Below are positions 1-64,000 of a stretch of DNA of 64,000 nucleotides, piece by piece. The stretch comes from Otis tarda (taxonomy: Eukaryota > Chordata > Aves > Otidiformes > Otididae). The translations under genes and the position numbers were made by a program. The first letter of the stretch is position 1. Each line of letters begins with the position of its first letter. The notes beneath the pieces were generated by a model. That model was not told the origin of the DNA and did no database searches. It was given only the letters and a program-made list of their open reading frames with translations. The stretch is taken from the NCBI GenBank assembly GCA_026413225.1, contig CM048575.1, forward strand, positions 5,174,001-5,238,000. Reading direction: 5' to 3'.

Positions 1-2377
1 CAGCTGTCCCAGGGGAGCAGGGCTTGCTCCGGCCGTGCCACGGCCCTGGTGCTCGCACCCTGCGGCTCTGCTCTGGTTTGCTGGCACCGGGTCCCGAGAG
101 TGCGTGTGGGGCTGGGGGACGGTGCGTGTTTGGGGAGTAGCACCTGCCTCAGATGGTTCAGCGGTGCGAGAGCCCCAGAGCCCTCAGTGGGTTTATCCTG
201 CCCCGGCGACACGGGGAAATGCTGGTGCTTGGTTTGGGTTTGAGGATCGAGGCATGCGGAGCGATGGTGCGGGAGGCTGGGTCCATGTCATCAGTAAAAC
301 ACAAGGCTTCTCCCGTCAAGTTGTTCTTCCTGCCTTCACGTTCTCTGACATCCTCTGACCCCGCGTCACAGGACAGCAGAGATAACGCACAGCCCATTGA
401 GCAAACATGGCAGCTCCCCGCTCCGGCGTACGGCGGCTCCCAGGGTAGGAGGACTCATTAGAGGCTCGTTTATTACAGACACACCTTGGAAAGTTCCCTT
501 CACCAGGGCTGGGAGGAGGAGGGTTGCTAATTTGATTTTCACTCGTTGCCAGAAGAAAGGTCCCCGGTGACTTCAGGGAGTGAAGGTGAGTGGGGCGGCA
601 GAGGAGGCGGCCATGGGTGAGAAGCGGCCAGGAGCCGTGCGCGGCCATGGGAGCTGCTGCCCGGCCGGGTGAACACCTCACAGGGTGTCCCAGAGAGGAC
701 GCGGAGGGCAGACCTGGGGCAGCAGGTCCAGTTTGGCACCCTGGCACCCATCTGGCTCCCTTGCTCAAACCACCCTGAGTGCCTGCCTGGTCTCCAGTAA
801 GACTGGAAATTGCCCAGCCTGGCCCAGGCCCCCTTGTTCCGCAGCAGCGAGCGCGGGGCTGCCGTTGGGGCTCTGGAGGACGGGCCCGGCAGAGCGGTGG
901 CCCCAAGCCCGGGCTGCTCGCAGGGGCACGCCGTGGAGCTGCTCCCACGGATGCAGCCACGTGCACCATCCTGCGGCGCTGGAGGGCACGGAGCGGCCAG
1001 CGGAGCCGGCAACGGCCGGGGCAGCAGCTGGGTAACGAGAGCGTCTGAAAAGGGACTTTGTTCCCCCTCCGTTGGTCACGTAGCCATGTGGGAACACTAG
1101 ATTTATTCACCGGCAGTCCTATCGGCGCATACCAGGCTTGACAACAGCTGGGAGCTGTGTGGATTGACCAAGAATAGCCCTGGGGAGCTCGCTGCCGTGA
1201 GTCAGAGCTGTCTGGATCGGCTCCTGCCCCGGAGACGGCCGCTGCGCCGGGGCGCCTGCGAGCAGGGAGGCGTGGAGGCTGGCGGTGAGCTCCCTGCCCC
1301 ATTAAATGCGAAACTGTAGATTGAGCCATAATAGCTCTTTCTGAAGTGGGTGGGTTCGCAAAGAAAACTGCAGCGTGCAGCACTCTGCAGCTGACTGCTC
1401 CGACGTAATTCCATGGGCTTGTCTACACTTGATAGCAACCTGTATTAGAGAAGGGTGTGATTTTGCAAGTGGAAAACTCCATATTTAGGAATAACCAGGT
1501 TAAACTAAACAGAAGGAGGATACTCCTGCTCTGGAGTGCTCCAAAGAAAGCAAAATATTCTGACAAACCTCTCGTCTGAGAGGGAGATGAGGCGGCGAGA
1601 GATGACTGATCTCCTGCGTGCAAAACCCCAACACCTCTGTTTGTAAACACCCCCCTCCCCGCTTTCTCCCTGAAGAGCGTTCGTAGTTGGAGCAACATGC
1701 GCAAAAGGGTTTGCTGGGATGGGGCTTCATAGCCAGGCACGGCGTGGGGTGCCTGATTTCTGCTTCCCCGTGGAGCAGCTGCTGTCAAGTTCTGGAGAAG
1801 TTCCAGAATCTGGAAGGCTGACAGCCCCACAGGCAGAGCATCAGGAGGGATCTTGCCCTTGGTCCAGGGCCACGCTGGTGGCTGAGCGTGGGCCTCTTGG
1901 CAGACAGCTCTCCCTCAAGGTGGCTGGCTCTCTGATGCGATGCTGGATGTGCACGCACACGGCGTGTCCGTGGTTTCAGTGCCAAATCAAAACTTTTCAT
2001 GCAAAAAATTTCTCTCTTTTGGTCATCATTTACCCTTTGCTTCCCAGCCAGGAGGCAGTCGGTGAGAAGCTTGACTACATGCTTACGTGCCTAGGTTTCT
2101 CTGAGCCGTGCCTAAGTCCTCCAGCTGTTGAACTTGAGTATAAACCTCAGGCAAGATTCATCCCAGGGGCTGAATGTGTGCAGGCTTTTTCGGAAGTGTG
2201 TACAGCCCCGGGGCAGCTGCAGCAGCTCAGGTCTGCGTCCTGCGCTGGTAGCGGCCGTTTGGCGGCTCTGCGCAGGAACTGGTGGTCCTGGCCCTCTGGA
2301 GATGGCAGGGCTGTGCAGGGACATCTCGGGCAGCGTAAGCTGACACTGACCCAGCATCTCCGCTGATCTCTCAGCAG
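1..2377 (+). promoter_or_regulatory. FHL3 upstream region / possible 5' UTR
   Basis: I can support no coding exon here. Both strands have long open frames, but they follow the high GC content and match nothing I recognise. The stretch should hold the FHL3 promoter and any non-coding first exon. The first coding exon is preceded by a good acceptor (AG at 2376-2377), which suggests at least one upstream non-coding exon whose donor I cannot fix. A TATA-like TATAAA lies at 2139-2144, and a CArG-like element with one extra A/T (CCATATTTAGG) at 1479-1489. UTP11, the head-to-head neighbour of FHL3 in human, is not visible. Confidence 0.4.
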
Positions 2378-2403
2378 GTGAAGGAGGCCCTCAGGCTGGC
2401 ACC

Positions 2404-5323
2404 ATGACGGAGTGCTTTGACTGCGACAACTGCAAGGAGTCCTTGTATGGGCGCAAGTACATCCAGATGGACAACGGCCCGTACTGCATCCCCTGCTACG
2501 ACGCCCACTTTGCCAACACCTGCGATGAGTGCAAGGAGCTGATCGGCCACGACTGCAGGGTGAGTATGGGACCCCGCGGCCGGGCAGGGCGGTTCCCTAG
2601 GGCGATCGGTCTCCTCCTCATCTCCGCTCTCCTCCCCAGGAGCTGTATTACGAGGATCGCCATTACCACGAGCACTGCTTTCGTTGCTTCCGCTGTGACC
2701 GTTCTCTGGCTGACGAGCCGTTCACCTGCCAAGGCGAGGAGCTGCTGTGCAATGACTGCTACTGCAGCGAGTTCTCCTCCAAGTGCATTGCCTGCGAGAA
2801 GACGGTCATGCCAGGTAGGAGCGGGCAGGCTCGAGCACTGCGGTTTGTTTGTGGTCCCAGTGGCGTTGGCCAGGGCTGTGGGGGTCTAGCACCAGGGCAG
2901 CAAGGAAGAGAGCTGAATTTCTGCTCTCCTGCCCCACTGTCGCTGCATAGAGTGGGCCAGGCATTTTGCTTGTCTGGCAAGACAGCAGGGTCCCGAGCTG
3001 CTATCACCACAGCAGCCCTGTCTGTCTGTTCCCCTTTGTCGTGGGGAAGTGAGCTGGGGAGGAGATAACAAAGGGTTTCCTGGGCATTTTCTGCTGTGTG
3101 CTGACAAGAAGAGAAGGAATGACTGAAGGTGTGTGAGCGTCTCTGGAGATGGCCTGAGGCAAAGGAGTGTCTTTGCTTGGCCATTCTGGCACATATTCAG
3201 ATGGAGGTTACAACAGGCTCTCTGCCGTGGCCTGTGTGCCGGTGCTGGGGGCATGTTCCTGCAGCCCTCCCCTCCGCAGCTGCCTGCGGTCCTGCGCTGC
3301 CATGGGGAAGGCAGGCACCGAGGCGGGTGTGCAGGACCACAGTTCATCCTGCGCAGCCTCCCGTGTCCCCTGCGTGCGCGTGTGGTGCTCCCCCTGTCAT
3401 ACAGAACGGCTCTCTCCGCAGGGTCCCGTAAGCTGGAGTACAACGGACAAACCTGGCACGAGCATTGCTTCATATGCAGCAGCTGCCAGCAGCCCATCGG
3501 GTCACGATCCTTCATCCCAGACAACAAGGATTATTACTGTGTCCCCTGTTACGAGAGCAAGTTCGCTCCTCGCTGCACTCGTTGCAAAAAGGTATGTCTG
3601 GCCCGACAGCCCAAAGCCCCCGAGTTCTCTGATCCAGGGACGTGTTCCTCGCTCCTGTCTGAGCCCCACCAGAGAAGGGTATGGGCACCAGCACCCTGAC
3701 TACATCAGCGCCCTGTCATGCACTGCAGCCGTTTCCCAGTGCGCGCGTGTCACCGGTGGGCGCTCTCTTCCTGCAGACCCTGACCAAGGGAGGAGTGACT
3801 TACCGGGATGAGCCGTGGCACAAGGAGTGTTTCGTCTGCACGGGCTGCAAGACCCCTCTGGCCGGCCAGCAGTTCACCTCCCAGGATGACAACCCGTACT
3901 GCATCAAGTGCTTTGGGAACCTCTACGCCAAGAAGTGCAGCGCCTGCACAAAGCCCATCACAGGTGAGCAGAATGGCCCCAGTTACGAGGTGCTTCCGCA
4001 GAGCAGGACGTGACCTACCTGCCCTGTTTCCAGGCGACTTCTCTGGGTGAAGCTGCCCTGCCCTGTGATGCTCATACATGTCTCCACCATTCAGGCTTGC
4101 TTCAGGGTCTCCAGGCACTTCAGGCCTCCCAGGGACAAATGTTGGGGAGAGCAGGGTGCCCTCAGGCGTGTTCCCCACAGAAGTAACTGCAGCTGCTTTC
4201 TGAGGAAGCCCATGAGAGAGGATCTCTCTGTTGCAGTGCTCCTAGGGCTTGTGTCCCTTCAGCTGCATCTTTCAGAGCGGTGAACTGCACTTCCTGGGAG
4301 GAATTCCCTCTGCCCAGGGTTAAAGGCTCCCAAAGCGACCCCTCGCAGTGTGATCCTGTGTCTCTAGCTTGTCTTGTCTGAGTCTGGTTGCCACATCTTG
4401 TGGAAAGATTGTTCACAGATAGGGAAAGCCAGAGACTTCCAGCCATAGCTGGAGCAGCAGCTGCTGCAGGGGAGCCTGGAGCCTCAGACAGGGGAAGCAG
4501 GGGGTCCTCTTCTGCAGAGACTCCAGAGAGGGTCTGGCCTCCTTCCTGTCCTCTCCCACCTGACCTTTCCCCTTGCAACTCGTGTCTCTTGCTGCTGGGA
4601 AGGCAGGCAAAGCTGTGAATCAGCTGGTGACTCAGAGGATGACTCTGGCTGAGGACAGGACAGCTCCTGGGCACCCTGCTTCCCGTCTGGTGCTTATCAG
4701 TTTGTCGCAGTCCCGGGGAGAAGGGGGTCACAGCCCACGAGTCGAACCACTGCTGGCAGAGGAAGGAAGCTGCCTGTGGAGCCTCCCCCGGGAGGGCTCT
4801 TCCCAGGATTTCACTAGCGCTGTCCTTGGAAGGAGCTGCTCCAGGCAGTGCTGTCAGGAGCTTCCAACAGCCCCCTCCTTCCCTGTGATGGTGCAGCTCC
4901 GCTCCCTGCTCCTCTTTGGGAGAAAATGGTGATTCTGGTCTGAGGATCCCAACCCTGCAAAATCTGCTGCGAAATCATTTTGGTCCTCTTCCCCGCCAAG
5001 AGCGGAGATTCGTATTTGAGATGTGTTCGATACTGGGCGGTGTTTGGGTGCCACAGTGCAGCGCTGCGGGTGAAGACCTGACTCGGATGAGCAGGCCAAG
5101 GCTTGGTCGGTGCGGGAAGCTCATCCTGGTTTCCCCAGGGGTTCTAACGGTGCGTTCTGTCCCTCCCGCAGGCTTTGGCGGTGGTAAATATGTCTCCTTT
5201 GAGGACCGTCACTGGCACCATAATTGCTTTAACTGCGCCCGCTGCAACACCTCGCTGGTCGGGAAAGGCTTCATCCCTGACAACGACGAGATCCTGTGCC
5301 GCGACTGCAGCAGCGACCTATGA
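2404..5323 (+). CDS. FHL3: FHL3, four and a half LIM domains protein 3 (5 coding exons, 279 aa)
   Basis: Coding exons are 2404-2559, 2640-2814, 3422-3591, 3777-3963 and 5172-5323. Joined, they give 840 nt with consistent phases (0, 1, 0, 1). The product is an N-terminal half LIM (Cys 7, 10, 28, 31) followed by four full LIM domains with C-x2-C, H-x2-C and C-x2-C/D zinc ligands. It follows the human FHL3 protein almost residue for residue; segments such as ESLYGRKYIQ, RSLADEPFTC and GGKYVSFEDRHWHHNC separate it from other FHL members. Length is 279 aa against 280 in human. The start ATG has an adequate context (GCACCATGA) and matches the family start. FHL proteins have no enzymatic activity; they are adaptors in nucleus and cytoplasm that bind transcription factors and actin-linked partners, FHL3 mainly in skeletal muscle. 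The last residues (CSSDL) differ from human (from memory). The last intron, about 1.2 kb, is the longest. Confidence 0.97.
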
Positions 5324-5525
5324 GCCTCCGAGGACACCACGGGGCAGGGGCTTTCTCTATTCTTCAGGGTCTTTGTGCCAGATTCCCCAACAACATTTCA
5401 GGGGCAGGGCACGAGGCACAGGAGATAGGGGCTGCCCCTGAACCATGGTGTGTTCAGGGGGTTCCTGTGCCCCTCCCTGAAGGCTAGAGTACGCTATGCT
5501 ATGGCTCTGTGCAGAGTCAGAGCTA

Positions 5526-5531
5526 AATAAA
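5526..5531 (+). terminator. FHL3: FHL3 polyadenylation signal
   Basis: A canonical AATAAA lies about 200 nt after the FHL3 stop codon and is followed by GT-rich sequence. A second AATAAA at 7148-7153 could end a longer 3' UTR; the T-rich, 3'UTR-like stretch at about 6830-7150 leaves that open. Confidence 0.7.
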
Positions 5532-8500
5532 GTTGAAAAAGGAGCTTCAAGAACCCCCATTATTTACTCTTTCCTTTTGCTTCCTGTCTGACCAGGCATG
5601 AGCTGAGCCCAGGGCCCCAGCTGAGCAAAGGGCAGCGGCAGCAGCTTCAGCGTTGGGCTGCTGGATCTGCGTGCTGGCAGTGTGTATTTGCTCCCTCTGG
5701 CACAGTGCTGACTTTTCTCTTTTCCCCGTGTGCTTCCCTTGCTCTGTGTGACAGAAGGCAGCAGCTCCAGGTCCCCGTGGCGTGGCCGTGCTGGCCTGCG
5801 TGGCGGATGGCTTTGCAGCAGCCTTTCCGCTTGCGCGGCTGGCTTCTGGCAACCCAGGTGTGATGGGCGCGCTCTGCCCCGATCTGGAGTTTCGGGGACA
5901 CCAGGCTGGAGAGTGGCCAGGAGAAGAGCGTGTGTCCTGCCAGATGGGATCCACCTCCAGATTTCTGTAGCCCGCTCGCCGTTTGCTGGCCAGACCCTTT
6001 GCTCTACACGTGTCTCACTCGGATGTGGATGAGGAGCTCAAATCGCTCGCAGGTACGGGGTGTTCTGCCCCCCCCAGCTCCCTGTCCCATTCCCATCCAT
6101 CTGTGCCGAGATCTCCCACGGCCGCCTTTGCATTGTCTGAGCTGGAGCTGGTGGGCATTGGCCCACCGGTGGTGTCCCCCCGTGAGATGTGCTTGGCTGA
6201 GCCCCAGAGAAGGGTGCGCTGAAGGCTGAGAGCACCGAGGGCTTTATTCCTGCTCCATCCCTCTCATGGGGAGCCGTGGGACGGGGACTGCCTCACTGAC
6301 CTCAGCTGCCAGCAGCACACGCTGGAGTCCTTCCCTTAATTTGGGGAGGGGAGCGTTGTTCGTAGGCTGTGGCTGCTGGGAGCACCAGAGGGGAGGCTTT
6401 GTGGGACGCAGGGCTCCAGCGCAGAGATCGGCCAAGGGGGCAGTCGGGGTGTCCACAACCCGCTCCTGCCAGGCCTGAGCGTCCCCTGCTGCGGCTCCCC
6501 AGCTGCCCTCACCCCTCACTGGGTCCCAAACAAGAAGCAAAGCAAAGGTGGCACCTGGGCTGCCCTGAGGAAGGGCTTTGCGTCTCCCAAGTCCCTGCGT
6601 TGGCCCTAACGGTGCAAAGTAGGACGTCTTGAGCCATCCCAGACTCACGCAGGGGCTTGAGCCATCCCTGCCCCATGGCTGAGCTGGCTCGGGGCCCCCT
6701 AAGGCCGCTCCGCCGGGGGATGCTCGTGCCTGCCTTCTCGCTGCGTCCCTTTCGTGTCTGCCTTGCTGGGGCACTTACGCTGACCCTGCTTTCCTGCTTA
6801 GACAGCCACGTGCTTTTCTGAAAGCATTTCTTGTGTTGTTTTTTTTGTTTTTGGTTTTTTTTTCCTTTTGTACTCTTTTGCCATGAATATCTGTCATTTT
6901 GTAACCAACTGCAGGATGAAGGGGCTAGCCCCCCACCCCCTTCCCAGGCTTGATTTAGGCACAGAAAACGTTATGCATGTCCAGGTGGTGTTAATGCTGT
7001 CCGCAGATCTGTGTTGAACTGTCGTTTGAAAGCTTTGATGCAGGCAAATCAGAGTTTGTGTGTTTGCTATTCGGAGGAGCTTGGAGCAGTCTCTAGAAGG
7101 AAGTGTCCTAAACCTCAGCCTCCTGTGTATTTCCTACAGCTTTATATAATAAACCGTTTCAGTGACGCACGCTCTCGTGTGTTTCTTGAACAGCAGGCAC
7201 AGGGCAGAGCGCTGTCTGAACCGGTGTGGCGGCTCCATGCTCGGCCTGCTCCTTGCCCCTAACACCGAACTGGGGAGGGTCGGTCCCCGCAGTCCCTGTG
7301 CCTCCCCCTCCCCAAACCACAGCCCCAGAATCAGCTGTACTGGTCCCATGGGTTACAGCCGAGGAACAGCAGCTCCCTTGTCCTGCTGCGGGGCTGCGGT
7401 GGGTTCCTGGGGCCGGGGCTGCCCCTCTGTCTGTCCGTACCTGCTGTGTGTCCATCCGCACAGGCTGTTCTGCAGGACAGGCCTGAGCAGGACTCGGCCG
7501 GCGCTGCTGGGGTGTGATGCCTCCGGGCCAGGCTGCCACAGGATCTGCTCTGGATTGCTGCGATACCAAATCGCATCCCGTCGTGCAGGCCAGCTTGCTT
7601 CCCCACGATCCGCGCTCCCAGTCTGCACACGCGGGATCTCGGGAGGCGGTTTGGTGGGGACGCTGCTGCAGTCTCCAGTCAGGGTAACAGTGGTCTCCTC
7701 CTGGCAGCCTTCCCCAGAGCGCTGCATGCTCATTACTCACTTTTATCAGCTGGGGAGCCATTTATTCCCTGAACATCTGAAACTGTTTTCCACAGATTCC
7801 TTTACATTTACTAACAGCTGCCACAACTTCCTCTGGGCTTGCCTGCCCCGGCCCCGGCGCCCCACTCCCTTCCCCCTGCGCGGGGGCTCGGCCGCCGCTC
7901 TGCGCGCACGTTCCTGGCTCCTCCAAAGGCTCCTGCTCTGGCAGCTGACGGGGTTTGTGAAGCAAGATTTTTGTTGCTGCCCTGTGACCCGCAGAGCCAG
8001 GCTCTGGTTTTGCTGCTGCTCGGCCCCAAAGGGTGAGCGAGCAGCCCCAGCCCGGGCGGTTTCCAGCTGAGCCTGTCCTCCAGCTCGCGCACCACAAACC
8101 CTTGTTTCTGCAGCGCTGTTTCCAGGGATTAACCACAAAAGGTTTCTGTACAAAGGGCCCCCAGGCTCCTCTTTCAGTCAGCCTCAAGAACCTCACGTTT
8201 TTAGCCAAAAAAGGAAATGACCCAGCTGCACGTAGCACTGGAACATCTGGATTTTATCCCTGTCATGAATGGGTCATGGCTACGCACGGCCCAGTGCCTG
8301 ATTTACAGGAGGGGGAGGGTGATGTCATGCACAAACATCCCCCGAGACTCTCTGAGTGCGGGGCTAAAACAGTCATGAAAATATTGTTGAGCGCAGGCGA
8401 GCAGCGCAGGGGGGAGGGCTGGGCTGGGGCTGCCGCGCGAGGTGAGGTGGGAGCGGGGAAAATCGCTGGGAGCCCAGGACGGTACTGGGGGTGCAGAGAG

Positions 8501-11500
8501 AGCCCCCCGTGTTAACCAAACATGCCCGAGCCGCGCGGCCCGGTGTGAGCTCAGCCGCAGGGCTTGGGCAAGGATGGGCACGAGGACAGGGACGTGATGC
8601 CCCTTGGTGCCTGGAAGCAGCCTTGTGTCAGGCCCAGGGCACCAGAAGCAGCCCAGCTCAGCGGCGACGACGGCTGCTCGCTGCTGGCCGTGCAGCCGTG
8701 CCCGTGCTGGGCGCGTGCCGGCTGCGTGCTTGGAGACGGACACGGCTGCTCCTGGCTCGGGCTCGCCACGGGCAGCGGTTTCACTTCCCAGGGGTTTGTT
8801 CTCTTTCCAGTCAGATTTTCCCCGGAGGATAGCTGAGCCGCTGGCGTGTTGGGTACCGCCCGCGCGGCAGCGACGTGTGCCGGTGTCCCAGAGCCGCACG
8901 GCTAGGGGGTGAGCTCTGCCTGCGGCCGGGCGGGAGCGAAGGGCTCTTTTCAGCTCCCAGCTGCCTGCCGGCGTTTGCCCCTTTTCCAGCGGTGGCTCCG
9001 CGCGGGTTCTGGCAGCGTGTTGGATCGCTCTGCCGGCAATGCTGTGTCTGAGCTGCCCAAACCCAGCGTGGGCCTGCCGTGGCTGCTCTCGCGGCCCTCC
9101 AGGTGACCGGCCAGAAGGCTCGGATGGTGCCGGGTGAAGCTGGAGGCTCGGGCTCTGCCCCACGTCTCCAGGGCAGCCGCTGCAGTCCCAGGGCTGGGGG
9201 GAGAGCGGGTGTTACAGGGGGAACAGCTCTCCTTCGTCTCTGACCATAGGAGGTAGGGATGCGCTTAGAGGCAGGCTGAACCCTGCAGCCATCCTGTGAA
9301 TGCTCCCCCAGGTCTTTTTTATTGTCCCTTTGTCCCCACCCTGCCAGGGCAGCGCCTAGTGAAGGTCCTGGGGAGGCGGGGAAGGAGTGGTAGCTCAGCT
9401 CACGTAGGTTTTCTCCCACCATCCCACCTTTCCCTCCAGGAAAACTGGGCGATGTCCCTCCCCGGTCTGTCCCGCAGCCCCGGGCACAAAGGCTGCTGCT
9501 GCGGCACAGGGCACCGCGGGGCTGCGGGGGCTGCGCTGCTGCCCCGGAACAGGAGGGCACCTCCTGGAGCAAACCTTCTCCCAGGTGGGGTGAGGAGGAG
9601 GGAGCCCACGCCGGGGCTGGGCTTGTCCCACCTCCACCCTCCCGATGCCCGCAGCACAAAATAAAGAGGCCATGTGTTTGGATGGGGCGCTGCTGGATTT
9701 CAACTCCTTCCCTTTCCAGGGACGAAGTTTCATGCAAAGGGAAATGGAAGAACACTAAGTTCAGAATCTTATCTCTGTTTTTATTTTTAGACAGGCCCTC
9801 ATGAGGGAGAAATGACGTACTTTGGGGCAGCCTGTAGTGCAGGAGTGTAATTAAAGACAATATTCTTACCTTCAGTATCGCTCTCTCCTCGGTGAATCGG
9901 CTGTTCCCAGGGCAGGATCATGTTTATCTGCCATAATTAAGCCCAATTTTTTTTTTTTGGTTGTTGCTTTTGGCTTAAAGTAATTTATCACGCATAGTAG
10001 AAAAATATGAATAATTTATTTGTGAGTTAAAATTTAATTACAGCTTTGCATTTGGCAAAGTGGGGGCAAAGCGCTGGCGCGATCTCTCCTTGGCGTTTAG
10101 GGCGGATCCGAAGAAGGCAATTAAAACCCAAGTGAAAGTGGAAGGTTGCAGCCACGGCTTCTGCGGGAGGACTTCCACCAGGACTGTGTCCCTCAAGCGC
10201 AGTCGTGCTGCTGAAAGCCCGTCGGGCAGCAGGAGCCGGCGCTTCCCAGGTACCAGGGGCAACGGCTCTGACCCAGGAGAGGCAGAGCAAGGGCTGCGTG
10301 CGACCAGACCGGACACGTTGGGTTCCCTCAGGCCTGTTCCAGCTCGGACTCTGATTCACGACGCTGAAACGCTGCTGGAGCCCGGCAGCCCCGCCGGCCG
10401 CTGGCAGCCCACCCGCGTGGGGTGGGAGGGTTTTCTCCCCCCGGGCGCGGGGGCTCGTACGTGGGTGGGCGCACGGCGCTGGCCGCGGGCCTGCAGCTCT
10501 GCCCGGGCGGCTGTGACGAGCATGGGTGGGACAGCGGCGTTTGGGACAGGACTTTTGGGGCCCTATTTAGCTTTCTCCTCCTCCATTCCCTCTCTCCCAC
10601 CCCCTGACACCAGCGCAGCCCCTTCCCACCCCTCGGGGTTGCCCCGAGGCTGCTGAGGTGGGAACGGCTTCACAAGCCTCTCCTGCTTTTAACTTTGTCT
10701 CCTTCACTTTGCTGTTGTCCCTTGAGAAAGGTTGTTGTGCCTCCGAGGCTGGGGTCAGCCCTGATCCCAAATCCGACTCAGGGCAGCCTGTGCCACCAAA
10801 TATAGTCAGCGCCCGGGAGAGGCGCGGGCAGGCCCAGAGCGGCTTGGAAGACGGCCACCGCGAGGGCCCCGGCCTGCAGAACCCCCCCGGGCGCTGCGCC
10901 CAGCGGAGCTGCGGTGCCAGGGTGCAGCCGCTGCCGCCCAGGGACAGGCAGGGCACCCGGCAGGCAGAGCTGTGTGGCACCGCGGCTCTCCTGGGCCCCA
11001 GGCTTTCCCTCCTCTCCCAGCAGCGGCTGCCGCACGCCTGCCCCGGCTCTCTGTGCAGCCTGGGCAGCGCGGAGCCCGGCTGCTCCGCATGAAACAGCAT
11101 TTTCTTGGTGATTGCTAGCTATTTGGGAATAATTTACGCTAATGGTCTCATATAAAACGACACTCTGATTTACTAGACTGCCGCGGCAACCCTTTCCTTC
11201 GCCGACAGCCGTTTGCGGGGGCCTTGTGCGCGCAGCCAGCCCCGTGCGCAGGGATCCAGCCCCGCTCCCGGCCACGGGGCTCTGCCTGCGCCTTGCGGGG
11301 GTCCCCTCTCCAGCCCCTTTGCTCTCCCACTGTCAGATTGGCGTCCCCTCCCGCAGAGAGGGCAGCTCCAGGGCCCAGCCCTGGCCCGGAGCGCGGGGGG
11401 CACCCGGGAGGCGAGGGGGCCACAGCTGCCAGGAGCCCCCTGCTCCCAGGCTCTTGCTGAGACGCCCTCTCCCACCGTCCCAGGGAGCCGTGCCCTGCGG

Positions 11501-11879
11501 CAGAGGAGCCTGGCGGTGGAGTGGGGACACGGCCCGTGCACACCCACCCGGATGGGGCCCTGGGGTCCCGGCCAGCGCGTTGCTGCGGCCTCAGCGCGAG
11601 GGGCACACGGTGTGCCACCAGGCCTGTGCCAGAGCAGGACATCGAGCCTGCTGGTAACAGCATTGGTGGAAACGGTGGAAAAACGGGTGCCGGGGAGCTC
11701 TGCAAGCCCCTCCGTGGGCTCCAGTGCCCAGATTCCGTCCAGGTCACGCTGCCGGCACCTTTGGTTTTCTGGCACTCACGCAGCGATCTGCCTCTCCCCG
11801 GCAACAGAACAACTAAACACGGCTGGTAGCTGGGGAGCTGAGGCCGCAGAAGAGCCGGGGAGCGGCTCCCGGGGGAACC
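5532..11879. other. FHL3-SF3A3 intergenic region, no gene supported
   Basis: About 6.3 kb of mostly GC-rich sequence. Long open frames occur on both strands, including a minus-strand one of about 350 codons at 8811-9860. They have low-complexity Pro/Ala/Arg/Gly composition, no domain and no sensible splice structure, so I treat them as composition artefacts. AATAAA occurs at 7148-7153 and 9660-9665. Around 9.70-10.06 kb the composition switches abruptly to AT-rich with homeobox-like TAATTA cores, a candidate regulatory element. A second short AT-rich patch lies at about 11.09-11.17 kb. Confidence 0.5.
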
Positions 11880-12213
11880 CAGCTCCCCAGGCCCGCTCTG
11901 AGGCGGGCTGCGGGCCCAGCCCTGCCCCCGACCCTGCCGCCATGGCTGCAGCGGGCCGGCTGGCTCCCACCGCGGCCTCCGGCTCCCAAAGTTTCGCCCT
12001 TCCCGACACGCGGGGGAAGGCGCCCGGAGGAGCCGGCCGGGTCCGCCCGCCCCACGGGGACAGCCGGAACGTCCCCACCGGGCCGGAACCCCCGCGCCGG
12101 GCGCGGGCGAGGCCGGAACCTTCCGGTGGGACACAGGCCGGGCCGGAACCTTCCGGCGGGGCGCAGGCGGGACCGGAAGGGGAGAACGGCGGCTTCCGGG
12201 CGGGCGGCGGAGG
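11880..12213 (+). promoter_or_regulatory. SF3A3: SF3A3 CpG-island promoter with repeated ETS sites
   Basis: A CpG-dense segment runs directly into the SF3A3 start codon. Five CCGGAA ETS-family cores are visible on the + strand at 12064, 12083, 12113, 12143 and 12173. Two of them pair with an inverted TTCCGG, giving CCGGAACCTTCCGG at 12113-12126 and 12143-12156. There is no TATA box. TATA-less, ETS-driven CpG promoters are usual for housekeeping splicing genes; the regulatory role here is inferred. Confidence 0.65.
12111..12170 (+). repeat. 30-bp direct tandem duplication, two copies, in the SF3A3 promoter
   Basis: 12111-12140 and 12141-12170 are near-identical 30-bp units. Each contains an ETS core, its inverted partner and a GC-rich tail. 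The units differ at only a few positions, which points to a recent local duplication that doubled the ETS pair. Confidence 0.8.
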
Positions 12214-15200
12214 ATGGAGACCATCCTGGAGCAGCAGCGGCGGTACCATGAGGAGCGGGAGCGGCTGATGGACGTGATGGTGAAGGAGATGCTCACCAAG
12301 AAGTCCACGGTGCGTCTGGGGCCGCGGGGAGGGGAGGCGGCCGCGGCCCGCGCTCCCCCCGCTCCTCTCCCCGCTCACCCCGCTCCTCTCCCCGCTCCCC
12401 CCTCCTCTCCCCGCTCCTCTCCCCGCTCACCCCGCTCCTCTCCCCGCAGCTTCGCGACCAGATCAACTCGGACCACCGGACGCGGGCCATGCAGGACGTG
12501 AGTGCGCCGGGGCCGCGGGCGGGCGGCCCCCGCAGGCTGGGGTGGGCCCCGGGGGCAGCGCGGGGCAGGCCAGGCCTCGGCCCGGGAGCGGGGCCGGTAC
12601 CCGGTGACGCGCGCTGCGCATCTGAGGCTTTTTTTCGTTTTGCAGAGGTACATGGAAGTGAGCGGCAACCTGAGAGACTTGTATGACGACAAGGACGGGT
12701 AAGTGCTTGAACAGAGACCTGAGCGTCTGCTGAGTGAGGTTTGCAGAGGAGGAACCCGGGGGCTCCTTCGAGTCATTTGTAAATACGTGGAGTAATGCTG
12801 GTATGTGAGACCAGGAACCAAATTTTGGAGACTAAACCTGCTAGAGCAGAACCCAGCTCGCCCTGGCTGTGTACATGCTGGATTTCCGCGTTTTGTTACG
12901 TTCCTGTTTTAAGTTATGGGGAGAGAGCTGCCCTGGAGGTTTGTAAGGTACCGCGTGTTCAGTGGGAGACGGGACCCGGAGCCTCAGGCTGTACGTCTGC
13001 AGAGTGAGATGTGCTGTGGTGTTCTGAGAGGTTGCAGTCAGTCTTACTGGAGCTTTCTGTGAGCAAAATGCAGCACTAGGTCTGGAAAAAAGGTTACATC
13101 AGTGGCAACATGTTTTCCTTTACGTTTGTAATCTTTCTTTTTTCACGAACTCGCAGCTTACGTAAAGAAGAGCTCAGCGCCATTTCAGGGCCAAATGAGT
13201 TTGCAGAATTCTACAACAGACTGAAACAAATTAAGGAATTTCACCGGAAGCACCCCAATGAGGTAAGTAGTTATCTACTTGATAAGAGCAGGTCATTTGT
13301 GCTGCGTTGGACCTCATCCCTACGATAAACAGACTTTTTTTTTCTGGTTTGGTTGCCTTAATATACAAGTACTGAGTACAGTAAGGCCAGGCAGAGGCAG
13401 TGTAGGCTCTTGGGAGAGCGGTGTGAGCAGAAGACACCAGGTGCCAACCGTGTCCCCTGTGTGCTAGCTCAGGAACGTTCTGCTGCCGCGTGCTGGTGAA
13501 GTCAGATTTCTTTCGTTGTGCAAAAGTGGTGCTGGAGAAATGCTTTGGCTACCAGCTTTATTGTGTGCAGCCTGTTGTGGTTTTATATTAATTATCCTGG
13601 GACATCAGCCGAAGTAGTAATTTTTTCTGTCGCTTCTGTCTGTTCTTGAAGATCTGCGTTCCGATGTCAGTGGAGTTTGAGGAACTGTTGAAGGCCAGAG
13701 ATAACCCGAGTGAAGAAGCTCAAAGTAAGTTTGTAGTTTTTCTCTTGGGGCCAGTTGAAGTGAAAATACGGTGCTTGCTTGAGAGGCGTGATTTAATAGA
13801 TTTTTGATCTGTTTTGCATGTTTCAGAGTTCCGCCTCCCTTTTACTAAATGGCTTCTGAAAGTTGCTCTTTTGCCATTTAAATTCTTCTGAACTGCAGCC
13901 CCCGGGAATATTCCGCAGTAGTGGTGCTCCTCTTGGGGAGCGAGTGTCAGGTGAACGATCAAGGAGCGTCCCACTTGCACTGTAAACATCATCTTAGGCA
14001 TAAATTAGTCCACAGTTCATCCTTTTGAAGTTCTACAGCATAGGTATAATAAGTCAGGAAGGTGAAGCTCATAATAAAGCTCTTCGTGATCTTTCCTTCA
14101 GATCTGGTGGAGTTCACAGATGAGGAAGGGTATGGGCGATACTTAGATCTGCATGATTGTTATCTCAAGTACATTAATCTGAAATCGTCCGAGGTAAGTG
14201 GCTGCATGTGTCTGGGCAGCTTCAGCGCTTAAGGCTGCGGGGTTTTTCTTTGCTCGGTTCGTGGTTATTTGGTTTTTTTTTTTTTAATGTGAACAAGCTG
14301 ATTTCCAAACAGCTATTTCAAAGCCACTTTGTTGCACGTACAGCTTGCCAGCACCTGGATTTTGAATGCTGCTTCGTGATTCTTCTCTTTTGTTCTCTTC
14401 AGTTGCTGTCTCTCTGTCGTTAATGTAACGAAGGCCTTGTCAAAAGCCACTGTTTGCTGCTGCCAAGCGCTGCTCAGTGTCTAAGGCACAGAGAGGCCCA
14501 GGCCTCCGCAGCCCCTAATAATGGCACGAGCTAGTGCTTTTCTCCTGGTCTGGTAACTGGAAACTGGGTGTTAATTGGGCCACCTGGGGATCAATTCTGA
14601 CTCAAACTCTTTCATTCTTAGAAATTGGATTATATTACTTACTTATCCACCTTCGACCAACTCTTCGATATTCCCAAGGAGAGAAAAAATGCTGAATATA
14701 AGAGGTGAGCCTTTTTGCCTACCTGCGTCTTTTGTGACACTTGATGAGAAGGAATTCGCTTCTTAAATGTACAGCTGCTAAGAATATAATTAACAGTGAA
14801 ATTTACCCGTGGAATTGGGTCGCTCAGCTACACTAACTCAGTCTGAGCCCTGAGAAAACATCCAGTGCAGCAAAAATGTGGAAGGACCTTACTTTCTCCT
14901 TGCAACTGCTGCATCTAGAAATTGTGTGTTGAAAACTGTCATAATCTTGATGACTTCCATTTGGAGTACACTTGGGCAATTATTTTCCAAAGATGTTATT
15001 AAAGAAATATGTTAGAGGTTGGTACTGAGTGACCTGTGCTGGTGATTACTCTGCCAGGTACCTTGAAATGCTTCTTGAGTACCTACAGGAATACACGGAT
15101 CGAGTGAAACCGTTACTGGACCAGAATGAACTTTTTGGGAAAATCCAGACTGAGTTTGAGAAGAAGTGGGAAAATGGAACGTTCCCTGGCTGGCCGGTGA

Positions 15201-18200
15201 GCAGTCGTGAAGCCCACGGGAACACTTCTGTGTTGGTGATAGGTTTTCTACGAGTCATTTGTCTAAAGCTGTTTCTGAGGTTCAGTCTAACAGCAAAGCG
15301 TGTAGTTCTGGATCACAACGATGCACTTAATACTGGCTTAAACTTGAAAACCAACGTGGCTGGTTTGAAGCGTACCTTTTTAAGGTTTGCCTGTTTTCTA
15401 TCTCTTCTGTTGTTCTGTAGCTCAGTTTAGTGAGAGAATTTTTCTCTGAAAGGAGCTGCTCTTTTTGGGTTGGACTATTATACTGCATGAAGTGTTGTGA
15501 GATGTCACAAAGACCTTGCGTGTGGTTTTTCTTGGCAGAAAGAGACCAGCAGCGCACTGACTCATGCTGGAGCCCACCTGGATCTATCGGCATTTTCTTC
15601 TTGGGAGGTATGTTTTCAGTGCTCTGCACTTAGTGCTAAATTTTGGGCAGGCGGAAGCGTAGTCATTTTGTTTCTCTTCATAATTTTAGTTGCTGTGCTT
15701 TCGCCTCTGGCGCTGCGCTCTCTGTATAAAACTTTGATTATGCTGACAGCTTAATTTCTCCTATGGGGGAGATGTAACTTGAAAGATCTGGTTAGGTTTG
15801 TTACATTCCTCATTTTTTCAGTGAGGAGTGGTACACCCTTGACAGTCCTTTCTTGAATGCTGTTTGTTGTTTATTTTTTTCATGAGTTAGAATGGACATA
15901 CATCCGTATTGCATTTGTTTAATAGCTTCTTTCTTACTGTGATTTGCTTTAATTGAACAGGAATTGGCTTCCCTGGGACTGGACAGATTAAAATCAGCTT
16001 TACTGGCCCTGGGACTTAAATGTGGCGGGTAAGGTGTAGTCTTTATATAAAGTTCCTTTTCAGGTTTTGAGGTCTTCCTGTCTTGCTTTCCTTTATGCAA
16101 TACTTGTTTTGTCCTCTCTGTTGTACAATAATTACTTTAATGATGTTTGAAAGACAAAACATTGAGTACCGATCGGGGGATACTGTGATCTATTGTTTTG
16201 AAAAGCGTCCTGTACTGGAGTCTCCTGTATAGAGAATTTGGCGTAAGGAATGAGGATGAGGAAATCTCATGAGCTCTAAAAAGCTAAATTTAGAATTTTG
16301 TTGCATGAATTCAAACAGTTATCGGGAAATGTAAGACTGTGGTTTGGGCTCATCTCTTCCCTGCTTCTCCACAGGACTCTGGAAGAGCGTGCTCAGAGAC
16401 TTTTTAGCACTAAAGGCAAATCTCTAGAAGCACTTGATCCTTCCTTGTTTGCCAAGAATCCAAAGACAAAAGGAAGCAAGAGGTGAGTTCCTACAGGTCA
16501 TTGTCAGGTTGGTGGTGCTCTCTTCACTTGGATGACAAGTATTCTACAGACATTACTCTTGTATAGTCATGGCGGAGAGAGTCTTAGGGTGTTAAAAGCT
16601 TTTCCTGTTGGACCAAATAGTCCTGAAGGAAATGGAAGATACCAGAGCTGAACGGTTTGTATGCAGTTTAGTTGACATGAGCTGTCTGGGACTTGTTTCT
16701 GGTTTTTTGTTGTATACAAGTCAAAGGTGTCTTTAGGAGATCGGTGTACGCATAATGTTTGCGGTTCTGGAATGGACTTAATAAAGTTTCCTTCTCTATT
16801 TCCAGAGACACTGAAAGAAATAAAGATCTTGCATTCCTGGAAGCTCAGATTTATGAGTATGTAGAAGTTCTTGGGGTAAGGATTTTATTTTGTCTTTGAG
16901 CTTTTTATTTCAGAGCTGTCAAATACCAACTGGAAAGTCATCCACATTTCTACCCAGTGCTTTCATAGACAGCATGTCCAGGGTCGTAATGTTCTAAAGT
17001 GCGTGTTAGCAGATAGCTTTTTCCATCAGTAAGTAGAATATGGTGAATTACATTTCTGTTGCTGTTAGCTGATTATTTGGCAGGCTTTTGTGAACAAGCA
17101 TGTTCACATCCCAGACTCAGATACAGAGGCTACGTGTTCCCTGTAGCCTGTTTTGTCTTTTTCTTTTCTTCTTTTCTTCTAGGTAACATATCAATGTAGG
17201 TAACTTCTATTTTGTGCCTAAATCACAGGGTATTGCAAACCTTTACTTGTTCTGCCATGATGCTTGCCTTAAGTTCTTGCTTCAGTTTGGGGCGACTGCT
17301 TTTAGCAGGATGGCTGTTGCTGTTAGCTTGTCACCTTGGAAGCGCTGATGGTAGTACAAGTCTTTCATTCTTTGCAAGTAGGAAATGTTATACTAAAAAC
17401 TTAAGTTGTTGGGCTAAGTAAAATGAGAGTTCTCTGTTTTGTGTTGGTCTTTCATTCCCCTCCTTCTGTACACTGAGGAAGCGTTTCGTGCTGGAAGAGC
17501 TTGCCCTTGTTGCTGTTGTGGTGTTTGAACAATTCCTTCTCTTTTCTCACACTCTAGGAGCAGAGACACCTCACTCATGAGAATGTGCAGCGTAAGCAAG
17601 CACGAACAGGGGAGGAGAGGGAGGAGGAGGAGGAAGAACAGATCAGTGAGAGTGAGAGTGAAGATGAAGAAAATGAAATTATTTATAATCCTAAAAATCT
17701 GCCTCTTGGTTGGGATGGCAAGGTAACTGAGAGTGTCAGGTGTGGGGAAACGGGAGACGCCACTGACTCCACACTGCTCCTCTGTTTGAACCTGCCTTGC
17801 TGTTTGGCCTAATCTTTGTTTCTCTTTGCTTGCCAGCCAATCCCGTACTGGTTGTATAAATTACACGGATTAAACATCAACTACAATTGTGAGATTTGTG
17901 GTAACTATACCTACCGAGGGCCCAAAGCTTTTCAGCGTCACTTTGCAGTAAGTAACCTTTTACTCCAGACACGTCAGTGCTATGTTCAGATACGCTTTAT
18001 AGTAAGTAATTAGGAAATCACCGGTAGTCTGGTGTGCCACTTGGAGTACCCAAGTGCCACTTCACTTCTGAAATGTGGGTCTGGGCTGATGCTGCAGGGC
18101 CATGCGATTGGAACTGTGAATTATGTAGGGCATGCTGAGGTCTCTTCTGCCAATTTCTGTACAGTCCCTTCTTGTTTGAACTCTTAATTCCAGTGTCCAG

Positions 18201-20184
18201 GTCTGACTGGTGCAGAGTGCCTGTTGACTGCCAGTGTAGTCTTACTGCCTAAAATACAGAAAAAATAATTTAATAGAATTTTTTAGGACTTGTAGGTTTG
18301 TATTTTGATAGTATTTTTTTCACCCTGTCCAGATTTTAGTATGTCTTTGATGTTGGAGATGAAGTGGCGTTCTCTCTCATACACTGACCTCTTGCCTCCT
18401 CTCCCCAGGAGTGGCGACACGCTCACGGAATGAGGTGCCTGGGCATTCCCAACACTGCGCATTTCGCCAACGTCACACAGATCGAGGATGCAGTCTCATG
18501 TAAGTAGTGATGACGTTTCTTTGCATGGAGCAGGGTCAGGTGGCGTAAGAACGCTCACGTTAGCTTTGGCTAAAAGTTTGTCTTACCCTATAACCAGAGA
18601 CTTGTTTCTGGAAGGAGGGTAAGAAACATGGTGCATGTGGGATGATCCTTGGACCATCCCTCCCACCTCTCGAAAGGACAGTGGCTTTTTTTTTTGTTTT
18701 GTTTTTTTTTTGTTTTGTTTTGTTGGGTACCTGCAGGAGCAGGTGCTTGCTAAGATTGCCAGCCAAGCGTTCATTTGTTGCCGACTGTTTTGTCTGTGGT
18801 GCTTTCTTTATGAAATCTCAGCCAAGTGCGATGGGCCACCATTTTTTCAGGCAGAATGTGTCTGCCATCATCCCACGTAACTCTTACTTGATTGATGTTT
18901 GTCAACATCTTCATGAGGACCCAGAAGAACCTTCAGAAATGGTAGAACCTTTAGGCAGATTTTGAAAGCCTACAGTACTTGGGATTTACAGTGATTATCA
19001 TTTAATGCGGCTAGTCTGTGCCAATGTTTTGAGGAGGCTACCTCACGCAGAGGTTGTTTCTTGAATCTGCGCTACTTAGGTTAACAGATACAGGTCATGG
19101 TTCCTGGAGGTAAATTCATTCTTGCCTAGAAGAAACCAAACAGCTGAAGCCTTGATTTCCCAAACAAGCTGTTCTTACCTTTGGAGCTGTATCTCTGGAG
19201 TAGTGTTTTTGGTGTCTCCTCTGTCCCATCCTGAATGATCGCTTCAGAGCCTTGCTTGCTTTAGTTCTTGTGCCTTTCAGTGAAGCGTACAGGGAAATGA
19301 TAAATTTGTAATGGATATTAGATGCATTCCTGGACTGCTGAAGTGACAGTGTTTTAAAATAAAAAGCTTGTGTATGTTTTACTAGATCAAAAACTACTAT
19401 CTCAAGGGAAATGGCATCAGATCCTGTATGACTTTGTATTTACAGTGTGGGCAAAGCTGAAACAACAGAAGGCTTCAGAGAGATGGCAGCCCGATACAGA
19501 GGTGAGACGTTCTAGAGGCTTTGGATGTCTCTAGTCCTGTGCACGTGGGAACCCCCCATGCATGAACTGTCTGGCTCTGTCAAAAGAATTTCTAAGAGAG
19601 CCCCCTGCGTGCTGGAGAGAGAAGCAGGAACCTGCACTGCTGGTTGCACAGCTCCTGTTAGTGGTGATGTATGAAAAGCACTTCTTGTCCTGTACTGGAA
19701 AGTAGTTCTGATGGGACAGACTCAGCCCGTTGTGTAGAAATCTTTTAATACACTGCTTTACAGTACCAACGTCATCTTTGTTTTCTGAGAAGAAAGAGGA
19801 ACTGCTGTGAGCAATGTGTTCACTTATCCTAGTGCCTTTTCGTAAACTCACAGCTCAGAACATTTTTGAACAGCACGCAGGGTAGCTGTGGGAAATACAG
19901 CCTGTCGTACAGCTTGTCGTTATTCTAACTCTGGATAAGCTCTTCTCCTGGAGCCCGCTGTAGATCCCCTGCGTACCGTCACGCAGAGAAGGTCGTGGCA
20001 GGGTGGTCGTGTTCAGTAGGCAGTGCTGGAGCTAAAACTCAAATGCTGTTGTACAACCCGAGTCAGGCTGTGTCCAGGCGTCTCTGAACTGTTCATTCCC
20101 TTCTAGGAGGAATACGAGGATTCCAGTGGGAATGTGGTGAATAAAAAGACCTATGAAGATCTGAAACGTCAAGGGCTGCTGTAG
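12214..20184 (+). CDS. SF3A3: SF3A3, splicing factor 3A subunit 3 / SF3a60 (17 exons, 501 aa)
   Basis: Exons: 12214-12309, 12450-12497, 12646-12698, 13157-13262, 13652-13724, 14102-14193, 14622-14704, 15058-15196, 15539-15607, 15961-16028, 16375-16482, 16806-16875, 17558-17722, 17837-17947, 18409-18499, 19446-19501 and 20107-20184. All are GT-AG, phases close, and the sum of 1506 nt gives 501 aa, the same length as human. The protein is nearly identical to mammalian SF3A3. It starts [14 protein letters not shown] and has an acidic Glu/Ser-rich segment at about residues 350-377. A matrin/U1-type C2H2 zinc finger has Cys408, Cys411, His425 and His431. The conserved tail is [14 protein letters not shown]3a60 joins SF3A1 and SF3A2 in the SF3a complex, which converts 15S to 17S U2 snRNP and helps U2 bind the branch site in the nucleus. 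Expression is expected to be ubiquitous from the CpG promoter. Confidence 0.98.
12351..12447 (+). repeat. Tandem CCCGCTCCTCTCC-type array in SF3A3 intron 1
   Basis: Intron 1 is only 140 nt. Its last 100 nt are a degenerate tandem array built from CCCCGCTC, CTCTCC and ACCCCGCTC units. The array itself forms the polypyrimidine tract that ends in CCCCGCAG. Such arrays vary in copy number, so the length is not certain. Confidence 0.75.
18687..18724 (+). repeat. T-rich (TTTTG)n tract in SF3A3 intron 15
   Basis: Runs of 9-10 T are interrupted by single G residues. It is a simple repeat with no coding content. It could be an old poly(A) tail of an antisense retroposon, but no body of one is recognisable next to it. 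Confidence 0.7.
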
Positions 20185-20373
20185 CTTTTCCCAAGTGAAG
20201 GATTTCACGTCTGAAAAGCAAGTGGAGTCAGCAGCTCTGACTCTTCTTCAGTTTCTGGATTTTCTATGTGCATGAATATAGATTTCAAGGATACTTTATA
20301 GAATCGCTTTCTAGTAAGCCCCTTGTGAAAAGCCAACTTGTGACATTATTTTATATAAAAAACCACCCTGGAA

Positions 20374-20379
20374 AATAAA
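20374..20379 (+). terminator. SF3A3: SF3A3 polyadenylation signal
   Basis: A canonical AATAAA lies 190 nt after the SF3A3 stop codon, in an AT-rich 3' UTR, with a GT-rich stretch (TTTTGTGTGCTGG) about 35 nt downstream. Confidence 0.85.
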
Positions 20380-23096
20380 CCAGTTTTAATTTAGGAAGTG
20401 CTGAGAAACCTGTCTCCTTTTGTGTGCTGGAAGGAAGAGATTTGATTACAGTATTTTTAAAATGTTTTTTACACAGTTTGAATTGTCAGAAACAATTGCT
20501 CCTCTGTTATTCCTGTTCTGATGGAAATTTTTATGATGAGGATTGACTTTCTGTAAAGCACGCGTGAACATGGCATGCTGACAACGAGTAACGGTCCTGT
20601 ACTGTACCTTGTGTAAGCATTCGGTTCTCTTTGGTCTCCTTTGCAATACAAATTTATTTGGCTTGCATTGCTGCTTTTACCTCAGGTCTGTCTCCCCGTG
20701 GAGCTTTAGCCACTGGGATTTTTTTCAGGGAATGAATAAGAAAGCTTGACTTAGGTTGGGCTGCGCGGGCAGTTTGTAGTTTCTCCAGCACTGTGGCAGT
20801 CCCAGTGCCCCCTCCAGCCCCTCGGGTGGAGTTCCATTTTGGTATTGAGCTGGCTCGTGTGCATCTCTAGCCTCAAAAAACCCCTTCCTCTATTGTTGCT
20901 GCGCAGGGCCGTTTGCATCTCCAGATGCCGTGGAGCAGCAGGTAACAAACGCTTCCCCTGGGTGCTGGTTTGCGCAGCCGGTGGTTGGCAGGGGTGGGGC
21001 TGGTTGCTGGCACGGGGGTGCGAGCCTGTGCGGCAGGTACCGCAGCTGCTGTCAGCGCTCGGAGGAACTCCACGGCTAGCCGCGGCCGCAGGCGTTCACT
21101 GGGCCTTCGGGGAGCAGACGGACAGGGTGAGTCAATGCTGTGAGCTCTTTCCTTTCCCTGCCCTGGGGGAAAGTTGTTCTCCTTGGGATGAGGCTGCGTC
21201 TGGTGGGCGTTCGTTCCTGGGCTGGGCTGTGCTGGAGCGGCGCCCTGCTCACTGAGGTTGTCTGAACCTGGCCTGGGTGGTGGCTGCCCTGGTTTGGAAG
21301 GTGAGAGAGATGCCAGCCTGCCTTGTCTCCTCTTCCGCTCTGAATGAACAGCCTCAGTGGTCTCCACGCAAGCTGAGAAGCTGCGCAGACACCTCTTTGT
21401 AGTGGGGGCCTGACTGTGGTGCCCAGGCTGGGCAGGTGGGAAATCTGTGCGAAAGGGATGTACGCGCCACTGGCCTGGGCTGGGGGCTGAGGGGGGCTGC
21501 GGTGGTGGCTGGCAGGGAGTGGAGACGCACGCAGAGATGGACAGGTGGGAAGGATGTGACTTCATTCTGAGTTAACCAGAAATATTTGAGCGTTGGCAGT
21601 GCAACAGCTCTTTATGATCCATAGCAGTTCCACCTCTCGCTAGGGAAAGCTACTTCAGCCGTAAATGTTCCTGTTTATGTGCCAGAACTAATAGGCCTGT
21701 GTTTGGTTCTTCGCCAGGTCCTGAGGGCCTGTTGCGTAGGCAGCTCTGGGAACGGGCATTTTTCACACCAGACTTTGTCCATCCACAGCAGGAACTGCTA
21801 TGGAGGGTCTCTCGCTGCCCTGAGGGCTGGTGGGCTTGGATCCTCCCGTGATGGGTGCTGCTGCCGGTGGGTCACATCTTCCTTTGCAACAGCATCAGCA
21901 AGCTGCTGCGTGGTGCCCAGCGCCATCCGTAACTACCCTCTCTTCCTGCTCCTGGCAGCTGCCTGCCGCTCTGCGTGTTGCCTGCAAGCGCCGGTGGAGG
22001 GTTACCACACCAACGGGAGCACGTGGCTCCCGGGGGGCTCCTGCTCGCCAGCAGCCGTGGTGCCCCTGGGCGCCGGCAGTGGCAGGCGGCTGCGGCAGCC
22101 TCGGTGGTTTTGGAGAACCTCTTGGGAAAGAGCGACTCTGGGTGTCCTGGGGCTGAGCCCTGCTCCTGCGAGCACGCGGCCGCACACAGCGCTGCGGCTC
22201 TGGGGCTCGCGCTGGAGGCAGAGCGCAGCCCTGTACCGGGGGTCTGCCCTGCACCTCTTTGGGGGCAGCTCCCTGCACCCTCCGGCAGCCGACCGTGGTG
22301 CTCAGCACCAATACAGGCAGGAGCTGGGCAAGCCCCTGGCTTTAATTTAGCCTTCTCTCCCCAAAGGTGCCTGCAGCCGGTGTCCTGGGGGTGCTCTGGG
22401 CCTCCTGCCCCTGAGGGCAGCCCATGGTCCCGCTCAGCGATGCGGCTGCACCCTGTCCTGCGCGGGGTGCAGGGCACCAGAGCTGCAGCTGGAGCTTGTG
22501 CTGGGCTGAGCCGCAGGGGAGAGGTAAGCACCGCTGCTGGGGCGCGTGGCGGTGCTGGCCGGCACCGTGCTGCTGGCTCGGGGGTTTCAGTCTGGGGTAG
22601 GCAGCTCCCAGGCCCCTCTGTGCTTGTTCGCCTGCCTCCTGCTGTGGCTGAGGCTGAAAGGGCCTGGCTGTTGCTTCCTAAAGCCCAGGCAAGCGCAGTG
22701 ACAAGGGTGCTGGATTATTTGGATATTTATGTTAGATGATTTGAGTTGAGATGACCTGGACGGCAGTTTTCTGCATGTCCTGCCACTACAGGGAACAAAG
22801 ATGCAGTGCTGAACAACCTGGATTTATCTGGTGTCCCATGGTGTCCAGATTAAAGGCTGCAGAATTTCCTAAGAGAAAGGTTTCTTCAAAAAAAAAAACC
22901 TTCAACAGGAAAAGTCTCTCTTATGTAACTTATCCTGGTATTGTTTCTGCCACCTCATCCCGAGCTGCGCGCCAGGCAGACTCGGGGTGCATGTGCTGCT
23001 GTGACCGCAGCAGTGACCGCTGCACCGTCCCCTCCTGCCCAGCTCTGACCGTGTCCCCTCCTGCCAGGTCCCGGGTGAGGTTGCCGGTGGACGAAG
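20380..23096. other. SF3A3 to Ly6/uPAR-like gene interval
   Basis: AT-rich until about 20.75 kb, then GC-rich. No exon is supported. The promoter and any non-coding first exon of the next gene should lie here, but I see no TATA box or CpG island that decides where. A poly(A) run sits at 22890-22900. An open frame at 21.7-22.7 kb contains a hydrophobic Leu/Ala/Cys run, but it has no start, splice frame or homology that I can support. Confidence 0.45.
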
Positions 23097-26000
23097 ATGG
23101 CAGGTTGCCGATGGCTCGTGCCCTCCGTTCAAGGTAACGGGGGCTCTGCTGCAGCGTGGAGAGCGGTGCCTGTCCCAGTCCCAGCTGTCAGAGGCCATGC
23201 ACGACTCTCCGTGGGGCGAGGGGTGGCTGCTGGTCACCCAGGGCTCTGGGCAGGTGGAGGGGGTCTTTCTGCAGCAGCGCTGGTCCCCTGTGGCCAGCAC
23301 GGGTCCCTGACCCCAGGTGCATCTGTGGGGTTCCCCGTGACCTCTCCAGGGAGGCTGCTGGGGGCTGGATTTGGTGTTTCAAGGACGAGCTGCCTGTGCT
23401 GCTGGGGAGGCTCTTTGCGCTGTGGGTAAAGCGGGCAGCAGATGTGGTGGTCTCAGGTGTCCCCCTTCCATTCCAGGCCTGCTGCTCTGCGTCTTGGCTC
23501 TGCATCTCTGCGTCCAGAACCCTCTTGCCACAGCAGGTGAGTTCTGCATGCCAAGGGAGACCTGGGGGTCCTGCGGGGAGCTGGGGCAAAGGCAGTGTGG
23601 TGCAACAGGGGCTTTGTCCCTCTCCCCTCCAGGCTGTACTCTGTAGGACAGACCTGCACTGAGGAACGTTTTTTTTCCAGTTTTGACCCCAGAAAAGCCT
23701 GTTCTTCACATGCAGTGTGACTGGAAGGGGAGGGGAGAAGCTGCTGTGACATCTGTCCATAGTGCTGCTGCGGTAGTCTCTTGTCTCTGACCTGCTTGTC
23801 AGGCTGCCTGGACCTTCTTTGGGTCATCCTGTCATCTCCTGCCATCCACGTCCCAACCACAGTGGGACTGATGCTTCCCACAGATGCCTTTGGACCGTGC
23901 AGAGGCTCAGGAGGGGATGCAGGGCTGGCTGAGAGCAAGGTTGGTGTTTCCTTCACCAAGTGGGAATTTTTTTGTCTTCCAGAGCACAACACGACCGCCA
24001 ACGTCTCGGTGGCCGCCAACGCCTCTGTGAACAGTACGGAAGTAACATCGGTAAGGGAAAGGAAGGGAAGGGAGCTGGTGGCTGGGCCGTTACAGCCCCA
24101 CGGACAGGACCTCTAGCCCGACTGGTCTCTTGCAGGAGGCCCATGAGAGCATCTCCTGGGGTGGAGTTGGGAGCACCTCGGGGACGGCAGGCAGGGGTGC
24201 AGAGGCAGCCCCTCCAGACAGCGAGGCCGTGGTTGGGGACAGCAGCGCGGTGCCGTGCAAGGAGGCCTTGCTATGTGGTGACACCGTGGTGTGTTCTCTC
24301 TGCAGCTCACCTGCCAGAGCTTTCAGTGCTCTGGGGAGAGGTGTTACCAGGATGAAGCCCATGCCAACGAAACGGTGACCTGCCATAACGAGACTTACTG
24401 CGAGGTACGGCGCTCGCTGAGGCAGAGGCACGGGGGGGCTGTGATAGGGAAAGTCTGTTTTTCCTTTCTTTATATCGGGAATCCACGGGACTCTTAAGTC
24501 TGTGTCAATCTCCTGTTTCCCTTCTCTCTGTTGCAGTCTGTCAGTAATTTTTGCTCCTTTGTAATGGCATCTCTTCACACTCCTACCGTTTTTTCCCTTT
24601 GGCTCTGCTATTGCAGCTTTACCGTTTCTCCAGCGCAAACTACACAGCCAGGTGCAGCAGTGCATGCGGCACGCCGATGTGCAGGACCAACAGCAGCGTG
24701 AGCACGCAGCACTGCGCCCTGGACTGCTGCAACAACTCGCTCTGCCTGCAGCTCAATGCCAGCTCCTACGGTAACTGCCTGCAGTGTCGCCGGCGGCGGT
24801 CTGAAGTTAATCCTGCAGCACAGGAGGGAGATGGGTGGGCAAAACCCCGTGGCAGAGGGGTAGCCGTGGCTGCGTCGCCATGCCTCCTCTGCCCTGGGGC
24901 TTGTTTGGAGCTGGGGTGAGGGGAAGGGGTGCCCCAGCAGCTCTGGCCGCAGCATGAGCCATGCTCATGAATCTGTTCCGTGTGTGGCTGTGGAGGGGCT
25001 TTGTGCTGGGCGCAGCCTCACTGGGGTCCTTGTGTGTCTGCAGGTGACCTGCCACCCACCACCGTGCCGCCTACGACCACCACCACCACCACCACCCGAG
25101 CTCCCCCTCGAAACGTAGGTACCGGCTGGGCAGACGCTGCTGCGGCCGTGGGCTCTCCTGGGGGCTGTGGGCTCCGGGATGGCTGAGCTCCCACCTGAGC
25201 GGGGGAGAGGGAAAGGTGCCTCCTGTGCCTGCTTTACAGGGTCAAAAGCTGCCTCTGGAAGGGGAACAAATCCTTGCTGAGCTCTGAAAGCAAAGAGTCC
25301 ACAAGGAGCCCTGTCAAACAGGCCTTTTCCTGAGCCCAGCCCTTAGGCTGGTTCAAGCAGTTTGAACCGAGTGCGTGGTGAGCCTTCCTCGCCGGCGCGG
25401 GGGCCGGTGGGGCACTGCAGCCTTTCTCCTCAGCCTATGAGGAGGGGAAGGCGCTTATCTCTGCAGAGCCCTGTTTAAGAGGAAGGAAAAGGAGGTTTGC
25501 AACTTGTTTGCTAGGCTGCTGTTTCACTCCAGTTGCCTGCAGTGTCAGACGGGGCGCTGTTAGTCTGTTATCTCTTGGTATCTGAAATGCCTGGGACAGC
25601 ACTGGCCAAATACCGAAAACAGAGGGGGATTTAGAAAGGAGCCCTCAGGAAAGAAGGGCTGTCTGAAGTTCAATTCTTGTCCTGCTCTCCGGACTGAAGA
25701 ATATACAGTGTCTCCTCTGGCCCTCCCTTGTAGGGAAAAGTGTGTGCGGCATTCTCCTGTCACGGGGACGGATGTTTCAAAGGCAAGAAGACTGTTGCTA
25801 GATGCATTGTTGGGCATGACTTCTGCGAGGTATGGCCTTGGGGTTAAAAAGCGGGACAGCATGTGAGCTGGGATGTGCCCAGGGGCCTGGGTGCGTCCCT
25901 GTGATGTCGACACTAAAGGCTTGGCAGGACCCCCAGGCTAATGTCTGTCTCCTCCTTCCAGATGAAGAAGACGGGCTTGAACTACATGGCTGGATGCAGC

Positions 26001-26222
26001 AGAGCCTGCAAGGCTGCCAAACCGGTCTGTGCTGGTGGGATGAAGGCTGCTTGTTACCAGGAGTGCTGCCCAGCTACCCTGAAGGCCAGCTGTCTGAAAC
26101 TGGATGGCAAAGTTCACGTCAATAGCGCTGGGCAGGTGACCCCGGCCCTGCTCTTGAAGCTCCTGGTGTGTGGGGTGGTTCTGCTCCTGAATTACAGGGT
26201 CTCAGCTTCCCTCTGGGGGTAA
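23097..26222 (+). CDS. Ly6/uPAR-like two-domain GPI-anchored protein (8 coding exons, 281 aa), unnamed
   Basis: Exons: 23097-23133, 23477-23536, 23983-24050, 24306-24404, 24617-24770, 25044-25114, 25734-25829 and 25962-26222. Phases close over 846 nt. The product starts MAGCRWLVPSVQ. Residues 13-32 form a hydrophobic signal peptide. Four N-glycosylation sequons (Asn35, 39, 45, 49) follow. Cysteine domain 1 covers about 56-132, a Thr/Pro stalk 141-161, and cysteine domain 2 about 165-240. The end is NSAG plus a hydrophobic tail (about 255-275), as in a GPI-attachment signal. Each domain has 12 Cys (58, 63, 68, 81, 87, 101, 105, 110, 121, 125, 126, 131; then 167, 172, 177, 187, 194, 207, 211, 218, 226, 230, 231, 239). 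They begin C-x4-C-x4-C and finish with CC-x4/7-C, resembling the three-finger LU fold, though the usual Asn after the last Cys is missing. Each domain is split by a phase-0 intron at the same place. I cannot name an orthologue. A cell-surface receptor, decoy or adhesion role is inference. Confidence 0.82.
25076..25096 (+). repeat. Coding (ACC)7 trinucleotide repeat in the Thr stalk
   Basis: Seven ACC codons follow an ACG codon, giving eight consecutive Thr in the linker between the two cysteine domains. This is a probable O-glycosylated, mucin-like stalk whose length may vary between individuals. Confidence 0.9.
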
Positions 26223-27486
26223 GCAGCAGTCCGGGTGCTCCGCAGCCTGCCCTCCTGCAGCGGAGCTCCGCAGCGCTCGTTAGGATCCCTGTCGCTCTCT
26301 GGCTTCAGCCAAGGCTGCTCATGAACGCCCTCTGTCACGTCCCTGTCCCAGGAACAAGGTGGCCCAGTTGCAGGCAGCTGCTTGCCCCCCTGCGTAGGTG
26401 CCTCGTGCCCACAGGGCGACCCCAGGCCTCTGAGCAAAACACGGTGGCTGCATGGCTGCTGGCGGGCTCCGCTCTCCTTTTTTGTTGTCCTATAGCACAA
26501 TGTTCCTGCGCACTCTGCTTCGAGAAGAGGAAAACTTTCCCCTGGGGGCTGCTCGTGCAGCACGGTGGCACGCAACTGCCACTCTTGCACAGCTAGCACA
26601 GGGCCACCACTGCTGCTCCTCTGGCCGGCCCTCCGTGTCTGCTCGGGGGCAGCTACGCTTGCTTAGAGTTGGCTACGCGTGGCTGGGTAGTTGCCCTGCA
26701 TAGGACCCTGCTGCTGAGCCCAAATCCCACGTCCCATTCCGAAGGTCCACTCTAAATCTTGCACGTTCCTGGGACTGGTGAGTCCTGGCTCCTGTTTGGT
26801 GTCTTACATTTCAGTGAATTTTAAATCCTTATAATCGAGATTCCCCCAGCGTATCCAGAGCAAAAGCACTTAATTGATGCACTAAGGAAGCTGCCAAGAG
26901 GTGTTCTTCCCTGCCCTCCCAAAAACCTGTAGGCTGTGGGACTTGCAAGCTAATGATGGCTTCTGAGAGCTGCTGCAGCGCGTGCCTCTGTGCTGCTGGG
27001 ACTGCAGATGCTGGCCTGAGCGACCTCAGGAGCAGGAATAAGAGGGTGTTAAGCCTGCTTAAAAACCAGAAAATTCTGCCTTGGCTGAAAGCACAGGGTC
27101 TGCTCTAGTTAATAATCTGCTTGCAGCTTTTCTGGGGCCCCTCTTACTTGTTAGTTTGAAACTGCTCTGGTGTTGATGTATTTCTTGACCAGGTAGGCAA
27201 AATTAGCAGCTCTATCTTTCATCTCCAGTTCTTAGGCAGGAAAATGGGATTGATCTAAAAGTGTCTCATGGTTTAGATGATCCTGTATCACAGCTGTGAT
27301 TCTCTACTGCTAAAGGTAGAGCAGAGAGGAGAGCATCAGCCTGTAACGTGAACCCCCTGGCGCTCCCCCCAGACTGTTCTTGCATCACACGGAGCCGACG
27401 CGCAGCTTCTCTAGCAGATTCACCGGTGTCGACGTGCTGATGTTTATGCACGCACTCCGCTGTCCTCTGTCACTGCTGTCTCTTTA

Positions 27487-27492
27487 AATAAA
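27487..27492 (+). terminator. Probable polyadenylation signal of the Ly6/uPAR-like gene
   Basis: The first AATAAA in an AT-rich context after the stop at 26222 would give a 3' UTR of about 1.26 kb. A TGTGTGTT element follows about 20 nt downstream. Assignment is by position only. Confidence 0.55.
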
Positions 27493-28259
27493 AGATTACA
27501 AAAATAGAAAAATCTGTGTGTTAATCCCCCGGGGGATGTTTTGAGCGTGCCTGAACGAGACATGACCCATAGGAAGGGGAGGGAGAGCCCAGGGCACTGG
27601 TCTGAGGAGCTGGCTGGCCTGCAGCAGCCTCGCGCTTTTGCCAGCACAGGGGCTTCGCTCCGCCAGCCCCCGCGAGGTGCTGCGGGCCCAGGAGCTGCCG
27701 TGCAGCGGACGTGGGACTGGATGAGGAAAGTCTGACTGACCCCACAGCCACCCCCTTCCACGTCGCAGGGCAGCCTCCACCAGCCTGCCGTTCTGGTGCA
27801 TCCAAACCGCGGCACGGGGCTTTGGGGCGTGTTTTTGTTTCAGGCCACGATGTCAGCGTAGCCGTAGCAAGCGAAAACAGGATGAAACCCAGGGTTTTTC
27901 TGCCTCACAAACACCATCCAGCACCGCGTTTCTTGTAAGCAGAGAGGTGCAGCGTTCGCAGCAGACGTTTCGGGCTGTTCTCCTTTCGTTTCCGTTCTGC
28001 GTGGCCGCTGGAGCGCAGAGAGGGGAGCGGGAAGGCAGCGAGCGGAGCGGTTGTATTAGCAGAGCCGGCTTGCTTTTTTCCTCATCTCCAGGTCTGGGCC
28101 GTGGTTGTGGAAAGAGCTGCCCTAAGCCAAACTCTCTGCACGCAAAGACGATGTCCGCTGACATTTTTTAGCACCTGCTGCCACCCCCTGCAGTAAATTC
28201 GTTTGCATAATGAACCGGCAGCTCAGAAGCTGGTTGATGCCCGCTGGGCCACTTTGAAA

Positions 28260-28667
28260 TTCCACAGAACATCAACCCCGGGCGCTGCGGGAAGGGCGCA
28301 GGCAGCGGGCCGCTCCCCTCCGGGCCGGACAGCGCTGCAGGCCGCTCCCCCGCCCCGCCGGGCACCGGACCCAGGCCGTAGCGGAGCCGCCCCCGCCTCG
28401 GGTGGTTCCCCGGCCCGGCCCCGCCGCCTCATTCAGCGCGGGGCTACCGGAACGGCCGGCTGCAGGCCGCGACCCGCGGGGCGGTGCCGGTAGCCCGGGG
28501 CGCGCGGTGGGGGACGGCACCGGGGGGGCGGGGGGCCGGGGGGGGGGCGCCGCGGGCCACGCGGGCCACGCACGACACATCGCGACAGCCGCGCCGAACG
28601 GCCGGGCCGGGGGAGCCGCCCGGAGGGACCGGCCGCGGTCCCGGGGAGCGGGGTGGCCGCGGCCAGG
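28260..28667 (+). promoter_or_regulatory. INPP5B: INPP5B upstream CpG-island promoter (P1)
   Basis: A very CpG-dense segment with G/C runs, including a poly-G stretch around 28526-28547, leads straight into the start codon of the long INPP5B form at 28668. There is no TATA box. The 700 nt before it (27.5-28.2 kb) are of moderate GC and show nothing else. Confidence 0.7.
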
Positions 28668-31600
28668 ATGGACCAGTCGGTCGCCATCCAGGAGAGCCTG
28701 GAGCCCGGGGCGAGCTGCCGGATCGTATCCTTTGTTTCGGCCAAGGCGGCCGCGGGGGCGGCCCCGCGGGGCTCCCGGTTCTCTCGGCTCTTCCTTGACC
28801 CTCGGCTGAAGGCGGTGCAGGGCGTCCTGGCTGCTGGGGAGAGCGCGGAGAGCCGGCTGCTGGGCCTGGTGGAGAGCTGCGGGCACCATGCGTGGGTCTG
28901 CGGCACCGGAGGCGGTGGGGAGGGGGGAACGGGGTGGCCGGGCGAGGTGCGGGACCCTCGGGGGCCGCCCCAGAGCTCTGCGGGTGCCCGGGGCTTTCAG
29001 CCGGGGGGGCAGCGATGGGAGGGCGATGTGCCTCGGCATTTCTGCTGTGCGCTGCGGCTGGGGCAGCGCGGGGCCCAGAGGTTTTGGTCCGGTAACGGAA
29101 ATACGTTCTTATTTAACTGACAGGGCAAGCAGGTGGGTGGGCACACGGTAGAGAAGTTGCTTTGGGGTTTGCTGGGCGCTGCGGGATGGAACGGGGTCTG
29201 TCCGTACTTGCAGCGGCACTGGAATCGAGGAGGCATCGTGTCCATGTCTGCTCCATGCTTGCAGGATCCACGTGTACACCCACCGGCGGATGGCCATAGC
29301 GGCTGAGGATGTCTGTCTGGAGAGGGTTATCCCGATCACCGAAGGGTTTGCAGTGGAGGAAGGTACTGACACCCTTTGGTGGCGTAGTGGCCACCGCCAG
29401 AGCAGGGGATTAAGAGGTTTGGAGCCTGTATTTTGTTGTTCTACTTGCTGAAATCCAGGATCTATTCAGCCTTCACATTTTTTCTTCAATTTGTAATCCC
29501 CGGTGACGCTTGTGTGTCACACAGCATAGCTGGAAGGGCCCTGCTAGATTAATTGCTCTGCAATGCAGAGCTCCCTGCGTCCTCCTAAGCGCCAGCCGCA
29601 GCCTCCCACCCCGCAGGTTTGTTCTGCCCGTCCCCGTTTGTACAAGGAGTATTTGGGGTTTGCGGAACTTACCGGGCTCGCTGACCTCAAAGTATCGGTG
29701 CGCTCTGCAAACCTGTTACTCCGCTTTCTAACTGAACTTTGTTTTGCTTTCACAGTTGTACTCGACGGCGACCTTCATGTCATCGGTGAGTTCTGTTGTT
29801 GCTCCGGTGCCTGTGTTGCAGGCGTTCCTGGGCCCTGTGCCCCCGCTCAGGGGGGCGGGAGCGGGGCTCTTGTGATGGGACTGTTGGCCGGGGGTGGGGG
29901 TCTCATCTTGCTGCTGGCGGAGGACTCGCTGTGCTGCTCGCCGTGGTTCAGCTCATGCTGACGAGCGTTGTCACCCCCAGTTCAAGCAAAGTTTAACGCT
30001 TTTAAACTGCTACTGGAAGATTGGTTATTGTCACTGAAGGAGCAGAACGGAAATTATTATACAGGCTGATTTTTATATTTTTAAATGGCGTCCTCATGTA
30101 AAATGTGGAAAAGGACCCTGATAAGGGCACGGGGAGACTTGCTGCTGAAGCCGCTGCGGAGCGGAGGAGACGCGCGATTCCTGAGGCTCGTTGGCACTGA
30201 CCAGGAGAGCTCTTCTCCCGTTGTCTCCAGGCGCTGACGTGACTGTCCGGCTCAGCTGGGAAGAGGATCAGCTCACGGTGCGGTTGCCGTTCGGTTCCCA
30301 CACGCGCACGTTCCTGCGGGAGGTCAGCCGCTGCGGCCCAGGTGGGAGCTCCGGTGGGGCTAGGCCGGGCTGGGCCAGGCCGGCCTTTTCGCCCGGGAGA
30401 GCGGCGCCGGCCGCTGAAACCGGTCCGGGCCCGCGGGAAACGCGCGGGAAGCTGCGGGCGGGGCGGGGCGTGGCTCCCGGGAGCGGGGCGTGGCTCCCCG
30501 GGGGCGGGCGGAGCGGCGGCACCGGGCTGCGGCGATGTCCGCGGGTGGGCAGCCCCGCCGAGGTGAGTGGCGGGGACTCGCCGGCTTCCGTTGCGGGGCG
30601 GGACCGGGACCGGGACCGGGACCCGAACCGGGACCCGGACCCGGACCGGGACCGGCTGCGGGCGGAGGAGTCGCGGGCAGCGGGAGCGCAGCCGGTGGCG
30701 CGGGTACCGCGGGAGCGGAGCTGCCAGCGCCGCCGCGCCCTGCCCGCATCTCCCCGCATCTGCCGGACCCCGGCAGCCTCCGAGGAGCCGCGCGTGGCTG
30801 GTTGCGGGGGTCTCTTCACCGGGCGGCCCCCCCTCCCCCCACCCCACCCCACCCCACCCCACCCCGCCGCGGTGCTCGGATCCCCGTGCTCCCGTTTCCC
30901 GCTTTGCAGAGCGGGCGTGCGGGAGGGTTCGGCGAGCTGAAGCGGTTCCTGGAGTCGGTGCGGGACGGAAAATCTGCGTGGTGCTGCTCCTGGTGTACCC
31001 GCTTCAGCCAGGCTGGGCCCCTGTGATCCGTGAAGGCGCAGTTCGGTGTCGCTGCCATTATTCCTTCCTTTTATTTCTGTGTTTATCAGTAGTGTTAAAA
31101 AAAAAAAAGAGAAGAGATGAACTTTGTAACTGAGGGAACAGTGCAGCTTGGGTTGAGCCGAGGTGGGGACCTGGAGACATCGCCTCACTGGTGTTTTAGC
31201 TTGCAGCTTAGAGCGGGCTGGGCAAGACTGGGGCTTATCTGCGCGCTTAGGACGAAAACCGTGCTGGATGAAACACAACTCTGGCTCCTTTGTTGGTGTG
31301 GTTTTGTTGTATCTGGAGCACGGTAACGCTCTCTGAATGGTAAGCTGCTCGGGAAGTGGTTCCCCTATCAAATCACGCCTTTGGGCTTTGGCAGAGTTGC
31401 CTTTTCAAGGGCTTCGTTGTGTTTTTCTCGAGTCAGAGGAGTCTAGGGACCTCTTTTTTCTTTTCTTTTTTTTTTTTTTTTTATCTTTACCTCTTGTATT
31501 AGCAGAAGAAAATGCTCTCTGCCATCACTTGGGGTCTTTTGGGACATAAGTTGATATAGAATGAGGTTTTGTCTGCTGTTTTCCAGCAATAGCTGTAACC

Positions 31601-34600
31601 CATCCTGTCCTTAAATGAACACGTGTACTGAGTTAGCAACTTTTATACGCAAATCAAAGCACATTTAAATACTGTGTAAATGCTGCCATTTGCTAGTAGA
31701 GTGCTATTAGTTCATTTTATCTTCTGTGAATCAAGTCTGGCTAATGAATAAGAACACCTGTAAAGGGATTTAAATGTGCTTTACCTTGTTTGGCTTATGT
31801 TCACCATTTCGGTTAAAACCCCTGCCTAAAATCCTATCTGTGTGCATGCCTGTGCAGTCACAGCTGCGGTGTTGCTTCATTTGCAACCCTGAAAAGACCA
31901 AACCTACTTCCCTCCAGCCCGGAGCAGCCCAGTCCTGCATGGACTGCTGCTTACACTTTCGTTAAGTAAAGAGCAGACTGGCTAAAACTCGTATCACTGG
32001 TGACAAGGCTGATTTAATTCTGCCTTTAAAACACTAGGCGCGGATCCTACTGTATCCAGAAGATACGATACATTTTCCTGCTGTAGAACAGGACTACAAT
32101 GTCACTGCACATTTTTAACAAGAAGGTGTTTATGGCTGCTTAAATCTCCTTTAACTGCAAATCCTGTCTGATTCAGACCATGCACGCTCTGCTGTTCTGT
32201 AATCTCTGAACATAGCTCTCTCTTTCTGGGCCCAGTTCAATTATTGAACAAGGTCATTATCTTGCTAAAAGTATTCCACTTCAGATTGCTAATGTATAGA
32301 TCCCTCTGGCTAGAGCAATCTGTGTCTAGGTATAAATTTATCTAAAGGAAACAGCCCTTTTCCAGGGCTAATCTATTTATTAGGACAATCCTACCTATAA
32401 CTGATTGTGGCTAATGAGGTTAGAATGCAAAAGTGTGATATATGACTGTGATCTTTGGATCCGTGTCGGCAGCGCTGAGGAGGCACGCAAGTCTTGCCAC
32501 TCCGGCACTAACGCCTTCCGCGTGCTGGCAAGTGTCATCCTCTGTATGGGTAATAAAGCCTGAGCTGCTGCTCCCTTACTGTTATCAAAGTAACAGTTGT
32601 CTGTTAAGTGAAAGTTCAAGTTGGTTCTTGTCACCGTTGAGATACATTGCACGGTCTTTATCGGGAGAACTTACAGAGCCTCAAGCAGCACTGATTAAGT
32701 ACTTAATATCTGTGGAGAAAATTGATGCCTCTGTCCCAGCTCTCCGAGAGCACGCTTCACAACGCATCTCTGAATGCGTTGAACTCCTGTTCAAGTCTAC
32801 GTGACTCTGGCTGTGTGATCTGTAATGAGGTTTGAGTCACGTGCTCTTCTGCGACCAAGCTCTAATAAATCCTCTTACACACTGTTTATTCTCAAAGGGC
32901 TCTTGGGCAGAAGAGGTTTTCCAAGCGGAGAATACGGCTGCTTCTTGTCAGCTTGTTGATGTTCTGAGTGCTTAGATAGAGTACTTCAAGTTCTGTATCT
33001 GGTTTGTGCTCTGATCTTGGAGTATGTACTATGACAGCAGTAACGTTTCAGTTTTTCTGGGTTGTGCTCGCTGAAGGAGAAGCTCAGTTGAATGACTAGA
33101 ACCTTATAATCTTAAGAACAATTTCTGCATCATCATGAGATTCGTGGGCTAAATGGCATAATCTTGAGATTGCTGTTTGTGCGTCTTAATCACGGAGACC
33201 CCCACGCAGAATCCTCTTTTTTAACTGTTACTTTGCAACCTGTAGGATCAGAATGCTGTAACTGAGACGAAATGCTGAAAGACTGGTTGAATTTTGCTAA
33301 CGTTGTGTGATGTGTTCAGTGTCACGCCTGTATTTGGTTTTATTTGCATGGTAGCAGCCCTGTTATTTTTCTTAGGAACGTGCAGTTTGCATTGAGGCAC
33401 TTGTTTCTGCTGAGGTACAGTGGGTTCATGTGGTGACTCTGTACTGTGCTGCCTCGAGACTCTTGTGCTTTGCTATGTCTTTGCAGATCGGCAGAAACCC
33501 TTTAAATGGTAGCGTGGGTGAGGTTTTTGGTGGTTTTTTTTTCCCCTCCCCTTTGTCTTTCTTTCGTTGTACTTCCTGTCTTGCTTCAGAAAGGAAAAAC
33601 CTGTTATTAACATACATTTTTTGGATTCTCAGGATAAAGCCCTGGATTTTGTGCTGCAAAATCCTGGTTTGGCTTAGCTGTAAGGTTGAGCCAACAGCAA
33701 CCTGTTCCAGCAGCAGGCGGGCAGCATGCAGCAGTTCTGCTCTCCATGGCCGCGCAGCGTGCTAGCGTCAATTCTTCCTCTGGAGAGGAAGCTGCATTGT
33801 CACAGAACAGTTCTGTCAAAATAAGCTAAATTTATCAGATAACTGAAAGCCAGACTGCGGGGCACTTTGTTTCTCCACACAATCTAAATTATATTTTGCT
33901 CACAGGCTTTTACCAGTGTTTGCATAAGTGTGTTGATAAATTAAAGAACACTTTGTGTTTAAAGTGAAACTTTTTTTTTTTCTTTTCCCCCCAGAAGTGG
34001 TTGGCTCTGAAAGCATCAAACAGAATGGAAAAAAGCTTGCAGCTAGTCAGAACCGGAGCCACGACAGCACCGATAAAAGTGCTCCCAGGTATGGTATCTC
34101 TCTCACGTCTTGTGTAGGTTTGGTGAAGCAGTTGAAGGGGGATTTGTCCACGTCAGCTCTTTGTGGAAGGTCTAGTGAGGAGTAAAAGTGGTGGCAATGT
34201 TTCTTTGCTGGTTTAGCTGTGCCTACCCTCCACGTAGGATCTCCGTGTAGTGACAGTAAATACATACAGCACCAGAGTTCTGAGTGCTTCTTGGTGATTG
34301 TGTGTGGGAGGAATGAACTGCGGTGGGCAAATTGTTGATGCTTTGATGTCTAGAGGAAGAAAAGGAAAGCAAAGAGAGCTTTCTTTCTGGGCTTCCTGGT
34401 TTTCAGCTGGAAACCGAGTGGGGAAGTTGGTCTCTGGTGCCAGCGTGTGAGGTCTGTGCATGCACCAGTGTTCGAGCAGTCTTGCGGCTGCATTAGCTAG
34501 TTCCATCTGCTGGCGACCGTGTTGGCTGCAGTCCCCAGAGGTGGTGGGATCTACAGCAGAAGTTGGGAACTTTTTGGGAAGAGAAGCTTCAGACTCTAGT

Positions 34601-37600
34601 TAGTTGAGAAAAAAAAATCAGCATAAGCATGCTGTCAAAACTTTAGTGGGAATTTCAGCACAGTCGCTCAGAGAGAGTCCTGCTAGTCCCCTGTTTGGGC
34701 ATATTTTTGCTGTTTAGTGGGACACAACTTGCTAGCATTGTTTATTTTGACTTCAGAGAGCTTTGGCTTAGGGCCAGGGTCTCTCATAGATAGACTCTTA
34801 AAATGATGCAGTTTCATTTTCCAGTTCCCAGGACTTTGTGGACCCTGCTGCGTATCGTTCAAAGCCTGTCTGTGTGCTGTCCTTGGCACTGGTGTGCAGG
34901 TTGTTGACCTTACATTTATACCATCCACTCGCTTGTGGGAACTCCCAAGCTGTGGCATTATTACTGTTGCAAAAGGAGTTTGCAGAGCCAGGAGATACTA
35001 AATAAAACCACCTCCACCCACTCTGTGCTGCCTCCTTTCTAGGCAGAGCTGTGAGTTTTCCACCAGAAGGCTTTTTAAACAAACAGTTTTTCATTCTTCT
35101 GCTGAGGGAGGCCAGAAGGGCTGAGCAGAGGCAGCGGGAGATGAGGTTTGCATCTCCTTGCTCCACTGAGCAGGAAAGGCGTACAGATTAATATATCGAT
35201 ATCCAGGTGTACGGCCTGCTCTGAATCAACAGGCTGCACCAGGTTAGTGAAAACCATTTGTTTTTTCAGTTAGTTAAACTGGTTTTATCTAGAAATCTGA
35301 ACTGTTCTAAGAAATGCTCACTTCAGTCTCGTTTGCTTACCCCAAAGGCTGATTATCTATCTTTTGTAAAACAGACAGATAAATGCAGTCAAGTCCTTGG
35401 TGGCAGGAATAAGCTGTTTAGGGTGTGGGTATATCCTGGGTGTTGTCATGCAGTTTTGCTTTTGTTTGCAGGCAAAACAAACTCAAACCTGAAGTGACGA
35501 CTGAAATGATACGGTCCTCCAGCGTAATGGTTTCAAACAAGGCTTCAATCTTATCAGAACCAAAGTTTGGACTAAGAGATACTATTGTTAAATCTCGCCT
35601 TGTACAAATGGAGGATTCCTACACAGACATCCAGCACTTCAGGTAACGATCATTCCTGAGAAGAATGTATTTTTGCGGGGAGTAAGTTAGCTAGCGTAAG
35701 CTGTCCGAATAACTCATGTTCGTTATTTAAGCTAGTATCCCTGCAAATAGGAAATCTTGTAGAAAAGTATGATCCGTCCTTTCCAGAGCAGCTTTTTATC
35801 CTTGTTTAAGCACTAGCAGAGAAGCATTTCATTCACGTCTCTGTCAAGGCTTGCCTCGTGGTTCTTGTTGAGCAAATGGCCTTTTTGAAATGACTTTTTG
35901 GTGTACTTCTTTTAGACCGTGTCTGGAAATGCCTCAATTGTGTGCACCTCTGGCCTTCTCTCTCACAGCTTCTTCACAGCTTCTGTTCATTACTTACCCA
36001 TTTGGTTGTTCCAAGAAGCTCGTAAGAGTTTGGGGAAAATGTATAATTAGGACCAAAACTTTACTGTGGTTGAAATCCTTTTATGCAAGTCATTCTATGA
36101 ATTTATCATTTAAAACTGCTACTGCAGAGCTCTAGTATTCTTTTTTTTTTTTTTTTTTTTTACTACTTTCTGTAAAAATGTGTATCCTTCTGTAACGTGT
36201 CTGTAGAGATGCTACTGTAATTAAATAATTTTAGGAATTTAAACTTTGTCACGTTTTCCTAATTCCCCCCTGGAAACATGTTACTCCTAAATAGTTATAT
36301 GTAGAATTGAGTATATAGGTATTTCCGTCAGCTCTACAAATTGCAGCTCTGGGATTTAGTTAATTTCTTTGCAGGTTTTTCGTTGGGACATACAATGTGA
36401 ACGGTCAGTCACCCAGAGAGAGCCTTCAGCCTTGGCTGAGGTGCGATGCCGAGCCTCCAGACATTTACTGCGTGGGGTGAGTGTCTCTTTCTGGCCTGTC
36501 CTTCCAAACCTGGACTGTGGGATGCTTGCCTGTGAATCTGTAGCATGAAGGTGTCCAGCCCAGACGCTGCAGCTGAGGAATGTTTGCGCTGCCTTACTCC
36601 ATCGCACAGCTTGAGAGCGTGTGTTTGCATAGCCTGAAAGGGCTGTCAGTCTGGTAGTGTCTGGAGACTCTGGCGCTGCAGTGTTACAAAATCTTTAATG
36701 CCATTCAATTTAGTACAAATAGTAACTTAGCTTTACCTTTAACATACCTCTAAAATCAGCATAACGGAATTTGAGTTTTCAGCTATAAATTTAGTGAGTA
36801 TACATTGATTTAGTTCTTTCCCAGAGGAAAGGGCTGGAGCGTTATAAACAAGTGCATGCATCCATAGATTCCTTCCTCTGACACAGTTTCCAGGAGCTTG
36901 ATCTGAGTAAAGAAGCCTTCTTTTTCAATGACACACCGAAGGAAGAAGAATGGTTTAAAGCTGTAACTGATAGTCTTCACCCAGATGCCAAATACGCAAA
37001 GGTAAATGAGGCTTTTGGGGAGGTTTGAGTGTGGAATCATTTTCCACTTGGGCCCCTTTTCCTTTCGCTTTCCGTTGTTCTCAATTGCCGGTCTTCCAGA
37101 GGCTCACTGTCTGCAGGCTTTTGCTCAGTCAGAAGTGCTCTGAACATGAAGTAGGTAGTGTTGCTATGGAGGGTGCCGGGGCAGGAGACTAGAGGTAGGC
37201 ATCCACGCATAAAGGAACCTCCTGCTATCTTTGGAAAAGAGAATAGGAAGTATCTTAGCATCTTCCGTGTCTGTCTCCGCAGTGCATGGGTGGAATGAGT
37301 TGTGAAGGCATCTTGGTAGGAATACTGCTTATGTTTTGGCTCCTGCTCCTTAGGGCTGCTTTGTCTCTCCTCACTGTTGTTGAAAGGAAGCTCCTTCCAT
37401 GGGCTGTGCCTGTGCTGTACGTTCTGCTTTGGGCTTCAGCTTCATTTACTGGGGTGTTGGTCCCTGGCTCCCTCCTGCGCTGTGCAGCTGGAGTGCCTGC
37501 GTACTGTGAGCCCAGCTGGTCCGTTGGATGAGCCTGGAACTCTCTTTTTCTTCATCTGCGTTTTGGTAACTCGTGTTCTGGACTGGGGAGCGATGTGCCT

Positions 37601-40600
37601 TCTCTCATCAAACCCCTCCCGTTCCGGTATTTAATGGAACAGAATCTGTTTTTCAGGTGAAACTTGTGCGGCTCGTGGGAATCATGCTTCTGTTGTATGT
37701 GAAAGCAGACCTTGCTTTGAACATCTCTGAGGTGGAGATTGAGACTGTGGGAACTGGAATCATGGGGAGGATGGTAAGAACGGCAACTGTGCGTGAGAAG
37801 AGGTGAAATTTAGAAGAGCCCTGGAGAGCTCCTCTCCTTAGGTGTCGTGGTTATTCCTCCAGCTAAGGGGTGCAGCTGCCTTTAGAAGCACATAGTCCCG
37901 TCCCTGCGCCAGCTCAGGGCGTTGCTTGAGGGAATTGCCATGTGCTTGCAAAGGCTCAAAGGCCTTGAAGGAGAATTTTCTCTGAAGGCTTTTTTTTTTT
38001 TTTTTTTTCCCCTGATTGCTGTACTGGGCTGTGTGGGGCCTTGCTCTCATGTGTTTTGATGCTGGCTGTGATTTTGCCCAAACCAAATTACACAAGGTAA
38101 CATGAGCAGAAGAAACACGTCTCTCCAGATTAGTTTTCCTGAGGAGGACTTACTGCCCTCTTGTCATTCCACAGCATTGGAGTGGAGTCAGGGCCCTTTG
38201 AATGTAGTTTCTGTGAACATTTATCTATAACTTGACAAAAGGTATTTTTGACCAGCTAAGCCATGTGCTTCCTCCATTTACAATTTTTTTATAGTTTGTG
38301 TTGAAAGATCCAGTTTGTTGCTAAACAGGTTTCAGGACTTGCTGAAGTAGCTGACCAGCTCTCTTACTGAGTTTAATTTCCTTCTGTATGAGCTAATTCC
38401 TGAATTACAAACTGAGTTCCGTGTGCCTGCTTGCTGTGTTGGGTTGCCGTGTGCAACCCCCACATGACTTACTGACTTGAATTCATGAAGTAGTTATCAC
38501 CAATTGGTGTTTTCAGCCTTTTCCTTCCTCTGGAATTAAATGGTCTGCCTCAGTGTCTTCTGGCTTGTCCACTGCTTATAACTTGTTTGGGGATTCATCT
38601 GTTGTGGAGAAAGTTCTGACCAACGTCTTTGTCTTTATTTTTCAGGGTAACAAAGGTGGTGTTGCCATAAGGTTTAAATTCCATAACACTAGCGTGTGCA
38701 TTGTGAATTCTCACCTTGCAGCTCACACGGAGGAATATGAGCGGAGGAACCAGGATTTCAAAGATATCTGCTCTCGAATGCAATTCTACCAGCCGGATCC
38801 AAATTTGCCCCCTCTCACTATTGGCAAACACGAGTACGCTTCCCATCTGAACCTTGTGAACCACTGCACGTGGCGAGGAAGAACCTTAAGAACGTACTGG
38901 GGTGCGAGGGATGTGAGAAGGGGTGCCCGGTGATCTAATTATCAGCCTGGAAGGGCCAGAAGTGCTTTACCATAACGCTGGTTTGGAGAGTGGTCACCTA
39001 TACAGTTCTGATAAGTCACTTGCCTTCTCCTGCTCTTCCAGGCCTTTTTTTTTATTTTCAAGCATGAAGTGGGAATGGGGCAATAATATGCATCGATTTC
39101 CCCAGTGGGTTGTGGGATTTATTCAGCATGGAATATTAAAAACACCGGATACTAAGAGTTAGTGACAAACATGCAGAACAGGAATTAAAAACAGCAAAGG
39201 TAGAAAATGTAGCTTCTCTTTCCAGCTTTTACTCTTACTTGTTCTCTGATGGAGACACAGAGCAGACACAGCATCTGTTTGATCGTGTCGAGATTAGGAG
39301 AGCTCACGCTTGCATCGAAAGGTTTAAGGTGCCGCTGCGGAGCTGTGCTTCCCGCTCGCAGCCAGCTTGCCTTCTGGACATCTGTAGGCCTCTGTGCAGA
39401 CTGCTGGTCTACGTTCTCTTTCAGTGTGATCTTATGGTTGGGTGACCTCAACTATCGGCTGGATGACCTGGATGTGGCAAAAGTGAAGCAGCTTGTGGAT
39501 GAGAAAGCGTTTCTAGAGCTTTGCCAGTATGACCAGGTACTGATGTCTCGCCTACCTGCAGGTGGTGCTGAGGGTGCAGGTTACAAACTGCACACGTTCT
39601 CCTCAGCCTTCTCCCTGCTGAACATCTCCCTTTCAGCTCTTATGGGAAGTGTGCTTGAGCTTATTTAAATTTTGTGTGTGTGTGTTGTTTTCTTTTGTAG
39701 CTGAAGAGGCAAATGAATGCAAATGCCGTCTTTGAAGGCTTTATGGAGGGAGATATTTCTTTCCAGCCAACATACAAATATGATGCTGGCTGTGATGACT
39801 GGGACACAAGGTACAGTGGTTGCCTCGCATGTGATGCTACCAATGGCTAGTGTTATCACTGAAGGAAGTAAAAACAAAGCTGAAAAGAATTGCAGATCTA
39901 ATGGTTATAAATAGGAACCGTTCTGAGATTATTGCTGTTCCTCTCCCTTGGGTTCAAAATCCATCTCCAGCTTACTCACAGTTTACGTCTATCTATGTTG
40001 CTTTTCTTCCATTGCTACTTGTCAGATATTCCTAATCTTTTTCCCAGGAATAATCTATTGAGTTTCCTCTTAGTTAGGGTGTACAAAATAAGGAATCATT
40101 TTAGTTTCATTCTTTTGGTTTGGTTTCATTTGGTTGGGTTTTTTTCCCACGCAAAATTTTTAGGATCTTTTATTTGCTGATATCTGCTATACCTACTCAG
40201 TTCAGACATTTTCCTGCAAGAACCATCATTCGTGATGGTTCTGATCCAGTGCCTGATCTGTTCTTAGTAAACTGGGAACGTTGGCTTCAAGCGTGGGAAT
40301 GAAATCTGTGCAGCAGTCAGTGGAAAAAGAAAATTAAAATGTTAACTTTAAATGTAGAGCCTGAGTTCTTCTTATTCATGATTCTTATGGTCAGAAGTGT
40401 CTCTGAGTATTACTTTGTATGTTAAGTGTATCAAAAGAACAAAACAAATAATTACATCTTCGAAGAAGTAGAAAGTGAAGCATGATATCGAGATACCTAA
40501 TAGTAGACGATCAAACTTTTTATTACTACTCTAAGAAACTCTGGAAAACAAAACTTTGATCGAGAACTAAGTCCAGGCCTTGTCAGGAAAGCAGTCTTTG

Positions 40601-43600
40601 GGAGAGCAGTGTTCTGCCTTGTGTTGTTAACTCCTCCTGAACTGTGCCTGAAAACTGGAATTTTTACCTCCGTTTTAGCGAGAAGTGTCGTGTTCCAGCG
40701 TGGTGTGATCGGATACTCTGGAAAGGACAGAACATTGCTCAGCTGAGCTATCGCAGCCATATGGCTTTGAAGATCAGTGATCATAAGCCAGTTAGCTCTG
40801 TGTTTGATATCGGGGTAAGTACATCGGGGCTGAAGGGGATAACTGCTGACCTCGTCTTCTGTGTGGGGACAGAGGGAAGGAGGAGGGAGGATCTCCTGCT
40901 GATTTCCCCTCCTCCTGCTTTTATGGCACCCACAGAGAACAATAGCTTAAAAGGTGGGCTAGATAAGATACTGAGATAGGACTGTTGTTCCGGGTAAGCT
41001 AGGGTTGTGTTACGTGATTCTTCAGTTAAGTAGAATAATGCATGAATTTCTGTAGCTGTTTTTTCAGAAGTGTTCTTTTATCTTTTTTTTTCTTATTTTC
41101 CTAATAATTTTAACAGAAACTTGCAGTGCAGGAATGCTGCATCATTGACACCACAGTAGTACTGACTGGGTCACTCGTTTCCTCGTTATGGCAAGGTCCT
41201 TTATTGCTGGATCCTGAGAAGATCTTGCAGTGTTAGTGCTCCAAGTGCTCTGTTCATTACAAGTGTTGTATTTGCTAGTGTGCTGCTAAAATCAAATCAC
41301 TTCAGAGCTTTCCAGCTGTGTTACAGCTCTCCTGCAGAGGCACAGTAAATGCCAGTTGCTGTAGTGTGCGTCTTTTCCAGGTGAAGGTTGTGAACGAGGA
41401 GCTCTACCGAAAAGCCTTTGAGGAAATAGTCCGCTCCCTGGATAAGCTGGAGAATGCCAACATTCCCTCGGTGACCCTCTCCCGGAGAGAGGTAGGGTGT
41501 GTTCCTGTGCTGTGAGTTGCTGGAGAAGCTGAGGAACCCTAGACCCCAGAAGTGTGTTGCAGCAGAAGTGCCTTAGATGGCTTCTAGACCCTGGGGTCTG
41601 GTTCCAAAAAAGTAGAATATTTTGAATTCCAGCTGTTCTCTGTTTACAAGGCCTAGAAATACTTGTTTCTGTTTAGATGCCGGTAAATTCCATTCACAGT
41701 ACCAGGCTGAAATGTAGGCTGTGTTACTCTCTGAGGTGGGGACAGAGAGTGTAAAAGGGTAGTTTGTGCCCTTGCTCTGACTCGTTTGAAACATAAAATG
41801 TAAAATCTGAAGGATTTGGAGAAGGTCACAAAACAGCATTTGCTTTGTGTGTTGCAGACTAAAAAAGATAAGCAAATGAGACATTTGAGGCCACAGCTAT
41901 CTTGTGCTCAAGCTTCATTGAGGCTGTTTGAGGGGAGCATTTGTTTTAAAGGGCCCACTGATGCAAACGACTTTAGCATACAGAGTAAGCAAATGTAATC
42001 CTGGAAGAGAGGGGGTGCAGGAGCAAGAGGGTTAATCTGGGTATGTTGCTGCTTAATGATTAAACCACAGGATGGGAATTGCTGCTGGTGCTTGCCAAGG
42101 TGGAATTGGCTGATGATGTTGACTGACATTTGTTTCTAGTTCCATTTTGAGGATGTTAAATACATGCAGCTGCAGGTAGAGGAGTTTACAATCTGCAACG
42201 GGCAAGTGCCCTGCCAGTTTGAATTTATCAGCAAACCAGATGAGGAAACGTACTGCAAGGAGTGGCTGATCGCTAATCCCAGTAAGGGCTTTCTGCTACC
42301 AGGTGAGCTCCTTGTTCATCTCATGTTAATGAGCTAAAATTGTCACCTTCTGGCTTAGCTCTCTCTGCTGTTTTGAGAATGCTATGCCTGTTTGCAGGCT
42401 TATTGGTCTAATACCTTTTTTTTTTTCTTCTTTAACTGAGTACGGGGTTATTTTATCCTCTTTTGGCAGATGCTGAGGTCACAATTGAGTTGGAGGTGTT
42501 TGTTAATAAATCAACAGCTACACGCTTAAACTCCGGAGAGGAAAAACTTGAAGATATCTTGGTCTTACATCTTAACAGGGGGAAGGATTATTTTCTATCT
42601 GTAACAGGCAACTACTTGCCAAGTTGCTTTGGGTCTCCCATTCATACGCTGTGTTACATGAGGGAACCGATCCAGGACATGTCAGCAGAATCCATTCAGA
42701 AACTTGTGAGTTAAAGACAAGATTCCCTTCTGAAACCCACAAGAACCATTAAAATGAGATGTTAATGCTGTTCATTGCTAAAGAGCCTTCTTCCACTTCC
42801 CTGGTCCATACTCTGAGAATGTTGATATAGCTTGTGCTTTCCAGTGCACCATCTTCACATCTTGCATTAGTTCTTCACGTGGATGAACCAACGCATTAAA
42901 TGCCTGCACAGTTAAATAAGGTGTGCGGCTTCTAAATGTAGATCTTTTCCCCGGAGCCTTTGGCTTTCTCCACAGCGAGTGGAGATGTGTGTGCATATGT
43001 GAGGCTTGATGTAACACTTCCACAGAGCAGAGTGTATGTGAAGTGTGTTTATAAGAGCAGTTTGTTTCTTCTTTCTGGACTTTTGATATAAATGTGCCTG
43101 TTGTACTGGTCTCGTATGAAGACTGGTGGGTGAAACTGTACAGTTTCTTAACAACTCTAAATTCTAACATATAAGCTCTGTGAAGCATTTTTGCAGAGTT
43201 GAATAAGAACTTGGCTAGCTACTTTTTCATTTTTTTTTCCCCCTCTTTCCTCTTCCCCTCCCTTCCTCCCTCAGACCCTGATGCCACTCGGAATAAGTGA
43301 TGATGTTGTTGAAGCTGAAAAGCCTATGGACATTCCAAAAGAGCTGTGGATGATGGTGGATCACTTGTACCGCAATGCTTCCCAGCAGGTTGGCAGTGTT
43401 TGTAAACACAAAATAATTTGTTTGTGTTAGGTTTAGTTTTGAAGAAGATACTAGTAATGGCAGTTATTGCTAACTGTGGATGTTTGGCCAATGGTAAAGA
43501 GAGATAAAGGACATCTGTAGTAAGTGATCCCAGGACCCTGGGTTTCACTGTTTCGTGATGGTGACCTTGTCTGTGTGTGGCATGCATCAGCAGCTGTCCT

Positions 43601-45185
43601 TCTGCGTTGCTCTCTACTGCAGTGCCACAGCCTTGCTAGGGGAGGATTTGTGGTGATAACTGCCAATTTGGAGAGATTTTTCCAGCCAGATTATAATGAC
43701 ATTGCTCTATTTAATCAAATAACTTTTATTTTCCTTGAGACTGACTAATGGTCTGCTTTGCAGGAGGACCTGTTTCAGCAACCAGGCCTCAGATCCGAAT
43801 TTGAGCAAATACGAGATTGTTTGGACAAAGGAATGCATGATACCCTCCGTATCCTTTTAGACTGGTCGCTGGTGAGGCTCGCTATGCTTTAGTGATCAAA
43901 GCAGAAAAAGATTTTCTCAGTCTTCTGTGCTCCGCTGTGGCTTTTGAATTACCGTCTCTCATCTCGGGGTAGCTGAGATCTGCAGTTCCTCGCTGTGCCT
44001 AGTGATCGGTACCAACGCCTCTGCTCAGTCCTTGCGGTGTTGATGAATGGTTGCTGATGAATTATGTAAGTGTCTGCCTGCCAGGAGCAGACTCCTTGCT
44101 GTTTGGAGTCGAGTGATTTAACTCAAAGCCGTGAACAATAGGAGGAGTTCTTAGAGACCTAAGCAAAGATTAACATTTCAGCAGAAATACGGCCAAAGCT
44201 GTGCTTGCCTCTTCCTTAACAGTCCTTTGGATCAGTTGGCAGCAACCACTCGGTAGCAGAAGCCCTGCTGCTCTTCCTGGAAAGCCTGCCGGAGCCTGTC
44301 ATCTGCTACAGGTTCTACAGCAGCTGCTTGGAGAACGCCAGCAACTACCCACTGAGCAACCAGGTATTGCTGCCTTCACTGGGAGGCTGTTTCTGTAATT
44401 CTGGAGGGAGGGGAGGCAAACCGTTCTATGCCAGGCCAGTAACAGGATTTTGCCTTCAAAAATGTAATCATCTGATAATAGAAAGGATCTAGAACTGGTC
44501 CTTCTTGGTTATTAGGAGTTGTTAATATTTGCAAGCAGGGTGATGTTGGTAGTAGATAAAGCTGCTAAGCCATTGCCATGTCTTCAGTATAAATGTTGGG
44601 TTTTTTTTTCCCTCTCCTCAGATTATCTCTAAGCTGCCAGCATGCCATAAAAATGTATTTGAATATCTAATGGCATTTCTACGAGAACTACTGAAAAATT
44701 CAGGGAAGAACCATTTGGATGTGAATATTCTTGGTAAGGCGAGCAAAATAACCATTCTGTTCAAAGGGGTTTGTATAACAAAACAGATTTCTCCAAAGTG
44801 AGTGCAGTCATGGCCTCTGCTGCTTTGAAGAATCATTGCAGTAGCCTGGAAAAAGTTGTAAAGTGATCCAGAGATGCGGGGGTCATCAACTTTATCTTAC
44901 CCCATTCTGAAGCCAGGCACTCTCTCACTTTGACTGGCTGGGGCTGGTGGGACTACTCTTGGTGTCCTGCTGCTGCTGTCCTCTTCTTGTGTGTGTGTGT
45001 GTGTGTGTGTGGCTTTTTAAAAAATTTTATTAATTTTTAAAATTATTTTCCCCAATGCAGCTAGTATATTTGGTGGCTTGTTACTGCGCCCTCCCCCCGG
45101 ACATCCTACACCCGCCATAACTGAGAAGAGGAAAGCTCAGCAATTTATCCACCAGTTCCTCTTGAAAGAAGACCATTTGCCATGA
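28668..45185 (+). CDS. INPP5B: INPP5B, type II inositol polyphosphate 5-phosphatase (22 exons, 864 aa long form)
   Basis: Exons: 28668-28724, 28812-28891, 29265-29362, 29756-29785, 30231-30341, 33995-34088, 35472-35642, 36375-36476, 36887-37001, 37657-37773, 38646-38833, 39425-39536, 39701-39810, 40679-40814, 41381-41491, 42140-42302, 42470-42705, 43275-43388, 43764-43848, 44236-44363, 44622-44733 and 45061-45185. The sum is 2595 nt and phases close. Domains: N-terminal PH (about 1-125), linker, 5-phosphatase (about 210-505) with [38 protein letters not shown] and SDHKPV signatures, ASH (about 510-675), and a RhoGAP-like domain (about 680-864). The enzyme removes the 5-phosphate of PtdIns(4,5)P2 and related lipids on Golgi, endosomal and ciliary membranes and is the paralogue of OCRL. 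The start is the MDQSVAIQE of mammalian orthologues. Oddities: two U12-type introns, an internal promoter that skips the PH domain, and a C-terminus (KEDHLP) without the CaaX box of mammals. Confidence 0.97.
28725..28811 (+). other. INPP5B: INPP5B intron 1, U12-type (minor spliceosome), 87 nt
   Basis: The 5' splice site is GTATCCTTTG, the U12 consensus. TTCCTTGAC at 28791-28799 matches the U12 branch site, and AG follows 13 nt after the branch A. There is no polypyrimidine tract. Splicing joins ...SCRI to AVQGVL..., as in mammalian INPP5B (CVIAVQGVL). The intron is a multiple of three with no stop, so unspliced mRNA would carry 29 extra residues in frame inside the PH domain. Confidence 0.9.
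30535..30562 (+). CDS. INPP5B: INPP5B alternative first coding exon (short form, 748 aa)
   Basis: ATG in a good context, then eight codons (MSAGGQPRR), then a phase-1 donor GAG|GTGAGT. This phase matches the exon at 33995, which the long form also enters in phase 1. The joined start [15 protein letters not shown] is comparable with the MSAAAGSRE stretch I recall in human INPP5B, where it is embedded in a longer product. The protein would keep the phosphatase, ASH and RhoGAP-like domains and drop the PH domain. Confidence 0.7.
30598..30655 (+). repeat. GGGACC hexamer array just after the INPP5B alternative exon
   Basis: Degenerate tandem (GGGACC)n with several GGG runs spaced by 3 nt, lying 35-95 nt inside the intron that follows the alternative first exon. 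It meets the usual G-quadruplex pattern of four G3 runs with short loops. Confidence 0.8.
30841..30865 (+). repeat. (ACCCC)5 simple repeat
   Basis: Five perfect ACCCC units after a C-rich stretch in INPP5B intron 5, at the downstream edge of the internal CpG island. Confidence 0.9.
30901..33994 (+). other. INPP5B intron 5, 3' part, no gene
   Basis: GC falls sharply after about 31.0 kb. There are poly-A/T runs at about 31097-31108 and 31460-31482. The stretch 32.17-32.45 kb is AT-rich with several CTAAT/ATTAG homeobox-like cores and reads like a conserved non-coding element, but I cannot test conservation. No exon fits the INPP5B frame or any other gene. Confidence 0.5.
36139..36162 (+). repeat. 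Poly(T) tract in INPP5B intron 7
   Basis: About 24 uninterrupted T residues; no retroposon body is recognised beside it. A similar run of about 20 T lies at 37989-38008. Confidence 0.85.
43849..44235 (+). other. INPP5B: INPP5B intron 19, U12-type, 387 nt
   Basis: The 5' splice site GTATCCTTTT and the branch site TTCCTTAAC (44212-44220) match the U12 consensus exactly. The frame requires the AG at 44234-44235. The nearer AG at 44221-44222, two nt from the branch A, would break the frame. Using the distal AG gives [14 protein letters not shown], matching mammalian [14 protein letters not shown]. Confidence 0.92.
44989..45010 (+). repeat. (GT)11 microsatellite
   Basis: Eleven perfect GT units in the last INPP5B intron, 50 nt upstream of the final exon. 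A shorter (GT)6 run occurs at about 39674-39685 before exon 13. Confidence 0.95.
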
Positions 45186-45476
45186 ATTTTAGATGCAGCT
45201 AATATGATTTTTAGACATCAAATTACTGTAAAAATATATATTTTTTTTTGTACAGTATACTGTCTTTTTTATTGATATCACAGTATTTTATACAATTTAT
45301 TGCTCTTGAAGGCACGTATCAGGCACTTTGAGTCAGGTGTCACTGTTTAAGCTGTAATGTATATCAAAGTTCTAAATAAGCTGTATGTAGACAAGTAAAA
45401 GTATAAGAGCTGATATTTACACTGTATTTTATTTAACTAGTATTAAAACTCAGAATTTTTATGTCCTCGTTATTTA

Positions 45477-45482
45477 AATAAA
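45477..45482 (+). terminator. INPP5B: INPP5B polyadenylation signal
   Basis: AATAAA followed by an A run and a GTGTGTTTTT downstream element, about 290 nt after the INPP5B stop codon in a strongly AT-rich 3' UTR. The composition turns GC-rich within 80 nt, where the MTF1 promoter begins. Confidence 0.85.
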
Positions 45483-45559
45483 AAAAAAATCTCGGTGTGT
45501 TTTTCCAGCCTATCTGCCCGTTTTCGCTGTTGGCTGCCTTAGCGTCTTGGTTTTGTCTC

Positions 45560-46245
45560 CCGCTGCGCTCCGGCACCGCCACCCCCATTTCCTCTCCCCG
45601 CCCCCCCCGGGGCCGGTAACGCGCCTCGCCGCGCTCGGGGCCGGTTTCACGGTGTGCGACCGCGGGGGCGCGCAGCGGCCCCAACGGCCGCTCGGCGCCG
45701 CGGCTGAGTGCGCAGGCGCGGCCCCGCGCCCGCCTCTTCCCGCCAGGCGCCGCGGTGGGCGAGGCGCTCCCGTCGGGCCGTGCGCGGCCGGAAGCGGAAG
45801 TGAGTGCGCTGGTAATCATGGTGCCGCTGGGGTGGGGAAGGAGCCGCCGCCGCTGCCGGGAGCTCGGTGAGAGCGGCGGGGCCGGCTGGAGGGCGGTGGG
45901 GCTGCGCCTCCGTGCCCGGGCCGGGGGGCGGCGCGGTCCCGCGCAGGCCCTGGCAGCGGCTTCTCGGTGGGGCGGGGCGGGGCGGCAGCTCGGGGCCCGG
46001 CCGGGCGGGCGTAGCGCGGAGGGAGGGAACGCCTTCCCCGGCCCGCGGGGCGGGGGCCGCGGCGCTCGGCCTGGCCCCGGCGCCTCCGCCTGCCCGGTGG
46101 CCAGGCGGGCGGGGCCGCGGGGAAACTGCCCGGCCGCGCGGCGCTGTGCCTGCTGGCGGAGCGGGGCCCGGCCCGGCCTGGCCTGAGGGGGGCAGAGGCG
46201 CCTGACCTCCCCCCCCCACCCCCGGCGCCCGTCCTTCTGTTGCAG
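45560..46245 (+). promoter_or_regulatory. MTF1: MTF1 CpG-island promoter, non-coding exon 1 and intron 1
   Basis: The CpG island begins under 100 nt after the INPP5B poly(A) signal. A donor at 45867 (GCTCG|GTGAGA) ends a non-coding first exon, and an acceptor at 46244-46245 opens the exon with the start codon. GGAAG ETS-like cores occur at 45789-45799. Two motifs matching the metal-response core TGCRCNC on the minus strand lie at 45668-45674 and 45708-45714. There is no TATA box. The transcription start is probably near 45.75-45.80 kb but is not fixed by sequence. Confidence 0.7.
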
Positions 46246-46283
46246 ATGAGTCGCTACGGTCTGACTCCACGGTGTCGCTCTGA
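45818..46283 (+). other. MTF1: Spliced upstream ORF in the MTF1 5' UTR (28 codons)
   Basis: An ATG at 45818 opens a frame that runs through the end of exon 1 (45866), continues in phase into exon 2 (46246) and stops at TGA 46281-46283, 13 nt before the MTF1 ATG. The upstream ATG context (TCATGG) is reasonable, so it could lower main-ORF translation if transcription starts upstream of it. Confidence 0.5.
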
Positions 46284-46296
46284 GAGGCGGTGAGCC

Positions 46297-49200
46297 ATGG
46301 GGGAGAACAGCCCTGAAGGCAACGTTATCTACTATGAAGCGGAGGAAGACGACTTAACCCAAGATGACAATATGATGAGGTTCGCTGATAAAAACGGGCT
46401 GGTTTCTTCATCGTCTGGGACGGTCTACGACAGGACAACTGTTCTAATAGAGCAAGACCACAGCGTGTTGGAAGACGATGAGGATGAAGGACAGTGTGGT
46501 GATCACTTGCCTTTTTTAGCAGAGGGTCATGAAGAAGGATTTCATTTAATAGCAGATCATGAAGGAATGTCCCAGGGTTATGTGCAACATATTATTTCTC
46601 CAGATCAGATTCATCTAACAATAAATCCTGGTTCGACTCCTATGCCAAGAAATATCGAAGGAGCAACGCTCACTTTGCAGTCTGAATGCCCAGAAACCAA
46701 GCTTAAAGAAGTAAGTAGCTAGATATGATTCTGAATTTTATGCTTATTGTGAGTGCTTTTTGCCTGGTGACCTTAAGTGCTTCGGAAATCTGGTTTTCTG
46801 CAGCTGCTTGCCGGGAGGCAGACAGACGTTTCCCTTGTTACTGTGTAGCGGGGTGAACTGCGCTCCATTAAATCTGCCGTTACTTTTAGTGACGGTAACT
46901 CTTTGTGCTGCTGGGCAGAGCTGTTTCCCGCAGTCACTTAGCGGGTCAGCAGCAAAGCTGCTTTTCACTCAGTTTTCACTCTAATATCCTGCTGCCTTCT
47001 TGTGAGGCAGGTAGGAAGCACTTTTTGACATGATACGACACACTAGGTAGCAGGAGAAGATGGTACTGAAAATGCATTTATATTAGTAGCGTTTGTGATT
47101 TTAGTGATCTTTTATTTTCCTTTTGGTTGGGCAGTTATTTCCCAAGTTTCAGAGAGAGCTAAAAAGAACACAAACTCTTTTATTCTGTGGGTAACTACGT
47201 TCTTGAGAAAAGTGTGTCCAAGTGACAGGTTAAATTCCAGACTGTTGGCAGTAGCTAAAGTATCAAACTGAAGATGCCAAACTTAAAGTTACGTGTAGCT
47301 TTATTGTGTTGCTCACAGGGAAACTGTGAGAAGAAAATAAGAGAAGGTTTAAACTACCATCTGTTGAAAGCTTAGGTCAGCTTGCATATTTAAAACAGTG
47401 ATTACTTTTAATTCTGTTTCCCCAATTAATTTTACCTGCATGCAGAATGGTGAGGGCTTGTAAAGACTGACTTGGGATTCTTGCTTTTCAGGCGCAAAAG
47501 CAACGCAAAGTTTACTGACCAGCACAGCGACACCTTTGTGCTGCTTTTTTCTGAGTTAAATGAGATAATCCATACTAGTGTCTGTGCTGGTATCGGTGCT
47601 AGTAGTATCAGCTACCGGTGTAACTGATATTCAGTGTAAGAGAGAATTGCAGAAATGAGCCCCTGCTTAGCAAGGAAGCTGGCTTTGAATGCTCTGAATA
47701 ATTTAGATCAGCAGGGAACCTTTGTTATCGCTTGCTCAGCAGTGAGGAAATGGGGCTGTAGGAGGGCAGCTCTGCAGTTCTGAAACTTCTGGGCCCAGGT
47801 TTGTTCAGTCAGCCCATTTAAGTGCAAGGAACTCTTTTTGCTCAGTTATTATTCCTATTAGCAGCTACTGTATCCTACCTTCTTAGCTGCTAAAATATTT
47901 AATTTTTTTATGTTGGTCATACCAGTGCTTTCTTTTCTTTTTGTGGGGTAATCAGCTCGCGATCTACAGTGTCTGAGAACTGTGTGGGCTAGCTAAACAG
48001 GTGTTGATGACTGCACAAGCAATTAAACTGATTTTATTTCTTAACCCCTCCTTTTTTAAAAAAAAGGGTTTTTAAGATCTGGAATTTCCTAATGAAATCC
48101 TTGATCTGAATTTATTTTCCATCTCTTGAATTAATTTTCTTGGTGGAGGGGAGTTACACTGCAATCTGAGCGCAGTGGAAAGAAATCTATAGCATATGCG
48201 GCGCTGTTCCACCGTGTAAAAGCCCCTTTTGTCCTGCTGTCTCAAACACTTGATAACTTGTCTGGAGAAAGCTCTGAAACCCCGGAGTATTTGGCTCATC
48301 TTTAAAAGTCAGCAGTCCAGTGCTTTGTTACTTCCAAAACATCTGTAGCAGTTCTAACACTGTTTCAAAGTTTTAAATTTTCAAGTCAGTCTTAGACATT
48401 TATGAAGCAAAAGAGGGTTTTATACTTAATTAATTCATTACCTTTAACTTCCTTTTATTGTATTGCATCTCTCACTATAATTCTGTCTGTAAGAATAAAT
48501 GTGAATATAGTCTTATATTTCAAATTGATTTATTTATTTTTTTTTAATGATGATGCAGAAAAATTAGCAGTTTAAGGGGAACCTTGTAAACTCAAGACGA
48601 GTTAAAGGCAAACCGAGCAGTTTAAGTAGACATTGGCACCGTGTGCCAGGCTCAGCTTTTGCCAGTCTTGTTGATTACTGGATAATTAGTTCCTACTTCC
48701 AAGGTAAATGCTTAATTAAGACTCCCTACCTTCCCTCTGGTGCATCTCCTTGGGTGAGACAGCACACTGTCCTTTGCGAAAAGCATACGTGATGCAGCCA
48801 CAACCTTTATCTTCAAAGCAACTTGTTTCTGTGTGCTTGGTATCCTAGCCGTCGTCGTTTTTCCTGTCGCTGCTGTGTTGCTTTTTGTTGTTGCTTGCAG
48901 GTGCCAATGGTCTTGAGCACTTGCTGCTGTAACTGCAAGTCTTCTGTGGTCAATATCTACATAATTTTATGTGTATAATCAGTGCTTATTTGATGTGCTA
49001 ATGTTCCTAATGTGAGAAGATAATGAAATGCTTTGCTTTACAGAATGTTTTTATTTTGCGTAGAACACGGTGGTAGCGTTGCTTCTGTCTGCAGTATCCT
49101 TCTCCGAATAATTTGTGAAATAAAGATTTGGCCTTCGAGGGAAAAAGGGAGCACTGCAAGGCCTTTGTCAGAGCTGAGGCCGTTAAGCTGGAAGTGTTAC

Positions 49201-52200
49201 TGCCATCTTCCTTAAAATATGTGCATTGTCAGCTAGGAACCAAATCCTTAATCTATAATTAATATTTGCCTTCTCTTTGACTTTCTAGATGTGAATGCAA
49301 ACACCTAGAAAGCTTAACAGGCTCATCACTCGATTTTTAGGTAGTTCATGCCTCTGTCAAATGGCTCGTGTATCATGGGGAGAGTGTCCTGTAACGCAGT
49401 GTGTAAAATGTTGATTTCCAGCTGCCTTAAAACTCTAACAGGCAACATTTGCTTCAGTACTGATACAGAAATTGTACTGAATCTGATGATCCCTGGTGCA
49501 GATAATGTACTGCTTCTCATCTAATAAAATGTACTTTCTGACCTCGTGTCTGTGTTTTATCGGTCTGTGCCCTTGTGTTTTGGCTGACTCAGCACAACCA
49601 AACTTCTTAATTGTGTCGTAACTGTGTTACAGTGCTGGGATAGTTACTGAGGACTTTTATCTGATTTGAACTGTAAATTAAGGGCAAACTGCTTTACAGT
49701 GAAATTCCTGTTTCCTTCTCTGTACAGCACTTCTGATAATGCTGAGTGACTAGATAAAAATGTGAAGACTCCAGAATCTTTTCTTTTTCAAGTTACTGTT
49801 GGTCCTGTCATGTAGATTATTTGTTCCGCTTAAACACTTGATGTTTTTAATCTTTGATATTTTTTACTGTCTTGTACAAAGTCAAGGGAGACTCGGGTGC
49901 AGACACGAACAGCTGCTTTTGTTGTAGTGCACCGCTCTCATTGCTTTAGCACACACCTATTTCTTGACTAGCAAATCTGTAGCAAGTCAAATGCTTTGTA
50001 AGCAAGTAAACCTTGAGTCACAGGAGGAGAAGGATTTAGCAGGAATTTGCTCCGTATTGTGAATTTCATGGTATGCTGTCAAGTCACAAGTCCAAACATG
50101 ACGTTTTCCTATGTGTTCTCGTGTGAATTCGTCGTGTGTCCTGTACTTAGGGCAGCCTAGGTAACTGGTGTCTATAGAAATAAAGATAAAACAGTGTATC
50201 CCAAATAAGTATCAGAAGTATCAGAAAAAATTGAATTGGTATCTCTCAACTAGCTCTTATTTTAGATTATTTAAAGCTGTTACAGTGAAGAGTAGAGCAG
50301 GTCCTTTCTTGTCCCTTTAATAAAAACAAAACAAAAAGCCATAAGCAAATCCACAGTCTCCCTCGCTAGATGGGAATGGAGTGAGGATTCAGAGAAGTTG
50401 CCCTTCCACAGGGCAAGACATTTTGAGAAAGGAGAAGTGTTTTGGTTTTGGCAGTAAGGCTCCTGAACTGTAGTTTTTAATAGGCCCCTTAGTATGGGTA
50501 ATTTCTCAATCTTACTGGGGCAAAATGCTTTTTTACATTTGTTCTTTTACTATCTTCTGTAATTTCTTTCTGCTATCCTTTCCTTCCCTGCTGTATTTTG
50601 CGATAATTAAATATTTTTCCTGGTAGTTACAATTCTGTGGGATAATGTTGCTTCTCAGCTGTCGTGTGAAATTGGAAAAGCATGGAGAACTAGTTCCTGG
50701 ATATGTAATTGTCTATTCAAGTCTACATTGGAGAGTAAAGTTTCTCCCTGGATTAATTGAGTTGTAAGATAAGTGTTGATAATAATTAGCTTGGAAAACT
50801 CATCTGCATTTAGCAATATGCTATTAATATCCTCTATATGTAAGAGGCAGGAACTAAATTTGAATACTAGCCAAAATGAAAGCAACTCTAAAATAATCAG
50901 CAGTAGTCTTATGTCTTTCTAGCTTTATAGTTATGATATTTCTGTTCTATGTAAGGATCTCTTCATTTTAAATATAAATATTTAATGTAATAAGGATAGT
51001 TTTCATATTCTCTGAATACTAAAGCTTTATGAAAGGAAGGTGAAGGTAAATGCCAGGCTGTTGTGGTATCAACCAGAGACTACAGACTGAGATTACTCAG
51101 CTCCTATACACTCAGATTTTATAAAGCTTTTTTTTTGAGAAGTCTACCGGCAATTTTGTCCCTTACAAAGCTGGGATGATGCGTTTAGTGAACTGCAACC
51201 CCTGCCCTTACTGAGGAGCTTGTTTTCCAGGCTGCCCCTATCCTAGGGGTGATCTTCTGGGCAGGCAGAGCCCAGGTCTGAGCAACCTGGTTGTTACAGC
51301 CCTGAAATGCGTGCCTTGGTATAGGCTCTCGTTCTGTAGGTACTGTTTTGAACCTGTATGCAGAGAAAGGGGAGCAGAAGCATGCGATGAGATGTCCTTT
51401 GAGTGCCTCAGGTCTTGGGTACTTGCTGTAGGATCTAGTGGGAATGCTGAGCGCGTGTGGCTCAAATTGACATTGTTAGGGGCTGTTACTTTGATTATTT
51501 GAGAAATAAAACCTGAAAGTGTGCACCTTCCTTTGGACCTTATAGCACTGATACAGTTTCCAACAATACCAGCAGCTGTTAGCGTAAATAATGTTCCAGA
51601 TCCCCTCCCCTGTCCTCGTTCTTGTGCCATTGTAGGACACGAATGGGAGAGAACCTTCGGACAAAATATAAATGTGTGAGAGCCTTTTTACAGGTCTCAT
51701 AGTGGTTTTACTGAGGGCCCATTGTTGCTTTAATTTATGTGGTATTACACAAAGGATTAATCAAATTAGTTATTTTATGGAAGGATTAAAAAAATATTCA
51801 GTTCTTAATTAGGCATGCTGAGAATGATAGCTTTGGTGTTGCTCCTACTTAACACATCTACTAAATTCCCATTATTCTGAGAGGAGTTTGACTTCAAATA
51901 AAGTGATTTTATGTTTACCTGACGATAGATCAAGGCATCCCATGTTACTCTGTTCTCAGCTTCCAAGCCGTGATAGTAAAGAACTATAATTTGTCAAATG
52001 TTCTGTTCTGCTGCATGTATCTAAAGAAAAAAGAACAGTTGTTGGCTCATGAGATGGGTAGAAACCTGTAAGTGCTACACAGGGGTTATGCATCGATTCA
52101 TCAGTTCTCCTGGTATCAACTCCCAATTCTGTATTTTTTTTTTTTAAAAGGCAGTCTGCAGCCTTTTTTAAGCAATACTACTAGGTACTGTGAGGCTTTG

Positions 52201-55200
52201 TGCCTTCAAAAAGAGGAAAATCGCTGACTTATATCCTGCTGTAGTATCTTCCTGACTAGTTGTTACAATACTAAATTGACAAGTTTGTGCTCCTCTGTTG
52301 TGAGTTTGCGTTGCCTTTCTAAGCATTTCCAAATCGACATCTTTTGAACATGCTTCTGCTTCTTACCTGTCAACCACCAAGTCCTCTCTTGGGCTCTATA
52401 ATCATGTCTAGATGTTCAGATTTCTCAGCTGCTGCAGTCAAGTGAAAGCAACGGGTCTGATAATTAATGTTGAAGCTAAATTTATTGAAGCATGTCAGAC
52501 GACTTAGTCCTTCTACTTTATAAGAAAGAATGAGATTTAGTTAGATGTTACAACTTGCATGCTGGAAGCTTCTACATGGTCTCTTTCTGCCTGTTGCAGA
52601 AGCTGGGAAGGCCATCAAATCTAGTTCAATGGGAAATTGTTTCCTGGTGATCTCCATAGCTGGCTGGGAAATATGTGACGCTTGCCTTTTGATGTAAAGC
52701 ACCCTGTTTGATTTGTTACACATCAGGCACTGACTATTTCAGTAAACACAGAAGAACAAAGCACAAGGAAGGCTGCTTTTGAGATCAGATGAAGGAATGA
52801 GTGGACTGATGGTTAGACCACGGGAGATGTTGAAAACTGTAGTTCTCATTCAAGTTATTAATGGGGATTCAGCACACAGGGCAGTGCTTTTGAGGGTCGG
52901 GTTGTGAAAGCACATTTTCCCTTGTCTTCCTCCTCCACAAATAAATAGCTGTGCTAGATACCTGAGTGGAATGCAGGCACTACGTACAGGAATAGCGGGT
53001 AGGTTTGATAGCCTCTCAGCGTCCTTTCCAACTATATTCTCAGATTTTGGCTAGAAACGTTTTGAATTATGTTTTTCTTTTTTTTTCCTCTTCTATTAGA
53101 TTACTGTTCTTCTGTAAGGTCAGCCTGCTTTCCAATGTGTGCCACTCCTTCCTCACATAGTACAGCAGAAATATTAAGTTACCTGGTAATTAAACAACAG
53201 TAACATTTTTTTTTTTTTTCTGCCTTTGGGGTCAAAATCTATTCCATTGTCTTTGATGTTTAACTGCAGTTGTACCTGTTTGCACTCTAGAAATGCTTAA
53301 AAATTATTAAGCATGCAGCATTTTGTCTCTTAGGTTAAGAGATACCAGTGCACCTTTGAGGGCTGTCCGCGCACCTATAGCACTGCCGGAAACCTGCGCA
53401 CTCACCAAAAGACGCATCGTGGGGAATACACTTTTGTCTGCAACCAAGAAGGCTGTGGCAAGGCCTTTCTTACCTCCTACAGCCTCAAAATCCACGTCCG
53501 AGTGCACACGAAGGAAAAGCCGTTTGAGTGTGATGTGCAGGGCTGTGAAAAGGCATTCAATACACTGTACAGGTAGGAGCTTTTTGCCTATTTCTCTTGA
53601 AATTGTGGCTGGTGCTGTTTGGCAAGTTGGGTGTACTTTTTCTTTGTGGCTCAAAACAGTTGTTGTGCTTCTTCCTGGTACAGAGGTGAGTATAACCCCC
53701 CTCTGAAATATGGAAGTGCTGTACCAAGAGTAGGAGAACAGAAACTATTTGTATTTATATTATAATAGTATTGAAGGAATTCTCAGATTTGCTTCAGGGA
53801 CTTCAGAAGTGATACCAACTACCTTCAGTTCAGAATATGTTAAGCCTTTGATCTTGTCCTGCACTTTTGAAAGAATGGCTTGCTTGGCTCAGGTACGGGC
53901 CGTCTCCTCTTAGAAGTCATCATAAGAGGGATTTTTTTTTTTTTGCGTGCCTTTTAGGTTGAAAGCACATCAGAGGCTTCACACAGGGAAAACATTTTAA
54001 CTGTGAATCAGAAGGCTGCAGTAAATACTTCACAACGCACAGTGACCTGAGGAAGCACATTCGAACACACACAGGAGAAAAGCCATTTCGGTGAGTTGCT
54101 GGATGGCAATTTTTACTTCTGTGGGACATCTGTAATGGGCCACCTGTGCCAAAAGGCAGCTATTGCTGTCCTGAATGAAAAGCTGTTCTTCTGAGAAAAA
54201 AGTGAAGGTAGCAGCGTTGGAGCATGTTTGTTCTAGAGCTCCCTCAGTTGCCTGAAAAAGTGGGTGAAATGACTGTCTTGAAAGACAAGAATAATCAAGC
54301 TACTTCTTAAAACATAAATAAGTGCTACGATGAGGATGTTTTTGAAACATATTGCTGCTTCTCTGCCGTCATGCAGTGAAGGAGCACCCCCTCTCCAAAT
54401 GCTGACTTCATGCTTGAATTGGAAAGTTTGGAGCCCTGCGATAGTCCGAGTAGCACGCATAGCAGCTGTTGGGCGATACCTGGTTACTAACACGGATTAG
54501 CATTAGGCCTGCTTTTCAGAGTCCTGGCACTATTGCAAATCGTGATCTGAGGTTGTAGCCAATGCATTGAAGAAGCCTGACGCTAACTCTTCTGTGATGC
54601 TTCATTCAGGTGCGAGCATGACGGCTGTGGAAAGGCTTTTGCTGCAAGCCACCACCTTAAAACACACGTTAGGACACATACTGGTAAGTCTCAAGGGTCT
54701 GTTATTTCTTTAATTGAGCTTATTCAGTTTATACTGACTCTCGTAATCCTAGTATCTGTTTATACTAGCCTATAATATGTGGGTGACACCGAACTGGGTG
54801 GTGCCATCGATATACTTGAGGGAAGGGATGCCGTCCAGAGGGACCTTGACAGGCTGGAGGAGCGCGCCCGTGCGAAACCTCATGAAGTTCGACGAGGCCA
54901 AGCGCAAACTCCGGCACCTGGGTCAGGGCAGGCCCCAAGATTCATTTGTGCACTTCCATTTGCGCTTGATGGGTCTTGAATTTCATGAGCATGTTTCACA
55001 TATGTATCAGCAATGATGCATAAAAATTAAATGTTGTGTTCTTGTGTCAGTTCACGTGGTAAAATGGAAGCTTTTATCTGCAAGGCTCCTGAGAATGTTT
55101 AACACCACTTCACGCGTTCAGGATCTTGTGTGTGTAAAATATTATTGCTCTCCTAGGTGCTTTAAAAGTACGTGTCTGCTATGATGTTTTAAAGTTTGTT

Positions 55201-58200
55201 AATGTGTTTTGCGCTGTCTATAGGGGAGAAACCCTTCTTCTGTCCCAGTAATGGCTGTGAGAAGACTTTTAGTACCCAGTATAGTCTCAAGAGTCACATG
55301 AAAGGTCATGAGAAAGGACATTCTTATAATGCACTTCCCAATAACAATGTATCTGAGGTGAGTAGCGCTTCTTCCTGATGCTTCTGTGTTAGACGGAGAT
55401 AAACATACTTTGGGGAAGACGTTATTTGGTCTGTAGCTTGTTCTAAAGGTGTAACATTTAAGGCTGGGATTTTCGAAGGGAATTGTAACTACTTGTGCCC
55501 CATCTCCCGTGAAGAAACCCGCAGATGCCTCTTTTTTTGAACTCAATTCAATGTCCATTCTGAAATTGCTGGCATTCAGAGTGGTGGTGTAGGCTTTATT
55601 CTTATATACTGTGTTTGCAGTGTGCTGATAATAAACAGTGGGAAACTTCTGAAACTTCTAGCGTGGTATTTGGTTACTAAATTTTATTTAGAAAAGCTCA
55701 TCTAAATTTGTCTATTCATTTTAAGCACATTAAAATTAACGCTTGGGCTAATGCTTTGATGAGTGTGCCACATACTGGCACAAGTTTGTAGGCAATTATA
55801 TATATTGTCATACTTTCCTTATAGATTCTTACATTTTAATCAATACTGTGTAATAAATGTCTGAAGTAAAATTAAATACTAACTGTTAAGGTTTAAATTT
55901 TTAATTTCTATAGGCTGATTTGTTCCTGTGGGAGTTTAAAATTCTAGGTTATTTAATTTTTTGGAAGTAATGTGAAAGAGATGTTAAGAATCCCCGATAG
56001 CTACTAAATATCCTTTGCCTAGTAATATTACTCCTTTCATTTTTAGAATTGAGACTTGGATCACATATAGGTAAAAAAAATTCCACATAGACAGAACTGT
56101 ATAGACTCTAAAAAGTAATTTTAAACATTTCTGACACTGTTTTAAAAATATTGTCGTGGTTTAATCCCAGCTAGCAACTTAGCACCACGCTCACTCCTCC
56201 CTGGTGGGATGAGGGAAAGAATTGGAAGAGTAAAAATGAGAACTCAGGGGCTGAGATACAGACTGTTTAATAGGTAAAGCAAAACCTATTGAAGGAATTG
56301 ATTCACTGCTTCCCATCGGCAGGCAGGTGTTCAGCCATCTCCAGGAAAGCAGGGCTCCATCATGCGTAACGGTGGCTTGGGAAGACAAACGCCATCACTC
56401 TGAACGCCCCCCCCCCTCCTTCCTCCTCCTTCCCCCAGTTTATAGGCCGAGCCTGAGGTCGTACGGTGTGTAATATCCCTGGGGTCGGCTGTCCCAGCTG
56501 TGTCCCCTCCCAGCTGCTTGGGAACCCCCGGCCCACTCGCTGGTGGGGAGGGGTGAGAGGCAGAAAAGGCCTGGACTGTGTGTAAGCCCCGCTCAGCGGT
56601 GACTAAAACATCCCTGTGTCACCAGCACAAATCCCAACCACAGCCCCATCCTAACTACTAGGAAGAGAATTAACTCTGCCTCAGCCAAAACCAGCACAAA
56701 TATATAACTGAGTTTCTTTTTCTTCTTTACAGGACACAAGCCACTCACTGTGCCTGAGTGACTTAAGCCTCATATCGACAGACTCGGAATTGCGGGAGAA
56801 CTCTAATCCGGTGAGTTACTGTCCTGGAATTGCCTCACCTGTAATCTGAGTTTTGCTTTTTTTTCTGGCAATGTGCTTGTCCTATCAACTAGAACACAGC
56901 AGATTAGATGTGCGTGGCTGAGGGCTTCTGTTTCGCTTGTTCAGGCCTCCCGCGTGCTCTACTTTAGGCTTTCGTTTTGCTGGTGGAGGAGATGCAGTCT
57001 CTCACAGGATAAATGACTCAGGATAGAATTGTTTTAGGTGTACTCAATACTGTTTTTTTGTGTGTCTTCTGGCAGCTAGCAGGAGGGGCTCTCTTGACGA
57101 AAACCATGTTTCTTAGACAGCCTGTTGAACAAACATGACATTGGATTGCTGTCCTTTTTGGAATGCTGGAACAAAAAATAAATATTTCTGACTAAAAGCA
57201 GAGTAGCTGAGTGAAAGGAATCTTCCTCAAAAACATGCAGTGCTTAGTTCAACCTGTTTGTAAAGGCTCTGCGTGTGATTTTAATGTCTCGCTTATTGAT
57301 AAGTGCTGGCTGAGCTTAAATTTTACATAGAGGAAAATTACATAGTGATGAGACTGTGGAAGCAGTCTGCAGCTTTTTAAAATATTCTGTTTCTAGAGCA
57401 GCGTGGGTGACAGTAGTGCGTAGTCCAGGATATAATCTAAGTGGAGCTATTTTGTTTCTGCTCTGAAAAACGTTTCACAGCCAAGAACAAGTTAATAGCT
57501 GTTTCTGTTTCTAGGAGAGTATTACATGAAATAAGAGTTAAACAAAGTGTGGGTGCAGAAGAATAAATTTTACTTTTGAATGACTTATTTATTTTTGTAA
57601 GGATTTACTCATTCTGTTAGTGAACTTGATTGTGGGTAATAAAAACTAAGTGTCACTTTGCAGTATGTAAGTGAAAGACATTGCCTTTCCTGAAGGTGGC
57701 TGGTTAATTGGAGAGGTATTTCTGACATTCACATGCTGCTTGACTGGGATTTGTGCAAAGCTTACGGAAACCTGAGATATAACATTATCTGATGTCTTCC
57801 TCTTTGTTTTCTGTTTCCCAGACACATGGACAAGACCTTAGCACAATCTCACCAGCAAGCATCTTTGAGTCTATGTTTCAGAGCCCAGACCACACCGCAA
57901 ATCAGGACGACTCTCAGCAGACAGGTACAAATTGTGCATGCGCTATTTTGAGAGAGCTTTTTGACACTTTTCCCCCTCTGCATGCATGTACTTAATTCAG
58001 CATTTCAGACTGAAGATTGCTGTCCCACATAAGCCTTATGTAGCAAACAGAACTTTAACTTCTGTGTTGAAATTATTTTGTGTTGAAGTGCGTTGTATTC
58101 ACAGAGGGCATAACACTCAGCCAGCGACAGGGGAACTGACCAAGTATTTATAGCGTGTTGTTGTACAATGCTGACTTTGTTGCTCTTGACTTTCCACGTA

Positions 58201-61200
58201 AGCATTGTTTTCAAGCTTCCTCTCTTGACGTAGCTGCACAAACCTGCTGACAAAAAGGCTTCTTACAGGGAGCTAATGAGGCTGATCAACTTGTATGTAG
58301 TATTCAGTGCTACCAGCTTCCTCAATTTGGACCAACTTTGAGATTTCACTGTCCAGTGTTACATGTTTTTGAGCGCTAGTCCAAAGATGTGGAAGTGGCA
58401 GTGCTTTACTTAACAAAAACCCATCAGCTAGCTGGTAAGTTCGTTGGAAAAGTTGTTGTTCAGATCTTATGAGTACTGAGGTATTTACATTTTTTTTCTT
58501 TCTTTCGGTAGCTGCCTTGATTGAAGGTTTTAACGGCGATGCAGAGTCAGTCACTGCTGTTCCGCCTTCTGCAGGAGACTCGGCATCGTTGTCTCTTCCG
58601 CTCGTACTGCAGCTTGGCATCTCTGAGCCTTCTCATTCAGCACTACAAGCCTCAGCAGCAACTGCTGCTCCCTCCTCCATAGGAACCAGCTCACAGCAAG
58701 CTGCATTTGGAAATCCTGCAACTGTTTTACAATCCCCAGAAGTGCCTGTTCCTCACAGCACACAGTTTGCAGCCAGTCACCAAGACTTCCTGCAGCACAC
58801 TCAGACACCGCCACAGCCCATTGTACAAGGACTTTCAGTGGTTGCTGGGGCATCTGCCCCAACAGCATCGAGTGCCACTGAGCCCCTGCCAGCTGTCGTT
58901 CAGACTGTGCCTGTTGGTGCGAACTCTGTTCTGACCAGTAATCCAACCATAACAATTACCCCTTCTCAGAGCACCGCTATTCTGCAGTCCAGCATTGTCA
59001 TGGGAGAGCAAAACTTGCAATGGATCTTAAATGGTGCCACTGGTTCTCCGCAAAGCCAAGAACAAATGGTTAGTATATCCAGCACGGCTTTGAAACAGCT
59101 TGAACCGTCTCTCTTCCTCCTCGAGTCTTTGGTTTTGAAAAGGAAGGGGATCAAACCCGTAATTGTAAGATACAAACCAGAATGGGGTATTGTATAACAC
59201 TTATCATGTTAATATGTATAAACGTGTTGCCAATGCAGTCCCTGAAATAGATAGTAAAGCAAATAGAAAATAGAGAAATCCAGGGTGCAGAAAAGTCTTG
59301 CTTTCATTTTTTTTTCCCGGTGACAGACTTCTCACAGCAGGTATCAGCTTGATTTATCCAGGACAGTGCACCGCATGGCCTGAGATTATATGCAGGTTTA
59401 GTCTGTTACTTTTGACAAGTAGAAGCACAAAAGACTCAGGAAAGTTTGTGTTTAGACATTTTGTAATCTCTATCTCTTCCTAATTTAGCCTGGTAAAGAT
59501 AGATAATGAAAAGTTTTTTGGGAAAATAGAATGTTTCTGGTTCTGCAGTAAATCTGGATCGCTGAGACTTCACGTGTTTTATCTTTAAGAACACTTGCCA
59601 CCTTCAGGCTTTCTGGGTTGCAAATGGTGAAGAGTGAATGGCAGCAGGTACAAGCAGCATGAGCAAACAGCGGTTTTTTAAGAATTCAGCTGTCAAAACC
59701 CACAAGCTGTGTTAACAAGCGTGTAGTGCAGAGGGTGATTACTGCCATCTTTAGGACTACTGAAATATTACTCTGAGTTTTGGGATGGCCGGAACACAGC
59801 CCAGAACCAAGCTACATGGTATATTTTTGAATTAGTTTTGCTGGATCTTCTCTTTGGATTGTGTGTATAGCTGTTTCTTTTGATTGCAGCTGTTTAGAAT
59901 TTGAATGACAAAAATTTTATTTTAATCAACTCACACTTTGTTTTATTTTGTTTTCCTTTAAAGCCACAAGTTCCAAAAGTAGTAGAAAAGGTTTTTTTTA
60001 CCACTGCATTACCAGTAGCTGGCAACACAGGTAAGCGTGCTTGGCACTGAACTTGCTTTTCTCTCTTTCTGTGTTTGTTTGTAGCACTGCTAGCTTAACC
60101 AGGATCTGTGGTGGTTTTATTGCTTGCAGAAATGTTTAAGAAAAATCCTTTCATTTTTTTATCTTTGCTCAGGCTTTAAGTGCAGTCTGCTGTAGACTCA
60201 TGGGTTTGTGCTGAGATCTGTCCTGTAGTAGTTTCTCTAACAACTTGTAAGATAATCAGGTTCACAAATTAGATCCAGTATTCATAAAAATGCTATTTTA
60301 ATAGAACTTATATAGAAGAATGAAAGACAGAAATGCAAGGACATAATTTGGTTTTTTTTTCTCTTTTAAATGAAGACGTGAAACAGGTAGTAAACCAGTA
60401 AACTTAATCAGTTCTTTAGCAATTGTTTTTGGTAAGCACTGTCTGTGAGATTCGTCAAAATGATACACAACTCTAGAAGTTCCGTTGTGTAACGTGCTTC
60501 TTACATGGTGGTGGTATATTACAAAGATTCATAAATCGGAGTCAAGAGAGAGGAGGTAAGTTTAAAACTAAAATTAAAAAAAAAATAAAGGAAGCCAGGC
60601 AAGTAGAGCAGCATAGGAAGAGTGAGGAGGAGGAAGCTTGAGAAGTAAGATGGGAAAGGAAAGCAGACTAGAGAAAATGAGCAGGAAAATATCTGTGTTG
60701 GTGTCCAGCAGTAGAATTGCTGGTGTAATGCTGTATCATTGTCTTGAAAGAGTGGTGCGTAGGGCCTGGGGCATTTGAATGCCGGTCTGTCTTGGATTTG
60801 ATGCCGTAAAAGTTACAGTGATTGTCAGAGAAGAGACATACTGTGCTGTGTAAAAAATTTAGATCAGACTTTTAATGCCTAGGTTCAACCTGAACAGGTT
60901 GCTCATCAACAGAGAGTAGCTGCCACTTTTTTGTTATTTACCATCTGCTAGAGGTATTCCTGGTGCTTGAACAAAGTAACAAGTAATCTCTGCTGCATAC
61001 AATCGAATTTAACAAAGATTTGTCTCTCCCTGCTGTGGAATGATGTAGTTCCGTTGTGTTTTGTCTCTGTTTCACCTTCAGGAAACCCTGTTCAGCAGAT
61101 TGGTCTCAGTGTCCCTGTCATTATTATAAAGCAGGAGGAGGCCTGCCAGTGTCAGTGTGCCTGCCGAGACTCTGCCAAGGACAAAGCCACCGTTAAGAAG

Positions 61201-61470
61201 GAATGTTCCTCACCTGATTCAAAAGCTTCGGAGCAGCCAGCTCCCCAGCTGCAGCCTCAGACCTTTCCTTCCTCTTCCTCTTCTCCTTCATGTGGGCAGA
61301 GCAGTCAGATAGTTAACCCTTCAGACTCACAGACTGAAACGTTAAGTGCCATGGATGTATCGGACTTCCTGTCCCTCCAAAGCCCTGAAACCCCATCTAA
61401 CATAATTCCAATCGAAGCACTACTGCAGGGGGAGGAAGAAATTGGTTTGAATAGCAACTTCTCTAAGTGA
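46297..61470 (+). CDS. MTF1: MTF1, metal regulatory transcription factor 1 (10 coding exons, 728 aa after allowing for one extra T)
   Basis: Exons: 46297-46710, 53334-53572, 53958-54090, 54610-54683, 55224-55357, 56733-56810, 57822-57924, 58512-59068, 59964-60030 and 61082-61470. The protein begins [18 protein letters not shown] and closely follows human MTF1 (753 aa). It has an acidic N-terminus, then six C2H2 fingers (about residues 142-315) with the atypical RGEYT linker after finger 1, then acidic, Pro-rich and Ser/Thr-rich activation regions. A cysteine cluster CQCQCAC lies at about 621-627, and the end is [16 protein letters not shown]1 senses zinc through its fingers, enters the nucleus and binds TGCRCNC metal-response elements in metallothionein, zinc-exporter and selenoprotein genes; the cysteine cluster is needed for metal-induced activation. 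The third listed exon is 133 nt where 132 is needed, because a T run at 53995-53998 has one T too many. As written the frame stops at the start of finger 4. Intron 2 is 6.6 kb. Confidence 0.95.
46711..53333 (+). other. MTF1 intron 2, no gene
   Basis: A 6.6-kb AT-rich intron. No coding exon, RNA gene or recognisable transposon was found on either strand. Short open frames of 60-130 codons are consistent with chance. Simple A/T runs occur at about 48053-48066, 52137-52149 and 53208-53219. Confidence 0.6.
53995..53998 (+). other. MTF1: Frame-breaking extra T in MTF1 (finger 3-finger 4 linker)
   Basis: The reading is ...HTGKTF then a stop, while the conserved sequence ...[13 protein letters not shown] resumes one base later. 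Four T are present where three restore the family sequence. Flanking splice sites, phases and downstream coding are intact. See findings for error versus real mutation. Confidence 0.9.
54775..54935 (+). mobile_element. CR1-type LINE fragment
   Basis: In broken frames this encodes [13 protein letters not shown] and [13 protein letters not shown], then [16 protein letters not shown]. These correspond to the conserved segment just after the reverse-transcriptase core of avian CR1 (TKLGG... RDLDRLEKWA... NLMKFNKGKCKVLHLG in consensus, from memory). About 160 bp with frameshifts, in MTF1 intron 5; no 5' or 3' end is seen. It is a dead fragment. Confidence 0.85.
56152..56698 (-). mobile_element. 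Solo LTR of an endogenous retrovirus
   Basis: A 547-bp element starting TGTCGTGG and ending CCAGCACA, with the TG...CA termini of an LTR, is flanked by a perfect 5-bp target-site duplication AATAT (56147-56151 and 56699-56703). Read on the minus strand it has a TATA box (TATAAA, 56439-56444) and an ATTAAA poly(A) signal about 170 nt downstream (56266-56271), so U3-R-U5 order is antisense to MTF1. No internal retroviral genes remain. The sequence matches my memory of a solo-LTR family common in non-galliform birds; the family name is not certain. Confidence 0.88.
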
Positions 61471-62713
61471 AGATGTTCCAGATTTTTCTTTGCACCTGGA
61501 GGGTAAAACCCTTCTCCTTAGAAGCAGAAATTGAAGGATCGATTCTTTCCTTCCTCTTTGGAAGTTTTGTGGCTTATTTCTGCTTCACAGATGTCATCTT
61601 AGTCACATCCCAGGTACATCCATCTTTGAGAATCTATCTAAAAAGAGAAAAGGAAAAAAAAAAAAAAAAGAAAAAGCTAAGTTATATATGAACTGTTTTG
61701 GCTGCACTGTCTGTCACTTTTGCTTGTCATATGTGAACACAGAAGTTAAGGTTACTCGTGTGCAAAAAGATTTTTAAAAAGAAAAAGGGGGGTCAGTTTG
61801 TCTCCAATTGCACATCACTTATGTTTGGGATTAAGGTACTGGCAGCGAGTGGGTCTTTGTTACAACTCCTTGGGTCTGTAATTCTCTTCTGTCTCTTACG
61901 TCTGATACTAACCATGCACTATAAGGGGAGCCCAGGAAAGGAATTTGCTGTGGTAGAAAATGGCGTTACTGTAGAAGATGATTTATCTGCAATTTTGTTG
62001 GAATGCAATTGTCACATCACTGAGTTGGGAGCTGATGCCTGGGTTTGCTTTGTACTAACGCTGTTACTAAAGCCTACAGAAACTTTTGGGGAGTTTATTT
62101 CAGTAGAGCACAAGTCCCTTGTGCTCCTGATAGATGTGTTCATTTAATTCGTTAGGACTTAAAAGTGTGGTGGCAGACACTGTTTCACAACATGGAAACA
62201 CAATTGGAGCCCCTGCTTACTGGGGCTCGGGAGTCTGTTTTCTTTGCCTCTCTTTGGAGGGTGCAGTGAGTCCCAGATGTGGTCAGATTGGTGCCTGCTG
62301 CTCTTTTGATTTGTTTGGCTCTGTTCAGAAACAAGTCATCCTCTTAACCCCCGCGACTGTTGAATCAGGAGCACGGTGCCTTTGCTGGTTACTCTCATCT
62401 TTTGTCAAGAACAACTCTAGGGAAATTTTCCGAATGATTCAACATAAATTCAGTTTGGTTTCAGTGAGTCTGTCCTTCAGCTGTCCATAAATGCTTCCTT
62501 TTATTTTTCTGCTAAGCTATATAATTTCTGCCTGAATCTGCCTCCAACCTACTGCAATTCCAGCTTTTTGTGCACGGGGCTATTTCTTGACTAAAAGATG
62601 TAACACGATATAGTAGTTTTTCATATCAAACTGAAAGTCTATATTCTAACCTACTCAGGGTAAATAAAACACAACCCCCCCTTCCACCAAAAAGCCTGTA
62701 ATGTTGCAATAAA
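61471..62713 (+). terminator. MTF1: MTF1 3' UTR with two AATAAA signals
   Basis: AT-rich sequence after the stop codon. AATAAA occurs at 62663-62668 and 62708-62713, the latter followed by TTTATTTATGC. These give a 3' UTR of about 1.2 kb. Open frames of about 120-130 codons at 61758-62147 and 62134-62490 lie inside it and show no coding character. Confidence 0.7.
61651..61668 (+). repeat. Poly(A) tract in the MTF1 3' UTR
   Basis: A run of A residues 180 nt after the MTF1 stop codon, within the expected 3' UTR. It could cause internal oligo-dT priming in cDNA data. Confidence 0.9.
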
Positions 62714-64000
62714 TGCAGTCTCATTCTAAATGGTTTATTTATGCTGCATTATTTTAAAAGATGTAATTTTATAGTGTTTTATCCATCTTTCTGGCTTTGG
62801 CTGTCAGTCTTTTTTTTGTTAAAGGAAAGAATATTAAATAGTCTTTATTCAGTTTACAGTGTTGTCATTAGCGAGATACAAAGATAACGACTGTAAGCCA
62901 ATTAATGTGGAGCGTCTCTGCGCACTAAATCTTAGGAATCCAAACTCCTAGTGGATAGAGATCTTTCTCTCTTTGTGTTTGATCCAAGCTGCTCTCTGTA
63001 CCTGCTGGGGGGAGAATCCTGTGCGGGCAGTCAGCCCTCCCCAGCTGATCAGCAGGTTTGAACCCTCCTGTGACGTGCTCTGTGTAGCCTTACCGACGCC
63101 GCTGTCACGGCCTTAGCTGAGACAGTGGCGTGAGCAATCCCATGCGCTGGTCCCTTGCGAATGCGCCGCCACGGCACAGATGGAAACGGGCTGAGGGGAA
63201 CTGGCTTTTCACCTCTAAGACAACTTGCTTCCTGTTGTGAAGTGCAGGAGGGTAAAACTGCGTCCTGTTAGGGTGAGCATGAGGGAGGAGAGGCTGTGCA
63301 GAGTGCTTTGTGCCTGGGAAGCGTTGTGTCACTCTACTAGGGCAGCGTGCTCCGTTTTGGCAGTTGCAGTGGTGAGCTTGGGGGCACCAGCTGAACTGGA
63401 AACATGCGAATTGTGTTTTCGCTCCGTGTGTGTTGCGCGTGTTGTGGTGCCGTGCAGTGTTTATCGGTTCAGGGATGTGGGTCCTGCAGCAATAAGGTTT
63501 GCATCCACGAAACGCGGATTAACAAAGTGTTTTATGTTTTGTTCTGTAACCCTGAAGGGCGGTGAGATGGTGGCCTCCTTTGTTTTTCTCCTACAGCTTC
63601 ATTTTGTGATGCAGTTTGGTTGCGTGGCAGCAAGAACTGCTTTGAACTTAAGAGAAGTAGTCTCAAGCTTGTGCGGCTGGGACTGTCCTCACAGGGATGA
63701 GTCTCCTGCCAGCTCTCTCGCGTAGAGCCCCACGGAGGAGCGCGAGCGGCTCCTGGAGCTGCATGAGGGTCCTCCTGGGGCACAGGCCGCTGCGAGGGGC
63801 CTCGCGCCTTTCCCGTGGTGTGCAGTGCTGGTGTTTGAGGGTGAGTGGATGCATGCGTGTGTACACACGAGCGAGTCTGCTAGCGCAGGAGCACGTGGAT
63901 TCCCCTGGAGTTGTGGGGTTTTCTCTGATGGGGACAGGGATACCAGGTGTGGCTTGAAATGTGACATCTAGGGGACTTGGCAACCTCTTCTGAGCCTTTC
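62714..64000. other. Intergenic region downstream of MTF1
   Basis: AT-rich to about 62.95 kb, then of higher GC. No exon is supported. In human the next gene on this side is C1orf122/YRDC (from memory); neither is recognisable before the window ends. Confidence 0.5.

Follow-up and report, generated by a model that had tools for sequence, protein, structure and literature searches.

The window analysed here, a 64,000-nucleotide stretch of the Otis tarda genome, contains an 8-exon coding gene on the + strand at positions 23097-26222. Spliced from the window sequence, the exons give a single open frame of 281 amino acids with one terminal stop, GT-AG borders at all seven introns and intron phases 1,1,0,0,1,0,0, so that the eight exons with intact splice sites and phases proposed in a sequence-only reading of this DNA could be rebuilt. 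Exon 1 (23097..23133, + strand, as are all features below) carries the start codon and the start of a predicted signal peptide (aa 1-13), and exon 2 (23477..23536) its hydrophobic core (aa 13-33). Exon 3 (23983..24050) encodes a short Asn/Thr/Ser/Ala-rich stalk with four N-glycosylation sequons. A first Ly6/uPAR (LU)-like domain, D1, is divided between exon 4 (24306..24404, Cys 1-5) and exon 5 (24617..24770, Cys 6-12) and is followed by a Pro/Thr-rich linker (exon 6, 25044..25114). The first half of a second such domain, D2, is encoded by exon 7 (25734..25829, Cys 1-5), which is also present in two monkey gene models; exon 8 (25962..26222) supplies the second half of D2 (Cys 6-12), a conserved stem, a hydrophobic C-terminal tail and the stop. 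The signal peptide and GPI-type tail of the window protein were assigned by hydropathy only; the AlphaFold model of the ibis orthologue has a signal-peptide helix at residues 13-27. A possible polyadenylation signal, AATAAA, lies at 27487..27492 and would give a 3' UTR of about 1.27 kb.

The same reading had placed the gene between SF3A3 and INPP5B, and both flanks were indeed matched in the window. SF3A3 lies to the left (12214..20184; ATG at 12214, stop at 20182-20184) and is matched by a desman gene model. INPP5B lies to the right (28668..42705; ATG at 28668), where the end given is that of the last stretch matched by a langur model and the gene may extend beyond it. FHL-type LIM-domain exons, read by eye, are found upstream of SF3A3 at 2404-5323 (+ strand); we take this gene to be FHL3. 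A further gene start at 46297 is presumably MTF1-like, and the order FHL3-like, SF3A3, INPP5B, MTF1-like resembles the human 1p34.3 order.

An exon-wise search of the bird's own genome, with the best candidates scored, yielded no accepted paralogue: seven matches are the gene's own exons, and seven of the eight others (E 0.0064 to 6.35) carry internal stops. We conclude that the window gene is real and probably single-copy.

Cysteine-rich domains and their predicted fold

Each domain contains 12 cysteines (D1, aa 58-131; D2, aa 167-239) with 73-74 residues from first to last, confirming the count made from the sequence alone. The two domains share 28% identity (E 2e-9 in a single comparison), and in both a phase-0 intron interrupts the coding sequence at the equivalent position, just past Cys5-Glu. 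Because D1 and D2 are related and interrupted at the same site and in the same phase, a two-exon domain unit was probably duplicated to give both. All 24 domain cysteines are invariant in an alignment of 22 rows (21 sauropsids and the mole). In a second alignment of 11 rows, reaching from teleost and shark to bird, 22 of the 24 are found in every row and C87 and C211 in 10 of 11, with C87 replaced by Leu in Latimeria and C211 falling in a gap in Mugil. The residue missing from Latimeria, Cys 5 of D1, sits right at the exon border, and its loss is taken as a probable gene-model error.

AlphaFold models of two orthologues, from ibis and gecko, match the three-finger LU proteins uPAR, C4.4A, TEX101, Lynx1 and GPIHBP1, which agrees with the fold anticipated by the earlier reading. 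LU or three-finger proteins occupy the first 25 of 39 rows in Foldseek, and the best 50 of 95 in another listing agree. The best matches are uPAR, C4.4A (E 7.8e-4) and TEX101. By order, D1 of the gecko model comprises strands A-F and D2 five of the six. At the level of sequence, the Pfam LU family matched none of 46 proteins (sets of 1, 36 and 9) up to E 10, and searches of Pfam and NCBIfam returned nothing relevant. Hits to T2SSM (best 0.0062, 2 of 36 members), to MUCL1 (0.012, one teleost) and to a lantibiotic model (0.012, mole) were taken as low-complexity or chance matches. PDB sequence searches gave chance matches only (glucocorticoid receptor, E 1; zinc finger, 0.05).

According to PMC6600238, the LU domain is a three-finger fold with six strands extending from a cysteine-rich core, 60-90 residues long, with 10 cysteines paired 1-5, 2-3, 4-6, 7-8 and 9-10 and an Asn invariably placed directly after the tenth. 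The same review describes a two-exon unit that generally has phase-1 introns on both sides and is split by a further intron at the loop-2 tip (PMC6600238). The three-finger fold is present in both AlphaFold models, and the cysteine order in both window domains fits the ten standard residues plus two more. Read by order and in the window's own numbering, the five LU disulfides are probably 1-5, 2-3, 4-6, 7-10 and 11-12, and the sixth, 8-9, is probably an extra pair in finger III of each domain. In two dolphin models Cys 8 and Cys 9 of D1 are lost together (Tyr and Gly instead), a weak fit to such a bond.

The residue following the last cysteine is Leu, not Asn, in both domains (L132 in D1, L240 in D2; 11 of 11 rows), with Asn (D1) or mostly Asp (D2) three positions further. 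This finding rests on the 11-row alignment and not on our motif scan of segments preceding D1, which fixes 'CL' by construction. The D1 exon pair lies between phases 0 and 1, and the D2 pair starts at phase 0; flanking phase is a weak criterion, since PMC6600238 says 'generally'. Mapped onto the gecko model, the internal intron lies on the first strand of loop 2, some 5-6 residues short of its tip. Because the predicted fold and the plan are shared, yet the published signature is not reproduced, we call the window protein LU-like and, on its sequence and the models of its orthologues, place it outside the published LU signature.

Stalk, tail and comparison with known LU proteins

Conservation is uneven along the protein. 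Across the 22 rows of sauropsids and mole, mean pairwise identity is highest in D2 (0.70), followed by D1 and the stem (0.66 each) and the linker (0.63); the tail (0.43), the signal peptide (0.39) and those stalk columns that are present in the window (0.29) vary more. Finger II of D2, FCEMKKTG, is retained at each position in 18 to 22 of these rows and is more divergent in bats and fishes; Q228-E-C-C, A233, S238-C-L and L242-D-G are found in 22 of 22. The conserved stem motif is LDGKVHxNxA.

The segment preceding D1, counted with its signal peptide, is 38 residues long in the mole and three bats and reaches 392 in the bird Pseudopipra, as located by a motif scan that places the start of D1 wrongly in models without exon 4. 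It measures 57 residues in the window bird, 220-392, with imperfect repeats, in several passerines and galliforms, and 107-121 in some other passerine models, and stalk length in birds possibly changes rapidly. Its Ser plus Thr content is lowest in some squamates (about 10%) and highest in the mullet (47%). In the window protein, aa 33-55 are rich in Asn, Thr, Ser and Ala, with two acidic residues. The sequences behind the spread in length are P0074, P0077, P0078, P0081, P0016, P0046 and P0075.

We examined the tails of 16 sequences hand-picked from 92. The best 15-residue mean hydropathy is 1.4 to 3.0 in all 16; models that end otherwise lie outside this sample. In birds about ten residues of mixed character come after the hydrophobic stretch, and both AlphaFold models show one long helix at the tail, features that would suit a type I transmembrane protein with a very short tail and no GPI anchor. 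However, in the mole, Desmodus, platypus, Podarcis and two teleosts the last 15-16 residues hold the most hydrophobic 15, and the protein ends where the hydrophobic stretch ends, with no room for a cytosolic tail. We therefore consider a transmembrane protein unlikely, and we infer that the window protein is probably GPI-anchored.

C4.4A (LYPD3) resembles such a protein in having two LU domains and a GPI anchor (predicted here). In C4.4A a Ser/Thr-rich region is placed after the LU domains, whereas in the window protein the Ser/Thr-rich parts precede D1 and link D1 to D2; cysteine pattern and locus also differ. From uPAR (PLAUR) the window protein differs in having two domains with 12 cysteines each and in its locus; moreover, uPAR D1 is described as being without the 7-8 bond in PMC6600238, and the corresponding cysteines are present in window D1. 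GPIHBP1 and SP-10 (ACRV1) similarly have an extra exon encoding a disordered segment N-terminal of the LU domain (PMC6600238), but they have a single LU domain and the segment of GPIHBP1 is acidic, in contrast to two domains and a non-acidic, glycosylation-prone segment here. LYPD6 and the ectodomains of the type II activin/TGF-beta receptors also have the LU fold, in their case with an additional disulfide that stabilises loop 3 or tethers its strand E (PMC6600238). These are one-domain proteins, unlike the window protein, and the type II receptors lose a standard bond, whereas the window domains can keep the standard number and two further cysteines. The GPI-anchored proteins of zebrafish chromosome 21 have two LU domains with the standard cysteines complete in both (PMC6600238), but these are 10-Cys domains encoded in a gene cluster, in contrast to 12 cysteines and a gene with no neighbouring copy.

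The known human multi-LU genes all map to 19q13, and their first domain is without the 7-8 bond, according to PMC6600238. The window gene could be a displaced member of a 19q13-type cluster (uPAR, LYPD3, LYPD5, CD177, TEX101), given its two LU-like domains, its probable GPI anchor and its best fold matches to uPAR, C4.4A and TEX101. We find this improbable: the PDB sequence searches gave no match to those proteins, D1 retains the cysteines equivalent by order to LU 7 and 8 (C105 and C125, in 11 of 11 rows), the flanking intron phases are unlike the usual phase 1, and homologues exist in shark and teleosts.

Homologues and the history of the locus

With the window protein as query, 64 of 540 candidates reached E<=1e-3; they come from birds, turtles, a gharial, squamates and the mole Talpa, together with some unnamed contig fragments. 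The ibis protein (P0001) matches over 100% of the length (BLAST 82%, aligned 90%), with 93% identity over 225 columns of the tree alignment, and because of this full-length match the gene is not a chance construct. The same 93% identity, the eight open exons, the wholly intact splice sites and the retention of 24 of 24 domain cysteines make it very improbable that the gene is a relic, silent or transcribed, in the window bird.

A second search, with the mole protein, gave 23 of 2311 candidates and added five bats (Rhinolophus, Desmodus, Phyllostomus, Glossophaga and Rhynchonycteris), two dolphins, the hippopotamus and the titi monkey. A third, with a profile of 16 relatives, gave 84 proteins at E<=0.01 among the 7990 candidates sharing most words; its additions include platypus (1.2e-81), coelacanth (2.1e-42), horn shark (7.1e-38), a ray (4.7e-36), mullet (4.3e-16), a second teleost, desman and langur. 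The counts include isoforms and fragments. The searches require shared 5-residue words and similar length, so that short or eroded models and one-domain relatives under about 150-165 aa escape them; that these three word- and length-limited searches gave no amphibian, marsupial, rodent, carnivore or human match proves little. The orthologues that had been expected in other birds were found by protein search in birds and reptiles alike.

Chickens reportedly lack GPIHBP1, and the gene might be imagined to replace it outside mammals as an LU platform for lipoprotein lipase. We give this almost no credence: platypus and bats also carry the gene, other LU proteins score about as well, and the GPIHBP1 N-terminus is acidic (PMC6600238), in contrast to aa 33-55 of the window protein. 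A sauropsid-specific gene, one of the two options of the sequence-only reading, is refuted. It was suggested by a first search with almost exclusively sauropsid hits (birds, turtles, a crocodilian, squamates) but is contradicted by the mole in that search, by the bats, dolphins, hippopotamus and titi of the second, by the platypus, coelacanth, shark, ray and teleosts of the third, and by desman, langur and titi copies that chimeric models place at the same locus.

In a tree of 33 rows, ten taxonomic labels are accommodated by nine label changes, the minimum possible. Starred branches (9 of 30 inner branches) include those of birds, birds plus crocodilian, shark plus ray, and mammals, and the platypus is outermost within the well-supported mammal group. 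Squamates are joined at 89/90; turtles are not resolved, with Pelodiscus beside the mammals (90/83). Most deeper joins are weakly supported, and the placement of the long fish branches is unsure. Since the topology follows taxonomy, as expected under vertical descent, a single gene has most likely been handed down in this way from the common ancestor of jawed vertebrates onward. The gene is older than tetrapods, because homologues are present in coelacanth, shark, ray and teleosts.

The sequence-only reading held that mammals have nothing between SF3A3 and INPP5B. Evidence to the contrary comes from chimeric gene models in desman, langur and titi. The desman model (P0086), annotated as SF3A3, matches in tblastn the SF3A3 exons in order (12214-19513) and then exon 4 (24309-24413) and exon 8 (25959-26129) of our gene. 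In the langur model (P0091) a match to exon 7 (25707-25829) precedes one to INPP5B (28809 to 42705), and in the titi model (P0073) a match to exon 7 precedes one to the start of INPP5B (28656-28736). The SF3A3 and INPP5B portions of the chimeric models were confirmed by Pfam. Because these mammalian homologues lie at the same locus, an empty interval is therefore not general among mammals.

Residues 17-49 of the titi model, unrelated at first sight, are exon 4 in the wrong frame, spliced toward INPP5B. They are compatible with the exon-4 peptides of the mole and two bats at 26, 26 and 27 of 33 positions; shuffled maxima were 16, 15 and 15, and none of 2000 shuffles reached the observed value in any of the three comparisons. 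The window's own exon 4 is compatible at only 15 of 33 positions (2 of 2000 shuffles as high), and the remaining frame gave no signal (13-15 of 33). Exon 6 was recognised by eye in the same model. INPP5B thus appears to be preceded by exons 4, 6 and 7 in the titi, a New World monkey, and by exon 7 in the langur, an Old World monkey. Wrong-frame models such as that of the titi conceal the locus from protein searches.

The other option, a gene lost from mammals, is too simple. Both domains are complete in models of the mole, the platypus and the bats Rhinolophus, Desmodus and Phyllostomus (the last with a different tail); other mammalian models are partial. Two other bat models are without exon 4 or more, two dolphin models are without the first half of D1 and the first three D2 cysteines, the hippopotamus model has the first half of neither domain, and the desman model is without exons 5-7 and one exon-4 cysteine. 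The gene appears eroded in dolphins, hippopotamus, desman and monkeys, though automatic models can be wrong in each case. The apparent mammalian history is one of patchy retention and decay, not plain absence. Exon 7 differs at 1 of 32 residues between langur P0091 and titi P0073, which seems slow for a relic.

Proposed role and database names

Given the gene itself, its homologues, the synteny in three mammals and the predicted fold, we consider it likely that the locus encodes an ancient, divergent, two-domain LU-like surface receptor, vertically inherited, predicted to be GPI-anchored and with a proposed co-receptor or adhesion role. The protein would enter the secretory pathway and probably be GPI-anchored at the surface, arranged from tip to membrane as a glycosylated stalk, D1, the flexible Pro/Thr-rich linker, D2, the stem and the anchor. 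By analogy with LU receptors it would have no cytosolic part and would bind protein outside the cell, as a co-receptor or adhesion molecule. Our best guess for the ligand contact is D2, through its finger II, which is strongly conserved in sauropsids; the variable stalk may keep D1 off the membrane, as a spacer or shield. Ligand binding, like the anchor type and the disulfide pairing, is a proposed part of this scheme, and taken on its own an extracellular ligand-binding function seems to us possible rather than probable. The gene would have been kept in some mammalian lines while apparently eroding in others.

This two-domain receptor would extend the multi-domain LU-like proteins to a locus away from the known human clusters, and it would provide a naturally occurring three-finger variant with 12 cysteines. 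It would also offer an easily followed case of a single gene whose models are complete in platypus, mole and some bats but partial or decaying in dolphins and monkeys. More speculatively, and on balance doubtfully, it may represent a separate, unrecognised lineage of multi-domain three-finger receptors that has had its own 12-Cys disulfide plan since the first jawed vertebrates and a role at a contested interface. If so, the bird stalk, which differs several-fold in length, and the fixed domains would be what is expected of a receptor at such an interface (pathogen, mucus or gamete), and repeated mammalian decay would mark the loss of that role. The lineage would have been overlooked through erosion in mammals, invisibility to Pfam and its mucin and yeast names.

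No accepted name was found in the database labels, in keeping with the earlier remark that none was known, and no paper naming the gene appears among the matches listed from the open-licence literature. If our reading is right, two housekeeping genes flank a nameless surface receptor that dates back to the origin of jaws and to which automatic annotation gives at least nine borrowed names. Apart from uncharacterized, the source names are mucin-5AC-like, mucin-2-like, mucin-22-like, 'integumentary mucin C.1', 'PB18E9.04c-like', 'pneumococcal serine-rich repeat protein-like', 'serine-rich adhesin for platelets-like', 'cell wall protein DAN4' and, for the chicken entry, 'putative GPI-anchored protein pfl2'. 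The borrowed names probably stem from the low-complexity stalk. Names of yeast or bacterial origin stand on the vertebrate entries P0088, P0046, P0013, P0054 and P0075.
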